Assembly: GCF_000429925.1 (NCBI RefSeq)
Contig: NZ_AUCU01000010.1
Coordinates: forward strand, 62,001-126,000
Reading direction: 5' to 3'
DNA length: 64,000 nt
Source: Desulfatirhabdium butyrativorans DSM 18734
GTDB taxonomy: Bacteria > Desulfobacterota > Desulfobacteria > Desulfobacterales > Desulfatirhabdiaceae
This document shows, in pieces, positions 1 to 64,000 of this stretch. Position 1 is the stretch's first letter, and each line of letters starts with the position of its first letter. Position numbers and translations under genes: made by a program. The notes below the pieces were generated by a model. That model made no database searches and was not told the DNA's origin. It saw nothing but the letters and a program-made list of their open reading frames with translations.

Positions 1-1041
1 ATCCGAAAGGCGGTTGATGTTGACCGAATCCGGGCTCGTCTTGAAGGCGAGCCGGAAGCGCTCATCCGCAGCCCGAAGAAGTCTTTCCATTTTCCGCCTC
101 TCGGTGACATCCATCCCGATGGCTGCAGCCCCCTGAACGTCCTGGGCGCTTCCCACCAGAACGTTGTTCCATACGATCATCCGTTTCTCGCCGTTTCGCG
201 TCAGGATCGGGTTCTCGAAAATGCTCGGGAATTTCCCGATGTGAATCGCCTCATCGAACAGTTTCCGCATGGCCTGCCGTTCATCTTGCGAAATGAACCG
301 GTCGAACCACGATCCACCGATCACCTCATCCCTGGTCCAACCCGTCAGGTTCAACAGAAAATCGTTGCAATAAGCGACCTTGCCCTCCGGTGTCAGCATC
401 AGGGCGATCAAATCCGATTTTTCGAAAATTTCCCGGAAGCGCCCTTCGGATCGTAGCAGGTTGTCTTCGGCCTGAACCCGCTTTTCTTCCGCACAGAAGA
501 ACAAGCCCATCAGAAAAGTGGCCGCCGGGAAAACGATCATGACCGGAAGCCAGATCTTCGCAATAATGGCAACGCCGCTCGGCCAGGGAACGATCAGCAG
601 TTGGCAGGCCAGCATGGCCACATGGGCAATCAGGCCAACCCCGTAAAGGTGAAGCGGCCGGATCGTTTCCGGATGATTTCGGGATGCCCTCCGACAGGCA
701 AGGCCGATGAGGGTGCAGGACCCGATGGTAGCCAACCCGGCCCAAACCCCCGCCCCGCCAAGATAGATCCGGTAGATGCCTGCCGAAACGATGGCCGCAA
801 CCGAGGCCGTTCCGCCCCCGAAAAGACCGGCCAGAACCAGAATGATGGACCTGCCGTCATAGATGACGCCGTTTGCCAGCCGGAGAGGAACCTTCATTCC
901 GACGATGGCGATCAGACCGAAAAACAGCCCGATCAGGATCTTATGAAAAAAAACATGTGATTTTCGATATCGGACAAGCGGGACATAGAGCGCCGAGAGC
1001 GCAACCAGCAGGGCGGCATTGTGCAGAAGATCGAGCAGCAT
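1..1041 (-). CDS. Membrane PAS sensor protein, 5TMR_LYT type, N-terminal part
   Basis: This is a minus-strand gene whose 3' end lies beyond the window start; 347 codons are visible. The N-terminal ~190 residues are very hydrophobic with several membrane segments and match the 5TMR-LYT (LytS-like) sensor pattern, including KVPLRLANGVIYDGRSI and the GGGTASVAAIVSAGIYR segment. A PAS domain follows (EGRFREIFEKSDLIALML, then ENPILTRNGEKRMIVWNNVL), and a second PAS begins at RFRLAFKTSPDSVNI. The missing C-terminus is probably a histidine kinase or GGDEF domain, but that cannot be seen. The start at 1041 was chosen because AAAAGGA lies about nine bases upstream; another in-frame ATG is at 1068. Confidence 0.8.
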   Translation of the reverse strand, partial: MLLDLLHNAALLVALSALYVPLVRYRKSHVFFHKILIGLFFGLIAIVGMKVPLRLANGVIYDGRSIILVLAGLFGGGTASVAAIVSAGIYRIYLGGAGVWAGLATIGSCTLIGLACRRASRNHPETIRPLHLYGVGLIAHVAMLACQLLIVPWPSGVAIIAKIWLPVMIVFPAATFLMGLFFCAEEKRVQAEDNLLRSEGRFREIFEKSDLIALMLTPEGKVAYCNDFLLNLTGWTRDEVIGGSWFDRFISQDERQAMRKLFDEAIHIGKFPSIFENPILTRNGEKRMIVWNNVLVGSAQDVQGAAAIGMDVTERRKMERLLRAADERFRLAFKTSPDSVNINRLSD

Positions 1042-1206
1042 CAGCAGATTTCCTTTTCGTCCTGGCATCGGGGATTCAACATGGATGCTATCTACCATCC
1101 ATCCAGAACCGTTGCAACCTTCGTTTCGTGATGGATTTGCCCGATTTTTTCAAGTTCTTCCTTTTCAGACAGGGTGTATTTTGCTATGCAAGGATTTCAT
1201 CTGTCG

Positions 1207-1238
1207 AAGATCGTGCATGAACGATCCTGCATGTTCAT
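1207..1238. promoter_or_regulatory. Repeated motif upstream of the BNR/Big_2 gene
   Basis: Two 11-base copies of GATCnTGCATG lie head to tail at 1209-1219 and 1223-1233, and ATGAAC..GTTCAT forms an inverted repeat across them. The pair ends about 17 bases before the AAAAGGAGAA ribosome site of the next gene, so it could be an operator or mRNA structure. No regulator is recognised. Confidence 0.25.
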
Positions 1239-1264
1239 TTCCAAAACGGGAAAAGGAGAATCAC

Positions 1265-2935
1265 ATGAAGCACAACCGGTTCATCTGGATGGGATTTGCG
1301 CTGTTTTTCGGTGTTCATCTCTTTTGGGTCGGCCTTGCATTTACCGCCGATCTCAAAAGCGACTTCAGCCCGACTGTGGGAAGGGGCTCCGGCACCGGCG
1401 GTCTGGAAAAAAACAGGCTGCTCGCAGCCACCTCCGATGACGGCATTCACTGGAACCGGACAAATCTGGTGCTTGCCGATCAGGCCAGTGTCGCCGACGG
1501 TCTGGTGTTGCCATCGGGGCGGATTCTGATCTATTTCGTGATCGGCGCCAAAATCGTGGGCGGGGTTCAACAACCGGCCAATGATATCGTCGTTGCCGTT
1601 TCGGACAACAAGGGAATCTCCTGGGTGTACAAAGACGTCGCGTTCTCGGGCATTCCGCAGAAGGCCACCAAGCCTGTCGATCCCAATGTGGTACTGATGG
1701 ACGATGGCACCATCCGGATGTTCGTGACCATAGACCCCGATCAGGAAGGTACGGAAATGCCCCAGACCTATTCGGCCCTATCTTCGGACGGCGGCTTCAC
1801 ATTTGCAGTCGAGGGAAAACGATTCTCCGTTGCTGGCACACCGCTTCTGGATCCGGAAAATTTCCGCTTCAGCAGCACGGACTGGAGAATCTGGACCGGC
1901 GGTATCCCGGGAAAGAACATTTACGCCACTTCTGTGGACGGTGGAAACAACTTCACCAGTCAGGGCGAATATTGTATCGGGGCATCGGACAAAGCCGGGG
2001 ATTGCTTCATCGTGGCAGACGTGATGCAAGCGACATCTTCGGAATATCGGGCCTATACCTTCGGCCCGATGGGCACGAATCAGAAGGAAGGCATCTGCTA
2101 CTTCGCATCATCGGATACCCAAACCTGGAAAGTGAACACGGACAGTCGGTTTCAGGTAGACGCTTCCACAGGCATCGAATCCGAAAAAGTATGGGCGCCG
2201 ACGGTGATCAAACCGGAAGCCGATTCCTACTGGATGATTTACGAAACGGAGATTCCCGCGAATTACAGCTCCACCATCAATTGGCTGGCACTGTCCGCCG
2301 AAAAGCAGACCCTCTCGGTTAAGGAATCCATCCCCATTAAAGCCCGGGGCGTTTATGACGACACAACCGAGCGTGATTGCTCATCCTTCGGGACATGGAA
2401 CAGTTCGGATGCAACCGTGGCAAGCATTTCGGCAAACGGAACCATTACCGCATTGAAACCCGGAACCACCACGATCACCCTGAGCTATACCGACATGTCC
2501 GGGAAGGTTTCTACGGGAGAATTGGCGTTCACCGTTGTTTCCGAGGCAAAACAAATCGGGGCCGACCCAGGCCGGATCCAACTCGCCCTGTCTGCCCGGG
2601 AGCGGGTCGAGCTCATGGTGAATTCCACCAATTCACACGGGCATCACCCAATGCACCAATACCTGCTGATGACGGCACGGAAAGCCTCCCTGCAACTCCC
2701 GGTGTATCTCCTCTCCGATAGCGGCCTGGTCAAACTCGATGATGCCCTGCCGGAGTTGCATCGCCATACATTTTCCTTCGATGCAAGCGGGAAGACATCT
2801 TTGGGCGTCCTTTCCATGTCGGAGCTGGGCCTCGAAGCAGGCGACATGTTCGCCTATGCCTATGTTTACGAAAACCCGAATTCGGCAGCGGATTTTATCA
2901 TGGACAATTTTGTCATGATTGATGTGAATGAGTGA
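1265..2935 (+). CDS. Secreted BNR/sialidase-like protein with Big_2 domain
   Basis: The protein has 556 residues. The start at 1265 gives a clean signal peptide (MKHNRF, then a hydrophobic run to about residue 27) and follows an AAAAGGAGAA ribosome site. Residues ~30-340 show repeated short motifs typical of BNR/sialidase-like propellers (AATSDDGIHWN, VSDNKGISWVY, ALSSDGGFTF, ATSVDGGNNF, FASSDTQTWKV). Residues ~345-425 form a bacterial Ig-like group 2 domain (WNSSDATVASISANGTITAL, then PGTTTITLSY). The C-terminal ~130 residues are an unassigned domain. It is probably an exported glycan-binding or surface protein. Catalytic sialidase residues were not verified, so enzymatic activity is not claimed. 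It stands alone, ahead of cobO. Confidence 0.7.
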   Translation: MKHNRFIWMGFALFFGVHLFWVGLAFTADLKSDFSPTVGRGSGTGGLEKNRLLAATSDDGIHWNRTNLVLADQASVADGLVLPSGRILIYFVIGAKIVGGVQQPANDIVVAVSDNKGISWVYKDVAFSGIPQKATKPVDPNVVLMDDGTIRMFVTIDPDQEGTEMPQTYSALSSDGGFTFAVEGKRFSVAGTPLLDPENFRFSSTDWRIWTGGIPGKNIYATSVDGGNNFTSQGEYCIGASDKAGDCFIVADVMQATSSEYRAYTFGPMGTNQKEGICYFASSDTQTWKVNTDSRFQVDASTGIESEKVWAPTVIKPEADSYWMIYETEIPANYSSTINWLALSAEKQTLSVKESIPIKARGVYDDTTERDCSSFGTWNSSDATVASISANGTITALKPGTTTITLSYTDMSGKVSTGELAFTVVSEAKQIGADPGRIQLALSARERVELMVNSTNSHGHHPMHQYLLMTARKASLQLPVYLLSDSGLVKLDDALPELHRHTFSFDASGKTSLGVLSMSELGLEAGDMFAYAYVYENPNSAADFIMDNFVMIDVNE

Positions 2936-3019
2936 CGGGATGTGCAATATTTTTCGCAAGCAAAATTGATGGGTTCGCAAAAATTGACACCGGTGTATCA
3001 CCGGAAGGAGAAGGATTTG

Positions 3020-3535
3020 ATGAAAGGCTATGTACAGGTCTACACAGGAGATGGAAAAGGGAAAACGACGGCCGCCTTCGGCCTGGCCATCCGGGCTGCC
3101 GGATCGGGTCTGAAGGTGTGGATCGGCCAGATCATGAAAAAAGGGGAATACAGCGAAATCCATTCGATGCAACGGTTCGCGGATCTCATTACGGTGGAGC
3201 AATTCGGCACGGGCAAATTCGTGATGGGAAAGCCATCCGGCGAAGACATCGAGGCGGCGGCAACCGCCCTGTCACGTGCTGAGCACATCATGTCCTCCGG
3301 CAAAGCCGATGTGCTGATTCTCGATGAAGCCAATGTCGCGCTGGCCTGCGGCCTGTTCCCCGTAGGGCGCCTGCTGGCCCTCATCCGCCAAAAACCGGAG
3401 GGCATGGAACTTGTCCTGACCGGCAGAGGGGCTGCGCCCGAGATCATCGAAGCAGCGGATCTCGTAACCGAGATGAAATGCATCAAACACTATCATGAAA
3501 AAGGCGTGATGGCCCGGACCGGCATCGAAAAATGA
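3020..3535 (+). CDS. cobO: Cob(I)alamin adenosyltransferase (CobO/BtuR family)
   Basis: This 171-residue protein has the usual family length. It carries the P-loop GDGKGKTTAAFGLAIRA at residues ~10-26, the DVLILDEANVAL motif and the late VTEMKCIKHYHEKGV motif of CobO/CobA-type ATP:corrinoid adenosyltransferases. It transfers the adenosyl group of ATP to cob(I)yrinic acid a,c-diamide or related corrinoids in the cytoplasm. The start at 3020 follows GGAAGGAGAAGG. It is separate from the cobQUSD cluster at 22-26 kb and from cbiB at 36 kb, so the cobalamin pathway is split across loci. Confidence 0.92.
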   Translation: MKGYVQVYTGDGKGKTTAAFGLAIRAAGSGLKVWIGQIMKKGEYSEIHSMQRFADLITVEQFGTGKFVMGKPSGEDIEAAATALSRAEHIMSSGKADVLILDEANVALACGLFPVGRLLALIRQKPEGMELVLTGRGAAPEIIEAADLVTEMKCIKHYHEKGVMARTGIEK

Positions 3536-3575
3536 ATCCGGACAACCTGAAAGGAAGACGGTCGTCCTGGCGGAT

Positions 3576-3654
3576 GGCAGTGGGCAGTGGGCAGTCGGCA
3601 GTCGGCAGTGGGCAGTGGGCAGTGTGTAGGGGCGGGTTTTAAACCCGCCCCTAC
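3576..3654. repeat. Heptamer tandem array followed by a perfect hairpin
   Basis: Seven units of GGCAGTG or GGCAGTC run from 3576 to 3624. Directly after them, 3626-3654 is a perfect inverted repeat with 14-bp arms (GTAGGGGCGGGTTT and its complement) around a single base. A related array is at 26358-26386 and a related 20-bp palindrome near 26069-26088. The hairpin could end cobO transcription, but no T-run follows it. Together with the tRNA and the duplication at 3958-4171, this accounts for the gap between cobO and cheA. Confidence 0.85.
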
Positions 3655-3786
3655 CCCCGGTTGAGGTTGATGGTCCGGAAAGAAACGGGCTTTCTTCCGG
3701 CTTTTATGTCGGCGACCGGAACCATCGCGGCGCATCCCGATGAATCTGAACGAACCAGGGGGCAGCCCAGGCAGGTTTCAACCTTC

Positions 3787-3815
3787 TTGACTTGTCCTCC
3801 ACCATGGTTTATAAG
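3787..3815 (+). promoter_or_regulatory. Promoter for tRNA-Arg(CCG)
   Basis: A -35 box TTGACT (3787-3792) and a -10 box TATAAG (3810-3815) are separated by 17 bases. The -10 box ends 17 bases before the mature 5' end of the tRNA. The match to a sigma-70 promoter is good. Confidence 0.75.
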
Positions 3816-3832
3816 ACAGACGCTTTTCGAAT

Positions 3833-3908
3833 GCGCCCGTGGCCCAGGGGATAGGGCGTCAGCCTCCGGAGCTGAAGATCGCTGGTTCAAGTCCAGCCGG
3901 GCGTACCA
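3833..3908 (+). tRNA. tRNA-Arg(CCG)
   Basis: All four arms fold. The acceptor GCGCCCG pairs with CGGGCGT (one G-T pair at the end). The D stem is GCCC/GGGC. The anticodon stem TCAGC/GCTGA encloses loop CTCCGGA with anticodon CCG. The T arm is GCTGG-TTCAAGT-CCAGC. CCA is encoded at 3906-3908. Confidence 0.95.
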
Positions 3909-3957
3909 CACCACCACATCCCGTCCTTTTTCACCATCCCATCGTTGACACCCCTGC

Positions 3958-4171
3958 CATCCGGCATTTTTTCGAAGCCTTCATGGATGACGGCCTCGCA
4001 GAAAGTCCAACATATGGACGGCTTCGAAAAAAGGCCGCAGGCAAGGAGTGCAAATCCCGAGGAGTGAGGCGTACTTAGACGTACGCCGCAACGACGAGGG
4101 ATGCAGCACGATCCCGCGGAACGCGGGACATCCGGCATTTTTTCGAAGCCTTCATGGATGACGGCCTCGCA
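3958..4171. repeat. Perfect 43-bp direct repeat bracketing a 128-bp spacer
   Basis: The segment starting CATCCGGCATTTTTTCGAAG is present identically at 3958-4000 and 4129-4171, with 128 bases between the copies. The spacer contains a related inverted segment (GACGGCTTCGAAAAAAGGCC near 4018) and a GTACTTAGACGTAC palindrome. The second copy overlaps the last ~20 bases of cheA, so the repeat now supplies that gene's stop and final residues. This looks like a dispersed genomic repeat that duplicated. Confidence 0.85.
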
Positions 4172-5741
4172 AAAGTCGCATCACCATCGAAACATCCATC
4201 ATGGCCGCCAGAGCGCCGGATTCGAGAACACCGATCCCCGAAAAAATCCCCGCGGAACCGATCATCTGACCCTGACGCATCACCATCACGGGCTTGTTTC
4301 CCATGATGGTATCGACCATCATGGCCTTGACGGCATCTGGAGCCGCTGTTGAATCGGCAGGTCTGCGCAAAAAGAGTACTCCGGGAATCCGGGCACTATC
4401 GATCCCGACACGGAAGAGCTTCCGCAAATCGAGCACCGGAGATGTGCCTGCATCGAGGCCTGAAACCCCGTAGCCTGCCGAATCGAGGCTCGATGTGGGG
4501 ACAGCGAGGATGTGCGGCCCTACGGTAAAAACGACCGCATGAACCACCGAAAGCGACATGGGCAGTTCGAAGGTGAAGGTCGTTCCGATACCGGGCTTCG
4601 AGGAGATCCCGAGCGTCCCGTTGAGGTAGGAGATGGCCTGTGCGATCACGTTCATGCCGATGCCCCGGCCGGCCGTTTCATCCGCCACCGATGCCGTGGA
4701 AAAATCGCTGCTCAGGATGGTCTCGAAAAATGTCTTCTCGTCGAGACCTGCGATCTGTGCATCGTCCATCCCCCGCTTTTCCCGCAAATGCCGCTCAATC
4801 GACTCCCTCCGGATGCCTGCCCCATCATCCGCAATGCGCAGGATGAGCGCCTCCTTGCGGCTTTCGGCCTCGATCCGGATCGTTCCTTCCTCCGGTTTTC
4901 CGACGTTCTTCCGGTTCTGCGGGCTTTCGATGCCATGCGCGATGGCGTTTCGAACGATGTGGATCATCGGCTCCCGGAGCCTGTCCAGCAGTGCGACATC
5001 TGCCTTGATATCACCGCCCGCAACCGTCATTCGAATGGATTTGCCGAGGCTTCTGGCCTGATGGTGGATCGTGTGGCGGTACAGATCCACGAAATCTTCG
5101 ATGGACATGAGCCGCAATTGGGCCAGCCGGAAATACAACCCCTTGGCCATGGCGGCATAATGATCGATCCACCCCTGAACCGATGCAAATTCCGGAGCGA
5201 GCAAGGGCTTGCTTTTTTCCATCAGCAACAGCTCCTGCGAAAACCCCAGCAATTCCTCGATCAGCGAACAGGGGACCCCGATCGTGCGAATCGGATCGAT
5301 CGGATCGGTGATGGGCACCCCAGGCTCCCGAGACACCTCCCGGATACCTTGTTCTCCGCCTTCCGGCCCAAGGGCCAGGGTCTGCAGCAGCCGATGGTAT
5401 GCTGCGGGGAGATCGGGCAGATCGAGCACGCCAAAACGCGGCACGAGCGTCTTGAGCATGGCATAACCCTCGGAAAGAATCTGCATCGATGTTTCCCGGG
5501 CTACACAGTCTCCTTTCTGAAATTTCAGACACCATGCCTCCATTTCATGGGCCAGCCGGGCGATCGTCTCCAGACTCATGGCCCTGGCCATGCCTTTGAT
5601 GGAATGCACCTTGCCATGCAGTTCGGTCCAATGCCGGGCATCCTGGGGGGCATTTTCCAGCGTAATCAGGACATCACCGATATCGTGAAGATATTTTTCA
5701 GATTCCTGTAAAAATATCCGCCGGTATTTCTCCAGGTCCAT
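4152..5741 (-). CDS. cheA: CheA-type chemotaxis histidine kinase
   Basis: This 529-residue protein is short for CheA. Residues 1-110 form an HPt domain with the phosphorylatable His in KVHSIKGMARAM. A dimerisation region follows. The ATPase domain has HIVRNAIAHGIE (N box; the usual Asp after the Asn is Ala), IADDGAGIRRESI (G1) and TAGRGIGMNVIA (G2). The C-terminal ~120 residues are a CheW-like P5 domain. A P2 CheY-binding domain is not apparent. The start overlaps the end of cheW by 44 bases, so the two are probably translationally coupled. The extreme C-terminus lies in a dispersed repeat. It probably phosphorylates the receiver-PAS protein at 7354-8169. Confidence 0.9.
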   Translation of the reverse strand: MDLEKYRRIFLQESEKYLHDIGDVLITLENAPQDARHWTELHGKVHSIKGMARAMSLETIARLAHEMEAWCLKFQKGDCVARETSMQILSEGYAMLKTLVPRFGVLDLPDLPAAYHRLLQTLALGPEGGEQGIREVSREPGVPITDPIDPIRTIGVPCSLIEELLGFSQELLLMEKSKPLLAPEFASVQGWIDHYAAMAKGLYFRLAQLRLMSIEDFVDLYRHTIHHQARSLGKSIRMTVAGGDIKADVALLDRLREPMIHIVRNAIAHGIESPQNRKNVGKPEEGTIRIEAESRKEALILRIADDGAGIRRESIERHLREKRGMDDAQIAGLDEKTFFETILSSDFSTASVADETAGRGIGMNVIAQAISYLNGTLGISSKPGIGTTFTFELPMSLSVVHAVVFTVGPHILAVPTSSLDSAGYGVSGLDAGTSPVLDLRKLFRVGIDSARIPGVLFLRRPADSTAAPDAVKAMMVDTIMGNKPVMVMRQGQMIGSAGIFSGIGVLESGALAAMMDVSMVMRLLRGRHP

Positions 5742-6114
5742 GGCAGTTTTCCAGAATCGTTTCGATCAATCGATCAATGGCCAGCAAACGCACCCCATCC
5801 CCGTTTTCCATCACGATCCGCCCCGTCGCATCTTCTTCGCCTGCGCGGATTGCGCCGATGGCGTCCGCAAGAAACGCGAACGCATGTATTTTCCATTTGA
5901 CCAGCATCAGGCGCCTGCCCTGCGCAGGGGTATTGTGCAGCGCCAGGCCCAAATCGATCACATCAAAGAGCTCGCCCCGGTAAAACAGGAGCCCCCTATG
6001 CAGGGCGGGCATGCAGGGAATGGGATAGACGGCCTGCTCTTCAACCACCCGCTGAACGATGCCTGCGTCCAGCGCGAACCAGGCCTGATCGATCCGAAAC
6101 GTCAGCACATCCAT
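5698..6114 (-). CDS. cheW: CheW-like coupling protein
   Basis: This 138-residue protein is one CheW-like fold. It has FRIDQAWFALDAGIVQRVVE near the start, ALHRGLLFYRGELFDVIDLG (typical of the CheW core) at ~37-56, and a C-terminal GVRLLAIDRLIETI. It should bridge the MCP encoded just upstream (6122-7384) and CheA just downstream in the same minus-strand operon. It starts 8 bases after the MCP stop. Confidence 0.85.
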   Translation of the reverse strand: MDVLTFRIDQAWFALDAGIVQRVVEEQAVYPIPCMPALHRGLLFYRGELFDVIDLGLALHNTPAQGRRLMLVKWKIHAFAFLADAIGAIRAGEEDATGRIVMENGDGVRLLAIDRLIETILENCHGPGEIPADIFTGI

Positions 6115-6121
6115 GGGTCAC

Positions 6122-7384
6122 TCACGGTTCCGCTGCAATCCGGAAACGCCGCTTTGCCTCAACCATCTGTCCGGTCAATCCGTTCAATGCATTGACGGTC
6201 GTCACCATCGATTTCATGTCTTGATGCTGGCGTCGAACCGCAGAAATGGTTCGGAGGGCGACCTTGCGGTTTTCTTCCGCCAGGTTGGCCAGTTCCGCAA
6301 ACTGATCCAGAAACCGTCTCATCTGACGAACCTGCTTGTCGGTGATTTCCTCGATTTGTTTGACCTCTGCATAAATTTTATCGACTCCGGCAAGCATGTT
6401 CCCGAAGGTTTCGATCACATTGTGTATGATCGCCTCACCCTTACCGATGCCTTCCTGGCTTTTTTGCAGCACGCCAATCACTTCGGCGTTGTCCTTCAGG
6501 ATATCGTGCACCATCCGATCGATTTCTGCAGAGCTCCTCTTCGAATTTTCGGCCATCGAGCGAATCTCTTCGGCAACCAGGGCAAAACCTTTCCCCTGCT
6601 CGCCCGCCCGGGTCGCCTCGATGCTCGCATTCAGGGAAAGCAAATCCGTCTTCCGCGCAATTTCCTCGATCACGTTGACAACGAGCCGGATTTTATCCAC
6701 TTTTCCGGCGACCCGGTACATGGGCTGGGCATAACTGCCCATCTGGGAAAGAACGGTCTGCAACTGACTGAGCGTCTGGCGGGCATGGGATTCTCCTTTT
6801 TCGGTGGCGGACTTGGCATCCGCCACCCGGGCCACTGTCCTGGCGCTCTGCGCCACCATTTCCTCCATGACCAGCAGCCCCCGATCGATCTGCTCCGCCG
6901 TCTTGGCCGCCACCGCCCCCTGTTTTTCCGATCCCCTCGCAATGATCGCGGCCGATTGCCCCACTTCCTGATTGTTCTCCGCGACCTTTCGGATCAGTCC
7001 GTTCATTTCCTCGGCGGTCTGCTGGATCTGGTTGAACAGGCGATGAACGTCCTGAATCGATTGCCGCAGCTCCTGCACCATCTGGGAGAAGATCTCCTCG
7101 AGATCCCGCAGCTCATCCAGGGACTGGATGCTCACTTCGACATTCAAATCTCCCGATCCGATCTGCCGCGCCGCATCCCGCAACCGGTTGAGACGCTTCA
7201 ATACGGAGTTGGACACCATCGTCCCGAAAATCACCCCGAGCGTCATGGCGACAGCAGTGGAAATGGCCTGGGCAAGATACAGATCCCGCGTCAGCGCATT
7301 GACCACGCCGACAACGACCATAACCGCCAGGAGCAATCCGAGAAAAGACAGAATCAGCCGGTTTTTGAGGCTTGTTCTTCCCAT
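6122..7384 (-). CDS. Methyl-accepting chemotaxis protein
   Basis: The protein has 420 residues. Two hydrophobic segments (about 10-30 and 42-60) are separated by only ~12 residues, so there is almost no periplasmic sensor domain. A HAMP-like region and a long coiled-coil signalling domain follow, with a slightly divergent hairpin tip (IARKTDLLSLNASIEATRAG, then EQGKGFALVAEEIR). It presumably senses membrane state or an internal partner rather than a periplasmic ligand. The start at 7384 (MGRTSLKNRL) overlaps the preceding receiver-PAS gene by 31 bases. It sits with cheW and cheA in one operon. Confidence 0.9.
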   Translation of the reverse strand: MGRTSLKNRLILSFLGLLLAVMVVVGVVNALTRDLYLAQAISTAVAMTLGVIFGTMVSNSVLKRLNRLRDAARQIGSGDLNVEVSIQSLDELRDLEEIFSQMVQELRQSIQDVHRLFNQIQQTAEEMNGLIRKVAENNQEVGQSAAIIARGSEKQGAVAAKTAEQIDRGLLVMEEMVAQSARTVARVADAKSATEKGESHARQTLSQLQTVLSQMGSYAQPMYRVAGKVDKIRLVVNVIEEIARKTDLLSLNASIEATRAGEQGKGFALVAEEIRSMAENSKRSSAEIDRMVHDILKDNAEVIGVLQKSQEGIGKGEAIIHNVIETFGNMLAGVDKIYAEVKQIEEITDKQVRQMRRFLDQFAELANLAEENRKVALRTISAVRRQHQDMKSMVTTVNALNGLTGQMVEAKRRFRIAAEP

Positions 7385-8169
7385 AGCGAAACATCCTCCA
7401 CCACGACAATCCAGCCGACGGGTTTCTGGGCTACCCGATGAATGGAGACGATCACCCGCCAATGGATGTTGTCATCCGCAACCTGGAAAGCGGTGGCGCT
7501 TTTTTCCGGATTCCTTGCTGCAGCTTTCATGGCTGTAACCAGACGCGCATAGGCCGCTTCGGGAAACACGGAGCCGATATGGCGGTTCAACAACGATTCG
7601 ATGGATTTTTTCAGAATTCGCAGGCTCGGCGCATTCACCCGGATGATCTTGGCGTCTTTGTCCACCACCAGGATGCCCACACCGACACTTTCAACGATCC
7701 CCTCCTGAAAATCCATCATTTCGACAAGCTCTGCCGTGGATTGGCGGGGAAACATCCGTGCGGTTTCCATGATTTCCGGCGGGGCATCCGAAGCCGCCCG
7801 CTTTTCGAGCTTATCCAGAAACCGGCCGATATGCTCCGCCATGGTTTCGATCGGCCCCTTGGCGATATAATAATCCGCCCCGATTTTCTGGACATCTTCG
7901 ATGGTCTCGATGAGCGATCCGGACAGGGCGATGATTGGAAAAGACTTTTCCGGAAACAGATTTCTCGTGAACTGAATGAGCTGTTTACCGTCGATCCTGG
8001 GCATGATGATATCGACAAACATGAGATCCACGGCCTCTTCCCGAAGCCGGGTGATCCCTTCCTTGCCGTCGTAGGCCTTGATCACGGCATACCCTCGTTT
8101 TTCAAGAAGATCGGAGAGAAACTCGACGAAGAAAAAATCGTTGTCTACCACCAGCGCTTTCGGTTTCAT
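7354..8169 (-). CDS. Response regulator receiver with PAS domain
   Basis: The protein has 271 residues. Residues 1-120 are a receiver domain: KALVVDNDFFFVEF holds the acidic pocket, VDLMFVDIIMPRIDG holds the phospho-acceptor Asp, IIALSGS the conserved Ser and YIAKGP the conserved Lys. Residues ~165-265 form a PAS domain (IVESVGVGILVVDKDAKI, then RVNAPSLRILKKS). There is no DNA-binding or enzymatic output domain, so it probably acts through protein contacts within the CheA/MCP/PilB module. The start at 8169 has GGAAGGG upstream; an earlier ATG at 8202 would overlap pilB. Confidence 0.87.
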   Translation of the reverse strand: MKPKALVVDNDFFFVEFLSDLLEKRGYAVIKAYDGKEGITRLREEAVDLMFVDIIMPRIDGKQLIQFTRNLFPEKSFPIIALSGSLIETIEDVQKIGADYYIAKGPIETMAEHIGRFLDKLEKRAASDAPPEIMETARMFPRQSTAELVEMMDFQEGIVESVGVGILVVDKDAKIIRVNAPSLRILKKSIESLLNRHIGSVFPEAAYARLVTAMKAAARNPEKSATAFQVADDNIHWRVIVSIHRVAQKPVGWIVVVEDVSLWEEQASKTG

Positions 8170-8185
8170 AGATTTGCCCTTCCCA

Positions 8186-10567
8186 TCAAGCGATACAGAC
8201 ACGGCGGACCTCCCGGATATCGGTCAGGCCTTGAAGGACCTTGAGAATGCCGTCTTGTTTGAGTGTGCTCATGCCTTCGGACTTCGCCCTTTCGAGCAGT
8301 TCCTCCGTAGGCGCTTTGATCTTGATCAGACGCTTGATTTCCTTGGTTCCTTCCATCAATTCGTGAATTCCCATCCTTCCCTTATACCCGCTTCCCGAAC
8401 AGGCCTCGCACCCGTTCGGCCGGTAGAGCACCAGATCCGGAGAATAGACGATCCCGGTCTTCTGAAAATCCTCCCGGCCATATTCATCCACGATTTCCTG
8501 GAATTCGGCCGCATCGGGATGGTATGCCTGTTTACACTGGCGGCAGAGGGTACGAACCAGCCGTTGGGCAAGCACGCCGAGAAAGGCATCCGAAAAATTC
8601 AGCGGGTTCATTCCCATGTCGAGCAGCCGGGTGACGGTTTCGGGCGCACTGTTCGTGTGCAGCGTGGAAAATACCAGATGACCCGTCAGGGATGCTTCGA
8701 TCCCGATCGAGGCGGTTTCTTCGTCCCGCATTTCACCGATCATGATGACATCGGGATCGGCCCGCAGAAACGAGCGCATCACCCGCGCAAAATCGAGCCC
8801 GATCCGCGGCTTGACCTCAACCTGCCGAAGCCCTGCCTGGGTGATTTCCACCGGATCCTCGGCTGTCCATATCTTGGTTCCCGGCTTGTTGATATAGCCC
8901 AGCGCCGCATGCAGGGTCGTGGTTTTACCGGAACCCGTCGGGCCAACCACCAGAATCAGGCCATAGGGCTGAGCCACGATTTTTTTCAGAATGCCCAGAT
9001 TGCGCTCGTTCAAGCCCATCTTGTCGAGCGGCATGGCGCCTGCCTTGGCGAGAATGCGCAGTACGGCATCCTCCCAGCCGCCGGCCGTTGGGATGGTGGC
9101 CACCCGCAGCTCGAAGGGTGGAACACCTTTTCGCCTGAAGACGATCTTGCCATCCTGCGGCAGCCGTCTTTCGGATATATCGAGATTGGCCAATATCTTG
9201 ATACGGGAAAGCAGCCCTTTGGCCATGGTGTTCGGCACTTTCAGATACTCCTGGCAGACCCCGTCCATACGGAAACGAATCCCGGTCTTCTTGGTGACAT
9301 CGGAAGGCTCGATATGAATATCCGATACGCCGCTTCGATAGGCCGTCACCAGAATCTGGTCCACCAGCCGGACAACCTGGCTCGCATTTTCATCGAGTAT
9401 GGCGAGCTCTTCCTCCGGCTCTCTCTCTTCGTCGAAGGCAATATCCGGAATCAGCCGTTCCAGATCGATGCTTTCCTCTGCCGCAGAAACGGCGCTTTCA
9501 TCGAAAAGGAGGTGGATGAACCGTTCGATATCCTCCCGGATGCCGACACAGAGATGGATTTGCTGGATTTTGATCAGGGCCTTGATATGATCGGTCTTGC
9601 GAATGTCTTTCGGATCATCCACCAGAATTTCGATGGTATTGTTCGACCAGTTCACCGGCACCCACATATCGTGCAGCAGGAAGGATTTCTTGAGACTGCG
9701 CGATATTTCCTTGGGCAGGTTCGCCTGCGGATCGAAAGACCGGAAAGGGCAGCCATAATACCGGGAAAGGGACTCTCCGATTTCCGGTTTGGGGATCTGA
9801 AACTCTTCGATCAGGACGGTTTCGACGCTTTTCCGGGATTTCTGGGCAATCACCAGGGCCTTCTGCAATTGCGCCGGGCTGATCAGCCGTTTGTTGATCA
9901 GTACATCGTAACGTGAGCCCGGGGTTGCCTGCGCAAGATAGCTCCGGATCTTCTCATCGATGGCCGCATTGGCCGGATCGAGCTGCATGGCGGTTTTCAG
10001 AAGTTCCAGCGCCTGATCCCTGTGATCCCTGACTTCGAGCTCCTCAGCCAGCACCACCATCTGGGCCACCTTGGATGCATTGGTCTCCGAAGATTCCAGG
10101 ATGACCGGCAAGAGGCTTTCAGTCGCCTTTTTTGGGGTCATCCATTTCAGCAGGCAATCGAAATAGATGCGCAATATCCGGGGTGTTCCGGGTTCTTTTC
10201 GAAACGCCTTCTCATACTCTGCACTCGCCTGGGCAAACAGTCCCAGTTCGAATAATGCGGATGCACTCTCCAGAATGTCCTCCGTTCGGGTTTCCTGTTG
10301 CAGCTGCTGCTGCAAAATCGCCATTTCCCGGGATGAAACACTGCCGTTTACGGAAGGCTCAGCTTCCATTTCCTGAATCCGTCGTCTCGCATCGGCAGAC
10401 CTTTTGAGGATTTCTTCGACCCGCGCCGGTTCGATCGATTTGGCATGCAGGAGCAGTTCGTTGCATATCCTCAGGCTTTCCTCATACAACCCCATTTCGT
10501 GGTAGACAACGGCCTCATGCATCTTGGCCGGAACCACCGAAGGATCAAATTGCGGAGAAGTGTTCAC
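8186..10567 (-). CDS. pilB: PilB/GspE-family assembly ATPase with TPR-like N-terminus
   Basis: The protein has 793 residues, longer than a usual PilB (~560-580). Residues 1-200 look TPR-like (AVVYHEMGLYEESLRICNEL, then FELGLFAQASAEYEKAFRKE). Residues ~215-360 are a T2SSE_N/MshEN-type domain. The ATPase core has the Walker A GPTGSGKTTTLHA near 542, an Asp box (AEDPVEITQAGLRQVEV), the Walker B region LRADPDVIMIGEMRDEETA and a His box (HLVFSTLHTNSAPETV). A tetracysteine zinc site (CRQC, then CEACSG) follows near 685-735. It powers type IV pilus or type II secretion assembly. The start is GTG with a strong GGAGGAAG site. Confidence 0.88.
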   Translation of the reverse strand: MNTSPQFDPSVVPAKMHEAVVYHEMGLYEESLRICNELLLHAKSIEPARVEEILKRSADARRRIQEMEAEPSVNGSVSSREMAILQQQLQQETRTEDILESASALFELGLFAQASAEYEKAFRKEPGTPRILRIYFDCLLKWMTPKKATESLLPVILESSETNASKVAQMVVLAEELEVRDHRDQALELLKTAMQLDPANAAIDEKIRSYLAQATPGSRYDVLINKRLISPAQLQKALVIAQKSRKSVETVLIEEFQIPKPEIGESLSRYYGCPFRSFDPQANLPKEISRSLKKSFLLHDMWVPVNWSNNTIEILVDDPKDIRKTDHIKALIKIQQIHLCVGIREDIERFIHLLFDESAVSAAEESIDLERLIPDIAFDEEREPEEELAILDENASQVVRLVDQILVTAYRSGVSDIHIEPSDVTKKTGIRFRMDGVCQEYLKVPNTMAKGLLSRIKILANLDISERRLPQDGKIVFRRKGVPPFELRVATIPTAGGWEDAVLRILAKAGAMPLDKMGLNERNLGILKKIVAQPYGLILVVGPTGSGKTTTLHAALGYINKPGTKIWTAEDPVEITQAGLRQVEVKPRIGLDFARVMRSFLRADPDVIMIGEMRDEETASIGIEASLTGHLVFSTLHTNSAPETVTRLLDMGMNPLNFSDAFLGVLAQRLVRTLCRQCKQAYHPDAAEFQEIVDEYGREDFQKTGIVYSPDLVLYRPNGCEACSGSGYKGRMGIHELMEGTKEIKRLIKIKAPTEELLERAKSEGMSTLKQDGILKVLQGLTDIREVRRVCIA

Positions 10568-10573
10568 GTCTTC

Positions 10574-10921
10574 CTCCGGGTATCATGAAAGTCCTTCTCC
10601 CCGCGATATGGGAAAAAACCGTTGTCGCTATCGTTGCCGTAATCGTAATCGTTGTCGTTGTCGTTGTCGTAATCGTTGTCGTTGTCGTTGTCGTAATCGT
10701 CGTCGTTGTCGCTATCATTGTCGTTGTCGTTGTCGTAATCGTAATCGAATTCGCATTCGAAACTTCCCTGGCCCGTCACCCCGGCAACAACCCCACCCCG
10801 GCAACAACTGGAATCCAAAGCCCCAAAGCCAGTCGAAATCCCTCCATGACGCAACGCCTGAACGAAAACCCCTTTCTGGGTACAGCCCGAGCCTGTCGGT
10901 AGGCTGTTTGTTCATGCAGTC
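10574..10921. repeat. Hexamer array 1 with conserved flanks; gap before pilB
   Basis: From about 10620 to 10756 the plus strand is made of 6-bp units of TCG plus a variable triplet (TTG, TAA, CTA). The flanks CTTCTCCCCGCGATATGGG and AAACTTCCCTGGCCCGTCAC match the flanks of arrays near 32.2, 26.0 and 13.65 kb. The rest of the gap to 10921 includes a CCTGAACGAAAACCCC segment related to the repeat ends at 39 and 57.7 kb. ORFs crossing it read as monotonous V/I or D/N/Y runs and are not genes. The gap lies inside the minus-strand motility cluster. Confidence 0.85.
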
Positions 10922-11629
10922 TCACTGTCCTTCCGCACGCCACAATCGAATCTCCGCCCGGAGCGCTCGAAATTCCGCCTGAATCAAGTTCCGCAATTCC
11001 GTCATGGCTTCAACGAAGGCATCGTGAAGCGCCGCATCCCGGGGGACCGAATCCGTACGTCCGGCGGCTGCCTCCGGCGAAGCGTCTTCACCGCTTCCAT
11101 TCGCTGCCGGAGGCGCAGACAGCGGCTGCTGCTTCGGACGGTCTTCGGAAAGGGGCCGCTGAATACCCGCGGCTTGGTCCAGGCGCTCGCCTGAACCGGC
11201 CGAGCGGACCATATCCCGCAGCCGGTTGTATTCCGAAATCCGGCTCAAAAGACGCTCTTTCCGCTGGGCGGCCGGCGTCCGATCCGGATAGAAAGAAGCT
11301 TCCATATCCTGAAAAACGGCATGAAGCAGGCGGATGGCCTCCGGATGAATATCGGCTTTCCGCTTGAGGATATAATTGCCGATGCCTACGAGCAGCTCGA
11401 ACCATTTGCGATTGACGGGATCATCAGCGTGCGTTTTCTGCAACCGGCCAAGCTCCAATAAAAATCCCGAAACCGTATCCTCCGAAATTTCCCAGTCAAT
11501 CGATAGAACCAGGGCCTTGAGCACCTGCAGCGGATGATCGGAAAGCACACCTGCTTCTCTGGCCGAAAACGGCTCGACAAACATCTCCGAATCGTTCAGA
11601 AAGACTTCCATCTCGGATGCAGATGCCAT
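10922..11629 (-). CDS. Uncharacterised protein of the mglA-pilB cluster
   Basis: I do not recognise a family for this 235-residue protein. Residues 1-125 appear helical (FLLELGRLQKTHADDPVNRK, then IGNYILKRKADIHPEAIRLL). A disordered Ser/Ala/Gly/Pro-rich linker (~135-195) follows, then a C-terminal helix (FVEAMTELRNLIQAEFRALR) that looks like a coiled coil. It has no signal peptide or membrane segment. It starts 12 bases after the MglA-like GTPase, so it is probably cotranscribed with it. A scaffold or effector role is conjecture. Confidence 0.65.
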   Translation of the reverse strand: MASASEMEVFLNDSEMFVEPFSAREAGVLSDHPLQVLKALVLSIDWEISEDTVSGFLLELGRLQKTHADDPVNRKWFELLVGIGNYILKRKADIHPEAIRLLHAVFQDMEASFYPDRTPAAQRKERLLSRISEYNRLRDMVRSAGSGERLDQAAGIQRPLSEDRPKQQPLSAPPAANGSGEDASPEAAAGRTDSVPRDAALHDAFVEAMTELRNLIQAEFRALRAEIRLWRAEGQ

Positions 11630-11641
11630 GGGCAGGCTCCT

Positions 11642-12247
11642 CTATGTCAGTGACCGGTTCAGGTTTGTCATCGTCATGGCGATGATTTTCTTGAGGGTGA
11701 CCACCACATTGATTCCCTTCAGCGCAGAAGCGGGGAAAGTGGGAATGTTCTTCCGGGGGTTCAGATCAGCATCCAGTTGCTCGATGGAGAGCATCGGGAT
11801 ACCCTGGTTTTCCAAATCCCGCTTGTTGTATTGTATCACGAACGCAATGTCCTGGATCGATTTCTTGTGACCGGCAAGGTGATCGAGCATGTTCTGAAAC
11901 GATTCGATGTTGCGTTCCCGCTGCACGGCCAGCGAATCGGCCACAAAAACGATCCCGTCCACCCCTTTCAGCACGAGCCTGCGGGTCGCATCGTACTTCG
12001 CCTGCCCCGGAACCGTGTAAAGTTGAATCCGGACGTCATAGCCCCGGATCTTGCCGACATCGAAGGGCATGAAATCGAAAAACAGCGTCCGGTCCCCATG
12101 GGTTTTAATGCTGACCATCTCGGATGGAATACGGTCTCGAAACTGCTGGTATATGTATTCGAGATTGGTGGTTTTCCCACCCCTTCCCGGTCCGTAGTAA
12201 ACGATTTTCGCTTGAACTTCGCGATGTTTCATGTTGATGAAGGCCAA
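11642..12247 (-). CDS. mglA: MglA-like small Ras/Arf-type GTPase
   Basis: The protein has 201 residues. It carries the P-loop GPGRGGKTTNLEYIYQ at ~16-31, the switch region with FDFMPFDVG, YTVPGQAKYDATRRLVLKG (G3) and VIQYNKRDL (G4, NKxD). This matches the MglA polarity GTPases, which set the leading pole in myxobacterial motility. I chose a TTG start at 12247 because AAAGGAAG lies about eight bases upstream and the resulting AFINMKHREVQAKIVYYGP fits the family; the alternative is ATG at 12232. A Roadblock protein is encoded just upstream, as in mglBA operons. Confidence 0.88.
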   Translation of the reverse strand: MAFINMKHREVQAKIVYYGPGRGGKTTNLEYIYQQFRDRIPSEMVSIKTHGDRTLFFDFMPFDVGKIRGYDVRIQLYTVPGQAKYDATRRLVLKGVDGIVFVADSLAVQRERNIESFQNMLDHLAGHKKSIQDIAFVIQYNKRDLENQGIPMLSIEQLDADLNPRKNIPTFPASALKGINVVVTLKKIIAMTMTNLNRSLT

Positions 12248-12276
12248 AACAGAAACTTCCTTTCGATCGGTTAACG

Positions 12277-12696
12277 CTATCTCAGCCAGATGCTTCGAAT
12301 ATGGGCTGCCGTCTCGCTCGACTTGATCCGCAACAGGCCCAGGGTCATTTCCGGTCCGAAAATCGTCAGCATCAGCAAATCCGGGTTGATTTTCAGAAAA
12401 TGCAGCGATTCCTGGGCGCCTTTGTGAAACAGCAGCGAAAACTCCTCTTCCCCGACCAGTTTGGCCATGGCCTCCACCGCTCCAAAATTGGCGGCAGCCA
12501 GGGCGGCCAGGGAATAGACATTTATGCGGGTCTTCCCGTTGTCCCGAATGGCGACGATGTTTCCCGCCATATCGATCACCATGACACAATGAACGCCGAT
12601 GGCCACCAGACGATCGAGCACCCCCTCGATCTGGCCGATCTGTTCTTCTCCCATAGCATATTCGTCCAGGGTCACCGCATCCTTTTCCCGGGTCAT
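12277..12696 (-). CDS. mglB: Roadblock/LC7 protein, MglB-like GTPase regulator
   Basis: This 139-residue protein has the Roadblock/LC7 pattern: a first helix (EEQIGQIEGVLDRLVAIGV), VMVIDMAGNIVAI, a central helix (NVYSLAALAAANFGAVEAMA) and LLMLTIFGPEMTLGLLRI. MglB-type Roadblock dimers act as GTPase-activating partners of MglA. The adjacent GTPase gene makes this assignment likely. The start at 12696 was chosen because GGGAGAGG precedes it at good spacing; in-frame ATGs also exist at 12702 and 12720. Confidence 0.85.
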   Translation of the reverse strand: MTREKDAVTLDEYAMGEEQIGQIEGVLDRLVAIGVHCVMVIDMAGNIVAIRDNGKTRINVYSLAALAAANFGAVEAMAKLVGEEEFSLLFHKGAQESLHFLKINPDLLMLTIFGPEMTLGLLRIKSSETAAHIRSIWLR

Positions 12697-12751
12697 GATC
12701 ATCCCTCTCCCTTTTGCCATCCAAATGTATCCGTTCGAATGCCTGCCGGAA

Positions 12752-13471
12752 TCAGTTTTCTACCCGCATGGCCTCTACCGGCGCCATTCTGGCGGCCACC
12801 CATGCAGGATACAGCACACCCAAAAGGCTCATCAGACACCCGAAACCCGTCGACACAACCAGCGACTGCCCAATATCCAGCCAGTTCAAACCCGTCCATG
12901 CCGGATATCCAAAACGCAGCACACCATTCGCAAGACTCGCCACAATGCCGATCACAGCCCCCATCACGGCTCCGATCGCTCCCTGAATCCCCGCTTCGAG
13001 CAAAAACAGCCGCAGGATGAACCGATCCAGTGCGCCCAGGCATTTCATGGTGCCGATTTCACGGAACCGCTCGGTGACGGCCATCAGCTGAGAATTGACG
13101 ATACCGACAACACATGCCAGAAACGATAAAAAAAGGATCCATCGCTGCTTGGGGCTACTGCCGATTTTCTGGACAGCCGACGCATCCGCCTGAATATCAT
13201 AGCCCGCCCGCAGGATCGCCTGCCGGAGCTCAGGCTTGCCTGTCGCAAGCAGACTGTTGAGGATCGTCAGATCCGAATCGGTAAAACTCAGAAACGCCAC
13301 GGCAAGAACCAGAGAGACGGTCGTAATCATCGATCTGAAAAAACGTGCCTGAATACTTTTGACAGCGATTTCAACCGATTTTCTGAAGGGCAATACGATG
13401 ATTCGATCGGATGTCCGACGATCCGAAAATGCGCCGCCCCTGCCCTTCATTGTTTCAAACAGTCCGATCAT
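12752..13471 (-). CDS. FtsX/MacB-like ABC transporter permease
   Basis: The protein has 239 residues. An N-terminal membrane segment (FFRSMITTVSLVLAVAFLSF) is followed by a short extracytoplasmic stretch, then an FtsX-type core with three more membrane segments. The hallmark VTERFREIGTMKCLGALD lies after the second segment, and LYPAWVAARMAPVEAMRVEN ends the protein. No cognate ATPase or periplasmic partner is adjacent, and the extracytoplasmic domain is small for MacB or LolC. It lies 55 bases upstream of the Roadblock gene and may be the first gene of the minus-strand cluster. Confidence 0.8.
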   Translation of the reverse strand: MIGLFETMKGRGGAFSDRRTSDRIIVLPFRKSVEIAVKSIQARFFRSMITTVSLVLAVAFLSFTDSDLTILNSLLATGKPELRQAILRAGYDIQADASAVQKIGSSPKQRWILFLSFLACVVGIVNSQLMAVTERFREIGTMKCLGALDRFILRLFLLEAGIQGAIGAVMGAVIGIVASLANGVLRFGYPAWTGLNWLDIGQSLVVSTGFGCLMSLLGVLYPAWVAARMAPVEAMRVEN

Positions 13472-13554
13472 TTCCCGTCATCCGTCATCCATACCAAAAC
13501 GAAAATTTCATTCCACCCGGTAACCGGTCCGACAGGCAGGTTGTTTTGAACCCA

Positions 13555-13700
13555 AATATTCATGGCGGTGTCGCCGCCCCCGATCATGAAAATCCGGCCG
13601 GCATTCCAGCGAAATCCGAGGGAACGGTACCAGGGAATTTCGATTACGATTACGATCACGACAACGACAACGATTATCGCCGGTATTGCAAGGGGAAGGT
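13555..13700. repeat. Composite repeat fragment with hexamer array 2
   Basis: A hairpin module (GGCGGTGTCGCCGCC, 13563-13577) is followed by a CATTCCAGCGAAATCC REP-like piece. A short CGATTACGA/CAACGA array at 13640-13675 ends in CGATTATCGCCGGTATTGC. This end differs by one base from 26028-26046. The same modules occur at 25.9-26.4 kb and 32.2 kb. It fills the gap between the permease and the glycosyltransferase-like gene. Confidence 0.8.
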
Positions 13701-13728
13701 ATTCTCACGATAAAGCCTGAAACACGAA

Positions 13729-15258
13729 CTATCCCACATCCGTTTTCACCCTGCCTTCACGAACCCGATTGAATCGGAATGGGGCCTGCCGAACCCGAAT
13801 GCCATGCTGGCGCAAGTGCCCTGCCGTAAACATTTCCGCACTGACCGGCGGTGCCTGGAACCCCGTCTGGCACCAAGATGTCACATAAGCTTCGAATTCG
13901 TCAAGTTTATTCATATAACATGCCATGTCCTGAGGGGAACCAACGGCAAAACGGTCGTTGACCCCGTCAAAACCATGGAAATCGGGAACATGCAGGTAGC
14001 GAAGGTCGATTCGATCCAAACCCTCGATCGGCGATGCAAAGAGAATATCCGGTCTGCAACGGATGAGAACATCGTAAACGCATCCGGTTTCCGCCTGGTA
14101 CTCTGCCAATAACCGGTAACATTGCTTCAACCCGTTCAATTGCTGCAGATAGCGCTGCACGCCGGTTTTAAGGCTGCAATGGATGCCGTTCCGGAGAACG
14201 CCTTCATCAAGAACATGATCCGGTTCCGCTTTCCACCGGACGGGATGCAGGAGCGAGACATGCCGCGCATGACCGTCATCCGGAGCAAAAACGAAAACAT
14301 CGCAGGAGGGAAGCTTTGAAATCAGCATCTGAACCAAATTTTCCGCTGTAACCCTCAGGTGACGCACACTGCCGGAAACGAGCAGCGCAAAGCGCCGATG
14401 CGGTCCGCACCTCGGCCAATCGTCCGGAGGCCGGGCTTTTTCGAACCCGCTGCATGATCGAAACCGAAAGAACGGGTGGGCTCGATCGACCTGAGACCAC
14501 AATCGGCTATCGGGTAAATAGGAAGACTTCTTTCTGCAGGGATTGCCGCAAACCGGCTCGATTTGATTGGGGCTGCTCACGGGAAGCCGGCTGCCGAGCT
14601 CCGGAGCAAGGGCCATGCGGAGAAAATTTGTTGGAATGTTCCAGTAACGCTTTTTCTGAACATAGCTTCGACGCGTCGTGTTCCGGGTCAGGATGAGATT
14701 GCACTGGAGGCGATGCTCCGGGTAGAACAGGGTGCACAGATGGGCCACCAGCAATTGGGAATAGAGCCAGGATTCGGCATCGAAGCCCGTATAATAGGGC
14801 AACAGCAACGGCAGGGTTTCCCGATGGAAGGCATTCATCAGGGCGTCGAAATTGTGGCCGAGGTTGACGATACGATCCGCTTCCGTATGCTGCCAGGAAT
14901 AGCGGGTATATCCGACCGCAGGCTCCCAGTCCAGCAGCCATGCTTCGAAGGTGCGAAAGGGGTTTCCCGTCAGCGGCACGCCAAGACTTTTGGCCAGATC
15001 GGTGTCTTCCTTGATCCGGATGTCTTCATCCAGGAAAATATAGTAGCGGTAGTCGGCGGCTCCACATTGAACCCGCCTGCATGCCTCGGCCAGCAGAGCA
15101 TTTCTGCCTTCGTTCCAGGAACTTCCCGGAAGAAACAGCGCCCCGGGCCAGTCGGCAGGTGTTTTCCACGTCAGCAGGATGATGTCATTCTTTTCATCCG
15201 GAAGCTCGCAATAGGGCATGTGGTGCGATGCCTGAATCAGATAGACGAAAGGTTTCAT
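13729..15258 (-). CDS. Two-part glycosyltransferase-like protein
   Basis: The protein has 509 residues and no membrane segments. The N-terminal half contains YRYYIFLDEDIRIKEDTDL, whose DxD resembles the metal site of GT-A glycosyltransferases. The C-terminal ~230 residues have CDVFVFAPDDGH, YDVLIRCRPDILFASP and DGVNDRFAVGSPQDMACY, a pattern seen in proteins that report on or modify cell-surface glycans. The middle (~235-285) is low in conserved features. The two halves may be independent domains fused into one protein. The substrate is unknown, and it has no obvious operon partner. Confidence 0.55.
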   Translation of the reverse strand: MKPFVYLIQASHHMPYCELPDEKNDIILLTWKTPADWPGALFLPGSSWNEGRNALLAEACRRVQCGAADYRYYIFLDEDIRIKEDTDLAKSLGVPLTGNPFRTFEAWLLDWEPAVGYTRYSWQHTEADRIVNLGHNFDALMNAFHRETLPLLLPYYTGFDAESWLYSQLLVAHLCTLFYPEHRLQCNLILTRNTTRRSYVQKKRYWNIPTNFLRMALAPELGSRLPVSSPNQIEPVCGNPCRKKSSYLPDSRLWSQVDRAHPFFRFRSCSGFEKARPPDDWPRCGPHRRFALLVSGSVRHLRVTAENLVQMLISKLPSCDVFVFAPDDGHARHVSLLHPVRWKAEPDHVLDEGVLRNGIHCSLKTGVQRYLQQLNGLKQCYRLLAEYQAETGCVYDVLIRCRPDILFASPIEGLDRIDLRYLHVPDFHGFDGVNDRFAVGSPQDMACYMNKLDEFEAYVTSWCQTGFQAPPVSAEMFTAGHLRQHGIRVRQAPFRFNRVREGRVKTDVG

Positions 15259-15292
15259 GATGCATCCCCGTTGCCGGGCTACCGCTCATCCT

Positions 15293-16816
15293 TCATTTCG
15301 TTTTCACGGGTTGTTTCGAAATCCATTCCGCCATCTCGGCAAGCCGTTTCGATAATGGCGCATAGCCTTCGGCAAATACGGCATAATCCCCGCCGCCGGC
15401 CATGGCCGCCGTAAACCGGATGTTGTTGGCGTCGTAAAGCCACAAGCCACTCCAGAGCTTTTCGATGGGCTCATCGAAAAGGCTCTCCGGGGCGCCTTTG
15501 GCCAGTTTCCGTTTCCAGATTTCGACCATCATGTCGGTCGCCGTTTTCGTCAGGCTGTGTGTTCGTTGGATGGTGCCCTCAAACCGCTGCCAATGGCCGC
15601 TCACCCAGGATGTGCCGTGACATGCCCTGCAGATTGTCTGCATGGTTTCGGTGCGTTTTCGCTGTTCCTTCTGGTCGATCAAATACGTCTTGGCGATTCC
15701 GCCCCCCAGATCCGTCGGCAGCGGTTGACCGTCGGCATTCCGGATAACCGTCACATCGGGTAGAATCGGTTGTGGATGCGGGTAAGGAAGCCCGAAAATC
15801 CGCCAGGCCAGACGATTGTTCATCCGGTGGGTTCGCTCGGCCACAACGTTGCCGTCTTCCGAAACCAGAAGACTGATATGGCACCCGGCGCATGTCGGCG
15901 CCGTAAAATCCTTGCCGATGACCCACGGGCTCGATCCCATATTCCATTTCCCCTGCATGGCAGCGGCGATATTTCCGTGTTTGCTCGCATCGTACACCTT
16001 ATAGGCGGGGACATCGGGACCGTTATGGCATTCCTTGCACGTCGCCGGTTTTCTGGCCACCGCCTGGGGGAATGCATGGCGGGGATGGCAGGCCGTGCAT
16101 GCTCCCAAACTTCCGTCGGGATTGACCCGGCCCACACCGTTGTTGGGCCATCCGGAGATGACCGGAAAGGCCATTTCCCCCATATCCGTATCCCGGCTGA
16201 CAGATCCGGTCACCTCCATCTTCGTTCCATGGCAGTAGTAACAGGCAACAGCCTCTGTCCCCAAGGCAGATGCTGCACTTTCGGCAGGTTTCAACTGGGC
16301 GGGAGAGAGCATGGAACGCTGCAAATCCCGGTACACGGCATTATCCGCCAGGTTGCGATAGGCATGTGACATGATGTTGTCGTTGTATTGATCCCTCTCC
16401 GTCGTATGGCACACGGCGCAGTCGCGGGGAGTCACGACCGGGTGAATATCGAAGCCATTGTGGCTGACCGTATCCCGATGGGCATCCGCATTCAATGTGT
16501 GGCACTCGGCGCAACCGACGGTCGTTTCCATCAGCGCATCCGGAACAATCTGGGTGATGATTTTCCGGTTGCGATCCTTGACATCGATCGCCTGTTTGGG
16601 GGTGACGAGAGCATGCCGGCTGTTCTTCCAGTCCGAAACGATGCCGGGATGAAGACTCTCGTGGCAATCGAGACATTGTCGCGTCGCCTCACTGACAGGA
16701 ATTTCACCGGCCGATACGGGGTATTCCGGGGATAAAATCACCATGAAAATCATCAGAACAATCAATCGGAGTTTCCTGCGGAAGTTCCTGCTGGCGAGAC
16801 AATCACCGTGATTCAT
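15293..16816 (-). CDS. Octaheme c-type cytochrome, hydroxylamine oxidoreductase-like
   Basis: The protein has 507 residues with an N-terminal export signal (hydrophobic run ~17-30). Eight CxxCH heme sites begin at residues ~48, 102, 133, 192, 240, 260, 309 and 396. Their spacing, and the HIS-rich stretches between them (SKHGNIAAAM, THRMNNRLAWRIFGLPYPHP), resemble the HAO-like octaheme family, which oxidises hydroxylamine or reduces nitrogen compounds in the periplasm. The catalytic Tyr cross-link cannot be confirmed by eye. The start follows a strong GGAGGAGAA site. No membrane quinol partner is adjacent. Confidence 0.85.
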   Translation of the reverse strand: MNHGDCLASRNFRRKLRLIVLMIFMVILSPEYPVSAGEIPVSEATRQCLDCHESLHPGIVSDWKNSRHALVTPKQAIDVKDRNRKIITQIVPDALMETTVGCAECHTLNADAHRDTVSHNGFDIHPVVTPRDCAVCHTTERDQYNDNIMSHAYRNLADNAVYRDLQRSMLSPAQLKPAESAASALGTEAVACYYCHGTKMEVTGSVSRDTDMGEMAFPVISGWPNNGVGRVNPDGSLGACTACHPRHAFPQAVARKPATCKECHNGPDVPAYKVYDASKHGNIAAAMQGKWNMGSSPWVIGKDFTAPTCAGCHISLLVSEDGNVVAERTHRMNNRLAWRIFGLPYPHPQPILPDVTVIRNADGQPLPTDLGGGIAKTYLIDQKEQRKRTETMQTICRACHGTSWVSGHWQRFEGTIQRTHSLTKTATDMMVEIWKRKLAKGAPESLFDEPIEKLWSGLWLYDANNIRFTAAMAGGGDYAVFAEGYAPLSKRLAEMAEWISKQPVKTK

Positions 16817-16859
16817 TTCTCCTCCCTGGTTCCAATCCTTAGCAGTAGTCGTTCTCCCA

Positions 16860-17170
16860 CTCGCGATCCTTATCCTTATCCTTATCGTTGTCGTTGTCGT
16901 TGTCGTAATCGAAGTCGTACTCTCAAGCTCTATCGTTAACCCTCGCCATTGCTATCTCTATCGTTATCGCTATCGCTATCGTTATCGTTGTCGTTGTCGT
17001 TGTCGTTGTCGTAATCGAAGTCGTTGTGTCTATCTCTATTTTTATCGCTATCGTTAAGGCTCGCTATCGTTGTCGCTATCGCTATCGTTGTCGTAATCGT
17101 AATCGCAATCGATATCTCTCCCAATCCCCATCCCAATCCCCATCCCAATTCTAATTCTAATCCCAATTCT
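16860..17170. repeat. Hexamer array 3, 3' side of the S23 gene
   Basis: The plus strand carries TCG-phased 6-bp units (TCGTTG, TCGCTA, TCGTAA, TCGAAG), with an AATCCC/CATCCC-rich tail from 17118. Reverse-complement copies of the higher-order unit GAGCnTTAACGATAGCG lie near 17050-17070 and 16935-16945. The array is inverted relative to array 4 on the other side of the S23 gene. It fills the gap after the octaheme cytochrome gene. Confidence 0.9.
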
Positions 17171-17175
17171 CATCC

Positions 17176-17577
17176 TCATCCCCCAATCCCTTCTAAACCG
17201 CCATACGCCCCACAATCCTCCCTCACGCCGTGTTCGTGCCGTGCCAGCATCGTCAGCATCGAAACGATTCGCACCAACATCGTCTTGCCTTCCTCGCTGT
17301 CATCCGGGGTCAGCATTTCGCAAGCCGCAAGACAGTCCTGAATTGCGGAGCACTCCAGCGCCGATCCACGAGCGATTTCGAAAAAACGACGTCGATCCGA
17401 ATCCGTCCCTTTCCCGTTCCCCTCGGCAATGTTCAGGGGAATCGATTGGGAAGCGCGAAGCAACTGATCCCTGGCGTGTCGATCCGCCCCTTGCAGTCTT
17501 TTTGCCAGCCGGTAAGCCCAGGCGACATACTGGATCGAAAGGCGGTAGACGTCAAGTTGTTCATGGCCGAACGGCAT
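17176..17577 (-). CDS. Four-helix-bundle protein, S23/IVP family
   Basis: The 133-residue protein matches the family first seen in 23S rRNA intervening sequences: FGHEQLDVYRLSIQYVAWAY, then LLRASQSIPLNIAEGNGKGT, then RRFFEIARGSALECSAIQDC. These form four amphipathic helices. The molecular role of stand-alone members is unknown; the fold is shared with the Avd accessory protein of diversity-generating retroelements. The gene is boxed between two long hexamer arrays in opposite orientation, and its 3' end merges with array 3. No good ribosome site is visible, so translation of this copy is uncertain. Confidence 0.8.
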   Translation of the reverse strand: MPFGHEQLDVYRLSIQYVAWAYRLAKRLQGADRHARDQLLRASQSIPLNIAEGNGKGTDSDRRRFFEIARGSALECSAIQDCLAACEMLTPDDSEEGKTMLVRIVSMLTMLARHEHGVREDCGAYGGLEGIGG

Positions 17578-17612
17578 GGGAAGCCCTGTTGGGTTTGGAA
17601 TGACGATGAATG

Positions 17613-18041
17613 TTCGATTACGGATATGACTGGGGTTAGAACTTCGATTACGACTGCGATTACGGTTACGACTGCGATTAGAACTTCGATTACGATTACG
17701 ACAACGACAACGACAACGATAGCGATAGTGAGCATTAACGGTAGCGATAGAGATAGAGACAACGACCTCGATTACGACTACGACAACGATAGCGATAGCG
17801 ACAACGATAGCGACAACGACAACGATAGCGAGCGTTAACGATAGCGATAAAGATAGAGATCGACACAACGACTTCGATTACGATTACGACAACGACAACG
17901 ACAACGACAACGATAGCGATAGCGATAGCGATAGTGAGCGTTAACGATAGCGATAGAGATAGAGACAACGACCTCGATTACGACTACGACAACGATAGTG
18001 ATAGTGATAGTGATAGTGAAAACGACTTCGATTACGGCAAC
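17613..18041. repeat. Hexamer array 4, 5' side of the S23 gene
   Basis: This is about 430 bases of CGA-phased 6-bp units on the plus strand (CGATTA, CGACAA, CGATAG, CGACTT). A higher-order unit starting GAGCnTTAACGnTAGCGATA recurs at 17730, 17830 and 17936, about 100-106 bases apart. The same unit appears inverted in array 3. It ends just before the cytidylate-kinase-like gene. Long ORFs here are repeat artefacts. Confidence 0.9.
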
Positions 18042-18066
18042 AATTCGGTAAACGAACGTCGATTGT

Positions 18067-18759
18067 TTAACAGGAACAACGCAGCAAGGCGCAGCGGATG
18101 ATCTCCACTGCGGTATCGAAAGACAGAAATTCCGTATTGATCACCAGGTCGTAATTGACCGGATCGGAGACATCCGCATTAAAGGATTTCCGGATGAAAG
18201 CCTTGCGCCTGGCCTCCCGCATGTTGACCCGCTTTTTGGCCTCTTCTTCCGAGATGCCGAACATTTTGGCGATATTCTGAATCCGAACGTCCAGAGGAGA
18301 GACAATGCGCACCGCAAGCCTTTCGTTGGGCGGAATGATGAAATTCGCCCCCCGGCCCACAATCACGGCATGGCCATGTTTACCGATCACCCCGACCACC
18401 CGCATCAGGTGTTCCAGATAAACGCCCGGCCACAGATAGCGCTTGTTGACGATGGAGGCGATGAAATCCTCCACCCCTGAAAGCCTTTCCTTCTCGATCG
18501 ATTCGATCACCGAAATTCCGACGTCTGCACTGTTGGCGATTTCGGTAATGATGTCCCGATTGAACAAGTCATATCCCATGCGTCGGGAGATGCCTTCTGC
18601 AATGATCTGGCCCCCGCTGCCCGGTTCCGAAGAAATGGTGACGACGCTGACCGACTGCGTTCCGGCAGGAACGTCCTTCTTTCCCTCGCGTCCCCATTTC
18701 TGAACGACTTCCTTGATGAAAGCCTCGAACGATTCATGGTGTTCCTGTTCTTCACTCAT
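18067..18759 (-). CDS. Cytidylate kinase-like family protein
   Basis: The protein has 230 residues. The P-loop region VVTISSEPGSGGQIIAEGIS at ~37-56, GYDLFNRDIITEIA and the GRGANFIIPP motif match the cytidylate-kinase-like family (PF13189), a relative of Cmk with unproven substrate. The C-terminal half has the arginine-rich lid (NMREARRKAFIRKSF) and DPVNYDLVINTE. The first 35 residues are an acidic extension. Phosphorylation of a small molecule or protein is likely, but the target is unknown. It is followed by hexamer array 4 and preceded by a heptamer array. Confidence 0.85.
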   Translation of the reverse strand: MSEEQEHHESFEAFIKEVVQKWGREGKKDVPAGTQSVSVVTISSEPGSGGQIIAEGISRRMGYDLFNRDIITEIANSADVGISVIESIEKERLSGVEDFIASIVNKRYLWPGVYLEHLMRVVGVIGKHGHAVIVGRGANFIIPPNERLAVRIVSPLDVRIQNIAKMFGISEEEAKKRVNMREARRKAFIRKSFNADVSDPVNYDLVINTEFLSFDTAVEIIRCALLRCSC

Positions 18760-18780
18760 GGAGCTGTCCTCTTTTCAGTC

Positions 18781-18885
18781 TTTGGGTTATTGGCTATAGG
18801 CGATAGGTTATAGGTTATGGGTTATGGGCTATGGGCTATGGGCTATGGGCTTTGGGCGATAGGTTATGGGCGATAGGTTATAGGT
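18781..18885. repeat. Heptamer array TATGGGY
   Basis: About fifteen 7-bp units (TATGGGC, TATAGGT, GATAGGT and variants) lie between ppdK and the kinase-like gene. The period is exact although units vary, which suggests slippage followed by drift. There is no coding potential. Confidence 0.9.
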
Positions 18886-18984
18886 TTGAGTTTGGGGCAT
18901 AGTAGCCTATGGGTCATCGGTTTTGGGCTGTCCAGGACAATTCACTTGCCGACCAAGCCCTGGACAACCCCGAAACGGTAGGGT

Positions 18985-21717
18985 TCATCCCTTCTTTTCC
19001 ATCAGTGCAGCATGCGCCGCTGCAAGCCGTGCGATGGGAACCCGGAAAGGCGAACAGGAGACATAGGTCAAGCCGATTTCATGGCAGAGCGCGATGGATT
19101 TAGGATCACCCCCATGCTCCCCGCAAATCCCGCACTCGAGACCGGGTTTGACGGCCCGGGCTTTTTGAACGGCCATGGCCATGAGCTGCCCCACCCCGTC
19201 CTTGTCGATGGTCGCAAACGGGTTGTTCGGCAGGATTCCCTGTTTCATGTATTCGAGCAAGAATCCCGATTCGGCGTCATCCCGGGAAATACCGTAGGTC
19301 GTCTGGGTCAGGTCGTTGGTGCCGAAAGAGAAGAACTCGGCCTGCTCGGCAATCTGATCGGCCGTCAGCGCGGCTCGCGGAATTTCGATCATCGTACCGA
19401 ATTTGTATTCGATCTTCACGTCCTGCTCCGCCATGACTTTTCTGGCTTCTTCTTCCAGAACACCCCGCTGGACCCGCAGTTCGTTCACATGGCTGGTCAG
19501 GGGAATCATGATTTCGGGTTTCACGACAATGCCATCCCGCGTCACCTGGCATGCAGCCTCGAAGATAGCCCGTACCTGCATCCGGGTCAAATCCGGATTG
19601 TGAATCCCGAGGCGCACCCCGCGAAGTCCCAGCATCGGATTGGCTTCCCGAAGCGATTCGGCGCGCTTGAGAATGCGTTCCTTCTCCCGTATCTGCTGGA
19701 TCACCTGATCGATCTCGGCGAGGGTTCCCGTCTGGCGGATGCGAAGCTTGAGGTCCGTCAGCTCCCGCATCAGCTCGATGTGGTTCGGCAAAAATTCATG
19801 CAGCGGCGGATCGATCAGACGGATGATGACGGGAAGCCCGTCCATTTCCCGGAAAAGACCGATAAAATCTTCCCGTTGAAAGGGCAGCAGGCCATCGAGC
19901 GCCTCCCGCTGTTCGATCGGCAACTGGGCAAGGATCATTTTCTGCACCAGAGGCAGCCGATCCGCCTCGAAAAACATGTGCTCCGTCCGGCACAGGCCGA
20001 TGCCCTCCGCGCCATACGCCCTCGCCCGCTTGGCATCCCTTGGATAATCCGCATTGCACCATACGCCAAGCTTTCTGAAACCGTCGGCCCACGCCAGAAG
20101 CTTGATCAGCCACGGATCCTGAATATCCGGAACGGTCGTATCGAGTTTTCCGATGAAGACCTCTCCCGTATTGCCGTCGATGGAAATCCAATCCCCTTCA
20201 ATGATTTTCATGTCCCCGACGAGAATCCACCGCCTGCCCAGATCGATGTTGAGGGCTGCCACGCCGACAACCGCCGGCTTGCCGAATTGGCGCGCCACCA
20301 GTGCGGCATGGCTGGTCCTTCCGCCTCGGCTGGTGACGATCCCTTTTGCTGCAAGCATGCCGTGAACATCGTCCGGCCGGGTTTCGGGTCGCACCATGAT
20401 GACGGGTTTGCCTTCCTTCTGCGCCCATTGCTCGGCGATGTCGGCATCGAGCGCCACCACACCACAGGCTGCGCCAGGCGATACATTGAGCCCCTTGGCG
20501 ATGAGCTTGCCGGAAGCCCGCGCTTCCTGAAGCACCTTGACGGGAAACTGCGGATGGAGAAAGAAATCGATCTGATCGGGACTCACCTGCAGCACGGCCT
20601 CTTCCCTGCTGATCAGGCCCTCTTCGGCCATATCGACGGCGATCCGAACGGCAGCCTGGGCAGTGCGTTTGCCGTCCCGGGTCTGCAGCATCCAGAGCTT
20701 GCCCCGCTCGATGGTGAATTCCACATCCTGCATGTTGCGGTAATGCTTTTCCAGTTTCTCGGCAATCTCCTGAAACTGGCGAAACGCTTCGGGCATTTCC
20801 TTCTGCAGTTCCCAGATATCCTTGGTCTGCCGAATACCCGCCACCACGTCCTCGCCCTGGGCATTGGTCAGATAATCGCCTTCGATGCGGCGCTCCCCCG
20901 TCGATCCGTTCCGGGTCATGGCCACGCCGGTTGCGCTGTCGTTTCCCAGGTTGCCGAACACCATCGTGACGATGCTGACAGCCGTACCCAGATCATGGGG
21001 AATCCCTGCGGCATTGCGGTAATCGATCGCCCGCTTGCCGTTCCAACTCTTGAAAACGGCCTTGATGGCCAGACTCAATTGCTCATAGGGATCCAGCGGG
21101 AAATCGCGTTTGGCATGCCTTCGGAAAATGGCCTTGAATTCCTTGGTGATCGCCTTCCAGTGTTCTGCCGAAAGCTCGGCATCCGTTGCGACGCCGACCC
21201 TGTTTCGATAAGCGGAAAGCACATCCTCGAAGGCTTCATCCGGAGCACCCATGACAACGGTGCCGAACATCTGGATCAGCCGGCGATAGGCATCGTAGAC
21301 GAAACGCTCATCCTGCGTCAGCTCGACCATGCCGAGAGCGGTTTCGTCGTTCAGTCCGATGTTGAGTACCGTATCCATCATGCCCGGCATGGAGGATTTG
21401 GCCCCGGAACGGCACGAGACGAGCAGCGGATGATCCGGCTTCCCGAAATGCTTTCCTGTCCGGATTTCGAGCCCTGCCATGGCCTCCTTGACCTGGTCCC
21501 ACATGCCTTCCGGAAAAACGCCGCCTGTGGCCAGAAAGTCATTGCATGCCTCGGTGGTAATCGTAAAACCGGGAGGAACCGTCACGCCGATACGCACCAT
21601 GTCGGCCAGGTTGGCGCCCTTTCCACCCAGCAGGCCCTTGACCCTGTCCCAGTCTCCGCCCAACTCGCTGTGCAGCCGATCAATTTCGTCGAAAAAATAC
21701 ATCCACCGTTTGCTCAT
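18985..21717 (-). CDS. ppdK: Pyruvate, phosphate dikinase
   Basis: This 910-residue protein has the family's length and domain order. The N-terminal ATP-grasp domain has GGKGANLADMVRIGVTVPPG at ~32-51 and NLGNDSATGVAMTRNGSTGE. The phosphohistidine domain has GGRTSHAALVARQFGKPAVV near 465-485 with the catalytic His. The C-terminal PEP/pyruvate barrel has GTNDLTQTTYG and the Cys motif CGICGEHGG. It interconverts pyruvate, ATP and phosphate with PEP, AMP and pyrophosphate, for gluconeogenesis or PPi-linked glycolysis. A strong GGAGGAGGTGAG ribosome site supports the start. A heptamer array lies just upstream. Confidence 0.96.
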   Translation of the reverse strand: MSKRWMYFFDEIDRLHSELGGDWDRVKGLLGGKGANLADMVRIGVTVPPGFTITTEACNDFLATGGVFPEGMWDQVKEAMAGLEIRTGKHFGKPDHPLLVSCRSGAKSSMPGMMDTVLNIGLNDETALGMVELTQDERFVYDAYRRLIQMFGTVVMGAPDEAFEDVLSAYRNRVGVATDAELSAEHWKAITKEFKAIFRRHAKRDFPLDPYEQLSLAIKAVFKSWNGKRAIDYRNAAGIPHDLGTAVSIVTMVFGNLGNDSATGVAMTRNGSTGERRIEGDYLTNAQGEDVVAGIRQTKDIWELQKEMPEAFRQFQEIAEKLEKHYRNMQDVEFTIERGKLWMLQTRDGKRTAQAAVRIAVDMAEEGLISREEAVLQVSPDQIDFFLHPQFPVKVLQEARASGKLIAKGLNVSPGAACGVVALDADIAEQWAQKEGKPVIMVRPETRPDDVHGMLAAKGIVTSRGGRTSHAALVARQFGKPAVVGVAALNIDLGRRWILVGDMKIIEGDWISIDGNTGEVFIGKLDTTVPDIQDPWLIKLLAWADGFRKLGVWCNADYPRDAKRARAYGAEGIGLCRTEHMFFEADRLPLVQKMILAQLPIEQREALDGLLPFQREDFIGLFREMDGLPVIIRLIDPPLHEFLPNHIELMRELTDLKLRIRQTGTLAEIDQVIQQIREKERILKRAESLREANPMLGLRGVRLGIHNPDLTRMQVRAIFEAACQVTRDGIVVKPEIMIPLTSHVNELRVQRGVLEEEARKVMAEQDVKIEYKFGTMIEIPRAALTADQIAEQAEFFSFGTNDLTQTTYGISRDDAESGFLLEYMKQGILPNNPFATIDKDGVGQLMAMAVQKARAVKPGLECGICGEHGGDPKSIALCHEIGLTYVSCSPFRVPIARLAAAHAALMEKKG

Positions 21718-21762
21718 GAGCTCACCTCCTCCATCCAGAATGGGTTTTTCGTTCGAACGAAG

Positions 21763-21846
21763 TTTTAAGTTTTAAGTTTTAAGGGTTAAGTTTTAAGTTT
21801 TAAGTTTTAAGTTTTAAGGGTTAAGGGTTAAGGGTTAAGGGTTAAG
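21763..21846. repeat. Heptamer array TTTTAAG/GGTTAAG
   Basis: Twelve 7-bp units fill the space between the ppdK start and the end of cobD. The final GGTTAAG units provide the TAA stop of cobD at 21842-21844, so the last gene of the cob operon ends inside the array. Confidence 0.92.
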
Positions 21847-22984
21847 GGGCAGATGATACGCCTGTAAAATCAAAACGTTCCCATCCTCCCCTTTTCCCTA
21901 TTCCTCTGGCCAATCGGCAAAGCCACTGGGCCACCAGGCGGTTCGCCTCCGAAGTTTTCAGCGAAACGCGCAGGAACCGGGAATCGAGTCCATGAAAATT
22001 GCTGCAGTCCCTCAGCAGGATGCGGTGGGTCCGAACCGTCTCTTCAACGACGCTGGAGGCCGAAAGACCCGCGGGAAGGCGGACGAGCAGGAAACTCGTT
22101 GCGGAAGGAAACACCCTCAACCCGGCTTCTTTCGACAGGATTTCCACCATGGCCCGTTTTTCGGCCTCGAAGAATCGCCTCGTTTCCGCAATGAATGCAT
22201 CCGTGGGGCATTGGGGATCGAGCAGAAAGCAGGCAGCCTCCTGTGCGAGCGCATTCACGCACCAGGGCTGTTGCGCCTGCCGGAATCGCCGGATGAGTTG
22301 GGGATTCGCGCTGATGGCAAAACCGATTCGAAGCCCGGGAATCCGGAAGATTTTGGACAGGGAATGCAGCACGATGACATTGGGCAGATCGCTGCCCAGA
22401 AGCGTGCCGGTCTCCTCCGCATCCGAAAACGGCAGGTAGGATTCATCCACAACGATGGTGCGCCGATCGTTTCTCCGGCAGAAGTTCTCCAGCGCATCAC
22501 GGGGGATCAGGTTTCCGGTCGGATTGTTGGGGTTGCAGATCACGACGGTATCACAGTCCCGCTCTTCGGCATCCAGATCGTCCAGCGCATGGCAAAAATC
22601 CGCTTCAGGCGTTGCCAGCCGATGCACGAGCGCTGCTCCGCCCAACCGGAAGGCATCGGCGTAATCCGAATAGGTCGGCCCGAAGATCAGCACGTTCCGG
22701 CAATCGAGAATACCCGGCAGGGCGTAGATGAATTGCGTGGTCCCGTTCCCGACGAGCACCCTGGCGGGATCGATGCCGTAGCGCCTGCCAAATCGGCGGA
22801 TCACCCCCGATGCGTCCGCTTCGGGAAGCGCGCCGATCGTCTCCATCCGATTTCGGAGCCGCTCCACGAGGCCGTCCATCGGACCGAGCGGATTGACGTT
22901 GCTGCTCATATCGATGATCTCATCGGGCGGGCAGCCCAGGACCGATGCCCAGTAATGATAATTTCCGCCATGTCCGGTCAGCAT
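21842..22984 (-). CDS. cobD: L-threonine-O-3-phosphate decarboxylase
   Basis: The protein has 380 residues and is a PLP-dependent fold-I aminotransferase of the histidinol-phosphate aminotransferase group. The N-terminal HGGNYHYWASVLGCPPDEII and MSSNVNPLGP are typical of CobD. The VICNPNNPTGNLI motif, VDESYLPF and the PLP-lysine region VLHSLSKIFRIPGLRIG are all present. It makes aminopropanol phosphate, which CbiB attaches to cobyric acid. The start at 22984 overlaps the cobS stop (ATGCTGA), so the genes are coupled. The stop lies inside a heptamer array. A HisC role is possible but less likely in this operon. Confidence 0.88.
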   Translation of the reverse strand: MLTGHGGNYHYWASVLGCPPDEIIDMSSNVNPLGPMDGLVERLRNRMETIGALPEADASGVIRRFGRRYGIDPARVLVGNGTTQFIYALPGILDCRNVLIFGPTYSDYADAFRLGGAALVHRLATPEADFCHALDDLDAEERDCDTVVICNPNNPTGNLIPRDALENFCRRNDRRTIVVDESYLPFSDAEETGTLLGSDLPNVIVLHSLSKIFRIPGLRIGFAISANPQLIRRFRQAQQPWCVNALAQEAACFLLDPQCPTDAFIAETRRFFEAEKRAMVEILSKEAGLRVFPSATSFLLVRLPAGLSASSVVEETVRTHRILLRDCSNFHGLDSRFLRVSLKTSEANRLVAQWLCRLARGIGKRGGWERFDFTGVSSAP

Positions 22985-23706
22985 CCGCCACCCCCAAGGG
23001 CTGCGGCAAGCAGCAGGGCCGTTTCGCTCACTTCGATCAGGCCGCCCATCATATCTCCCGTGATGCATCCCATGCGTTTTCGATACCAGCCAAGAACGAT
23101 CAGCACCGAGGCGGCATAGACGCCAAGCAGCAGCAAAGCCCGCCACCCGAGAACCGCGCAGGCCAGCACCGGCAAAACGCCGATTGCCCATGCCACCCAC
23201 GGCACCGGTTCATCAAAAAAGGCCTTTCCCGTTCCGCTCTGCCTGCCATAGGGAAGGGTTTTCATCGCAATGAGCGCCGTAGCGCGTGAAAGGGCCGGAA
23301 TCAGGATGAGCAAAAGCGTCCTCTCCGGCCCCACGGCAGCCAGCGCGGCCCATTTGAGGATCAGGCAGCTCGCGATGGCCACCACCCCCATGGCGCCCAC
23401 CCGGCTGTCTTTCATGATCTCGAGCGCCCGATCCCGGCTGCGGTAGCCCAGAAGGCCGTCCGCCGTATCCCCCAGACCGTCGAGATGGAAGGCTCCGCTC
23501 AGGGCGGCCAGCAGAACGATGTCCACCACGGATGCGACCGATTTCGGCCACAGCCACAACAGAACGCCATCGAGCATGGAAATCATGGCCCCCAGGATGA
23601 GGCCGACCACCGGGAACCAGGGCAGCGCCTTTGCGGGCGAAAAGGCATCGTCATCGTGAAAGGGCAGGATGCTCAGGAAACTGATGGCCTGGACCAGGTA
23701 CTTCAT
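22978..23706 (-). CDS. cobS: Adenosylcobinamide-GDP ribazoletransferase (cobalamin synthase)
   Basis: This 242-residue integral membrane protein has about six hydrophobic segments. It begins YLVQAISFLSILPFH and carries the signature SGAFHLDGLGDTADGLLGYR, whose acidic residues bind the metal and GDP. KDSRVGAMGVVA and the TGDMMGGLIEVSE segment near the end complete the pattern. It joins adenosylcobinamide-GDP to alpha-ribazole (phosphate) in the last steps of cobalamin synthesis. It overlaps cobU by 4 bases (ATGA) and cobD by 7. Confidence 0.94.
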   Translation of the reverse strand: MKYLVQAISFLSILPFHDDDAFSPAKALPWFPVVGLILGAMISMLDGVLLWLWPKSVASVVDIVLLAALSGAFHLDGLGDTADGLLGYRSRDRALEIMKDSRVGAMGVVAIASCLILKWAALAAVGPERTLLLILIPALSRATALIAMKTLPYGRQSGTGKAFFDEPVPWVAWAIGVLPVLACAVLGWRALLLLGVYAASVLIVLGWYRKRMGCITGDMMGGLIEVSETALLLAAALGGGGC

Positions 23707-24233
23707 GCCGGTTTCTCCTTGCCCCGGATGACCACCGGAATACCCGCAACCATCCAGATCACCTGGTCGGCCATGCCGGCAATCCGCCGGTTCACCCAGC
23801 CGACAGCGTCCCGATACGCCCTCGCCACGGGCTGCTCGGGCACCATGCCCATTCCCACCTCACCGGATACAAATACGACCGGGCAGGGCAGAGCCGAGAG
23901 CCCATCGCTCAATTCCGCAAAGGCCTTTTCGACATCCGGCCCCCCGTTCCACAACAAATCGGCCACCCAGAGCGTCAGGCAATCCACCAGAACCACGCCG
24001 CCCGCAACGGCTGCCGCCCGAATGGCGGACCCGAGATTCCCCGGACTCTCCACGACCTGCCAGGAAGCGTCCCGCTCCCGCTGGTGCCTGGCCACCCGTT
24101 GCCGCATCTCCTCGTCCTCCGGCCGGCATGTCGCAATGAATACCCGATCCCGCTGCGCCATGGATTCCGCAACATGCAGGGCATGGTCGCTCTTTCCGCT
24201 TCTGCAGCCCCCGATCACGAGCACGATGGACAT
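23703..24233 (-). CDS. cobU: Adenosylcobinamide kinase/guanylyltransferase
   Basis: The protein has 176 residues. It has the P-loop VIGGCRSGKSDHALHVAE at ~6-23, ATCRPEDEEMRQRVARHQRE with the guanylylated His region, LVDCLTLWVADLL and FVSGEVGMGMVPEQPVARAY near the end. It phosphorylates adenosylcobinamide and attaches GMP to form the CobS substrate. It overlaps cobQ by 19 bases and cobS by 4, so all three should be one transcript. Confidence 0.94.
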   Translation of the reverse strand: MSIVLVIGGCRSGKSDHALHVAESMAQRDRVFIATCRPEDEEMRQRVARHQRERDASWQVVESPGNLGSAIRAAAVAGGVVLVDCLTLWVADLLWNGGPDVEKAFAELSDGLSALPCPVVFVSGEVGMGMVPEQPVARAYRDAVGWVNRRIAGMADQVIWMVAGIPVVIRGKEKPA

Positions 24234-25753
24234 GCATCCTCCACAAGCCTTCGAATTGCGTCAAGATCGAGATGGGCCTGCAAGTGCTCGGACAACAGGT
24301 CATAAGCCCGGTCCCTTCCGGCCGGTCCGTGCACCGCCTCCGCCGCCAGCGCACCCAGACCGATCGAGGACAGCCACCTGGCCGTCACGGCCGGCATATC
24401 GAAAAAACCATGAAGATACGTCCCCATCACCCTCCCTTCAAATGCCGTACATCCGTCGACATCGTCGCAGATCACACCGTTTCGGCTGCGAATGGCAAGC
24501 AGCGGGCGGCCAGCACTTTCGTGCATCGTCTGGCCCATGTGGATTTCATATCCAAGCCCTTCGGCGTCCCCCCAGCGGAATTCGGTCCTGGTGGTGACCT
24601 TGGGAGCCTGCAGCACCGTATGCACCGGGAGCAATCCCAGGCCGGTGCTCTCCCCGGGACTTCCCTCGAGGCCTTCCGGATCGGCCACAACCCTTCCGAG
24701 CATCTGGTAACCGCCGCAAATCCCCAGCAAATGTCCTCCGGATGTCCCATATTCGATGAGCCGCCCGGCCCATCCCGTTCTCTGCAACCAGGCGATGTCC
24801 GCCCGCGTGTTTTTGGATCCGGGCAGGATGAGGGCGCGAAACCCGTCCAGCTTCATGGGCTGCTCGACATACTGCAGTTCGATGCCGGGAATGCGTTTGA
24901 GCGGATCGAAATCCGTAAAATTGGAAATGTGCGGCAGCCGGATTACGCCGATGCGATGATCGGCAGCAGACGACGGCACCGCGGGTTTCGGTTTTTCGAT
25001 GACAACGGAATCTTCGGCTTCGATATCGAAATGGGAAAACCAGGGGACGACACCGTACACTTTCTTCCCGGTTTGGGCCTCGATCCATTGGACGCCATCC
25101 GCAAAGAGTTCCGGATCCCCCCGAAAACGATTGATGATGAACCCGGTCACCCGCTCCCGCTCGGCAGGCCCGATACAGGCCAGGGTGCCGATGAGCTGGG
25201 CGAAAATGCCGCCCCGGTGGATGTCGCCCACCAGCAGCACCGGTGCATCGGCGTATGCCGCCATCCGAAAATTGACAATGTCTGTTGCCATCAGGTTGAC
25301 TTCCGCACAGGAGCCGGCCCCTTCGAGAATCACCAGATCATAACGGCTTCGAAGCCGCTCCAGGGCCTCGGAGGCGACCTGAAAAAGACCTTCTTTCATG
25401 GTGTGATATGTTTTGGCGCTCGAATTGGCGATGGCCTCGCCCAGCACCACCACCTGGGCACCAATCTCGGAAGTCGGCTTGAGCAGGATCGGGTTCATGT
25501 CCGCATGCGGCGCGATACGGGCCGCCTCCGCCTGGACGATCTGGGCCCTGCCCATCTCCAATCCTTCCGGCGTGACCCCGGAATTGTTGGACATGTTCTG
25601 GGCCTTGAAGGGAGCCACCCGAACGCCAAGATCGGCGAAATAACGGCAAAGACCGGCCACAAGAACGCTTTTGCCCACGTCCGAACCGGTGCCGAGAACG
25701 GCGATGCAGGGTGCGCTCCGCTTCACGGAGCCCCCGGTGTCCAATCGATGCAT
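24215..25753 (-). CDS. cobQ: Cobyric acid synthase
   Basis: The protein has 512 residues. The N-terminal dethiobiotin-synthetase-like ATPase domain starts with IAVLGTGSDVGKSVLVAGLC and has APFKAQNMSNNSGVTPEGLE and VILEGAGSCAEVNL. The C-terminal class I glutamine amidotransferase-like domain has LLGICGGYQMLG with the catalytic Cys and GTYLHGFFD with the His. It amidates four side chains of adenosylcobyrinic acid a,c-diamide. It is the first gene of cobQ-cobU-cobS-cobD. I looked for a cobalamin riboswitch upstream and saw none. Confidence 0.95.
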   Translation of the reverse strand: MHRLDTGGSVKRSAPCIAVLGTGSDVGKSVLVAGLCRYFADLGVRVAPFKAQNMSNNSGVTPEGLEMGRAQIVQAEAARIAPHADMNPILLKPTSEIGAQVVVLGEAIANSSAKTYHTMKEGLFQVASEALERLRSRYDLVILEGAGSCAEVNLMATDIVNFRMAAYADAPVLLVGDIHRGGIFAQLIGTLACIGPAERERVTGFIINRFRGDPELFADGVQWIEAQTGKKVYGVVPWFSHFDIEAEDSVVIEKPKPAVPSSAADHRIGVIRLPHISNFTDFDPLKRIPGIELQYVEQPMKLDGFRALILPGSKNTRADIAWLQRTGWAGRLIEYGTSGGHLLGICGGYQMLGRVVADPEGLEGSPGESTGLGLLPVHTVLQAPKVTTRTEFRWGDAEGLGYEIHMGQTMHESAGRPLLAIRSRNGVICDDVDGCTAFEGRVMGTYLHGFFDMPAVTARWLSSIGLGALAAEAVHGPAGRDRAYDLLSEHLQAHLDLDAIRRLVEDACPSCS

Positions 25754-25876
25754 GATTTCCTTCCATCGTGACGGTTCAGAGCTGGCGGCATCTCCTCAGG
25801 CGCTGCGATAAACCTCGTAGGGGCGCCGACCCTGTAGATGAAAATTCGGTGGACATTCGCGAAGAAGCCTCGTGTC

Positions 25877-26450
25877 GTCATTCCGATGGCAGCCTCGGCC
25901 GTCATTCCGGCGGAAGCCGGAATCCAGTTCTGTGGTGGCGGGAATTGGACAAGTTCTGGACCCCGACTTTCGCCTGGGTGACGGGCCCAGGAAACTTCGA
26001 TTACGATTACGATTACGACAACGACAACGATTATCGCCAGTATTGCGAGGGGGAAGTATTTTTACGAAAAGGGCGACCGGCCGGTCGCCCCTACAGACTG
26101 CCGACTGACGTATTTTCACGATCATCCCCCATGCAACCGGGGCTGCGCCCCGTTGGATGAAAGCCTCCAGCGCGACTTTCGAAGGAATCGCCCATGCAGC
26201 CGGGGCTGCACCCCGGTTAATGAAAGTCGCAGGAGCAAGCTACAAAAAATGGGAGCCATCCGCTTTCTTCTGACTCCTGACTTCTGACTCCTGACTTCTG
26301 ACTCCTGACTTCTGATATTCGACTTTCGAAGGAATATGGCGGTATGACAGCAGCCATACTGCCCACTGCCGACTGCCCACTGGCCACTTTCGCAGGAAAT
26401 GCTCATGGCGGTATCGCCGCCCCCGGGAAATGAAAATGCCAAGGCATCCG
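25877..26450. repeat. Composite repeat block between cobQ and recC
   Basis: This block fills most of an 811-base gap without genes. From left to right it holds a REP-like pair (GTCATTCCGGCGGAAGCC at ~25900 and GACTTTCGCCTGGGTGACG at ~25964), hexamer array 5 (25998-26030), a 20-bp palindrome GGGCGACCGGCCGGTCGCCC, two hairpins of the ACCGGGGCTGC..CCCC type (about 26131 and 26195), a CTGACTT/CTGACTC heptamer array (26266-26314), the flank CTGATATTCGACTTTC, a GGCAGTC-type array (26358-26386) and a GGCGGTATCGCCGCC hairpin. Most modules recur in the same relative order, inverted, at 31.8-32.3 kb. Confidence 0.88.
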
Positions 26451-26564
26451 TTCAGGCACTACCTACATGCATCCGGGCCGTTACGCAAGCACAGAATGGG
26501 CTCCGTAACCCGCAATCCGGATGAAACACCCCCGGAATCCTGGCAGCCGTGTGCACCCAAGTCT

Positions 26565-29500
26565 TCATTTCGGAACCACGGCATCCAGGAAAGGCCGCCA
26601 AACCGCCAGCGCGATCTGTTTGAACCGCCGTGCCACTGCGCCTTGCCGGCTCGAAAACGGATCTTCGGTGCGGTAGACCATCTGAGCGCTCTCCTCCTCA
26701 GCCTCTCCGGAGGCGTACTTGCTGCCCTCCCAGGCACCGCGCGCCTTTCGCATCGCTTCATCGTCGGATAGGCCATCAGCGGACAATGCCCGCGCGTATG
26801 CAAGGGAGGTTTCCGGAAAAAACGGCAGCGGAAATCCCAGCCCATCGAGGTAGAGATCGATCAGCCCGGCCAGGATGCCATCCGGGGGTTCCGTGAGCGC
26901 AGCCAGCGTCATCGACGTGATCCGATCTTTCCCGCGATCCTTTTCGACACCGATCATCCGGCTTGGCATGCGTCTTTCCCGGGGAAGGGCAAGCTGCAGG
27001 GCGAGATGGCGAAGCCAGAATTCCATCTGGCGGGAAGCCTTCAGCCGACCGTTATGGCAGACGACCATTCCGATTGGGCCATCCGTGCTGACTCCGGGAA
27101 TTCTCCCCCGCAGATGCCTTTCGCCCAATGCGATCCGGATGGGCATTTCCCTGCGCTGGATGCCTTCCTGCAAGGCCGCCTCGATGAGCAAATTCGTTCT
27201 CATCCGGATCGCACCATATTGCACCTTCCCCATTACGGCAGGCGGCAATTTCCCGCTTCGCCTGATCCGCCGATCGAAGAGCTCCGTATCCGCTCCCGAC
27301 AAAGCGCAGCCGAGTCGATCGGATTCGATGGCATAACGTTCCAGGGCATCCAGAAACATCGGTTCCCGATCGGACAAGGGAGTTGCAGGGGATTCCAGCC
27401 CCAGGCCCAGGGCGGATTTCAGGAAAAAAGCCGTCGGATTCCGGAAAAACCGAACCAGCGCATCGATGTCGATCTCGCGAATCGCTTCCGTTTCTATGGA
27501 TTCACGGATAAAGGAAGGCCACGGACGTTTGCCGGATACGAGCGCCTTGGCAATCTCAAAATCCGTTGCGGACAGATGCGCAACGGATGCGTCTTTCCGG
27601 AAGCCGGCCGGGCTGTAGGCATGCATCGGATGGCTGACCAGAACGGGGCAACCTGCGGCATCAGCTTCCTCAGACGTCCCCGAAACCAGAACATCCATCA
27701 GCTCCCGGACCACACCCGAGGGCGGGATGCGGGTACCGCTTTGCACATCCTGGCCGGTATAGGTGATCACGACGGATTTCCGGGCGGAAAGCAGGGCTTC
27801 CAGAAACATGTTCCGGTCTTCTTCACGAACGTTGCGATCCCCGATCCGCGGATGTCTGGCCAGCAGATCGAAGGCGTGCCGGGGAGCCTTTCTGGGGAAA
27901 GCCCCATCGTTCATGCCGATCAGGCAGACGACGGCGCAGGGAATGTTGCGCATGGGCACCAGATTGCAGAACGTCACGCCGCCGGACCGAAACCCCGAAT
28001 AGGATGGATGCGCCCGGATATGCTCCTCGAACATCGCCTCGATCAGCTCCACGCCGAAAGCTTGATCCAGTCCGGCCTGAAGGCTTTTTTCCGTTAGCTC
28101 GCCCAGCCACTGCCGTATCGGAACCGAGGCATCGGCATAGGCCGCATCCCGCGCAAAAAACGTTTCCAGCCCATCGATCAGGAGCCCCGCCCAATCGGGG
28201 ATCGAGCGAGATTCGGAAAGCTGCATCACCATCCGGAAAAGGCGTTCGATCACCTCCGCCAGCTCGCCAAGCAGAAGACAATCCTGCCCTTCAATCCCTT
28301 CGAAGGGTGCGGTATCCGCAAACAGCCCGGTACCATCCGAGGGCATGGCCGCCCCGAGGAGCATGCGTTCCAGCCCGAATCGCCAACTGTTTTCGGAAAA
28401 TCCGGAACCGGTGAGCGATTGGCGGTGTGCCGCATCGATCCCCCAACGAATGCCGCTATCCTGGACCCAATCCATCATCCGGTTCAGGTCTTCTTCCTGG
28501 AAGCCGAACCGCAACCGGACACAGTCCCTTCCCAGAAAGTCGAACACTTCCTGAACGCTCAGGCGGGATCGGGCCAAACGAAGCATTCCGAGAAATGCGT
28601 CCTGAACCTCGGCCTCCATGTGGGGTCTGACATCGCTGAGGCTATAGGGAATATCGATCCCGTCCCGGTCGGCGGAGCCGAAAACGGCATCGATCAGGGC
28701 CGCATATCGGCTGATATCCGGGCACATCACGATGACATCGTGCGCCCCCAGATCGGGATGCTTCCGGAAAATGTCGAGCAGGACATCCTTGAGCACCTGA
28801 ATCTCCCGGTAGGGACCATGGCAGGAATGGATCGTGATGGATCCGTCGGCAAGCAGGGATGGGGGAAAGCTTCCGGGTTGCATCCGGAGAATGTCGGCCT
28901 GCAGGCGGGCAAGCAGGGTCGGTGTCGCCGCGTCACCGAGCGGATTGACGAACAACGAGTCATCCGCCTCGTGATAGGATACCCGCTCCTCCAGAAGGTA
29001 CTGGAAATCCCGACCGATTTTTCCGAGGGAGGCCAGAAGCGGATGCCCTTCCTCCAGGAAAAGGTCTGCATTTTCCACAGCGATATCTTCCATGGATGCC
29101 ATCTGGACGACCGTTTCCCGCCTGGATCGCACATACGCCCAGTATTGATCGGATGGTGAGGGAACGAACAGGTGGATGTCCATGAAAGAGGCGAAACGAT
29201 CGAGAAGATCAAAAAACAGGGGCGGAAGTGAGCTGATGCCAAAGAGAACGATCCGGGAAGGGAATCCCTCCGGCGGCGCCCAGCCGTGGGCCAAGCAATC
29301 GATCCACCGCCGGGATGCGGATGCAGGATGCTCGCAGCAATCGGTTGAATAAACGGAGCGCCACAGAATCCGCTGCCATTCCATCGTTTCGTCGGTATCT
29401 CCGCGGAATGGTTCTTCCCGCTCCCATGCCAGCACCAGATCGCTGCGATAGAGGCTGTATTCGTCGAACAGGCGGGCGATGCGAAGCGCCAGACCATAGA

Positions 29501-29864
29501 GCGGAGCCGGTTGATCCGGAGAGGCGAGATAGCGGCGGATCGCTGCGAACTCAGGCCGGTCGATCCATTGCATCAGCCGGTTCATGATCCGGAAGGTCAG
29601 CGCCTCCTGCTGGAGCCATTGTACTTCTGCAGATCCCAGGGCTTCACACAGGAGCGATTCGATCAGTTCTCTCGGGAAAGGGGTGTACACATTGGCCCAG
29701 ACCCCGAGTCTGCGGGACATTTCCTGCTCCAGCCAGATCCGGGCGCCATGGCTGTGCACGCATATCCATTCGGCCTGGATCGGATCCGGCAGCGGGACGT
29801 GAAACACCGACTCCAGAGCCGGAAGAAGCGCTTCGATACGATTGCTTCGATAGAGATACAGCAT
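26565..29864 (-). CDS. recC: Exodeoxyribonuclease V gamma chain (RecC)
   Basis: The 1099-residue protein has RecC length. MLYLYRSNRIEALLPAL at the start, ESLLCEALG, IHSCHGPYREIQVLKDVLLD (the IQVLHD-like RecC motif) and VCLIGMNDGAFPRKAPRHAFDLLARHPRIGDRNVREEDRN-type residues (~665-705) match RecC; the last includes the conserved GDRxxREEDR segment. RecC recognises Chi and scaffolds RecBCD in double-strand break repair. RecB and RecD are not in the window: downstream lies an 811-base repeat block and then cobQ, upstream an FHA gene. The start at 29864 fits the family; longer in-frame starts give no sensible N-terminus. Confidence 0.9.
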   Translation of the reverse strand: MLYLYRSNRIEALLPALESVFHVPLPDPIQAEWICVHSHGARIWLEQEMSRRLGVWANVYTPFPRELIESLLCEALGSAEVQWLQQEALTFRIMNRLMQWIDRPEFAAIRRYLASPDQPAPLYGLALRIARLFDEYSLYRSDLVLAWEREEPFRGDTDETMEWQRILWRSVYSTDCCEHPASASRRWIDCLAHGWAPPEGFPSRIVLFGISSLPPLFFDLLDRFASFMDIHLFVPSPSDQYWAYVRSRRETVVQMASMEDIAVENADLFLEEGHPLLASLGKIGRDFQYLLEERVSYHEADDSLFVNPLGDAATPTLLARLQADILRMQPGSFPPSLLADGSITIHSCHGPYREIQVLKDVLLDIFRKHPDLGAHDVIVMCPDISRYAALIDAVFGSADRDGIDIPYSLSDVRPHMEAEVQDAFLGMLRLARSRLSVQEVFDFLGRDCVRLRFGFQEEDLNRMMDWVQDSGIRWGIDAAHRQSLTGSGFSENSWRFGLERMLLGAAMPSDGTGLFADTAPFEGIEGQDCLLLGELAEVIERLFRMVMQLSESRSIPDWAGLLIDGLETFFARDAAYADASVPIRQWLGELTEKSLQAGLDQAFGVELIEAMFEEHIRAHPSYSGFRSGGVTFCNLVPMRNIPCAVVCLIGMNDGAFPRKAPRHAFDLLARHPRIGDRNVREEDRNMFLEALLSARKSVVITYTGQDVQSGTRIPPSGVVRELMDVLVSGTSEEADAAGCPVLVSHPMHAYSPAGFRKDASVAHLSATDFEIAKALVSGKRPWPSFIRESIETEAIREIDIDALVRFFRNPTAFFLKSALGLGLESPATPLSDREPMFLDALERYAIESDRLGCALSGADTELFDRRIRRSGKLPPAVMGKVQYGAIRMRTNLLIEAALQEGIQRREMPIRIALGERHLRGRIPGVSTDGPIGMVVCHNGRLKASRQMEFWLRHLALQLALPRERRMPSRMIGVEKDRGKDRITSMTLAALTEPPDGILAGLIDLYLDGLGFPLPFFPETSLAYARALSADGLSDDEAMRKARGAWEGSKYASGEAEEESAQMVYRTEDPFSSRQGAVARRFKQIALAVWRPFLDAVVPK

Positions 29865-30059
29865 GAATGCTATTTTGCCATCAAAATGAACTTCCAGCAA
29901 GCATTCGAACGGGCATCCCGAAAGCAGGCAAGCAGCGATGAGACTGTACAGCAGCAAGTCGAATCGCGGCACAGCGAACCTGACAAAGATATCCCTTTGA
30001 ATGCAAACTGGAATCAGATGTTAACGGCGGGGCGGGAATGATAGTATGGCGGATCGATC

Positions 30060-30767
30060 CTATCGCTTGTCCCGCAGAAACTGCAGCTTCAGGCCACCGA
30101 TCGAGATCAGATCGAAATCGTTCAATTGGACCGATTCGCCAACCGTCTCCCCATTGACCTTCGGCTTGGTAAGCCCCTCGATATAGGAAAGGAAAAAACC
30201 TTCCGGTCTCCGGGTAATGGTTGCAGCCGTCTGCCCGACCATCAGCCCTTTGACGACAATGTCGGATTGAGGACTTTTGCCGATCCGGACAAGCTTCTTG
30301 TCAATGGCATACGTTTCACCGCTGCCGGATAAATACACCAGCGTCGCTTTCGCGTCCTCAACAACCCGCTCACTCTCCACCTGAATGCCCAGATCGTTCC
30401 GGAGCGCCTCCTGCATCCGGCCTTCCATCACCATGGTTCGATCGAAACGCGTCTTGGGCTTCGGCCGCGCTTCATCGTCCCGGTACCGGAACATGAGCAG
30501 GTGCTTGCCGATCATGATCTTGTCGTTGTGATCGAGCCATTTCGTTTCCACGCGTCTGTTGTTCACGAACGTCCCGTTCTTGCTTTTCAAATCCGTCAGA
30601 ATGAAGGCGTCACCGACGCAATCGATTTTGGCGTGGTACCCGGACACGACCTGATTGGGGATACAAATATCGTTGTCTTCCCTTCGTCCGATCGTCAGAG
30701 CCTTTTCCTTACCGATTTCGAACAATTTCATCGGCTGATTGTTGAAAACCAGAACGAGTACAGGCAT
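30060..30767 (-). CDS. FHA domain protein
   Basis: The protein has 235 residues. Residues ~20-100 form a forkhead-associated domain: LTIGRREDNDICIPNQVVSG, HAKIDCVGDAFILTDLKSKN and GTFVNNRRVE contain the conserved GR, SxxH-like (SGYH) and NG residues for phosphothreonine binding. A second, weaker FHA-like domain (~145-235: KLVRIGKSPQSDIVVKGLMV, then PKVNGETVGESVQLNDFDLI) is likely. It is cytoplasmic. A PP2C phosphatase gene lies just upstream on the same strand, so both probably belong to Ser/Thr phosphorylation signalling, although no kinase is present here. The start at 30767 has AGAGGTG upstream. Confidence 0.88.
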   Translation of the reverse strand: MPVLVLVFNNQPMKLFEIGKEKALTIGRREDNDICIPNQVVSGYHAKIDCVGDAFILTDLKSKNGTFVNNRRVETKWLDHNDKIMIGKHLLMFRYRDDEARPKPKTRFDRTMVMEGRMQEALRNDLGIQVESERVVEDAKATLVYLSGSGETYAIDKKLVRIGKSPQSDIVVKGLMVGQTAATITRRPEGFFLSYIEGLTKPKVNGETVGESVQLNDFDLISIGGLKLQFLRDKR

Positions 30768-30813
30768 AGTCACCTCTCGCACAGATTGAATCCAGGAATG
30801 CTCGATGCACCTA

Positions 30814-31626
30814 TCATTTGGATGTCCGGCGAAAGCCCAGGCGAAACAGGCGATGGAAAAACATGGGCAAGCGCCTCATCCGGATCACGATCACCGAAAT
30901 ATTGTCGATACCGCCCCGCTCGTTTGCGAGGGCGACCAGTTGACTGCAGCAATCCAGGGGAGATGCGTGCATCGCCCGGTCACGGATTTCTTCGGCTTCC
31001 ACCAGATCGCTCAGGCCATCGGAGCATAAAACGATCCGGTCGTTGGGGTAGACATAGGCGTCGCATAGATGCGGGGTCGTCGTTTCGGCCATGCCGATGG
31101 CCCGGGTAAGCAGCCCGCCATAGCGCTGCGTGATCTCCGATTCGGCATCCGGATAGTGCCCATGGTATTCCGTTGCGACATTATGCATCATCGAGAGCGT
31201 TTCGATGCGATTGCGATGGAACAGATAGATCGGACTGTCGCCAACATTGGCCACTGCGACATGATTGCCCTCGATCCGCACGGCCGCTATGGTGGCCCCC
31301 ATTCCGTTGTATGCGGGATGCTTCTGCGCCGCTTCGTGAACCAGTCGATTCGATTCCCGGATCCAGGCGGAAAGTTGTATCGCCTGCCTGGAAAGGCCTT
31401 TTTCCGCAAGGCCATCATCCGCGTCGGAGTCGCCGGAGACCTGTCCCTGAACCGCGTGCATCAGGCACTCGACAACCATACGACTGGCGATTTCGCCCGC
31501 GTTGTGGCCTCCCATGCCATCGGCGACAACAAAGAGCCCGTTGCGATCATCCAGAAACAAGGCATCTTCGTTGGAGGGCCGCTTGAGTCCACGGTCTGTC
31601 ATTCCAGCGGCTTGATAAGTAATCAC
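30814..31626 (-). CDS. PP2C-family serine/threonine phosphatase
   Basis: The protein has about 270 residues. GMTDRGLKRPSNEDALFLDD, LFVVADGMGGHNAGEIAS, NVGDSPIYLFHRNR and DRIVLCSDGLSDLV are the metal-binding PP2C motifs, and GGIDNISVIVIRM closes the domain. It dephosphorylates Ser/Thr residues in a Mn/Mg-dependent way and probably works with the FHA protein 46 bases downstream. A GTG start at 31626 places the domain at the N-terminus as usual. An in-frame ATG at 31758 would add 44 residues with no recognisable feature and no ribosome site. Confidence 0.86.
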   Translation of the reverse strand: MITYQAAGMTDRGLKRPSNEDALFLDDRNGLFVVADGMGGHNAGEIASRMVVECLMHAVQGQVSGDSDADDGLAEKGLSRQAIQLSAWIRESNRLVHEAAQKHPAYNGMGATIAAVRIEGNHVAVANVGDSPIYLFHRNRIETLSMMHNVATEYHGHYPDAESEITQRYGGLLTRAIGMAETTTPHLCDAYVYPNDRIVLCSDGLSDLVEAEEIRDRAMHASPLDCCSQLVALANERGGIDNISVIVIRMRRLPMFFHRLFRLGFRRTSK

Positions 31627-31810
31627 GGCTCGTCCCGGCTGTTGGTCGACGCTGAAGGTGGAAAAACCACGGCAAACCAGATTATTGAGCTCTTGCAGCA
31701 AACCCGGTGGGCAGCACCGGCTACATGGAACGTCCCAAAACCGGAATCCAACCCACATGATCGGATGTTTTCATATCGAATCCCGAGACAATGATCAATA
31801 CATTTTCTAA

Positions 31811-32345
<535 letters not shown>

Positions 32346-32645
32346 GGCGATCAGCGCACCGCCGCTCTTGTCATATCCGGTATCATCGCCGACTCTGACC
32401 CATGTTCCGGCCCGTTCTCCGGCCAAATCTCTCCGACCAAAACTCCTTGACAGGTCATGGAGCCGGTGCTAACCAGAACCTTGGCCACGTCTTGCCATGA
32501 ACCCAACCGGGATGGGTGGACTCCCCATAAGTCTTTCCGATCCCGATTTCCCGTTATTGCCGATGCAGTGCGTTGGCATGATCAGCAAACGAAAACCGCA
32601 CGAGTGGTATCGCGTTCTCCTTGGTATGAGCGGAAAGGCGATCGT

Positions 32646-32780
32646 TTTACGATTACGACAACGATTACGACAACGATAGCGACAACGATAGCGACAACGA
32701 CAACAATAGCGACAACGATTACGATAGCGACAACGATTGCGACAACGATAGCGACAACGATTACGATAGCGATGAGGATA
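32646..32780. repeat. Hexamer array 7 forming the amidohydrolase leader
   Basis: Over twenty CGA-phased 6-bp units (CGACAA, CGATAG, CGATTA) run up to the start region of the next gene. The array's end drifts into GATGAGGATAAGG, which serves as the ribosome-binding site for the ATG at 32784. The mRNA leader of that gene is therefore probably largely repeat sequence. Confidence 0.88.
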
Positions 32781-32783
32781 AGG

Positions 32784-33623
32784 ATGAGAATTGATATACA
32801 TACCCACATTTTTCCGAAAGCCGTCCGACAAAACCGCGAAGCCTTCTTTTCCGGTGAAGCGGCGTTTTCCCTGCTCTATGGCTCACCAAAAGCCGCCATG
32901 GTCGGAGCCGAAGAACTCGTGAACACCATGGACGAGCAGGGTATCGAGGTCTCGGTCACTTTCGGTTTTCCCTGGAACCAAATCGAGACCATGCGGATGC
33001 ATAACGACGATGTTCTTGAAGCGGGCGCCCGGTTTCCCGGAAGGCTGATTCCCTTCTGCTGTGCGGCAATCGACGATCCGCAAGCCGGGGCAGAAGCTCG
33101 GCGCTGCCTTGCCGCTGGCGCCAAAGGCATCGGCGAGCTGGCGCTGTATCGATCCCGGATGGATGAAAAGGCCCTGGATGCCATGACAGAGATCATGCAG
33201 GCTGCAAGCGATCATGACGTTCCGGTTCTGATCCATACCAACGAACCCATCGGCCATGCTTATCCCGGCAAAGCGGCCATGAGCATCGAGGAAATCGATG
33301 GGCTGCTGCGCCGTTTTCCGCAAAACCGCATCATTCTGGCCCACTGGGGAGGCGGCATTTTTTTCTATGGTCTGCTGAAAAAGCAAATGAAAGAGCGTTT
33401 CGCCAACGTGTGGTTCGATACGGCCGCCTCCCCTTTCTTATACGACAAGCACATCTACGGAATCGCCGCACAGATCGTCGGAGCGGATAAGATTCTTTTC
33501 GGAAGCGATTTTCCCCTGATCAAACCGGAGCGTTACAGAAAAGAAATGGCGGAATCGGACATCAACCCCGGCCTGATCACAGCCATCATGGGTGAAAACA
33601 GCCGGCGGTTGCTCAGGATATGA
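32784..33623 (+). CDS. Amidohydrolase family protein (TIM-barrel, ACMSD-like)
   Basis: The protein has 279 residues. It begins IDIHTHIFP with the HxH metal motif; VPVLIHTNEPIGHAYPG provides the later His, ILAHWGGGIFFYG another His, and KILFGSDFPLIKPERY the conserved Asp. This order fits amidohydrolase-related proteins of the ACMSD/TIM-barrel type (PF04909): metal-dependent hydrolases or decarboxylases. The substrate is unknown. Its ribosome site AGGATAAGG is formed by the end of hexamer array 7. Its 3' end overlaps the convergent YkgJ gene by 11 bases. Confidence 0.85.
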   Translation: MRIDIHTHIFPKAVRQNREAFFSGEAAFSLLYGSPKAAMVGAEELVNTMDEQGIEVSVTFGFPWNQIETMRMHNDDVLEAGARFPGRLIPFCCAAIDDPQAGAEARRCLAAGAKGIGELALYRSRMDEKALDAMTEIMQAASDHDVPVLIHTNEPIGHAYPGKAAMSIEEIDGLLRRFPQNRIILAHWGGGIFFYGLLKKQMKERFANVWFDTAASPFLYDKHIYGIAAQIVGADKILFGSDFPLIKPERYRKEMAESDINPGLITAIMGENSRRLLRI

Positions 33624-34317
33624 TTTCCCAGAGCCTCTGGGCAACCGGCTTCAACCGTTGCCTGTAGGCCGGCGGTACGGCCCAATACCGGATCGGGCTG
33701 TTGGCGACGACAAGAGGAGATGCTGCGCACTCCTGGCCGAAGACCAGTGGTACGACATCGATCAGGTTTCCCGTAAACCCGCCGTGATCGAGATGTTCGA
33801 TGGCTTGCAGAAAAATGGTGTTCATCCAGATCAGCCACTGCGGCTGTTCGGCAAAACCCCGGCTTGCACAGGCGGAGGCCGATAGCATGCACCTGCAGGC
33901 AAAAGGCCTTCCATCATAGATCGAGCAGCGATCGTCCGAAAGCAGCAGCGGGCAAGGATCGTTGTATGCCACAGGCGCCGGTTCCCGGCCGTCTTGCCCC
34001 GGATCTTCATCGGTTGAAAGGCCGTTGTTGATGCTTTCGGTTGGTATCGAACGGGGTGCCTGCCGGGCCCCGTCCAGACGGCTGCAGACCCAGGCCGCCG
34101 TATCATCCGGGATGCGGGCTCGCATCCAGAGCGCTTCAAGCCGTGTCATCCATACATGGCGTGTACAGCAGGCGGCACACCCTGCAGCACAGGAAACTTG
34201 AAGTTTCGACATCAGCGCATCATAATAGCGATATACGGCATCCAGACGTTGCAATCGGAACGGTTCGATTTCGACCCCGCACCTGCCCTGGTTGTCCGGT
34301 CGCAAAACCGATTTCAT
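33613..34317 (-). CDS. YkgJ-family cysteine cluster protein
   Basis: The protein has 234 residues. Cysteines CAAGCAACCTRHVWMTRLEA (~34-53), a central CPLLLSDDRCSIYDGRPFAC and RCM match the YkgJ/zinc- or iron-chelating CxxxCxxC family, often found with Fe-S or radical enzymes and of unknown function. An insertion (~75-110) rich in Pro/Ser/Asp separates the first cluster from the second. The start at 34317 is the first ATG; a GTG at 34335 is possible. It is divergent from the DUF362 gene 19 bases away, so the two may share a promoter region. Confidence 0.75.
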   Translation of the reverse strand: MKSVLRPDNQGRCGVEIEPFRLQRLDAVYRYYDALMSKLQVSCAAGCAACCTRHVWMTRLEALWMRARIPDDTAAWVCSRLDGARQAPRSIPTESINNGLSTDEDPGQDGREPAPVAYNDPCPLLLSDDRCSIYDGRPFACRCMLSASACASRGFAEQPQWLIWMNTIFLQAIEHLDHGGFTGNLIDVVPLVFGQECAASPLVVANSPIRYWAVPPAYRQRLKPVAQRLWEIIS

Positions 34318-34336
34318 TCCGCTGAAAGGAGACACG

Positions 34337-35443
34337 ATGGCATCACCCGTTTATTTTATGGACCTGCGCACCAAGCACAAGGAGAATCTGCTGCAGAAAC
34401 TCGTTCGCCTGGCGCAGAGTGCCGGACTCGATGAGGTCATTAAAAAGCGCGATCTGGCAGCCATCAAACTGCATTTCGGGGAAAAAGGCAATACCGCATT
34501 CATCCGCCCCGTTTTTGTCCGGGCGATGGTCGATGCCATCCGGGCACTGGCTGCATCCCCCTTCCTGACAGACGCCAACACCCTCTACGCCGGAACCCGG
34601 AGCGATACGCCAAGCCATCTGTGCACCGCCATTCAGAACGGATTCGCCTATGCCGTAGTCGATGCCCCCATTGTCATTGCAGACGGGCTTCGGGGCAAAA
34701 GCGAGGTGGCGGTTCCAATCGACCAGAAACGCTTCAGCCAGGTATATGTGGGGACAGAGATTTTCCATGCCGACGCCATCGTCTCCATGGCCCATTTCAA
34801 GGGGCACGAGCTCTCCGGATTCGGCGGCGCCATCAAGAACATCGGCATGGGATGCGCGTCCAGAAAGGGAAAACTGGCCCAGCATTCCACGCTGTCCCCC
34901 AAAATCACCAAAAAGAAATGCATCGGATGCGGCGAATGCAGCCTGCACTGTGCGCAGCATGCCATTTCCATCATTCAGAAGAAAGCGGCCATCGATCCGG
35001 ATCGCTGTGTGGGCTGTGGAGAATGTATCCTGATCTGCCCGCAGGAAGCCATCCAGGTGCAGTGGAATCAGAGCGTTTCCGTCTTTCTGGAAAACATGGC
35101 AGAGTATGCCCTCGGCACGATCAAAGGCAAGGAAAACAAATGCCTGTATATCAATTTCATCACGAACGTCAGCCCAGCCTGTGACTGCTATGGCCATAAC
35201 GATGCCCCGATCGTTCGGGATATCGGCGTCCTGGCATCAAGAGACATGGTTGCCATCGATCAGGCATCCGCGGATCTCGTGAATCGGGAAGCCGCAAGTC
35301 CGGGATGCTGCCTGAAAAGCAACACCGAGCCCGGGGAAGACAAGTTTCTGGGACTCTATCCGAAAGTGGACTGGAAATGGCTGCTCACCTACGCCGAATC
35401 GATCGGTTTGGGTTCGAGAGCCTATGAGTTGATAGCGATATGA
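34337..35443 (+). CDS. DUF362 protein with 2x[4Fe-4S] ferredoxin domain
   Basis: The protein has 368 residues. The N-terminal half is DUF362 (YFMDLRTKHKENLLQKLVRL, then AAIKLHFGEKGNTAFIRPVF, then SMAHFKGHELSGFGGAIKNI). Residues ~190-245 hold two ferredoxin motifs, CIGCGECSLHC and CVGCGECILICP. The C-terminal part (ISPACDC-like NVSPACDCYGHND, GVLASRDMVAIDQASADLVN) is also DUF362. Such proteins are common in anaerobes and probably pass electrons to an unknown acceptor. The ribosome site GAAAGGAGAC fits the ATG. The next gene starts 13 bases downstream. Confidence 0.88.
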   Translation: MASPVYFMDLRTKHKENLLQKLVRLAQSAGLDEVIKKRDLAAIKLHFGEKGNTAFIRPVFVRAMVDAIRALAASPFLTDANTLYAGTRSDTPSHLCTAIQNGFAYAVVDAPIVIADGLRGKSEVAVPIDQKRFSQVYVGTEIFHADAIVSMAHFKGHELSGFGGAIKNIGMGCASRKGKLAQHSTLSPKITKKKCIGCGECSLHCAQHAISIIQKKAAIDPDRCVGCGECILICPQEAIQVQWNQSVSVFLENMAEYALGTIKGKENKCLYINFITNVSPACDCYGHNDAPIVRDIGVLASRDMVAIDQASADLVNREAASPGCCLKSNTEPGEDKFLGLYPKVDWKWLLTYAESIGLGSRAYELIAI

Positions 35444-35456
35444 GGCGGGTGTATTC

Positions 35457-36014
35457 ATGGGCGGTCACCATCTGATTCTGGGGAAGCTACAGGATATCAT
35501 CACCGGCGAAACCCTCGACGATACCCTCGATGAGCGCTATCGGCAGGAGCTTGCCAGAAGACTCATCGAAACCCTGGGCTTCGACAAGAGTGAAATTCGC
35601 GGGCACCTTCCGCTCGAAGTTAGGGCCCAGGGCAAGCTTGCCCGGATCAAGATCGACTGGATCGTTCTGCACGAAGAGCGCATCATCATGCTCGTCAGAT
35701 ACGGCCCCGGCTCCATCGTCACCCGGCATCGCCCGGCTCTGGCCATATCCCGGCTGCTCGCCCCATATCAGATACCGGTCGTCGTGGTGACAAACGGAAG
35801 AGACGCCGACGTGCTGGATGGCGCTACCGGAAAAATCATCGGTTCCGGCCTCGATGCCATCCCCTCCAGAAAGGCATTGATGGAGCGGTGGCAATCCTTT
35901 CCGTTCTCGCCCATTTCCGGGGAGCGCGCCGAAAAGGAGGCCTGTATCCTCTACGCCTATGAAGTGGATGATGCCTGCCCCTGCGATGAAGAGATCTGCC
36001 GGCTGGCGCCTTGA
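35457..36014 (+). CDS. Stand-alone HSDR_N-like nuclease-fold protein
   Basis: The protein has 185 residues. ERYRQELARRLIETLGFDKS, then IKIDWIVLHEERIIMLVRYG and AISRLLAPYQIPVVVVTNGR match the type I restriction enzyme R protein N-terminal domain (PF13588). The usual PD-(D/E)xK core would be D...E.K; here IDWIVL, then MLVRYG, so the Lys of ExK appears replaced and catalysis is doubtful. No restriction, modification or helicase gene is near. It lies between the DUF362 gene and cbiB on the same strand and may have a housekeeping role. Cysteines cluster at the C-terminus (CPCDEEIC). Confidence 0.7.
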   Translation: MGGHHLILGKLQDIITGETLDDTLDERYRQELARRLIETLGFDKSEIRGHLPLEVRAQGKLARIKIDWIVLHEERIIMLVRYGPGSIVTRHRPALAISRLLAPYQIPVVVVTNGRDADVLDGATGKIIGSGLDAIPSRKALMERWQSFPFSPISGERAEKEACILYAYEVDDACPCDEEICRLAP

Positions 36015-36052
36015 TATCTTCCTTTCCTCAAGTCGCGGAGAATATGTAGCGC

Positions 36053-37006
36053 ATGCAAAACGTTTCCTGGCTGGTAATTCCGGCCGCTTTTCTGCTGGAT
36101 CTCCTGCTAACCGATCCCATCCATTTTCCCCATCCCGTTCGCTGGATGGGAAAGGCCATCGAGCGCATAGAGCCCATTTTTCGGAAACTGCCTGTTCACC
36201 TGGTCGTCTCCGGTTCGCTGTTTTGCCTCACCCTCGTATCGGCCACCTGGTTCCTGGGGTGGTTGAGCATGCGCTGGGCCTATGCCATTTCTTCCCTATT
36301 CGGGTGGTTGCTGGAATGCGTGCTGCTCTGGTATTGTATTTCCGCAGGAAGCCTTGCTGAAGCATCCGGCGCAGTTGTCCATCAGTTGTTCCACCATGGC
36401 ATCGAATCTGCCCGGAAAGCCGTTTCCATGATTGTCGGACGCGACACCCGAACGCTCGATGCAAGCGGGGTGCTGCGCGCAGCCTTGGAAACCACTGCCG
36501 AGAATTTCGTCGACGGGGTTCTGGCGCCGCTCATCTATTATGCCATCGGAGGCATTCCCCTGGCGCTCGCTTATAAAATGATCAATACGCTGGATTCCAT
36601 GGTCGGATACCGCAACCCGGCTTACCTTCATTTCGGAAAAGCATCCGCCCGTCTCGATGATCTTGCCAACTGGCTCCCCGCCCGGATATCGGTTCTTTTC
36701 ATCGCCATCGCCGCACAGATGCTGAACCGACAGGGCCAAAACGCACTCCGAACGGCGTGGCAGGAAGGCGCCGAGCATCTGAGCCCCAACTCCGGCCTCC
36801 CGGAAGCCGCTTTCGCCGGAGCGCTACATGTCCGCCTGAACGGCCCCAACGTCTATCATGGCATCCTGGTTGAAAAACCGTATATTGGCAAAGCGTTCGG
36901 CGGGGTAACCCCGCGTCATGTCTTCCAGTCCATCGATCTGCTGATGCTCGCAAGCCTGCTTGCGGCAGGCGCTCTATCGATCGCCATCTGGCTCCAACAT
37001 ATCTGA
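36053..37006 (+). CDS. cbiB: Adenosylcobinamide-phosphate synthase
   Basis: This 317-residue membrane protein has CbiB/CobD(Pseudomonas) features: LLLDLLLTDPIHFPHPVRWM near the start, SMIVGRDTRTLDASGVLRAA and ENFVDGVLAPLIYYAIGGIP in the middle, ALAYKMINTLDSMVGYRNPA, and SPNSGLPEAAFAGALHVRLN at the end. It attaches aminopropanol (phosphate) to adenosylcobyric acid in the membrane. It lies 13 kb from cobD and cobQ and on the opposite strand. Spacing from the upstream gene is 38 bases, so it could be cotranscribed with 34337-36014. Confidence 0.94.
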   Translation: MQNVSWLVIPAAFLLDLLLTDPIHFPHPVRWMGKAIERIEPIFRKLPVHLVVSGSLFCLTLVSATWFLGWLSMRWAYAISSLFGWLLECVLLWYCISAGSLAEASGAVVHQLFHHGIESARKAVSMIVGRDTRTLDASGVLRAALETTAENFVDGVLAPLIYYAIGGIPLALAYKMINTLDSMVGYRNPAYLHFGKASARLDDLANWLPARISVLFIAIAAQMLNRQGQNALRTAWQEGAEHLSPNSGLPEAAFAGALHVRLNGPNVYHGILVEKPYIGKAFGGVTPRHVFQSIDLLMLASLLAAGALSIAIWLQHI

Positions 37007-37062
37007 TGCGAAGGTGAGTTTCGCGCACAATCCTCCGATAAAATCCGTTCCCTGGATTTCTC

Positions 37063-37090
37063 TTGATATTTGGGCAGCTCTTTGTTAAAT
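37063..37090 (+). promoter_or_regulatory. Promoter for the tRNA-His/tRNA-Arg pair
   Basis: TTGATA (37063-37068) and TTAAAT (37085-37090) are separated by 16 bases and lie 14 bases before tRNA-His. This is a reasonable sigma-70 promoter for both tRNAs. Confidence 0.6.
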
Positions 37091-37103
37091 AGTCTGCCCA
37101 TAT

Positions 37104-37177
37104 GGTGGGTGTAGCTCAGTTGGCAGAGCACCGGGTTGTGGCCTCGGTGGCCAAGGGTTCAAATCCCTTCATCCACC
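37104..37177 (+). tRNA. tRNA-His(GTG)
   Basis: The acceptor GTGGGTG pairs with CATCCAC. The anticodon stem CCGGG/CTCGG encloses loop TTGTGGC with anticodon GTG, and the T arm is AAGGG-TTCAAAT-CCCTT. An encoded G at 37104 can pair with the discriminator C at 37177, the extra G-1 typical of tRNA-His. CCA is not encoded. Confidence 0.95.
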
Positions 37178-37193
37178 CTTTTCAACCTTATCA

Positions 37194-37270
<77 letters not shown>

Positions 37271-37528
37271 GTCATTGTTCCCTCCAGAGAACCGCCAGAG
37301 GAATATCAGGAGTCTTTCAACCGTCACGGGCCTGGTCATCGACAGGCGCATCTCCGCCAAACGGCATTTCCGTTATTTCATGTATAATTTTAAATGTTTA
37401 GCTCGCAACATCCACTGGATGGTATGCCGTATCGGATATGCGTCATCGCAACGGACGCATCCTCACTCAGTGTTTCCCCTGTCTGCGGGCGGGAGTTGCA
37501 TAATCCATTCAATTTCATTGGTTGAGGT

Positions 37529-38749
37529 TCATCGCAACCGGATGATATAGATCATGCCAAGATAATGGTCACCATCCAGCACAGGCATAAAGTTGAAGAC
37601 CCCGACTCCCCCTTCCGTCAATGGCAATTCCATGCTCGACTTCCTCCGGCTCGCCAGAATGTCCAGAACTTCCTGATCCCCCGTTGTTCGTTTCTGATGG
37701 TAATCGTAGCCGATCAGGCTGTTGCCTGCCGGGTAACCGAACCGGTTGATCCCATTTCGGTCGATCCATTCGATCGCATATATCCCTGATGTGGTTTTAT
37801 AAAATTTTTTGAAGTATTGTATCGTTTCGATCTGATTGCCTTCCGATAGGGCCTTGACCAGGTTTGCTTCCATTGCCAGGGCGGCAAGCTTTTCTTCCGG
37901 TCGGATCGAAGCTTCTGCCAGTTTTGCCTTGCTTCCGGATGGAGCCTTTTCGGCGTGCACACCCACAACACGCCACTCGGTTCCGTAAAGAGTAACAGTT
38001 TTCCAATAGGCACTTTTGGGAACAACGGCATTCTCCCCGGAAACCTTGTATTGGTAACTGCCACTGCCTTCCCTGCTTGCTGAAATGCGCCTCCCAATCT
38101 TCCGCAACTGGGGATAGGGTTGAAATATCGGCGAAGCAAAGAGGTTCAAACCAATTTCGGCTGCATCTACATCGTAAATGATTCTTCCCCCTTTCTCCAT
38201 CACCCATATGGCTACAGGAATATTTTTCGTCAACGGGGGCAGAACCTGACCAAAAAATGCTTCCGCCTTGAACAGCAAACTGGCAGAGCCGATATATTTT
38301 CCTTGAGGATCGAAAACGGGATATTCCACATCAACGGCGTCAAAACCCTCAACCGCCCGGAAGACTTCACTCATGATCGGTTTGTGTCGTTGAATGACCG
38401 CCCTGACCTGCTCCTGCGTGCCGATATCCGTCCCCTCAAGATGCTTGTAAGCGGGCGGCGCCACAGTCACCATCTTACCCTTCGGATCAACGGCGGCGCA
38501 ATCGACGGCAAAAGCGAATTTTTCGCACAGTTCCGCCAGCGATGCGCTCGCCCCATCACCCGTCAGGCCGGATGCACCCAATTGTTGCGCTGTTGCCTTC
38601 ATGGCGAAATCCAGCACCTGAAATTCCGCGTGTATTTTCCGGTGGACTTCTTTCAAAATCGGCGGCGTACTGCCATTGGCGACAAGCGGGGATAACCATC
38701 CAAAGGAAGTCAACATCGTTACAAACAGGAATTTCTTCATGGCGTGCAT
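37529..38749 (-). CDS. Periplasmic Cache-like sensor-domain protein
   Basis: The protein has 406 residues. A signal peptide (FLFVTMLTSFGWLSPLVANG) is followed by a long extracytoplasmic region with two Cache-like segments: VDCAAVDPKGKMVTVAPPAY and VEYPVFDPQGKYIGSASLLF in the first, GIYAIEWIDRNGINRFGYPA with SGIYAIEW-type features in the second. No membrane-anchored output domain follows, so it may be a free periplasmic ligand binder working with an unlinked receptor. The start at 38749 puts MHAMKKF ahead of the signal peptide; 38740 is also possible. No partner gene is adjacent. The 258 bases between it and tRNA-Arg show no recognisable feature. Confidence 0.7.
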   Translation of the reverse strand: MHAMKKFLFVTMLTSFGWLSPLVANGSTPPILKEVHRKIHAEFQVLDFAMKATAQQLGASGLTGDGASASLAELCEKFAFAVDCAAVDPKGKMVTVAPPAYKHLEGTDIGTQEQVRAVIQRHKPIMSEVFRAVEGFDAVDVEYPVFDPQGKYIGSASLLFKAEAFFGQVLPPLTKNIPVAIWVMEKGGRIIYDVDAAEIGLNLFASPIFQPYPQLRKIGRRISASREGSGSYQYKVSGENAVVPKSAYWKTVTLYGTEWRVVGVHAEKAPSGSKAKLAEASIRPEEKLAALAMEANLVKALSEGNQIETIQYFKKFYKTTSGIYAIEWIDRNGINRFGYPAGNSLIGYDYHQKRTTGDQEVLDILASRRKSSMELPLTEGGVGVFNFMPVLDGDHYLGMIYIIRLR

Positions 38750-38874
38750 TGTCCCTGAACCCTCCCGTTGATTGTGTATGGTTGGATGGATGCCTCTAAT
38801 AACATGAAAAACGGACTGCAGAAACAATCAAATGGAAAGGAGCCAATGTTTTGTCAGGTCTGAACGGTGGTGTT

Positions 38875-39009
38875 ATGATCAGGAAACGGGATAGGGAGGA
38901 TAACAACAAATGCGGCGCGGCGGGCCATTTGGTCTTGCTCATTTTCGGATTTGTCTTTATCTGCGGTATATCTGCTTTCGCAATCGCCGATTGCCTAACT
39001 TATCGATAA
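38875..39009 (+). CDS. Possible small membrane protein
   Basis: This is a 44-codon ORF: a charged N-terminus (MIRKRDREDNNK), then one hydrophobic stretch (HLVLLIFGFVFICGISAFAI), then DCLTYR and a stop. A GGTGG sequence lies six bases before the ATG. The charged-then-hydrophobic layout suits a single-pass small protein, but an ORF this short can arise by chance and no family is recognised. Confidence 0.3.
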   Translation: MIRKRDREDNNKCGAAGHLVLLIFGFVFICGISAFAIADCLTYR

Positions 39010-39040
39010 AGTACCATAAAAAGCGGTCGGGATCAAATAG

Positions 39041-39246
39041 CGCCTGAACGGAAACCGATTGTGATCGAAAGGAATCACACGGTCGTAGCACACTCTTTGT
39101 GCGCGATCATCGGTATCGTTTGTCTCGAATCACGCCGAATACGAGACCGAAGGCGTGTTTCGAGGGGCATCACACACCATTCCCGATGCATCGCAAAACA
39201 ACCCGTCATCCAGAATCATTCAAAAAGCTGGGTTTCCATTCAGGCA
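39041..39246. mobile_element. MITE-like element with 16-bp inverted ends
   Basis: The left end CGCCTGAACGGAAACC (39041-39056) and right end GGTTTCCATTCAGGCA (39231-39246) are inverted repeats matching at 14 of 16 positions. The 206-base interior has no ORF of note but has GAATCACACGGTCG-like and CACACTCTTTGTGCGC patches. Similar ends occur at 57727 and 57834, and single ends (CGTTCAGGCACTA) at about 26451 and 48263. No clear target duplication was seen. Confidence 0.6.
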
Positions 39247-39357
39247 CTCATGATGGATCGCTTTTTCAATCCTTCTGAGCCATGATACATAGATCGTATT
39301 CCGGCTCATCAGGGCGCTGGTAGCTCGAAAGATATATTTCAAGAACACCTTTGTCTT

Positions 39358-39546
39358 TTAGTCATCATCATCGAAGCCCATCATTTCATTCTGCAGATTC
39401 AAAAAGATTTCCAGAGATTCGCATAAATTCTTTGCAATTCGGCTATAAGCCTCTTTTTCATTGACGTCTTTCGTTTTGGCCATCGCCGTCAAGGCAGCGT
39501 TGGCTTCTTTTGCCAAATTCTCCAATAACTTATCGATTTCCATCAT
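39358..39546 (-). CDS. Small acidic hypothetical protein
   Basis: This is a 62-residue protein, MMEIDKLLENLAKEANAALT then KNLCESLEIFLNLQNEMM and FDDDD at the end. It is predicted to be all-helical, soluble and acidic. The start follows AAAAGGAGAA, a strong ribosome site, which supports expression. I do not recognise a family. It lies between the MITE-like element and the tRNA-Arg(CCT) gene. Confidence 0.6.
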   Translation of the reverse strand: MMEIDKLLENLAKEANAALTAMAKTKDVNEKEAYSRIAKNLCESLEIFLNLQNEMMGFDDDD

Positions 39547-39616
39547 TTCTCCTTTTCGATTGTTGCACAGAAAATACTGGTTGAGTTTCGTTCGGAATCG
39601 AACATGCCAATATTGT

Positions 39617-39692
39617 TGGTGCCCCTGGCAGGAATCGAACCTGCGGCACATGGATTAGGAATCCATTGCTCTATCCACTGGGCTACAGGGGC
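39617..39692 (-). tRNA. tRNA-Arg(CCT)
   Basis: On the minus strand the acceptor GCCCCTG pairs with CAGGGGC. The anticodon stem ATGGA/TCCAT encloses loop TTCCTAA with anticodon CCT. The T arm is GCAGG-TTCGATT-CCTGC. CCA is encoded (39617-39619). Confidence 0.95.
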
Positions 39693-39793
39693 GGAACGGG
39701 AACAACTTTCGATCAGAGGAAGGAACCGGTATCACCGGGTAGTTGGGAAAAATCTTGGATGCTGCGGGAAATCAATGTATTATCGATTGATGA

Positions 39794-39870
<77 letters not shown>

Positions 39871-39884
39871 ACTCATGGCGGCCT

Positions 39885-39912
39885 GTTTAACACGACGCCT
39901 GCGGGATGTCAA
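39885..39912 (-). promoter_or_regulatory. Promoter for tRNA-Pro
   Basis: On the minus strand a perfect -35 box TTGACA (39907-39912) is followed 16 bases later by TTAAAC (39885-39890). The -10 box lies 14 bases before the tRNA 5' end. It may also serve tRNA-Arg(CCT) further along the same strand. Confidence 0.7.
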
Positions 39913-40118
39913 GCAATTGATCCGGCAAATTCCGGAGCCATCGTTTCGCAATCGACGGCAGGGGACGGACGGGACATCTTTCTTGACTGTTGATCGGGAT
40001 CGTGGGAAATAAGCTTCTCGATGGCTCAATACCGTTGACGTCTTTGCTGCCAGCACACGGCATACATTGGACCTGGAATTGCGTTTGCCAGGTTGCTTTC
40101 AAGAAAGGAATCGTTTTC

Positions 40119-40673
40119 GTGAAATGCCCGAAAGAAGTGGTGATGAAAAACGGGAGAGAAGCGGTCATCCGGGCGCTCGAGCCCTCCGATCGGGAAGCCC
40201 TCATCCGGTTTTACCGCGAAGTGCCCGAATGTGACCGCTGGTTCATGCGCTATGATGTGCTCGACCCCAAAACGATTCAGAAATGGATTGACGGCATCGA
40301 TATCGGCACCGTCCATTCGGTGATCGCCCTGTGCGAGGATTCGATCGTCGGGCATGCCAGCCTCCACCTGCGCCAGACCGGATGCACCCAGCATATCGGC
40401 AGGCTCCGCATCATGATCTTACCCGAATACCGCCACATGCGCCTCGGCACCTGGATGCTGCTCGATATCATCAAACTGGCGATGGACCTCGGCCTCGAAG
40501 AGTTGCGCGCGGACTTTGTGGCAGGCATCGAGGATGCGGCCATCGAAGCGGCCATCAAACTCGATTTTTTCGAAAGGGCGGAGCTTCGCAATTACGTGAA
40601 GGATTCCTGCGGAAACCTGCACCATCTGGTCATCATGAGCAAGCGTCTGCACAAGAACTGGGGGGATTTTTGA
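40119..40673 (+). CDS. GNAT-family N-acetyltransferase
   Basis: The protein has 184 residues. KNGREAVIRALEPSDREALI and RFYREVPECDRWFMRYDV match the GNAT group that also occurs in Pat-type protein acetyltransferases. IGRLRIMILPEYRHMRLGTW holds the acetyl-CoA loop (R/Q-x-x-G-x-G/A-like), and the ending LHHLVIMSKRL is typical. A GTG start at 40119 was chosen because AAAGGA precedes it and PKEVVMKNGRE fits relatives; the ATG at 40143 is the alternative. The AcuA-like gene follows 40 bases later, suggesting a pair involved in acyl-CoA or acetyl-CoA synthetase control. Confidence 0.75.
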   Translation: MKCPKEVVMKNGREAVIRALEPSDREALIRFYREVPECDRWFMRYDVLDPKTIQKWIDGIDIGTVHSVIALCEDSIVGHASLHLRQTGCTQHIGRLRIMILPEYRHMRLGTWMLLDIIKLAMDLGLEELRADFVAGIEDAAIEAAIKLDFFERAELRNYVKDSCGNLHHLVIMSKRLHKNWGDF

Positions 40674-40713
40674 GCGAACCGGATCACAGCCGCAGCCAAA
40701 CGGGCCGGATGGC

Positions 40714-41352
40714 ATGAACAGCTCCCATCCATCCCTGCAGCGCATCGTCCCCACCCCCAAGGGGGACATCACCCTGCGCTCCTTCTGCACGCCGGAGCAG
40801 ATCCAGGCATGCACGTTCGATCCCCAATTCAGCGTCTATGCCCGATACAAATCGCTCTATACCCGGAAAGAAAGCCTCGAGCGTCTGGCCGCAACCGAAA
40901 ACGCCAACATCGTGCTGGCCCTCGTGGAAACCAATCACATCATCGGCTTCGGCATGCTCATCCACCCGGAACCGGAAGAGCGCTGGTCGAAAGTCGGCCC
41001 CGGCATCATGATCGAGCTCAAGGCCATCGAAGTGTGCCGGGACTGGCGCTCCACCCGGATTGCCCATCAGATCGTCGAAATGCTCCTGAGCCATCCTGGG
41101 ATAGAGGACATGATCGTCTATCTGGTCGGCTATTCCTGGACCTGGGACCTGGACGGTACCGGCATGTCCGCCCAGCAATACCGCCAGATGCTCTTCCGGC
41201 TTTTCGAGCCGTTCGGCTTCCGGGAGTCCCAAACCAACGAGCCCAACATCTGCCTCAAGCCCGAAAACATGCTCATGGTCCGGATCGGCAGCCGGGTATC
41301 CGCAGAGGCCCTGCACCGCTTCAAATGGATCCGTTTCGGAGTAGAGCCATGA
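40714..41352 (+). CDS. acuA: AcuA-like GNAT acetyltransferase
   Basis: The protein has 212 residues. Its second half closely resembles Bacillus AcuA: IELKAIEVCRDWRSTRIAHQ (acetyl-CoA loop region), SWTWDLDGTGMSAQQYRQML, NICLKPENMLMVRIGSRVS and LHRFKWIRFG. AcuA acetylates and inactivates acetyl-CoA synthetase on a lysine. The acetyl-CoA loop lacks the usual Gly pair, so activity needs testing. No acuB, acuC or acsA is adjacent. It overlaps the next gene by 4 bases (ATGA). Confidence 0.75.
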   Translation: MNSSHPSLQRIVPTPKGDITLRSFCTPEQIQACTFDPQFSVYARYKSLYTRKESLERLAATENANIVLALVETNHIIGFGMLIHPEPEERWSKVGPGIMIELKAIEVCRDWRSTRIAHQIVEMLLSHPGIEDMIVYLVGYSWTWDLDGTGMSAQQYRQMLFRLFEPFGFRESQTNEPNICLKPENMLMVRIGSRVSAEALHRFKWIRFGVEP

Positions 41353-42479
41353 ATACTGCTGCCATCCGCATCGGCTTGTGGCTGTGGGTCGCCCTGGCAA
41401 TCGCTTTCTCCCCGGTTCAGGGCCCCTGCATCGATCAGCCCATACAGCCCTCCGGCGACCCCTGTATCCAGCGGCTGCTGGACGGGGTGCGGGCTGCGGG
41501 AGACCGGCTCGATTTTTGCGGGGAACCGGTTCCGCTGGCCCAGACCGATATCCGGGAGCGCTTCGAGCGGGAAATGCTCATCATGCTCGGGGATCCGGCG
41601 CAGGTGCTGCTGTGGCTCAAACGCAGCGCCCGCTTTTCCCCGGACATCGAGGCCGCATTGTCCCAGCGGGGCATGCCGCAGGATTTGAAATTCATCCCGG
41701 TAATCGAAAGCGCCTTCCTGCCGAACGCAGGCTCCAGCAAGGGCGCCATCGGACACTGGCAATTCATTGCCGAAACCGGCAAACGGCATGGCCTGGCCGT
41801 GAATGCAGCCATCGATGAAAGACGAAATCCCCAATCCGCCACATTCGCGGCGCTCGACTACCTGAGCGATCTTTACAGCCAGTTTCAATCCTGGACACTG
41901 GCCGCAGCAGCTTACAACATGGGCGAGGAGGGATTGCGAACGGAGATTTTCCTGCAGGATTGCCGCGATTATTATCAACTGGATCTCCCCAAGGAAACCC
42001 AGCGGTATGTCTTTCGGATCATTGCAGCCAAAACGATTCTGAGCCATCCGGAAAAATTCGGTTTCAACCTGGGCCCCAAAGACCTCTATCCGCCCTGGGC
42101 CGTGCGCACCGTTTCACTGGAGCTCAGAGAATCGACGCCCGTCCTGCTGATCGCCAGGGCAGCCAACACCACCTTCAAGAGGATCCGGGACCTCAACCCG
42201 CAAATCCGGGGGCGCCTGCTGCAGCCAGGTCCCCTGAGCCTCGATATTCCCCTGGAAGGAACCGATGGATTTGAGCAGCGATTCGAATCCCTGGTGCAGA
42301 GCCGGACAAACGCCGGGGAAAAAGGCGCGCACATCGTGCAAAAAGGCGACAGCCTTTCCCTGATCGCCGCCAAATACAACATTCCCCTGAAAGCCTTGCT
42401 GATGTTAAACCGGATGGATGCCAAAAAGAATCTGCAGCCGGGTGATCGGATCCTCATTTCACCCGATGCCATCCCCTGA
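41349..42479 (+). CDS. mltD: MltD-like lytic transglycosylase with LysM domain
   Basis: The protein has 376 residues. A signal peptide (IGLWLWVALAIAFSPVQG) is followed by an SLT domain with the catalytic Glu in LKFIPVIESAFLPNAGSSKG and GAIGHWQFIAETGKRHGL, then WTLAAAAYNMGEEGL. A first, degenerate LysM-like stretch (~260-300) and a C-terminal LysM (HIVQKGDSLSLIAAKYNIPL, then QPGDRILI) complete the MltD layout. It cleaves peptidoglycan glycan strands in the periplasm. It is coupled to acuA by an ATGA overlap. Confidence 0.87.
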   Translation: MNTAAIRIGLWLWVALAIAFSPVQGPCIDQPIQPSGDPCIQRLLDGVRAAGDRLDFCGEPVPLAQTDIRERFEREMLIMLGDPAQVLLWLKRSARFSPDIEAALSQRGMPQDLKFIPVIESAFLPNAGSSKGAIGHWQFIAETGKRHGLAVNAAIDERRNPQSATFAALDYLSDLYSQFQSWTLAAAAYNMGEEGLRTEIFLQDCRDYYQLDLPKETQRYVFRIIAAKTILSHPEKFGFNLGPKDLYPPWAVRTVSLELRESTPVLLIARAANTTFKRIRDLNPQIRGRLLQPGPLSLDIPLEGTDGFEQRFESLVQSRTNAGEKGAHIVQKGDSLSLIAAKYNIPLKALLMLNRMDAKKNLQPGDRILISPDAIP

Positions 42480-42500
42480 TCGAATCGCGGTGAACCCGAC

Positions 42501-43160
42501 ATGCGCTGGAATGCCTCAACCCTGATCCGGACAGAAGCTTTCGCCGCCATCGCCTACCGCATGATCGGGGCGTTGTGCCGCACGTACCGCTACAGCCTGA
42601 TCCAATCGGAGCAGTGGATCGACCTGCATCGAAGCGGCCATACCGTGCTGCTGTGCATGTGGCACCAGCAGTTTTTCCCGGCCTTCTACTACTTTTCCAA
42701 GCATCAGCCCCCGGCCATTTCCATCATGATCAGCCAGAGCGCAGACGGCGACATCGCTTCCGCCATCGCCGCAAAGGGTGGCTTTGCGCCTGTCCGGGGC
42801 AGTTCTTCGCGAGGCGGCATGGCGGCGCTCAAGGCCATGATCCGCAGCATGAGAACAACCCGCCTGGCGGGACACATCGTCGATGGCCCCCAGGGTCCTG
42901 CCGGAATCGTCAAGCCTGGGATCGCCGCAATGGCCCGGGCGACCGGAGCCGTCATTGTCCCGCTGTATGCTTCGGCCGATCATAGCTGGTACGCCCGAAG
43001 CTGGGACCGATTCATGATCCCCAAGCCCTTTTCCCGGGTCAGCCTGACGTTCGAAGCGCCCATTTTCTGGAAGGAGTTGGATGGACAAGGGCTTGAGGAT
43101 ATTCGGCAGCACCTGGAAGAGCGGATGCGACCGCATCTCATCGCGCCAAAGCTTCCCTGA
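42501..43160 (+). CDS. DUF374 lysophospholipid acyltransferase-family protein
   Basis: The protein has 219 residues. LLCMWHQQFFPAFYYFSKHQ, MISQSADGDIASAIAAKGGF, VRGSSSRGGMAALKAM and HIVDGPQGPAGIVKPGIAAM match DUF374 (PF04028), a relative of the LPLAT/LpxL acyltransferases. In Gram-negatives such proteins are thought to modify lipid A or lipid precursors at the inner membrane. WHQQ takes the place of the usual HxxxxD motif. It starts 21 bases after mltD and is probably in the same transcript. Confidence 0.83.
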   Translation: MRWNASTLIRTEAFAAIAYRMIGALCRTYRYSLIQSEQWIDLHRSGHTVLLCMWHQQFFPAFYYFSKHQPPAISIMISQSADGDIASAIAAKGGFAPVRGSSSRGGMAALKAMIRSMRTTRLAGHIVDGPQGPAGIVKPGIAAMARATGAVIVPLYASADHSWYARSWDRFMIPKPFSRVSLTFEAPIFWKELDGQGLEDIRQHLEERMRPHLIAPKLP

Positions 43161-43210
43161 AAACCGCGGACTTGCGGCCGAAACGGATTTGCACAGCCCC
43201 CGGATCGCCG

Positions 43211-43702
43211 CTATGCCTCGATACCCACTTCCACCAAAACGGCGCTCAGTGCGGCCATCACTTCCTTCGGATCCAGTTCCGCAAGCCAGCCCCGTTTGCC
43301 GGCGTTGAGAAAGATCCGCTCCAGCCCGAGAATGCCCGCTTCCATATAAACCGGCATGGGGGAGCGAATGCCGAAGGGCGAAATGCCCCCTACCTGGTAT
43401 CCGGTCAGACGGTTGGCCCGCTCGGGAGAGCAGGGAGCGACACGTTTCACATCCAAAAAACGCGCCAGCGCCTTGGTGGAAACCTCCCGGTCCCCATGCA
43501 TCAGCACCAGCAGCGGCTTATTTGCGTCTGTCTCCATGACCAGCGTCTTGATCACGCAGTGCAGATCCACGCCGAGTGCGACTGCGGCATGCGGCGCGCC
43601 GCCTTTTTCCACGTAGGGATAGGTGTGCAGGCGATAGCGGATGGCGGCTTTTTCCAAGGCCCGAATGGCCTGAGTTGTTGGGGCTGCGGGTAGTTTTGCC
43701 AT
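43211..43702 (-). CDS. ybaK: YbaK/ProX-type aminoacyl-tRNA deacylase
   Basis: The protein has 163 residues. YRLHTYPYVEKGGAPHAAVA, CVIKTLVMETDANKPLLVLM and PERANRLTGYQVGGISPFGI match the YbaK (Cys-tRNA(Pro) deacylase) family, including the invariant Lys (VIKTL) and the GGISPFG loop. It clears mischarged Cys-tRNA(Pro). It is convergent with the DUF374 gene. Confidence 0.9.
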   Translation of the reverse strand: MAKLPAAPTTQAIRALEKAAIRYRLHTYPYVEKGGAPHAAVALGVDLHCVIKTLVMETDANKPLLVLMHGDREVSTKALARFLDVKRVAPCSPERANRLTGYQVGGISPFGIRSPMPVYMEAGILGLERIFLNAGKRGWLAELDPKEVMAALSAVLVEVGIEA

Positions 43703-43793
43703 GTCAGGATGCAGGATTCAGAAGGAATGGTTTCGCAAAAGGCGCCCGATCCCATGCGGCGCGCTTTAGGCCCATAGATCCGTTTTGCGCCCA

Positions 43794-46106
43794 TCAGGAT
43801 TCGACAGGCGCCATTTCCAGATATTCCCGATAGTGCATCAGGATTTCCGAGGTTTCCCGGACAGTTGCCTTGCACAGCAGGGTGCTGGCGTAGGACTGCG
43901 CCTTTCTGAGCTCGAGCTGCCGGATGATTTGCTGGGTGTGCGGCAGATATTGCGGATTCACGCTCAGCCGGCGCACGCCGATGCCGATCAGAAAGGCGAT
44001 GTATTCAGGCTCATGGGCCAGCTCGCCACAGACCGAAACGGGTTTGCCCTGCCGGATGGCCGCCTGGACGATCGCATGCAGCCCCCTCAGCACAGCCGGA
44101 TGCCCCGGCTGATAGTACTGCGCCACCTTTTCGTTGGTCCGGTCCACCGCAAGCATGTACTGGACAAAATCGTTCGTACCGATGGAGAGAAAATCCGATT
44201 CGGCCGCCAGTTCATCCAGAATCGGGATCACCGAGGGCAACTCCACCATCATCCCGATGCGTATCCGGCCCTGATGGGAAAGACCATTTTTCGACAGGTC
44301 CGCAATACAGCGCAGAACGACGGTTTTGGCTTCGCGCAGCTCATCGAGCGAGCAGATCATGGGAAACATGATGCCCACATCCGGATGATCGGCCCCTGCC
44401 CGCAGCACCGCCCGGATCTGCTGCTCGAAAATTTCCGTATTCTGGAGGGAAAATCGGATGGATCGAAGCCCCAGCTCCGGATTGGCCTCGCCTGTCGAAT
44501 CCGAATAGGCCAGTACTTTGTCTCCCCCGATATCGAGGGTTCGGATCACCACCGGCTTGCCGGGCATCTGTTCGATCAGCCGTTTGTAAATCTGGTACTG
44601 CTCTTCTTCCGAAGGGAAATTCGATCGGATGATGAAGGGAAATTCGGAGCGGTAGAGCCCGATACCCTCTGCAAGCAACTGGTTTGCCAGCGGCAGTTCA
44701 CTGAGCAGGTTGATGTTGGCATACAAATGCACCCGCTCTCCGTCCGCCGTGCACGTAGCAGGCTCCATCTGCCGCGAAAGCCGGGATGCCTGAACCCGCG
44801 CGCTGTTGCGTTCTTCGAACTGCTTCAGAATGCGCTGCGATGGATCGACATAGAGATTGCCGATATCGGCATCCATCAGCACGGGGGTATTGTCGGGGAT
44901 GGTCAGCAGATCGGGTTTGTCGACAATCAAGGTGGGGATCTGCAGCGACTGGGCCAGAATGGAAACGTGGCTGGTGATGCCGCCGCTGACCAGCACGATC
45001 CCCGCGACATCCTGGGAAGCCAGCTTCAGAATATCGGAAGGATAGAGTTCCTTGGCAATGACGATGCGGTGCTGCAATCCCCCGTGGGAATCCGTGTTCC
45101 GATCCATGAGGTTCTCGATCAGCCGGGCACCCAGATCCTGCATGTCGATGACTTTTTCCCGCAGATACAGATAGGGGCTGGCGGAAAACATGGCGATATA
45201 GTGCCGGGTAACGGCTTTGACGGCGCGGCAGGCGTCCATGCCTGCCTGGATTTTGGCCATGATTTCGGTGTGGAAACGGCTGTCCTTGAGAATCATGAAA
45301 TGCGCGGTGAATATGAGCGATGCGCTCTCGGGAAGGCGCTGCGCAAATCGATCCTGCAAGGTCTTCAACTGTTCGAGCGTCTTGTGGAAGGCCTCCTGAA
45401 ATTCGGCCATGCCCAGATGGCTGCCTGCTTCCGTCAGGTCATCGTCGAACAGCAGCGCGCCCGCCTTTTCGAATTTCACGCACGGCGCCAGGGCGAATCC
45501 GGAAGATGCGCTCCGCCCCCTCACGAACCGCAGGCTTTCGGGTACACAGGCGCCGCGTTGCGGCGTTTCGGCCATATCCATCAGAAGCCGCGCATTTTCG
45601 ATGGCCCCTGCCAGTTGGGACGCCGTTGCCTTGAGCGCCATCATGTCGGTTTCATCGAAATAGTCCCGCTGGCTGTGCTGCACGACCAGTACCCCGATAT
45701 TTTCGATCCCGCGGATGATCGGCACGGCCAGAAAACTCTCGAAACGTTCTTCTCCGGTCTCCTCGAAATATTTGAAATGGCGGCTGCTGCTGGCAAACCC
45801 CTCGCAAACAGGCTGGCGTGAGAGCATCGCCATACCCACCAGCCCTTCTCCGGATTTGAGCCGCACTTTCCCTTCCGATGCGGGATTCAGGCCGATCGTG
45901 GCCCGAAGGACCAGTTCATGCCGCTGATCGTCGAAAAGATAGATCGAGCAGACATCCGCATGGAGGTGTCTGGCCACCATCCGAGCCGTCTGGCGGAGGA
46001 AATGGGCGATATTCTTCGAATCCGCCAGAATGGTGGTCAGCTCGCTCATATCGCAGAGCAGATTGAAATGATCGGTATTGCGTCTCTGGTTGTTTTCCGG
46101 TTCCAT
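43794..46106 (-). CDS. ptsP: Phosphoenolpyruvate-protein phosphotransferase PtsP
   Basis: The protein has 770 residues. Residues ~15-165 form a GAF domain (HLHADVCSIYLFDDQRHELV). The enzyme I part follows: ARPHASSGF-like RSASSGFALAP, GGITSHVSILAQSLQIPTLI with the active His near 382, GIGLYRSEFPFIIRSNFPSE, DIGGDKVLAY, ELGLRSIRFSLQN, IGMMVELPSVI, SIGTNDFVQYMLAVDR and SVCGELAHEP with the Cys. It is the EI-Ntr branch of the phosphotransferase system, which signals nitrogen or energy state through HPr/NPr proteins not found in this window. Confidence 0.93.
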   Translation of the reverse strand: MEPENNQRRNTDHFNLLCDMSELTTILADSKNIAHFLRQTARMVARHLHADVCSIYLFDDQRHELVLRATIGLNPASEGKVRLKSGEGLVGMAMLSRQPVCEGFASSSRHFKYFEETGEERFESFLAVPIIRGIENIGVLVVQHSQRDYFDETDMMALKATASQLAGAIENARLLMDMAETPQRGACVPESLRFVRGRSASSGFALAPCVKFEKAGALLFDDDLTEAGSHLGMAEFQEAFHKTLEQLKTLQDRFAQRLPESASLIFTAHFMILKDSRFHTEIMAKIQAGMDACRAVKAVTRHYIAMFSASPYLYLREKVIDMQDLGARLIENLMDRNTDSHGGLQHRIVIAKELYPSDILKLASQDVAGIVLVSGGITSHVSILAQSLQIPTLIVDKPDLLTIPDNTPVLMDADIGNLYVDPSQRILKQFEERNSARVQASRLSRQMEPATCTADGERVHLYANINLLSELPLANQLLAEGIGLYRSEFPFIIRSNFPSEEEQYQIYKRLIEQMPGKPVVIRTLDIGGDKVLAYSDSTGEANPELGLRSIRFSLQNTEIFEQQIRAVLRAGADHPDVGIMFPMICSLDELREAKTVVLRCIADLSKNGLSHQGRIRIGMMVELPSVIPILDELAAESDFLSIGTNDFVQYMLAVDRTNEKVAQYYQPGHPAVLRGLHAIVQAAIRQGKPVSVCGELAHEPEYIAFLIGIGVRRLSVNPQYLPHTQQIIRQLELRKAQSYASTLLCKATVRETSEILMHYREYLEMAPVES

Positions 46107-46116
46107 ATCCTCGTTT

Positions 46117-46674
46117 TCAACCCGTCAGGCGGGATCCTCCTGCCGGATCAGCGATCCAGGGCATCGCGAGAAACAGCCCGGCAATGGTCTTTGCATCTTG
46201 AATTTCACCGGTTCGGATCATTTCGATTGCTTTTCCGAAAGCCACGGGACAGATCGCCAGCACCTCGTCCGGATCGAGATGCTGACTGGCCGGGGCAAGC
46301 CGGGTGGCCAGAAACAGATGAATCCGCTCATCCGAATATCCCGGAACAGGCGTAATTTCGCCGAGTTTCCGCCAGGAGGCCGCCTCAAAACCCGTCTCTT
46401 CCGTCAATTCCCTGCTGGCGCAATCGATCGGGTCTTCCTTCCCGTTGAATGTCCCAGCCGGAATTTCCCAGATCGTATCCGAAACGGCATGGCGATACTG
46501 GCGCAGCAGGATCACTTCCCCGGCTTCGTTGACCGGAACGATGGCCGATGCACCGGGATGCCGGATGATATCGATGGCGGTATCGTTTCCATTCGAAAGC
46601 GAGATTTCTTCGGTCGTCAGCGTGAAGACCCTACCCCGGTGCAGTGTCTTCACGTTCCGTACAATGGCACCCAT
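46117..46674 (-). CDS. Nudix hydrolase, ADP-ribose pyrophosphatase-like
   Basis: The protein has 185 residues. The Nudix box (GTFNGKEDPIDCASRELTEE then TGF) fits Gx5Ex7REUxEExGU, preceded by VILLRQYRHAVSDTIWEIPA, the typical ADP-ribose pyrophosphatase lead-in. It hydrolyses a nucleoside diphosphate derivative, probably ADP-ribose. The start at 46674 has a strong GCGGAGGAAAA site. It ends 10 bases before ptsP and is probably cotranscribed with it. Confidence 0.88.
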   Translation of the reverse strand: MGAIVRNVKTLHRGRVFTLTTEEISLSNGNDTAIDIIRHPGASAIVPVNEAGEVILLRQYRHAVSDTIWEIPAGTFNGKEDPIDCASRELTEETGFEAASWRKLGEITPVPGYSDERIHLFLATRLAPASQHLDPDEVLAICPVAFGKAIEMIRTGEIQDAKTIAGLFLAMPWIADPAGGSRLTG

Positions 46675-46712
46675 TGATTTTCCTCCGCTGTTGTTTTTCC
46701 GGCCGCTGCTGG

Positions 46713-47948
46713 CTATCGGGTAAAATCCGCGACAGCCAGATGTTCGAGATGATTGGGAACCATTTCTGGGCCGCCACCGATCTTCACCAGCACCGCCTGC
46801 TTGCCTGCTTCGATGGTCCCCAGCCTGTCGAGCCCCAAAAGCGCGGCCCCCTGCCGGGCGGCGCATCCCGCGGCTTCACCCACGGTGTATCCTGCCGCCA
46901 GAAACAGGCGGAACTCTTCCAGATAGCTTCTGCCATGATGGACCCCCATGCTGCCGGCATCCGTTCCCATGGCGACCCGCACACCGAATTGCCTGGCAAG
47001 CCGCAATTGCCGAATCTGCTCATCGAGCGTCCTTCTGGCAATATCGGCCTGGAGGGAACCGGCAGGAAGCGCTTCCGCGTATGCCTTCATCGTGACAGCA
47101 GTCGGCACCCACACGGTCCCGGCATCCGCCATCCGGAGCAGCACATCCCTGCCTATGAAAAATCCGTGTTCGATGGAGCCGCAACCGGCTTTCACGGCAA
47201 GATCGACCGGCTCCCGCCCGTTGGCGTGGACCATGACCGGAAGTCCTGCATTCCGTGTCACCGCCACGGCCTGCCGCAATTCCTCCAGCGAAAACTGGGG
47301 AGCGCTTTCGTGGCCGAAATGAGTCAGGCTGTTGAGACCCGACTGCACGATCTTGACATGATCGGGCCTGTCCTGCGGATCCACTGAAAGCGCCCGCTCG
47401 ATGGCTTGGGCCAGCGAAAGCCCGGGGGCAGGCGCATGACCGATGAGGCTTCCATATCGGCCCTGCCGGTGCCATGCCGCCGCCGCACAGGCCACCTGAA
47501 TGGGCAGTCCCGCTTTCGAGAGGCGTTTTTCCCGGCAATACCGCAGGGCAAGACCGAATCGGTCCCCCCCGTGCCGGACAGCCACAACCCCCCATTGACG
47601 GTACGCCCCAAGGTGCCGCTCGATGACGGGCCTGAGCGTTTCCTCATCCGCCTGAAGCTGCGCTTTTCGCTCGTCTGCATCGCATGTACCCGACATGCCC
47701 AGATGCACATGGCAGTCAATCCAGGCAGGCATCACCGTGGCATCCTGCCAGTCCAGCAGGCAAACCGATGCGCCCTCGCCACAGAAAATCCCCGAATAAC
47801 CGGGGCGAACCGAGCGGATTTCGCCGTTTTTGATTTCGATGATCCGATCCCGGAGGGGCGCATCACCCTTTCCGTCGATCAGCCATCCTGCGCGGATGAT
47901 GATCGTTTCATCCGGCCGGGCCGATCCATTTTCTTCCATCGGAACCAT
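46713..47948 (-). CDS. Amidohydrolase, imidazolonepropionase-like
   Basis: The protein has 411 residues. VMPAWIDCHVHLGMSG holds the HxH metal motif, HVKIVQSG the carboxylated-Lys position, VMVHANGREPVDLAVKAGCG a His, SIEHGFFIG another His, and GVRVAMGTDAGSMGVHHG the Asp. The C-terminal beta strand region (LGLDRLGTIEAGKQAVLVKI) is typical of imidazolonepropionase/prolidase-like amidohydrolases. The substrate is unknown. It is cytoplasmic. An alternative start lies at 47939 (MEENG). The Nudix gene follows 38 bases downstream. Confidence 0.85.
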   Translation of the reverse strand: MVPMEENGSARPDETIIIRAGWLIDGKGDAPLRDRIIEIKNGEIRSVRPGYSGIFCGEGASVCLLDWQDATVMPAWIDCHVHLGMSGTCDADERKAQLQADEETLRPVIERHLGAYRQWGVVAVRHGGDRFGLALRYCREKRLSKAGLPIQVACAAAAWHRQGRYGSLIGHAPAPGLSLAQAIERALSVDPQDRPDHVKIVQSGLNSLTHFGHESAPQFSLEELRQAVAVTRNAGLPVMVHANGREPVDLAVKAGCGSIEHGFFIGRDVLLRMADAGTVWVPTAVTMKAYAEALPAGSLQADIARRTLDEQIRQLRLARQFGVRVAMGTDAGSMGVHHGRSYLEEFRLFLAAGYTVGEAAGCAARQGAALLGLDRLGTIEAGKQAVLVKIGGGPEMVPNHLEHLAVADFTR

Positions 47949-48011
47949 GGACTTTACACCCTTGCATTCTTATTCTCTGTTCAAATGAGCCAATGGCAAA
48001 AGTTCTTCCGT

Positions 48012-48100
48012 GTCATTCCGGCGAAATCCCGCCTTTGGCGGGAGGAACCCGGTTATTTTCACGGCATTCTGGACCACGGCTTTCGCCAGGGTGACGAAAT
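48012..48100. repeat. REP-like element in the gap before the 48.3-kb gene
   Basis: GTCATTCCGGCGAAATCC (48013) opens a palindrome (ATCCCGCCTTTGGCGGGA), and CGGCTTTCGCCAGGGTGACG closes the element near 48097. It is the same family as the 25.9-kb REP-like pair. The rest of the gap (47949-48346) holds a single MITE-type end (CGTTCAGGCACTA, about 48263) and no gene. Confidence 0.75.
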
Positions 48101-48346
48101 ATGCGGGTTTTGCAATTGGCTCATTGGATTCGGCTTTTCTGGATGAATCCGGACCCGCCCGGCCCTTACGATATCGGGCGGCTGTCCTGTGTTCCGCAGG
48201 ATTTCACGCTGTATCGCAAAATTGCCTGCCCGCAGGCGGCGCGCTGCTCCGAATAGGGGTTTTTCGTTCAGGCACTATATACGTGAGAAGCTCGAAAGAT
48301 GCAACGCAGAGGTCTTCAAAAAGTCAGTTCGATGGAGGATACGACC

Positions 48347-48799
48347 ATGATACGCTACAATGCAATCTTCGAATGGGAGGGTTGGGGCGGCACGATGCGT
48401 CTGGGCAGCGGGAAATGCCATCTGCGCCTGATCGATCTGCAGCAGGACACATCCCGGAATTTCCGGGTGTTCAAGCCCTTCATCGTGATCGTCACCAGTC
48501 TGGAAGGCAGCACCATGAGTGTGCGAAGCTGCGCCGGGCATATTGCCACCCGGGTTTGCGAGCGATTCGACATCGATCCGTCCCGAATGCTGTATGTCGA
48601 ATATACGCCTGAAACGCGCTATGGCGCCAGGGGCGAGCACATCATTGCCAGCCGGATGGAATCCGTGGAATTCGAATGGCGGGAAGGCAAGGCAATCCGG
48701 CCGGTATGGCGGGAGATCCGGCCGCCGATGGATGAGATGATCCGGGAATGGATCGGGAAATGCGAGCAGGAGTCGGCTGTTCCGGCGGCAAACACATGA
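48347..48799 (+). CDS. Uncharacterised protein
   Basis: This is a 150-residue protein of unknown family. MIRYNAIFEWEGWGGTMRLG, FKPFIVIVTSLEGSTMSVRS and RFDIDPSRMLYVEYTPETRY suggest a mixed alpha/beta fold. GARGEHIIASRMESVEFEWR and PPMDEMIREWIG are near the end. It has no signal peptide or metal motif. The start at 48347 has GGAGG eight bases upstream. Confidence 0.6.
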   Translation: MIRYNAIFEWEGWGGTMRLGSGKCHLRLIDLQQDTSRNFRVFKPFIVIVTSLEGSTMSVRSCAGHIATRVCERFDIDPSRMLYVEYTPETRYGARGEHIIASRMESVEFEWREGKAIRPVWREIRPPMDEMIREWIGKCEQESAVPAANT

Positions 48800-48868
48800 G
48801 GATGCGGCCCGGGCTTTCCCCGGATTCTTGGATCGAATTCCAGCAAAACGGAATAAACGCAAACCCCG

Positions 48869-49234
48869 TCACCCGCCCAGCAGGCGTTCGATGCAGGCTT
48901 TCAGATCCTTGATCTTGAAGGGTTTCGGGAAAAAATCGTCCACTTTTCCCCGAACGGCTTCCACGGCGGCATCCATACTCGCAAATGCCGTAATCATGAT
49001 CACCTTGGTATCCGGCGATTCCTTCTTGACGGTGCGCAGGACTTCCATGCCGTCGATCCCCTTCATTTTCAGATCGGTGATGATCACATCGAAGGGCTCT
49101 TCCTTCATCCGCGCCAGTGCGGGCGGCGCGCTGAGAAAGGTTTCCACATGGTAGCCGTCTTTTTCGAAGGTGGCCTTGATCATCTTGCCAACGATATTCT
49201 CGTCATCGATCACGATGATTTTAGCGCCTTTCAT
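48869..49234 (-). CDS. Single-domain response regulator
   Basis: This 121-residue protein is a lone receiver domain. IIVIDDENIVGKMIKATFEK has the acidic pair, FDVIITDLKMKGIDGMEVL the phospho-Asp near 52, VIMITAF the Thr/Ser and FFPKPFKIKDL the Lys. It has no output domain. Its ATG overlaps the stop of the histidine kinase (ATGA), so the two are coupled and probably cognate. It may instead relay to the DUF202 proteins encoded upstream. Confidence 0.92.
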   Translation of the reverse strand: MKGAKIIVIDDENIVGKMIKATFEKDGYHVETFLSAPPALARMKEEPFDVIITDLKMKGIDGMEVLRTVKKESPDTKVIMITAFASMDAAVEAVRGKVDDFFPKPFKIKDLKACIERLLGG

Positions 49235-50715
49235 CCCCCCGTCTCCTCTCTTCGACAAACCGGGAGCGTGATCGTAAAGCAGGTGCCGGAGCCCATTTCG
49301 CTCTGCACCTGGATCGTTCCCTGGTGGTTTTGAATGATGCCATAGCTGACGAAAAGCCCAAGTCCGGTCCCGCCCGCCTCCTTCGTGGTAAAGAACGGGT
49401 CGAAGACATGGGGCAGAAATTCCGGCGGAATTCCCCTGCCGGTATCCTGGATGGCGATCTGGATATGCTCTCCCGGATCGTCGAGCCCGGATCGAATGCA
49501 CAGCTTGTCTCCGGCGGAAGAAGCCTGAATGGCATTGGTGATCAGGTTGATCAATACCTCCTGAATCTGGTTGATGTCAATCAATACATGAGGCAGGTTT
49601 TCCGTCAGATGAACGTCGATGTCGATGTTGGAAATCTGCAGCATGTTCCCGACCAGAGAGAGGCTCTTCTGGATGACGGCGTTGATGGAGGCTTCGACGC
49701 GGTTGGGTTTCTTGGGCTTGGAAAAATCGAGGAGGTTTTTGACGATATCCCGGATCCGCTCGGTTTCCTCCTCCACTTTCCGCATGTACTCGATGCGCTC
49801 TTCCCGGCTCAGATCGTCGTAAAGTTCGGCGTATGCCTGGGCCATCATGGAGATGTTGTTGAGCGGATTGCCGAGCTCGTGAGCGACGCCTGCCGTCAGG
49901 ATACCGATGGATGCGAGTTTCTTGGACTGAATGATCATCTCTTCATGCTGTTTGAGCTCTTCGGACATGGAATTGATGGCTTTCATGACCGAGTCGAGCT
50001 CATCGGGTTTGTTCTTTGCAAAAAACGTTTTCAGGAAAGGCAGTTTCGAAAGGAGCGCACCCATCCAGGCCGGTTCATGAAACGGGCGCACCGGCTGAAC
50101 CTTCCGGAAGGTCCCCTCGGATATGGCATGGGCGACTCGCTCGATTTCCTTGAGGGATTTGAGAATTCGCTGGGTGACCAATTGACTGACCCCGAGTGCG
50201 GAAATCAGGATGAGTACCAGGGAAATGAACAGCCCGTTCCGGGAGCCCGCAATGATCCGGTTGACATTGGCCCGCTCCAGCTTGGTGATGTGATCGGCGA
50301 ATTCCCGCAACCGCTGGCCGGCCTCCCGGATGCGCGCCTGCAGACGCTCCGAATTCACCCCCTGCTCCCCGGCGGCGTTGATCACCCCCAGATAATCCTG
50401 GGTGCAGAATTCGAGTTGCCGGTAATTGGGCTCCCCGATCGCCCGGGTGATATCTTCCCGCTCGGATTGCATCACATCCTGGCTTTCCCTGAGCTTGTTG
50501 TGAATGTTCACCAGTTCGGTGGCATCGTGATACAGGAAAAAGTTTTTTTCGGAAATCCGGATTTCAAGGAAAGAGGCGTTCAGATCGTCGGCAATCTCGA
50601 CATACCGCAGCTTGGTCAGCAGAAGCTGCAGGTTCTGGTAAGCGAACAACCCGGTCAATGCGATCAGCAGAATGTCGAAGAGATTGGCCAGAATGATCTT
50701 GTGGACGATTTTCAT
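49231..50715 (-). CDS. Membrane sensor histidine kinase
   Basis: The protein has 494 residues. A first membrane segment (~6-26) and a second (~165-190) bracket a helical extracytoplasmic domain with KLRYVEIADDLNASFLEIRI. HAMP-like residues ~190-260 follow. The dimerisation helix has GVAHELGNPLNNISMMAQAY with the phospho-His near 279. The ATPase part has LINLITNAIQASSAGD (N), IQDTGRGIPPEFLPHVFDPF (G1/F), and TGLGLFVSYGIIQNHQGTI (G2). It is in one operon with two MshEN/DUF202 proteins upstream and a receiver downstream. GGGAGGG supports the start. Confidence 0.93.
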   Translation of the reverse strand: MKIVHKIILANLFDILLIALTGLFAYQNLQLLLTKLRYVEIADDLNASFLEIRISEKNFFLYHDATELVNIHNKLRESQDVMQSEREDITRAIGEPNYRQLEFCTQDYLGVINAAGEQGVNSERLQARIREAGQRLREFADHITKLERANVNRIIAGSRNGLFISLVLILISALGVSQLVTQRILKSLKEIERVAHAISEGTFRKVQPVRPFHEPAWMGALLSKLPFLKTFFAKNKPDELDSVMKAINSMSEELKQHEEMIIQSKKLASIGILTAGVAHELGNPLNNISMMAQAYAELYDDLSREERIEYMRKVEEETERIRDIVKNLLDFSKPKKPNRVEASINAVIQKSLSLVGNMLQISNIDIDVHLTENLPHVLIDINQIQEVLINLITNAIQASSAGDKLCIRSGLDDPGEHIQIAIQDTGRGIPPEFLPHVFDPFFTTKEAGGTGLGLFVSYGIIQNHQGTIQVQSEMGSGTCFTITLPVCRREETGG

Positions 50716-50732
50716 GCGCAACCCTCCCGGAT

Positions 50733-51974
50733 TCAACACGTCTGAACGAGCGAAGGCGCCTCGCGCTGCTCTTTCCGGACGGGCCAGTACCAGATCAGGC
50801 CATCCACGATCATGAATGCCCCGGCCAGGATCGTGAACCCATCCAGAACGCTCATCCAACTGACACCGAAATAACCGATGAGCCCGACGCCGATACTCGC
50901 GAAGGAAACCCCCGTACGGATGAAGGACAGACCGGTTCTGGCCCGGGCATAGATGGTCCGGTAACAGGCCAGCACCGTTCGCTGGGCTGCCAGCGCCGTT
51001 CGTTCATGCGCCAGAAAGGAGCGGATCTTGTTGTCCGGTGAATTTTCGATAAACACACAGGCGTTGGGCAACATGTCCGTCAGCCGCGCCAGCATGGTCT
51101 GGCGGCCCTTCGCCAGGGAGGTTTTTTCCTTTTCACCGAATTGATAGTTTTCCAGAAAGTGCATCGTGATCGCGCTGACCTCGATCAGTGTCTGGGGAGC
51201 CGGCGGGCTGAGCAGCGACTTCTTGATCCGGAAATAGCTGGCAATGCCGATCAGCAGAAAAGCGATGCCCAGACCGATCAGGGTCCAGAGGGAAGCCTTC
51301 AGGAGCATGTCGTTTGCCCGGATTTCGAGCAGCGTCCGACCGGTCGTGATCATCCCCAAGCCCCATCGAAGCGAGCCGAAATGGGTTCTGGTGATGGCGA
51401 AATCGGTCCGGTAGCAGGCCATCCGGGTGCGCCACCTCGACATGATGTTTCGCCAGAAGGCAAGCCCCGTTCGCTCGTTGCCGATCAGATGTCTGGGCGG
51501 GCCGTTGACGAAATCCTGGATGAAGGACTCGATATCCTCCACGAGGGCAACCCGGAATTCGTATCTTGGGGCGGGCACCATGCGCCGAACCTGGGAAAGG
51601 ACGAGCGGATCCTGCGGATCGTTTGCTGCAATGACCACACAATCGCCGCAGCGCATCACCGGAAACCAGCGGCTCGCGCACAAAACCTCGGCATCGAGCC
51701 CTTCCAGCAGGTCGGGCGGAACCGGAATTCGCTCGTCGTAGATCGCCCAGCCGCAACCGTAATGGCAGGCCAGCGCCTCCAGGAGGCGCTGGCGGGGAAT
51801 TTGGAGCTCATGGCGGAGGATGAATTCCGCAGGAATGGATCGCAGGTCGGCAGCCTCGATGACAGTGTGCAGCATCTGTTCATCCAGGATGTTCGCATCG
51901 ATCAACTCGCGAAATCGTTCGATTTCCTGCCTGGCGGAAGACGCCGCCAATCGGAAAGGGTTAGATGTCTTCAT
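50733..51974 (-). CDS. MshEN-like domain fused to two DUF202-like modules
   Basis: The protein has 413 residues. Residues ~30-155 resemble the N-terminal domain of PilB/MshE ATPases (LLEALACHYGCGWAIYDERI, then CVVIAANDPQDPLVLSQVRR and YEFRVALVEDIESFIQDF). That domain binds c-di-GMP in MshE; binding here is inferred. No ATPase follows. Instead, residues 167-250 (degenerate) and 322-400 are DUF202/YidH-type modules with recurring Arg-Thr pairs (RTALAAQRTVLACYRT, RTGLSFIRTGVSF) and two membrane segments each. The start overlaps the end of the upstream paralogue by 14 bases. No motif suggests an enzyme; a membrane signalling or scaffold role is inferred. Confidence 0.72.
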   Translation of the reverse strand: MKTSNPFRLAASSARQEIERFRELIDANILDEQMLHTVIEAADLRSIPAEFILRHELQIPRQRLLEALACHYGCGWAIYDERIPVPPDLLEGLDAEVLCASRWFPVMRCGDCVVIAANDPQDPLVLSQVRRMVPAPRYEFRVALVEDIESFIQDFVNGPPRHLIGNERTGLAFWRNIMSRWRTRMACYRTDFAITRTHFGSLRWGLGMITTGRTLLEIRANDMLLKASLWTLIGLGIAFLLIGIASYFRIKKSLLSPPAPQTLIEVSAITMHFLENYQFGEKEKTSLAKGRQTMLARLTDMLPNACVFIENSPDNKIRSFLAHERTALAAQRTVLACYRTIYARARTGLSFIRTGVSFASIGVGLIGYFGVSWMSVLDGFTILAGAFMIVDGLIWYWPVRKEQREAPSLVQTC

Positions 51975-53562
51975 GGCTGAATACCACGGTCGGCCAATCC
52001 GAGGACAGGGTGCCGTAATCGGGGATGGCAATTTCAATGTCCGCATAACAGTATGGAAATTGCTTGCGGACTTTTTCCGCAGGAAAAAACCACCAGGTGC
52101 CGTCCACCAGCAGGATGACGCCTGCTGCAACGAGCAGCAGATTGAAGCAGGACCAGATGACATTGCCAAAACCGAAAAAAACCTGCAGCCCCATGCCGAC
52201 CGAAAGGATGCTGGTCCCGGTACGGATAAACGCCAGCCCCGTGCGGGACTGGGCCATCATCGTGCGCACCCTCGCCTTGATCGTCCGCCGGTCTGCAATG
52301 AGCGTCCGCTCGAGGGCCAGGCCCGTTGTTCCCCATATTCCGGGTGCGTGATCATCGGCCAGCCGAAGCGGAAACGGCCTGTCATTCGGCGGCGTCTGTC
52401 CGCCGAAGCGGTAATTGGGCGGGAACATGAAATCCCAGATGGATTGTCTCCGGTTTGCCTTGGATATTCCGATAGAAGTGTATTTGATGATCTGCCGTCC
52501 TGGAAGATAGTACTGAAATCCTTCCGCCGTCATGAGCACACCGCAGAAAATGAGCAGGCCATCCAAAATCGTCCACCAGCCGGTGTGGTACTGCCGCAGC
52601 AGCCCAATCCCGAGCCCGCTGAAGGCAATACCCGTACGGGTGAAGGCCAGCCCCGTCCGGGTCTGGGCCATGATGGTGCGATATCCCGCAAGAGCCGTGC
52701 GTTCTTCTGCGAGGTCCGTCCGATCGATGGCGAGAAACCGTCTTCTTTGAACCGGGCTGAGCCTGTTCCAGCGGTTGCGCAGTTCGCCAGCTCCGGCAAT
52801 GGGATCGCTCCTGCGATAGGAAACCCCCGAAGCGTCCTGAGTTTGTTCCAGCACGGTCGTTCCGAAGGTCGGCTCGGGTTCGAGCACTTCCACGGTTTTG
52901 CGTCCAAGATGACGAATGGGCAGGTACCAGAGAAATCCATCATAGATCATGACCAGCCCGCTTACCAAAAGCAGGACTTCCGCGAGGCTCAGATAGCCGA
53001 ATCCGAAGATTCTCAGCAGCACCAGAGCGATGGAGACGAAGGAAATGCCCGTACGGATGAATGCGAGACCCGTTCTTCCCTTGGCCAGAAGCGTCCGGTA
53101 CCGGCTGAGGGTTTCCCGTTGACCCGCAAACCATGTCCGCAGTCTTGCCAGAACGGTCCTCCCGGCGGAAACGGGAAACCCGGGGTTGAGATCCTGATGG
53201 TGCGCAATGGTGGCCAGAATATCGAAGGGAAGGGCAACGAGCAGATGCAGGGTTTCCACATTGAGAATGTCGCGAATGGTCTGGAGCAGTTCCAGATCTC
53301 CGGGTTTCCAGATCATGACGGTTGCGGCCCCGTTCCGGCAGGAAAGCGGAAACCACAGGTCACGCTTCAGTTGATCGAGGGGCAGTTTTCGCAGCAGGGT
53401 TTCGGGAATGACACGTTTTTCATCGTATTCCACAAACGGAAGCCCATAATGTTGGCTCAGGCATTGCAGGGCTTCATGCTTCGGAATGCGGCGCTCCCGG
53501 AGAAACGATTCTTCGAAACGGGCGGCCTGCGTCAAAATGCAAATGAGTTTCGTGGGCTGCAT
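51961..53562 (-). CDS. MshEN-like domain fused to three DUF202-like modules
   Basis: The protein has 533 residues. A short PilB/MshE-type N-terminal domain (~10-120; ALQCLSQHYGLPFVEYDEKR, FPLSCRNGAATVMIWKPGDL) lacks the usual second copy. Three DUF202-like modules follow at 134-218, 280-355 and 418-495, each with Arg-Thr repeats (RTGLAFIRTGISF, RTALAGYRTIMAQTRTGLAF, RTMMAQSRTGLAFIRTGTS) and two hydrophobic segments ending in a short WYLP/YYLP/WFFP motif. It is a paralogue of the next gene. The operon continues to the histidine kinase and receiver. No ribosome site is strong, so the start is uncertain. Confidence 0.72.
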   Translation of the reverse strand: MQPTKLICILTQAARFEESFLRERRIPKHEALQCLSQHYGLPFVEYDEKRVIPETLLRKLPLDQLKRDLWFPLSCRNGAATVMIWKPGDLELLQTIRDILNVETLHLLVALPFDILATIAHHQDLNPGFPVSAGRTVLARLRTWFAGQRETLSRYRTLLAKGRTGLAFIRTGISFVSIALVLLRIFGFGYLSLAEVLLLVSGLVMIYDGFLWYLPIRHLGRKTVEVLEPEPTFGTTVLEQTQDASGVSYRRSDPIAGAGELRNRWNRLSPVQRRRFLAIDRTDLAEERTALAGYRTIMAQTRTGLAFTRTGIAFSGLGIGLLRQYHTGWWTILDGLLIFCGVLMTAEGFQYYLPGRQIIKYTSIGISKANRRQSIWDFMFPPNYRFGGQTPPNDRPFPLRLADDHAPGIWGTTGLALERTLIADRRTIKARVRTMMAQSRTGLAFIRTGTSILSVGMGLQVFFGFGNVIWSCFNLLLVAAGVILLVDGTWWFFPAEKVRKQFPYCYADIEIAIPDYGTLSSDWPTVVFSHEDI

Positions 53563-53686
53563 GATTGGGAGATCATCACCGGTAGGCTTTCACCGCATGG
53601 CAGACACATCGGCTCGGAGAAAAAACGACAGGAACAGAGCAGACAATCGGGGGGGCTTCGGTACGGGAAAAAGGCGCCCCACCCGA

Positions 53687-54196
53687 TCATTGCTGAAGGG
53701 AGGACATCCGAAATGCCTTCAACCCTTCGAGGGAAATTTCCCCCTGGGACTGAAACGCCAGCTTGTCCGGCCGAAAGAATCCGCCGTCCATGAACAGCTT
53801 GCCATTCATTTGGTAGGCGACCTTGTCCTTCAAACGAATTTCCCGGATGATGCGCGCCATGTCTTCCACGGAAGAATAAACGGTGATCGGAATGACTGCT
53901 GTGTCATGGGGGGGAATATGGATGGGCATATTGGAGACCCCGGTAGCAAGTCTCGAATTTTCGAGATCAAGCTGGCAGTCGAGCCCCTTGAAGTCGAATG
54001 CATCGCTGTTGCCATTGAAAACCCGCATTTCGATTCTGAGAACGGCTTCGAACAGGTTGATATCCTCGACCTTGATTTTCGACACCGTCACACGAGGAGA
54101 TTCCACCGAACCGGTTTTGAAACCGCATCCGGCGGTTGATACCCATATCAGGATCATGCAGGAAATCGCAAGCCGGGAGGCAATATCCTTCCGCAT
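53687..54196 (-). CDS. LEA14-like lipoprotein
   Basis: The protein has 169 residues. A signal peptide ends in WVSTAGCGFKTG, a weak lipobox with Cys at ~24 (position -3 is Thr, which is unusual). SVESPRVTVSKIKVEDINLF, LRIEMRVFNGNSDAFDFKGL and VIPITVYSSVEDMARII match the LEA type 2 / WHy fold family, often found as outer-membrane-associated lipoproteins. Its function is unknown. It lies between the DUF202 cluster and the RNB gene on the same strand, separated from both by more than 120 bases. Confidence 0.72.
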   Translation of the reverse strand: MRKDIASRLAISCMILIWVSTAGCGFKTGSVESPRVTVSKIKVEDINLFEAVLRIEMRVFNGNSDAFDFKGLDCQLDLENSRLATGVSNMPIHIPPHDTAVIPITVYSSVEDMARIIREIRLKDKVAYQMNGKLFMDGGFFRPDKLAFQSQGEISLEGLKAFRMSSLQQ

Positions 54197-54325
54197 GCAG
54201 CTATCCTTCAGATTTGGTTAACTATTTTGTTGAAGATCCACTCGCCTTGAAAAAAATTGCGATTAAGGCATCGGTAGAATAGCGACCTTCTTCCTCAATG
54301 TCAAGGACGGATGATTCCGATTGGA

Positions 54326-56311
54326 TTACAAAAAAACGGCAAGCACGTTTCTTCGGGCGTTCACATGCTGGACCGTAACTTGAATACTTGCACCCGGTTT
54401 CAATTCCACTCCGGCGCTCAGGGGCATTTCGCACTCCATCATGAAATCGGGCAGCAGCACCTGCACGCCATCCCGTTTGCGCTGCAGCACGACAGCCTCT
54501 TCCTTCTTGCCGATCTGCGTCTCCAGGTATTTCAGGATCCAGTAGCGATTCCGCTGCTGCTGGATCCTGGATACATGGGTCAGCGGCTGCTGGATCTGCT
54601 GGATGAGCGAGTCGATTTCCTCACGGCTGTAGGCAGGCTCCAGCCCCAGAACCGACCGGATCTGGCGCTGGGTGACCAAGTCGGTATATTTGCGGATCGG
54701 GGATGTCGCCGTCACGTATGCATCCACACCCAGGCCCGTGTGGGGCTCCGGATCGCTTCGAATGATAAACCGGCTGAGCATCTTCCGTTGAATGTAATTC
54801 AGGAAAACGCTAGACACCGTTCCGGGGTACAGCCTTTCCCGGGGACCGGGCTGGGACCGGAAAATAGCCGAAACGCTGTGCTCCGCCAGGAATCGGGCCA
54901 TGACCCAGTTGGCCAGGATCATGAGTTCGGAAACCATCATCCGGCCGGGACTTTCCCGGTTGATGCGGTTGATGTTGATTTCACCGTTTTCGGCGATCCA
55001 TACGGAAATATCGGGAAGCGAAATATGGACCGCGCCGGATTCGATTCGCCTTTCCCGAAATTGCCGGGCCAGATCATACAGCACCATGATTTCGGAATCG
55101 GAATCGGCCATCTGGTTCACATCGAAATAGCTCATCTGGCGCCGGACCCGGATCACGCTCGGTTCGATCCGATAGGCCCTGAGCTGGGCCATGCGATCGA
55201 GATCCATCAGGATGCTGATGGCGGGGCGCTCATGATCAGCCTTCAGTGAGCAAACCCCTTCCGAAAGACAGGAGGGCAGCATGGGAATTTTCAGATCGGG
55301 CAGATAGATGGAGCTGGCCCGCTGTTTGGCCTCGATATCGAGCGGATCGCCGCGCTGCAGGATATGGCCGACATCGACGATATGAACCCCCACCCGGTAT
55401 CCGTCATCGATCGTCTCCACACTGATGGCATCGTCATAATCAAGGGTGGACTGCCCATCCACCGTCATGATCGAAAGACCCGTCAAATCCCGCCTGCCGC
55501 TCCAGTCCGGCTCGGAGCACCGGCTCATCAGATGCCGCGCATGCTCTTCCAGTTCGGGTTGAAACCGAATGGGAATGCCGTATCGCAACACATCGAGGTT
55601 TTCATCCGGGTGAAACACCCCGAGCCTCACAAAGATATCGAAGAGTTTTTCGGGATCCCTGATATCCGCTCGAGAAAGGATTTCTTTGGCCAGGGCGGCC
55701 TGGGGGGCATCACTGTCGAAAAGATAATAGGAGCGGAGCACCGGAATGACGGTGCCGATATCGTCGTCCATCGACAGGGCGGCGTTCGGGGCCGCCAGTG
55801 CATGTTTGAGCCACGAGCTACCGGTTTCGATCAGCCGTTTGCGCCGTTCGGCCTCCTGCTGCGCCTCGATCAGGCGCTGAACCTGATCCGCTGCAATCGG
55901 GAAAAACCGGTCATGATCGAATTTGAAGTAGATCCGGTTCTGAAAAAAGGCCCGGATGACGGCGGATTCATGATCGCAGGTAATGTCGCTGGAAAAACAG
56001 AGATGGGCCATTGTCGATACATCGATCCACTCCTGTTCGGTATGCAACACTTCCCAGATTTCACGGACCTCGATCTGATGGCTCAATTCTCGGCGCTTTT
56101 CGGAAACATAGCGCAGCATTTCCACCAGACGGTTTCGACCCAGGACTGGATCAAGGGAACGGTTACTTTTATGACAAAGCCGGTTTGTCGATATCGAAAC
56201 TTCACGATTCGTCTCGGTCAGCAGACGAAGGCGCTGATGTTTCACCTCCTGAACGACCGCACACATCACTTTTTCATGATCGATGAATTCGACAACCAAT
56301 CCAGTTTCCAT
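54326..56311 (-). CDS. RNB-domain exoribonuclease (RNase II/R family)
   Basis: The protein has 661 residues. The RNB catalytic core carries MTVDGQSTLDYDDAISVETI with the acidic metal ligands, VGVHIVDVGHILQRGDPLDI, SSIYLPDLKIPMLPSCLSEG and SLKADHERPAISI. RSQPGPRERLYPG, HTGLGVDAYVTATSPIRKYT and the ending are also RNase II/R-like. An S1 domain is not obvious at the C-terminus, and the N-terminal ~190 residues replace the cold-shock domains with a helical region, resembling the ribonuclease II-like proteins of some proteobacteria and cyanobacteria. It degrades RNA 3'-5'. The start at 56311 is preferred over TTG at 56329. Confidence 0.85.
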   Translation of the reverse strand: METGLVVEFIDHEKVMCAVVQEVKHQRLRLLTETNREVSISTNRLCHKSNRSLDPVLGRNRLVEMLRYVSEKRRELSHQIEVREIWEVLHTEQEWIDVSTMAHLCFSSDITCDHESAVIRAFFQNRIYFKFDHDRFFPIAADQVQRLIEAQQEAERRKRLIETGSSWLKHALAAPNAALSMDDDIGTVIPVLRSYYLFDSDAPQAALAKEILSRADIRDPEKLFDIFVRLGVFHPDENLDVLRYGIPIRFQPELEEHARHLMSRCSEPDWSGRRDLTGLSIMTVDGQSTLDYDDAISVETIDDGYRVGVHIVDVGHILQRGDPLDIEAKQRASSIYLPDLKIPMLPSCLSEGVCSLKADHERPAISILMDLDRMAQLRAYRIEPSVIRVRRQMSYFDVNQMADSDSEIMVLYDLARQFRERRIESGAVHISLPDISVWIAENGEININRINRESPGRMMVSELMILANWVMARFLAEHSVSAIFRSQPGPRERLYPGTVSSVFLNYIQRKMLSRFIIRSDPEPHTGLGVDAYVTATSPIRKYTDLVTQRQIRSVLGLEPAYSREEIDSLIQQIQQPLTHVSRIQQQRNRYWILKYLETQIGKKEEAVVLQRKRDGVQVLLPDFMMECEMPLSAGVELKPGASIQVTVQHVNARRNVLAVFL

Positions 56312-56457
56312 GGCCGCCAACCTTATCAATGGGATTTGGAAAAGTCAATGTAACAAACGTATGGAAGGCTTCCGGATCCGTTGTTGAAAACCCCGGACCG
56401 ATCGTGCTATTCTGAACGACAAATTCGCGGACATCGTGGATGCCGACAGGAGACCCC

Positions 56458-56823
56458 ATGGAGCCTGCACTGACCAGAGACATACTCGAACACCGATGGA
56501 ATCGCCTTCTCGTATGTTCCGAAGCAGCCGTCCGGAAACATCCCGAGGTATTGCGGGACATCAAGAAACACCTCGATACGGTTTTCTCCGGCCCCATCGA
56601 TATCTCCCAGTATTACCCCTTCGCCCGCAAATTGACGGAGATGCTGAACACGCTCGTTCAAAGCCATGAAGAAACCATTTTTTCCTATTACATCGGACAC
56701 CTCGATCCAGGCAGACATGGAGATCCCCGATATTTTCGGGCGATATGCCTCGATCTGACGCAACAGATTCGTGAAATGGAACGCTGGCGGATGCAACGTC
56801 ACAGGCTGCGACGCATCAAATAA
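56458..56823 (+). CDS. Uncharacterised helical protein
   Basis: The protein has 121 residues. MEPALTRDILEHRWNRLLVC and REMERWRMQRHRLRRIK at its ends bracket a helical middle (RKLTEMLNTLVQSHEETIFS). No domain is recognised. AGGAG precedes the ATG at six bases; an upstream ATG at 56440 has no ribosome site. It is divergent from the RNB gene and 78 bases before the DUF3786 gene. Confidence 0.55.
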   Translation: MEPALTRDILEHRWNRLLVCSEAAVRKHPEVLRDIKKHLDTVFSGPIDISQYYPFARKLTEMLNTLVQSHEETIFSYYIGHLDPGRHGDPRYFRAICLDLTQQIREMERWRMQRHRLRRIK

Positions 56824-56901
56824 TATCCAGCCATATCTCAGGCCGAAGCCCTTCCCGCCCCGACTTCCTTTCATTGAAAGAATCATGAGGAGAAAACCGC
56901 C

Positions 56902-57705
56902 ATGCAGGCGCCACAAACGATTATGGATATTTTCAAGCTCCTGAACAAAACCAATTGCCGGAAATGCAACGAAAAAACCTGCCTCGCCTTTGCGGCGGCG
57001 GTTTTTCAGGGAAGAAGGTCTCTCGAGGAGTGCCCGGAGCTGCCGCGCGACATCGTCCGGTCTTTCCGGAAACCCTCCCCTCCTCCCCTGATCGAAGAAA
57101 TCAACAACGCTCCCATCGATGCATTGAAAAAGCGCCTCTCCGAGATCGATCTACGTGAAGCCGCCGCCCGCATCGGGGCGAAATATGAATCCGGCCGACT
57201 GATCATCCGGATTTTCGGAAAAGAATTCGGCTTCGACGCAACGGGCGCCATCACGACGGATATTCATGTGAATCACTGGGTGCTGATCCCGGTACTGACC
57301 CATATCCTCGAAGGAAAAGGCGTGCCGCCCGCCGGCCGGTGGGTCCCTTTCCGGGAGCTTGAAGGCGGAATGGCGTGGCTGGGCCTCTATGAGCAGCAGG
57401 GCGAAAAGGTGCTGCGGAAAGTGGCGGACACGTACCCGGATCTGTTCCGCGACATGATTGAAATGTTCAATGGCAAACGGGTGGAAAACCTCTACGAAGC
57501 CGACATTTCCCTGGTCCTGAATCCCCTGCCCCTTTTCCCCATTCTGGTCTGCTACTGGATGCCTGAAGAAGGCATGGCATCGAGCCTGACCCTGTTCTTC
57601 GACAAGGGCGCCGATCAAAACCTCGATATCCAGGCCATTTACAGCCTCGTCGCCGGGATAGCCCACATGTTCGAAAAACTGGCGGCGCGACATGGGTTTT
57701 CCTGA
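56902..57705 (+). CDS. DUF3786 protein with N-terminal Fe-S (4Fe-4S) motif
   Basis: The protein has 267 residues. The N-terminus KLLNKTNCRKCNEKTCLAFA, then CPELPRDIV, is the Fe-S cluster motif (PF04060) also found in corrinoid/CO dehydrogenase-associated proteins, with Cys at ~19, 22, 27 and 44. The rest matches DUF3786 (AARIGAKYESGRLIIRIFGK, EGGMAWLGLYEQQGE, LPLFPILVCYWMPEEGMAS). Such proteins occur in anaerobes that use the Wood-Ljungdahl pathway. The role is unknown. GAGGAGAAA precedes the start. Confidence 0.82.
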   Translation: MQAPQTIMDIFKLLNKTNCRKCNEKTCLAFAAAVFQGRRSLEECPELPRDIVRSFRKPSPPPLIEEINNAPIDALKKRLSEIDLREAAARIGAKYESGRLIIRIFGKEFGFDATGAITTDIHVNHWVLIPVLTHILEGKGVPPAGRWVPFRELEGGMAWLGLYEQQGEKVLRKVADTYPDLFRDMIEMFNGKRVENLYEADISLVLNPLPLFPILVCYWMPEEGMASSLTLFFDKGADQNLDIQAIYSLVAGIAHMFEKLAARHGFS

Positions 57706-57722
57706 GTTTCTGCAAATTCCTC

Positions 57723-57838
57723 AGACCTGAACGGAAATCCCCTTGGTTGCCTGACCGGATCCGGCAGGAAGAACGCTATCGCAAAACAGCCCGCCATCCG
57801 GCTCAGGTTGTAACCAAGGGGGTTTCCGTTCTGGCACT
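57723..57838. mobile_element. Short inverted-repeat element
   Basis: The left arm CTGAACGGAAATCCCCTTGG (57727) and right arm CCAAGGGGGTTTCCGTTCTG (57814) are nearly perfect inverted repeats of about 20 bases separated by ~65 bases. The ends match those of the 39-kb MITE-like element (CCTGAACGGAAA). No ORF lies inside. Confidence 0.65.
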
Positions 57839-57910
57839 AACTGGGTTTCCCATTCCGTATGGGTTCGGCCGCTTTGCTCATGAGGCGACATGGCGTCATC
57901 CGGCATTCTT

Positions 57911-57987
57911 CTGTCTCCTGTCTCCTGACTTCTGACTCCTGACTTCTGACTTCTGAATTCTGTCTCCTGACCCCTAACCCCTGACCA
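57911..57987. repeat. Heptamer array CTGACTT/CTGACTC
   Basis: About eleven 7-bp units (CTGTCTC, CTGACTT, CTGACTC, CTAACCC) occur upstream of the double-cubane gene. It belongs to the same family as the arrays at 26.27 and 31.8 kb but lacks their flanks. The rest of the gap 57706-58143 has no gene. Confidence 0.9.
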
Positions 57988-58143
57988 CAAAGAATCCGCC
58001 CCTTCCCCAACTGTCATTCCCATTATGAATTGGTATTCTTCCCTTTTCTGAAGTATAGGGCGAAACTCACTGTTTTTGCGTGACTGCGGTATCCCCGCCC
58101 AGGATTGCCCATTCATCCACCATCCATCAGAAAGGAAAGACCT

Positions 58144-59418
58144 ATGGGAAACGACTATGTAGCCATGTGGGAAAAACTCAATCTCGATATCACGGCTCAT
58201 GACGGACTGCTTGCGGTTCTGGGAAATTTTTACAACGACATCTACCTCAGCCAGGAGGGCAGGCTCAAAGGCATGGAGTATCTCGATTTCGTTCTGTCCG
58301 AGGTACACGGACTGCGGATCAAGGAATTGCAGGATGCCAAACAGGCGGGGCGAAAAATTGTCGGGACTTTCTGCATTTTCGTTCCGGAGGAAATCACCCT
58401 AGCGGCCGATGCCATCCAGGTTGGCCTGTGCGCCGGCGCCGAAATCGGCAAGGAAGCGGCAGAGCAGGTTTTGCCGCGCAACACATGCGCCCTCATCAAA
58501 TCGTTTGTCGGCTTCAAGCTGGCAAAGCTTTGCCCATACATCGAATCCTGCGATCTCGTCGTCGGAGAAACCACCTGCGACGGCAAGAAAAAAGCCTATG
58601 AAATCTTCCGGGACTATGCCCCTCTTTATGTAATGGAAATCCCGCAGATGAAAGCCGCATCCGACAAGGCCCTGCTCAAGACGGAATTCATGCGCTATTT
58701 GGGGGAAATCGAAAGGCTGACCGGCAAGAAGATCACGGCCGAAAAGCTCAGGGCAGCCATCCAGGTCGTCAACAACCGCCGAAAAGCTCTGCAGCGCCTC
58801 GACAGTCTCCGAAAAGCCACCCCAAGCCCCATCTCCGGAAGGGATGCCCTGCTCATTCATCAGATCAGTTTCTATGACGATCCGGTTCGATTCACCCACC
58901 AGATCGGCCTGCTCTGCGACGAACTCGAAAAGCGGGTTGCCGACAAGCAGGGGGTTGCACCGGAGACCGCCAAACGCGTCATGCTCTCCGGCTGTCCCAT
59001 GGCCGTACCCAACTGGAAGCTGCCGTTCGTGATCGAATCATCGGGAGCTGTCATCGTTGGAGAGGAATCCTGTATCGGCGATCGCAACATCCGGGACCTG
59101 GTCGATGAATCCGGCGCAACCGTCGAGGAAATGATCGATCGGCTCGTGGATCGGTATTTTCAGATCGACTGCGCCGTGTTCACGCCCAACGAGGAGCGAC
59201 TGGATCATATCGTCCGGATGGCCAAGGACATGAAAGCCGATGGTGTCATCCATTACGGGCTCATGTTCTGCCAGCCCTATGCCATGGAAGTCCACAAGGT
59301 TTCGAAACGTCTCGAAACCGAAGGAATCCCGCTGCTGTCCATCGAAACCGATTATTCCATGGAAGATGTCGGCCAGTTGAAAACCCGGGTGGAAGCCTTC
59401 ATCGAAATGCTTCGGTAA
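58144..59418 (+). CDS. Double-cubane-cluster protein of the 2-hydroxyacyl-CoA dehydratase family
   Basis: The protein has 424 residues. IVGTFCIFVPEEITLAADAI, VGLCAGAEIGKEAAEQVLPR, NTCALIKSFVGFKLAKLCPY and DLVVGETTCDGKKKAYE are typical of the DCCP branch (double-cubane [8Fe-9S] cluster proteins such as YjiM), related to benzoyl-CoA and 2-hydroxyacyl-CoA dehydratases. GCPMAVPNWKLPFVIESSGA and LMFCQPYAMEVHK carry further Cys. It probably catalyses a low-potential, ATP-dependent reduction, but its ATPase activator is not in the window. GAAAGGAAAG precedes the start. Confidence 0.85.
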   Translation: MGNDYVAMWEKLNLDITAHDGLLAVLGNFYNDIYLSQEGRLKGMEYLDFVLSEVHGLRIKELQDAKQAGRKIVGTFCIFVPEEITLAADAIQVGLCAGAEIGKEAAEQVLPRNTCALIKSFVGFKLAKLCPYIESCDLVVGETTCDGKKKAYEIFRDYAPLYVMEIPQMKAASDKALLKTEFMRYLGEIERLTGKKITAEKLRAAIQVVNNRRKALQRLDSLRKATPSPISGRDALLIHQISFYDDPVRFTHQIGLLCDELEKRVADKQGVAPETAKRVMLSGCPMAVPNWKLPFVIESSGAVIVGEESCIGDRNIRDLVDESGATVEEMIDRLVDRYFQIDCAVFTPNEERLDHIVRMAKDMKADGVIHYGLMFCQPYAMEVHKVSKRLETEGIPLLSIETDYSMEDVGQLKTRVEAFIEMLR

Positions 59419-59443
59419 ATCGGAGGGGGGTGCCAATTTTTTC

Positions 59444-59472
59444 TTGACATCCTCCGCCATCAAGACTAAAAA
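59444..59472 (+). promoter_or_regulatory. Promoter of the nuo-like operon
   Basis: TTGACA (59444-59449) and TAAAAA (59467-59472) are separated by 17 bases, about 125 bases upstream of nuoA. This is a good -35 box with a moderate -10. The DCCP gene ends 26 bases before it. Confidence 0.6.
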
Positions 59473-59598
59473 ACGTCGCCAACACAGGGATGAATTTCGT
59501 TCATTCACTCGCCTGCCTTCTTTCAGAAAGATGGGCCGGTCTGGAATTAATCGTCCTTGTCGCTTTCTCATCCACCATTCTACCGCAAGGAGATCGGA

Positions 59599-59979
59599 AT
59601 GGTATTTCAATGGGTGCATTTGGCGATCATCCTCTTTCTTGTCGGAGGCGCTCTGCTTGGAGCGCTTCCCCTCGTCGCTTCCCGTTTGGTTGCTCCCCGA
59701 AACCGTGCCAAAGACCTTGGCCTCCCCTATGAATGCGGCATTACACCGCATGGCCCCGCCCATGTCCGATTCGGCATCAATTACTACGTTTACGCGCTGC
59801 TGTTTCTGGCCTTCGATGTCGATGTGCTCTATCTCTTCCCTGTAGCCGTCTACTATCCGCACAGCCCCGGGTGGGCCATTTTTTGGGAGTTCATCGTTTT
59901 CCTCGGAATCCTCGCACTCGCAGTGCTCTATTTCCTGAAAAAAGGGGTATTTACGTGGCCGAGAAAAATCTCCTTCTGA
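59599..59979 (+). CDS. nuoA: NADH-quinone oxidoreductase subunit A
   Basis: The protein has 126 residues with three membrane segments. [20 protein letters not shown] and [17 protein letters not shown] are typical of NuoA. It is a membrane subunit at the quinone-pocket side of complex I. CAAGGAGATCGG supports the ATG at 59599. It overlaps nuoB by 25 bases. Confidence 0.93.
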
Positions 59980-60488
59980 CACCGGCCGAATCCACGATCG
60001 ATCCGCCGATCGTTCGCATCAAGCCGGTACAGGACATTCTCGATCTTTGCCGATCCATGTCCTTCTGGCCCATGACCTTCGGTCTGGCTTGCTGCGCCAT
60101 CGAAATGATGGCTGTCGGCATGGCCCGGTTCGACATCGCCCGGTTCGGCGCAGAGGCTTTCCGCCCTTCTCCGAGACAGGCCGATCTGATGATTGTCGCT
60201 GGCACCGTTTCCCGCAAGATGGCCCCTGCCGTCATTCGCCTCTACGAGCAGATGCCTGCCCCCAAGTGGGTGATGGCGCTCGGCAATTGCGCCATTTCGG
60301 GAGGGCCTTTCTCTTTCGAAGGTCAGTATGGCATCGTGGAAGGCGTCGATACCATCATTCCGGTGGATGTATTTGTGCCGGGATGCCCCCCGAGGCCGGA
60401 AGGGCTTCTCGAAGGTCTGTTTGCCCTGCAGCAGAAAATCACCGGCAAACGCTGGTGGCCTCTTCCCCAAAAGGCGGTCCTCTCATGA
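59955..60488 (+). CDS. nuoB: NADH-quinone oxidoreductase subunit B
   Basis: The protein has 177 residues. [52 protein letters not shown] and [15 protein letters not shown] hold the four Cys that bind cluster N2. It is a peripheral-arm subunit next to the quinone site. A GTG start at 59955 follows AAAGGGG. It ends in an ATGA overlap with nuoC. Confidence 0.94.
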
Positions 60489-61000
60489 GCACGGCTTCGG
60501 AATCCTTGCTGAACGATCTCCAGCGACGGGTGGGAAAAATCACCGTCCACAATCCGCAATACGGAAAAAGCGGGTCGCATATCGATGTTTCCATCGACCC
60601 TGATTCCCTTGTCGATGCTGCAACAGTGCTTTGTGAAGCCGGATATTTTCTGGAAGATCTGGCAGGCGTCGATGTTGCGGAAGGCATCTGGCTCATCTAC
60701 CATTTCGACCGGCACGATGCATCCTGCCGGCTGACGCTCCGCGCCCTGGTGCCCCACGGCAAGCCATGCGCGCCTTCGCTGTGCGGCATTTTCAAGGGGG
60801 CGGACTGGCACGAGCGGGAATGCTTCGATTTTTACGGCGTGCGCTTCGATGGGCATCCCAACCTCAAGCCGCTGCTGCTGCCGGACGACATCGATCAGCC
60901 CCCCTTGCTCAAGGAAACGGGCAAAATGCCCATTCTCGGTCTGATTCCGCTCGAGCGCTGGGTGGAAGACAGATCCAAGCCCAGGGCCGGTTTGCCTTGA
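60485..61000 (+). CDS. nuoC: NADH-quinone oxidoreductase subunit C
   Basis: The protein has 171 residues. [20 protein letters not shown] and the complex I 30-kDa signature [20 protein letters not shown] are present; the end [20 protein letters not shown] follows. It belongs to the peripheral arm. nuoD, which normally follows or is fused to nuoC, is not next to it: the next gene is a ferredoxin. The ATG overlaps nuoB's stop. Confidence 0.92.
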
Positions 61001-61047
61001 TCTTCTCTCGTCATCCTATCCGGATTTTCTGATTCAAGGAGCTGCAC

Positions 61048-61515
61048 ATGACCACTTACGCCATCGCCCAAAACCTCGACCGATGCATCGGATGCCTCAG
61101 TTGCGAGGTATATTGCAAGGAGAACAAAGGCCTGCCGGATGGACCGCGGTTGTGCCAGATCGTCATGCTGGGCCCACGCCTGGTATCCGGCCTTCCGCGC
61201 GAAGCTTACGTGTACATGGGCTGCTTTCACTGCGAACATCCGGCATGCGTGGCGGCCTGCCCGACCGGCGCCATGCGAAAGCGTGAATCCGACGGCATCG
61301 TATATGTCGAAAAAGACCTCTGTGTCGGGTGCAAGGCATGCATGGTCGCCTGCCCGTGGGGTGCGGTCCAGTGGAATCACGAAGAGGAAAAGGTCGTCAA
61401 ATGCGATCTGTGCAAGGACCGTCTGGATCAGGGTCTGCAGCCCGTCTGTGTCACGGTGTGCACCACCCAATGCCTGAGTCTCAGCGTTCTGGAAGATGCA
61501 GCAGCGGCAGCCTGA
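61048..61515 (+). CDS. Four-cluster ferredoxin-like electron carrier (HydN/NapG-like)
   Basis: The protein has 155 residues. CIGCLSCEVYC, CFHCEHPACVAACP, CVGCKACMVACP and CDLCKDRL..CVTVC provide 16 Cys for four [4Fe-4S] clusters, as in HydN or DmsB-type subunits. No twin-arginine signal is present, so it is cytoplasmic. It lies 47 bases after nuoC and probably carries electrons to or from the complex. A 189-base gap with no recognised feature precedes nuoE. Confidence 0.9.
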   Translation: MTTYAIAQNLDRCIGCLSCEVYCKENKGLPDGPRLCQIVMLGPRLVSGLPREAYVYMGCFHCEHPACVAACPTGAMRKRESDGIVYVEKDLCVGCKACMVACPWGAVQWNHEEEKVVKCDLCKDRLDQGLQPVCVTVCTTQCLSLSVLEDAAAAA

Positions 61516-61704
61516 TCCTGGCCTGCGAGGCGCCGGGCCGATGAAACGCCCGTCACCCGTGAACAGTAGCCTTCCAGGCTGACGAAACGAAACGATGCGT
61601 TGAAGGCGCCGGGTTGGCCAGACCAGGCAAGAACAGGCGCCTGACAGGCCGAAAGGCCATGCGGACAATGAGCCATACCCTTCGGCATGACATAGGAGAA
61701 AGAC

Positions 61705-62202
61705 ATGTCTGAACCCAATACCTGCTGCGAAGAACCTGAAATCGATTTCGTTTTTCTGGATCGCATCATTCAGGAAGAATTTGGCGGAAGAAAGGAAGCC
61801 ATGATCATGATGATGCAGACCATCCAGCGTCATTACCGCTATCTTCCCGAAGCCGCCATGATTTACCTTTCCCACTCGATCGGTGTGCCCCTGACCAAGA
61901 TTTACGAAGTGGCCACGTTCTATGCCTCCTTCAGCCTCGTTCCCAAGGGCAAGCACATCCTTCATATCTGCACGGGAACGGCATGTCACCTCAGAGGCAG
62001 CGGCGGCATGGTGCAGCACGTCGCCCAGAAGCTCGGCATCGAGCCTGGGAAAACCACCGCAGACATGAAGCTGACACTCGAAACCGTCAACTGCCTCGGA
62101 GCCTGCGCCATGGCCCCTGTGGCCGTTCTCGACGAACAATATCACCCACAGGCAACCGTGGGTTTGATCAACGAATTATTGGACCCCATTCTTGCCGAAT
62201 AG
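61705..62202 (+). CDS. nuoE: NuoE-like [2Fe-2S] subunit
   Basis: The protein has 165 residues. YLPEAAMIYLSHSIGVPLTK, ICTGTACHLRGSGGMVQHV and VNCLGACAMAPVAVLDEQY hold the four Cys of the thioredoxin-like [2Fe-2S] domain. It passes electrons between the FMN subunit and the rest of the chain. It may belong to complex I or to a hydrogenase/formate dehydrogenase module. TAGGAGAAAG supports the start. nuoF starts 10 bases after it. Confidence 0.92.
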   Translation: MSEPNTCCEEPEIDFVFLDRIIQEEFGGRKEAMIMMMQTIQRHYRYLPEAAMIYLSHSIGVPLTKIYEVATFYASFSLVPKGKHILHICTGTACHLRGSGGMVQHVAQKLGIEPGKTTADMKLTLETVNCLGACAMAPVAVLDEQYHPQATVGLINELLDPILAE

Positions 62203-62212
62203 CGGAGCCATC

Positions 62213-64000
62213 ATGACAACATCTTCTCCCGCACCGGACTTGAGCTGGATCAAGAAACTGACCCGCCCTGAAGACTTGGCGGCATATCGAAACACCCTGA
62301 TTGCGGAACAACAGCCGGATGCCACCCGGATACTGGTCTGCTGCGGAACCGGATGCAAAGCCCTTGGCGCCCTCGATCTGCTGGCCGCCATGAAACAGGC
62401 GGTTGCGGATGCCCATCTGGATGTAAAGGTGGCGCCGTTGGTCAAGCGCACCGGATGCCATTCCTTCTGCTCCCGGGGCCCGCTTCTGACCATTCAGCCA
62501 CAGGACATCTTCTACCAGAAGCTCAAACCATCAGATGCAGCCGAAATCGTTCAAGAAACGATCATCGGTGGAAAAATCGTCCCCCGCTTTCTCTACAAGC
62601 CCATCGGATCGAAACAGCCGATCGAAAAGCGCAGCGAAATCCCGTTTTTTGCGGCGCAAACCCGCGTCGTCCTGGAACGGGTCGGCGTGGTCGATCCCTT
62701 CGACATCCGGGACTCCATCGTTCATGGCGCCTACAGCGCACTGGTCAAGGTCCTGACACAGATGAGCCCAAAAGAAGTCATCGAGGAAATGAAAATCTCG
62801 AAGCTTCGGGGGCGCGGGGGCGCCGGATTCCCGGCAGGCCTCAAATGGGAGTCCTGCGCCAGACAAAAGGGCAGGCATTATGTGATCTGCAACGGCGACG
62901 AGGGAGACCCGGGCGCGTTCATGGACGCATCGACCATGGAAGGAGACCCCCATGCCGTGCTGGAAGGCATGGCCATCGCCGCCTATTCCATGGGATCGGA
63001 TCGCGGCTTCATCTATGTCCGCATGGAATATCCCCTTGCGGTACAGACACTCGCCAATGCCATCCGGCAGGCGGAAGATTTGGGCCTTCTGGGGCAGAAT
63101 ATCCTCGGAACCGGGTTCAACTTCAAGGTTTCGGTTTCCACGGGTGCAGGCGCTTTCGTCTGCGGCGAATCCTCGGCGCTGATGTCCTCTCTCGAAGGAA
63201 AGGTCGGTCGGCCCAGACCCAAATATATCCGTTCCACGGAAAAGGGTTTCCGGGATAGCCCTTCCAACCTGAACAATGTGGAAACCTACGCCAATGTCCC
63301 CAAGATCATACTCAACGGCGGCGCATGGTACGCCTCGATGGGGACGGAACGCTCGGCAGGCACCAAGGTCTTTTCACTGACCGGAAACGTGAACAACGTC
63401 GGCCTGATCGAAGTACCGATGGGAACCAGTCTCCGACACATCGTCTACGACATCGGCGGCGGCATCCCCAACAAGAAGGAATTGAAAGCGGTTCAGACGG
63501 GCGGACCGTCCGGCGGCTGCATCCCGATTCCCAAGAAATTTCTCGACATCAACGTCGGCTTCGGCAAACTGGCGGAAATCGGTTCCATCATGGGATCGGG
63601 CGGCATGATCGTCATGGACGAAAATACCTGCATGGTGGAAGTCAGCCGGTACTTCATCCATTTCCTGGTGGAAGAATCCTGCGGTCAGTGTACGCCCTGC
63701 CGGGAAGGATTGACCCAGATGGAGCGAATCCTCACCCGCATCACCCGGGGAGAGGGGGAAGAAGGCGACATCGAGCTGCTCGAGGAAATCGGCACCTTCA
63801 CGAACAGCTTCTCCCTGTGCGGGCTCGGAACATCTTCGGCAAACCCGGTGCTATCGACCATCCGATATTTCCGTGAGGAATACGAAGCCCATATCCGGGA
63901 TAAAAAATGCCCCGCAGGCGTGTGCAAGGCGCTCTATCATCTGGAAATTCAGCCGGAGGTCTGCACAGGCTGCGGCGTGTGTAAAAAGCGTTGCCCGGCC
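62213..64000 (+). CDS. nuoF: NuoF/HydB-like FMN subunit, partial
   Basis: The 596 codons visible run off the window end. Residues ~35-120 are an extra thioredoxin-like [2Fe-2S] domain (RILVCCGTGCKALGALD, GCHSFCSRGP), as in HndC/HydB. The FMN/NADH core starts with SKLRGRGGAGFPAGLKW near 200 and has CNGDEGDPGAFMDASTMEGD. EESCGQCTPCREG near 487 binds the [4Fe-4S] N3 cluster. The C-terminal end begins a ferredoxin domain (CTGCGVCKKRCP). This architecture fits NAD(P)-linked hydrogenase or bifurcating subunits as well as complex I, so the operon may not be a classic NDH-1. Confidence 0.93.
   Translation, partial: MTTSSPAPDLSWIKKLTRPEDLAAYRNTLIAEQQPDATRILVCCGTGCKALGALDLLAAMKQAVADAHLDVKVAPLVKRTGCHSFCSRGPLLTIQPQDIFYQKLKPSDAAEIVQETIIGGKIVPRFLYKPIGSKQPIEKRSEIPFFAAQTRVVLERVGVVDPFDIRDSIVHGAYSALVKVLTQMSPKEVIEEMKISKLRGRGGAGFPAGLKWESCARQKGRHYVICNGDEGDPGAFMDASTMEGDPHAVLEGMAIAAYSMGSDRGFIYVRMEYPLAVQTLANAIRQAEDLGLLGQNILGTGFNFKVSVSTGAGAFVCGESSALMSSLEGKVGRPRPKYIRSTEKGFRDSPSNLNNVETYANVPKIILNGGAWYASMGTERSAGTKVFSLTGNVNNVGLIEVPMGTSLRHIVYDIGGGIPNKKELKAVQTGGPSGGCIPIPKKFLDINVGFGKLAEIGSIMGSGGMIVMDENTCMVEVSRYFIHFLVEESCGQCTPCREGLTQMERILTRITRGEGEEGDIELLEEIGTFTNSFSLCGLGTSSANPVLSTIRYFREEYEAHIRDKKCPAGVCKALYHLEIQPEVCTGCGVCKKRCPA

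Follow-up and report, generated by a model that had tools for sequence, protein, structure and literature searches.

Organization of the locus

The window analysed here is the whole stretch of 64,000 nucleotides from Desulfatirhabdium butyrativorans DSM 18734, and four genes lie on its minus strand between positions 48869 and 53562. Gene A (51961..53562; 533 aa) encodes an MshEN-type N-terminal domain followed by three DUF202 modules, and gene B (50733..51974; 413 aa) encodes a domain of the same type followed by two modules. After them come the genes for a membrane-bound sensor histidine kinase (HK, 49231..50715; 494 aa) and a stand-alone receiver (RR, 48869..49234; 121 aa). The reading frames of A and B overlap by 14 bases, and HK and RR are coupled through a shared ATGA. 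Coordinates, overlap and coupling had been given in an initial annotation of the locus and were all correct on re-reading; its treatment of A-B-HK-RR as a four-gene unit was borne out by the coordinates, by Pfam and by recurrence in other genomes.

HK has an N-terminal sensor region and, by Pfam, HAMP, HisKA (AGVAHELGNP) and HATPase_c, whereas RR consists of a lone Response_reg domain with the IDDE, ITD, T and KP residues intact. The hallmarks of a two-component system (HisKA H-box, HATPase_c and a complete receiver) are therefore present in the pair. This HAMP-HisKA-HATPase_c kinase and complete receiver are shared with NtrC-type histidine kinases and lone receivers, from which the system differs in that its receiver lacks an output domain and is associated with membrane proteins. 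The T2SSE ATPase domain was not matched by Pfam in A or B, in agreement with the earlier statement that neither contains an ATPase, and neither a TTM polymerase nor an SPX domain was matched in A, B, HK or RR. No NCBIfam family was found for A, and for B only the MshEN part of NfrB appeared, far below its cut-off. An anti-phage or phage origin was rejected, A and B being without PADLOC and PHROGs matches.

Conservation of the gene set

Searches covered 94 relatives, then 291 genomes of the class and then 84,980 species genomes. Full-length orthologues with the A-B-HK-RR order kept were found in several families among the relatives and the class genomes, and the scan of species genomes yielded 40 further loci/genomes. 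The locus is spread over at least three groups, namely Desulfobacterota, Nitrospirota and Actinomycetota (including Actinomycetes/Thermoleophilia MAGs). A, B, HK and RR were all retained in at least 30 of the 40 loci, so the gene order, whose recurrence outside this strain had been left for checking, does recur; the rest were mostly cut contigs or members of one actinobacterial group without HK. When the script count was limited to loci in which over 2.5 kb followed B (31 in all), HK and RR were both present in 24, and six belonged to that actinobacterial group, with RR kept in three of them. Locus L100 would add to the 24 but for a frameshift. An apparent B-kinase fusion in this locus was rejected because B's C-terminal part lies in another reading frame, which points to a frameshift or an assembly error. 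In L085 and L066, HK and RR lie divergently upstream of A/B, indicating that the association outlives rearrangement. Many of the loci are metagenome bins, in which single placements may err but the repeated pattern is unlikely to, and the permissive-start reading of frames lengthens the 5' ends of B and HK in several loci, where the starts are uncertain. RR was the best-conserved member (~90% identity, versus 63-65% for A).

A-B-HK-RR is thus a real, widely conserved signalling-membrane module, and it has apparently not been described before. In the non-subscription literature searched, 14 papers mention DUF202; none combined it with MshEN, and a function for bacterial DUF202 proteins was likewise absent.

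DUF202 modules and arginine heptads

DUF202 is a widespread family whose typical members contain one module. To our knowledge no function has been established for a bacterial member, the only well-understood ones being the channel subunits of the yeast VTC complex, which translocates polyphosphate. DUF202 was matched by Pfam in A (2.5e-13, 50.7 bits, three stretches) and in B (2.8e-7, 31.3 bits), in both cases over the cut-off of 23.4, and genome-wide it was confined to these two proteins. AlphaFold2 models were built on alignments of 37-38 sequences. The model of A (pLDDT 82, pTM 0.74) showed an alpha/beta domain at the N-terminus and three hairpins in which a 52-55-residue helix precedes a shorter one, and the model of B (pLDDT 84.7, pTM 0.67) contained two long-helix hairpins. 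Profile matches and predicted structures both confirm the three and two modules that had been read from the sequence alone.

All five modules are on the minus strand. In A, module 1 (52903..53160) comprises predicted helices at residues 135-186 (the Arg-heptad stretch plus the first membrane helix) and 192-220, with Arg from 135 to 170; module 2 (52450..52755) has helices 270-324 and 330-371 with an Arg-heptad array at 267-309, and module 3 (52060..52338) has helices 409-463 and 468-501 with an array at 419-447. In B, module 1 (51213..51485) comprises helices 164-218 and 223-254 with an array at 161-203, and module 2 (50760..51029) helices 316-369 and 375-405 with an array at 318-353.

With an array defined as five or more Arg at exact 7-residue spacing, three arrays were present in each complete A and two in each complete B; under this strict count one array in the B of L116 is reduced to four Arg. 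The orthologues contained 195 arrays against a mean of 0.28 and a maximum of 2 in residue shuffles, which excludes a chance origin. The heptad consensus is R-T-x-(L/M)-A-x-x, and a run of five heptad positions was occupied by Arg without exception in 52/52 aligned modules, 48 of which matched PF02656 when taken separately (E 0.01). In the module tree five perfect clades were obtained (A1, A2 and A3, 39/39 each; B1 and B2, 37/37 each), with a support of 0.41 for A1 and of at least 0.96 for the remaining four. Since the five modules resolve into five clades, the 3+2 set is, judging from the tree, ancient and fixed, and predates the spread across phyla. The family match of each module type is shared with bacterial DUF202 proteins in general (PF02656), but the system departs from their usual form in having five modules in two chains and long Arg-heptad arrays. 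A single-module relative, L079, contains a very long Arg-heptad coil with more than 20 repeats.

N-terminal domains and c-di-GMP

The MshEN-like domain spans residues 39-124 of A (53191..53448, minus strand; PF05157 1e-13, and 55.4 bits in the scan of its own genome) and residues ~80-155 of B (51507..51737, minus strand; PF05157 1.1e-9). Both matches exceed the Pfam cut-offs, as the assignment of these N-termini in the initial annotation had anticipated. Foldseek matched them to the N-domains of MshE, PilF, XpsE and PilB with a probability of 1.00, and the c-di-GMP-bound MshE structure 5htl was among the fold matches of both. MshEN was found in eight places across the whole genome, and the PilB of the window (8186-10567), which had been noted before as carrying the same domain type, has MshEN together with T2SSE. 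MshEN being typical of PilB/GspE, and a PilB being encoded in the same window, A and B might be accessories of type IV pili or type II secretion, with MshEN docking PilM/GspL- or PilZ-like partners and the modules forming an inner-membrane platform. We consider this highly unlikely, because no pilin, PilC or secretin genes were present among the identified recurrent neighbours and A and B are without the T2SSE domain.

It had also been proposed that the membrane proteins are under second-messenger control through MshEN. The c-di-GMP receptor consists of two 24-residue motif copies separated by a 5-residue spacer (PMC5013675). Two copies of RLGxx(L/V/I)2xxG(L/V/I)2x4Lx3LxxQ were scanned for, and the relaxed pattern from the same work (PMC5013675) was also applied. 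Even with the relaxed pattern, no motif copy was found in the A (0/41) or B (0/39) proteins, whereas the control protein L002, from the same genome as A and B, contained both copies, KLGEILIEAGLIQEKDLARALEIQ and RIGQVLIEMGAVDDEKIAKALASQ, with the expected 5-residue spacer. Alignment to L002 revealed that the motif glycine G11 is replaced by aromatic or other residues in A/B, and G40 mostly by Glu; c-di-GMP binding has been lost in XpsE through such motif changes (PMC5013675). In addition, the A proteins of L113 and L115 have no MshEN and keep all three DUF202 modules. Judged from these sequences, c-di-GMP binding by the N-terminal domains of A and B is unlikely. The Pfam scores and the fold match to c-di-GMP-bound MshE would favour a protein whose DUF202 part is gated by MshEN on binding of c-di-GMP, but the negative motif scan with a positive control, the glycine replacements and the two A proteins without the domain leave this explanation barely tenable, and it was rejected. 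Of the interpretation first given to the locus, the MshEN-like fold, the module counts, the four-gene unit and its conservation across phyla stand; the c-di-GMP control does not.

A and B have the fold and the Pfam match in common with the MshEN receptors MshE, PilF and NfrB, but differ from them in lacking both c-di-GMP motifs and an attached ATPase or glycosyltransferase. An MshEN match by itself is a poor ground for inferring c-di-GMP control. The core that has been conserved comprises the 3+2 modules plus the phosphorelay rather than the MshEN domain. Across the orthologues, the 3+2 layout was steadier than this domain.

Likeness to the VTC complex and proposed mechanism

Vtc1 and the modules presumably have a Pfam family in common. 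When the module profile was run against all PDB sequences, Vtc1 chains made up 4 of the 8 matches, the best two included (entries 9umg, 8i6v and 7ytj); these are not significant individually, the E value of each being 0.29-0.64. An hhalign comparison with a single Vtc1 sequence gave a probability of 12%, and phmmer of A against the PDB gave no match. VTC was absent among the Foldseek matches listed for the whole A and B models, in which only the MshEN part was matched and the membrane parts gave low-quality helical matches. Vtc1 Arg31, which lies at the narrowest point of the channel, aligns with the fourth heptad Arg of the modules, and Lys24, seven residues before, with the third. VTC is a 3:1:1 pentamer whose channel is built from five TM1 helices; its pore-lining residues K24/R31, K622/R629 and K698/R705 are pairs seven apart (PMC9911596).

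The yeast complex (Vtc1/Vtc3/Vtc4; 7ytj, 8i6v, 9umg) and A/B thus both have DUF202-type membrane units with basic residues seven apart on the first membrane helix, and five units per VTC complex would correspond to five modules per A+B pair, if the pair does assemble in this way. However, VTC units have three membrane helices, whereas two are predicted in each module, and the TTM polymerase and SPX domains of VTC are both missing from A/B. Extended arrays of 5-8 Arg, units fused 3+2 in two chains and two-component partners set A/B further apart. Because VTC has the third helix, the polymerase and the SPX domains, the A/B system lies outside VTC membership; by analogy, its function may be VTC-like.

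We tentatively propose, with a probability of roughly 0.38, that A and B build a VTC-like anion conduit under two-component control. Their genes overlap, and the two proteins, produced together, would supply three plus two DUF202 modules. The likeliest arrangement is a pseudo-pentamer akin to the five DUF202-type units of yeast VTC, which would fit this number if A and B combine 1:1; the mechanism depends on inference from VTC. In this model the five long helices with their Arg heptads would surround a positively charged path leading from the cytoplasm into the membrane, and its substrate might be a phosphate-rich anion such as polyphosphate. HK would sense a signal and phosphorylate the lone RR, which could then act on A/B by contact; there is also a sister architecture in which receiver and DUF202 protein form a fusion. 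The MshEN domains would have a docking or folding role instead of sensing c-di-GMP. Counted against the conduit were the weak Vtc1 similarity, the absence of VTC from the listed Foldseek matches, two helices versus three, the missing polymerase and SPX domains and the location of the dikinase genes (see below) on other contigs.

A and B could instead be a poreless membrane scaffold or co-sensor, the Arg helices acting as coiled coils that relay a membrane or lipid signal to HK while the receiver diffuses to other targets, e.g. the dikinase or sigma-54 regulators. The conservation of RR, far higher than that of A, is in keeping with this explanation, as are the HK and NtrC-type regulators that flank the actinobacterial sets and the coils of the L079 type, which with their repeats look more stalk-like than pore-like. 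It leaves unexplained, however, why the modules are fixed at five and why Arg is invariant when the other heptad positions are more variable, and we regard it as possible rather than likely. Five DUF202 modules with Arg at pore positions under a phosphorelay make the function of DUF202 directly testable.

A dikinase linked to the locus

Clustering of the flanking genes revealed a recurrent PEP-synthase-like dikinase of 845-929 aa near A/B in 13 of the 40 loci, against ~0.35 loci expected by chance on a rough estimate that assumes some two copies in 4 Mb. Six of the loci (L088, L090, L091, L098, L113 and L115) have it directly after RR, its start lying between -3 and +44 bases relative to where RR ends. 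Its PPDK_N and PEP-utilizers domains, the latter with an SHM/GHM histidine, place it with the PEP synthase/pyruvate-phosphate dikinase superfamily, from which it differs by a C-terminal domain of ~265 aa, matching no Pfam family, that stands instead of the PEP-binding barrel. The dikinase was present in 191 of the 291 genomes of the class, comprising 9/9 A-positive genomes and 182/282 others; because so many A-negative genomes also carry it, co-occurrence at the genome level is weak evidence, and local adjacency is the stronger signal. In a second architecture (L068, L073, L077 and L078) a fusion of a receiver with a single DUF202 module adjoins the same dikinase, and an HK gene was recognised by sequence in two of these four loci (L073 and L077). 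The two layouts tie DUF202, receiver and dikinase together. No dikinase lies beside A/B in the 64-kb window; the genome encodes three, all on other contigs, one of them adjoining a Usp gene.

The dikinase may belong to the same pathway as the proposed conduit and could supply or consume phosphoryl groups. A more specific version, in which a covalent 3+2 pseudo-pentamer gated by HK/RR would serve as a bacterial polyanion translocator and a new histidine-phosphotransfer dikinase would replace the eukaryotic polymerase, is doubtful. The A/B operon suggests a route by which phosphate polymers might be moved, or sensed, across a bacterial membrane. Among the new facts, three were the most informative: the invariant 3+2 count, the linkage to the dikinase, and the alignment of the invariant heptad Arg with pore residues of VTC. 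Further recurrent neighbours of A/B encoded universal stress proteins (Usp), TauE and Alph_Pro_TM proteins.

Dikinases and DUF202 proteins around the A/B system

The dikinase that recurs near genes A and B (an MshEN-type domain followed by three and two DUF202 modules, respectively) belongs to a family combining PPDK_N and PEP-utilizers domains with a C-terminal domain of ~265 aa, and this family was present in 191 of the 291 genomes of the class. No Pfam family exists for the C-terminal domain, which contains many invariant residues, e.g. HDIxRxxHE, FRFxGG and RQLD (examples at L088:14268-15059 and L113:13870-14655 in the compared loci). DUF202-receiver fusions adjoin the dikinase at L068:4761-5843 and L078:5396-6535, and both the dikinase and a histidine kinase at L073:5786-6910 and L077:5795-6877. 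This arrangement is a second architecture, apparently of the A/B pathway. Single DUF202 proteins were also observed with long arginine-threonine heptad coils ahead of the membrane module (L076:6040-6846, L069:5601-6476, L075:5136-5849 and L079:1107-2030, the last with >20 heptads).

TauE, Alph_Pro_TM and Usp genes lie near A/B in the Nitrospirae loci. On contig C11 of the source genome (L125), a TauE-like exporter and a dikinase share a strand (10191-11471 and 6690-9284), with a 228 aa protein between them.

Other genes of the source genome

An MshEN protein encoded on contig C12 (L002) retains both c-di-GMP motifs intact and is likely the true MshEN-type c-di-GMP receptor of the genome. There is no sign that the GAF-containing PtsP-type PEP phosphotransferase (43794-46106, minus strand) or the pyruvate phosphate dikinase (18985-21717, minus strand) of the window belongs to the A/B system. 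A LEA_2-type (LEA14-like) lipoprotein-like gene (53687-54196, minus strand), located 124 bases upstream of A on the same strand, was not prominent among the recurrent A/B neighbours. Elsewhere in the window, a multihaem cytochrome gene (15293-16816, minus strand) adjoins that of a DUF7796 protein (13729-15258).
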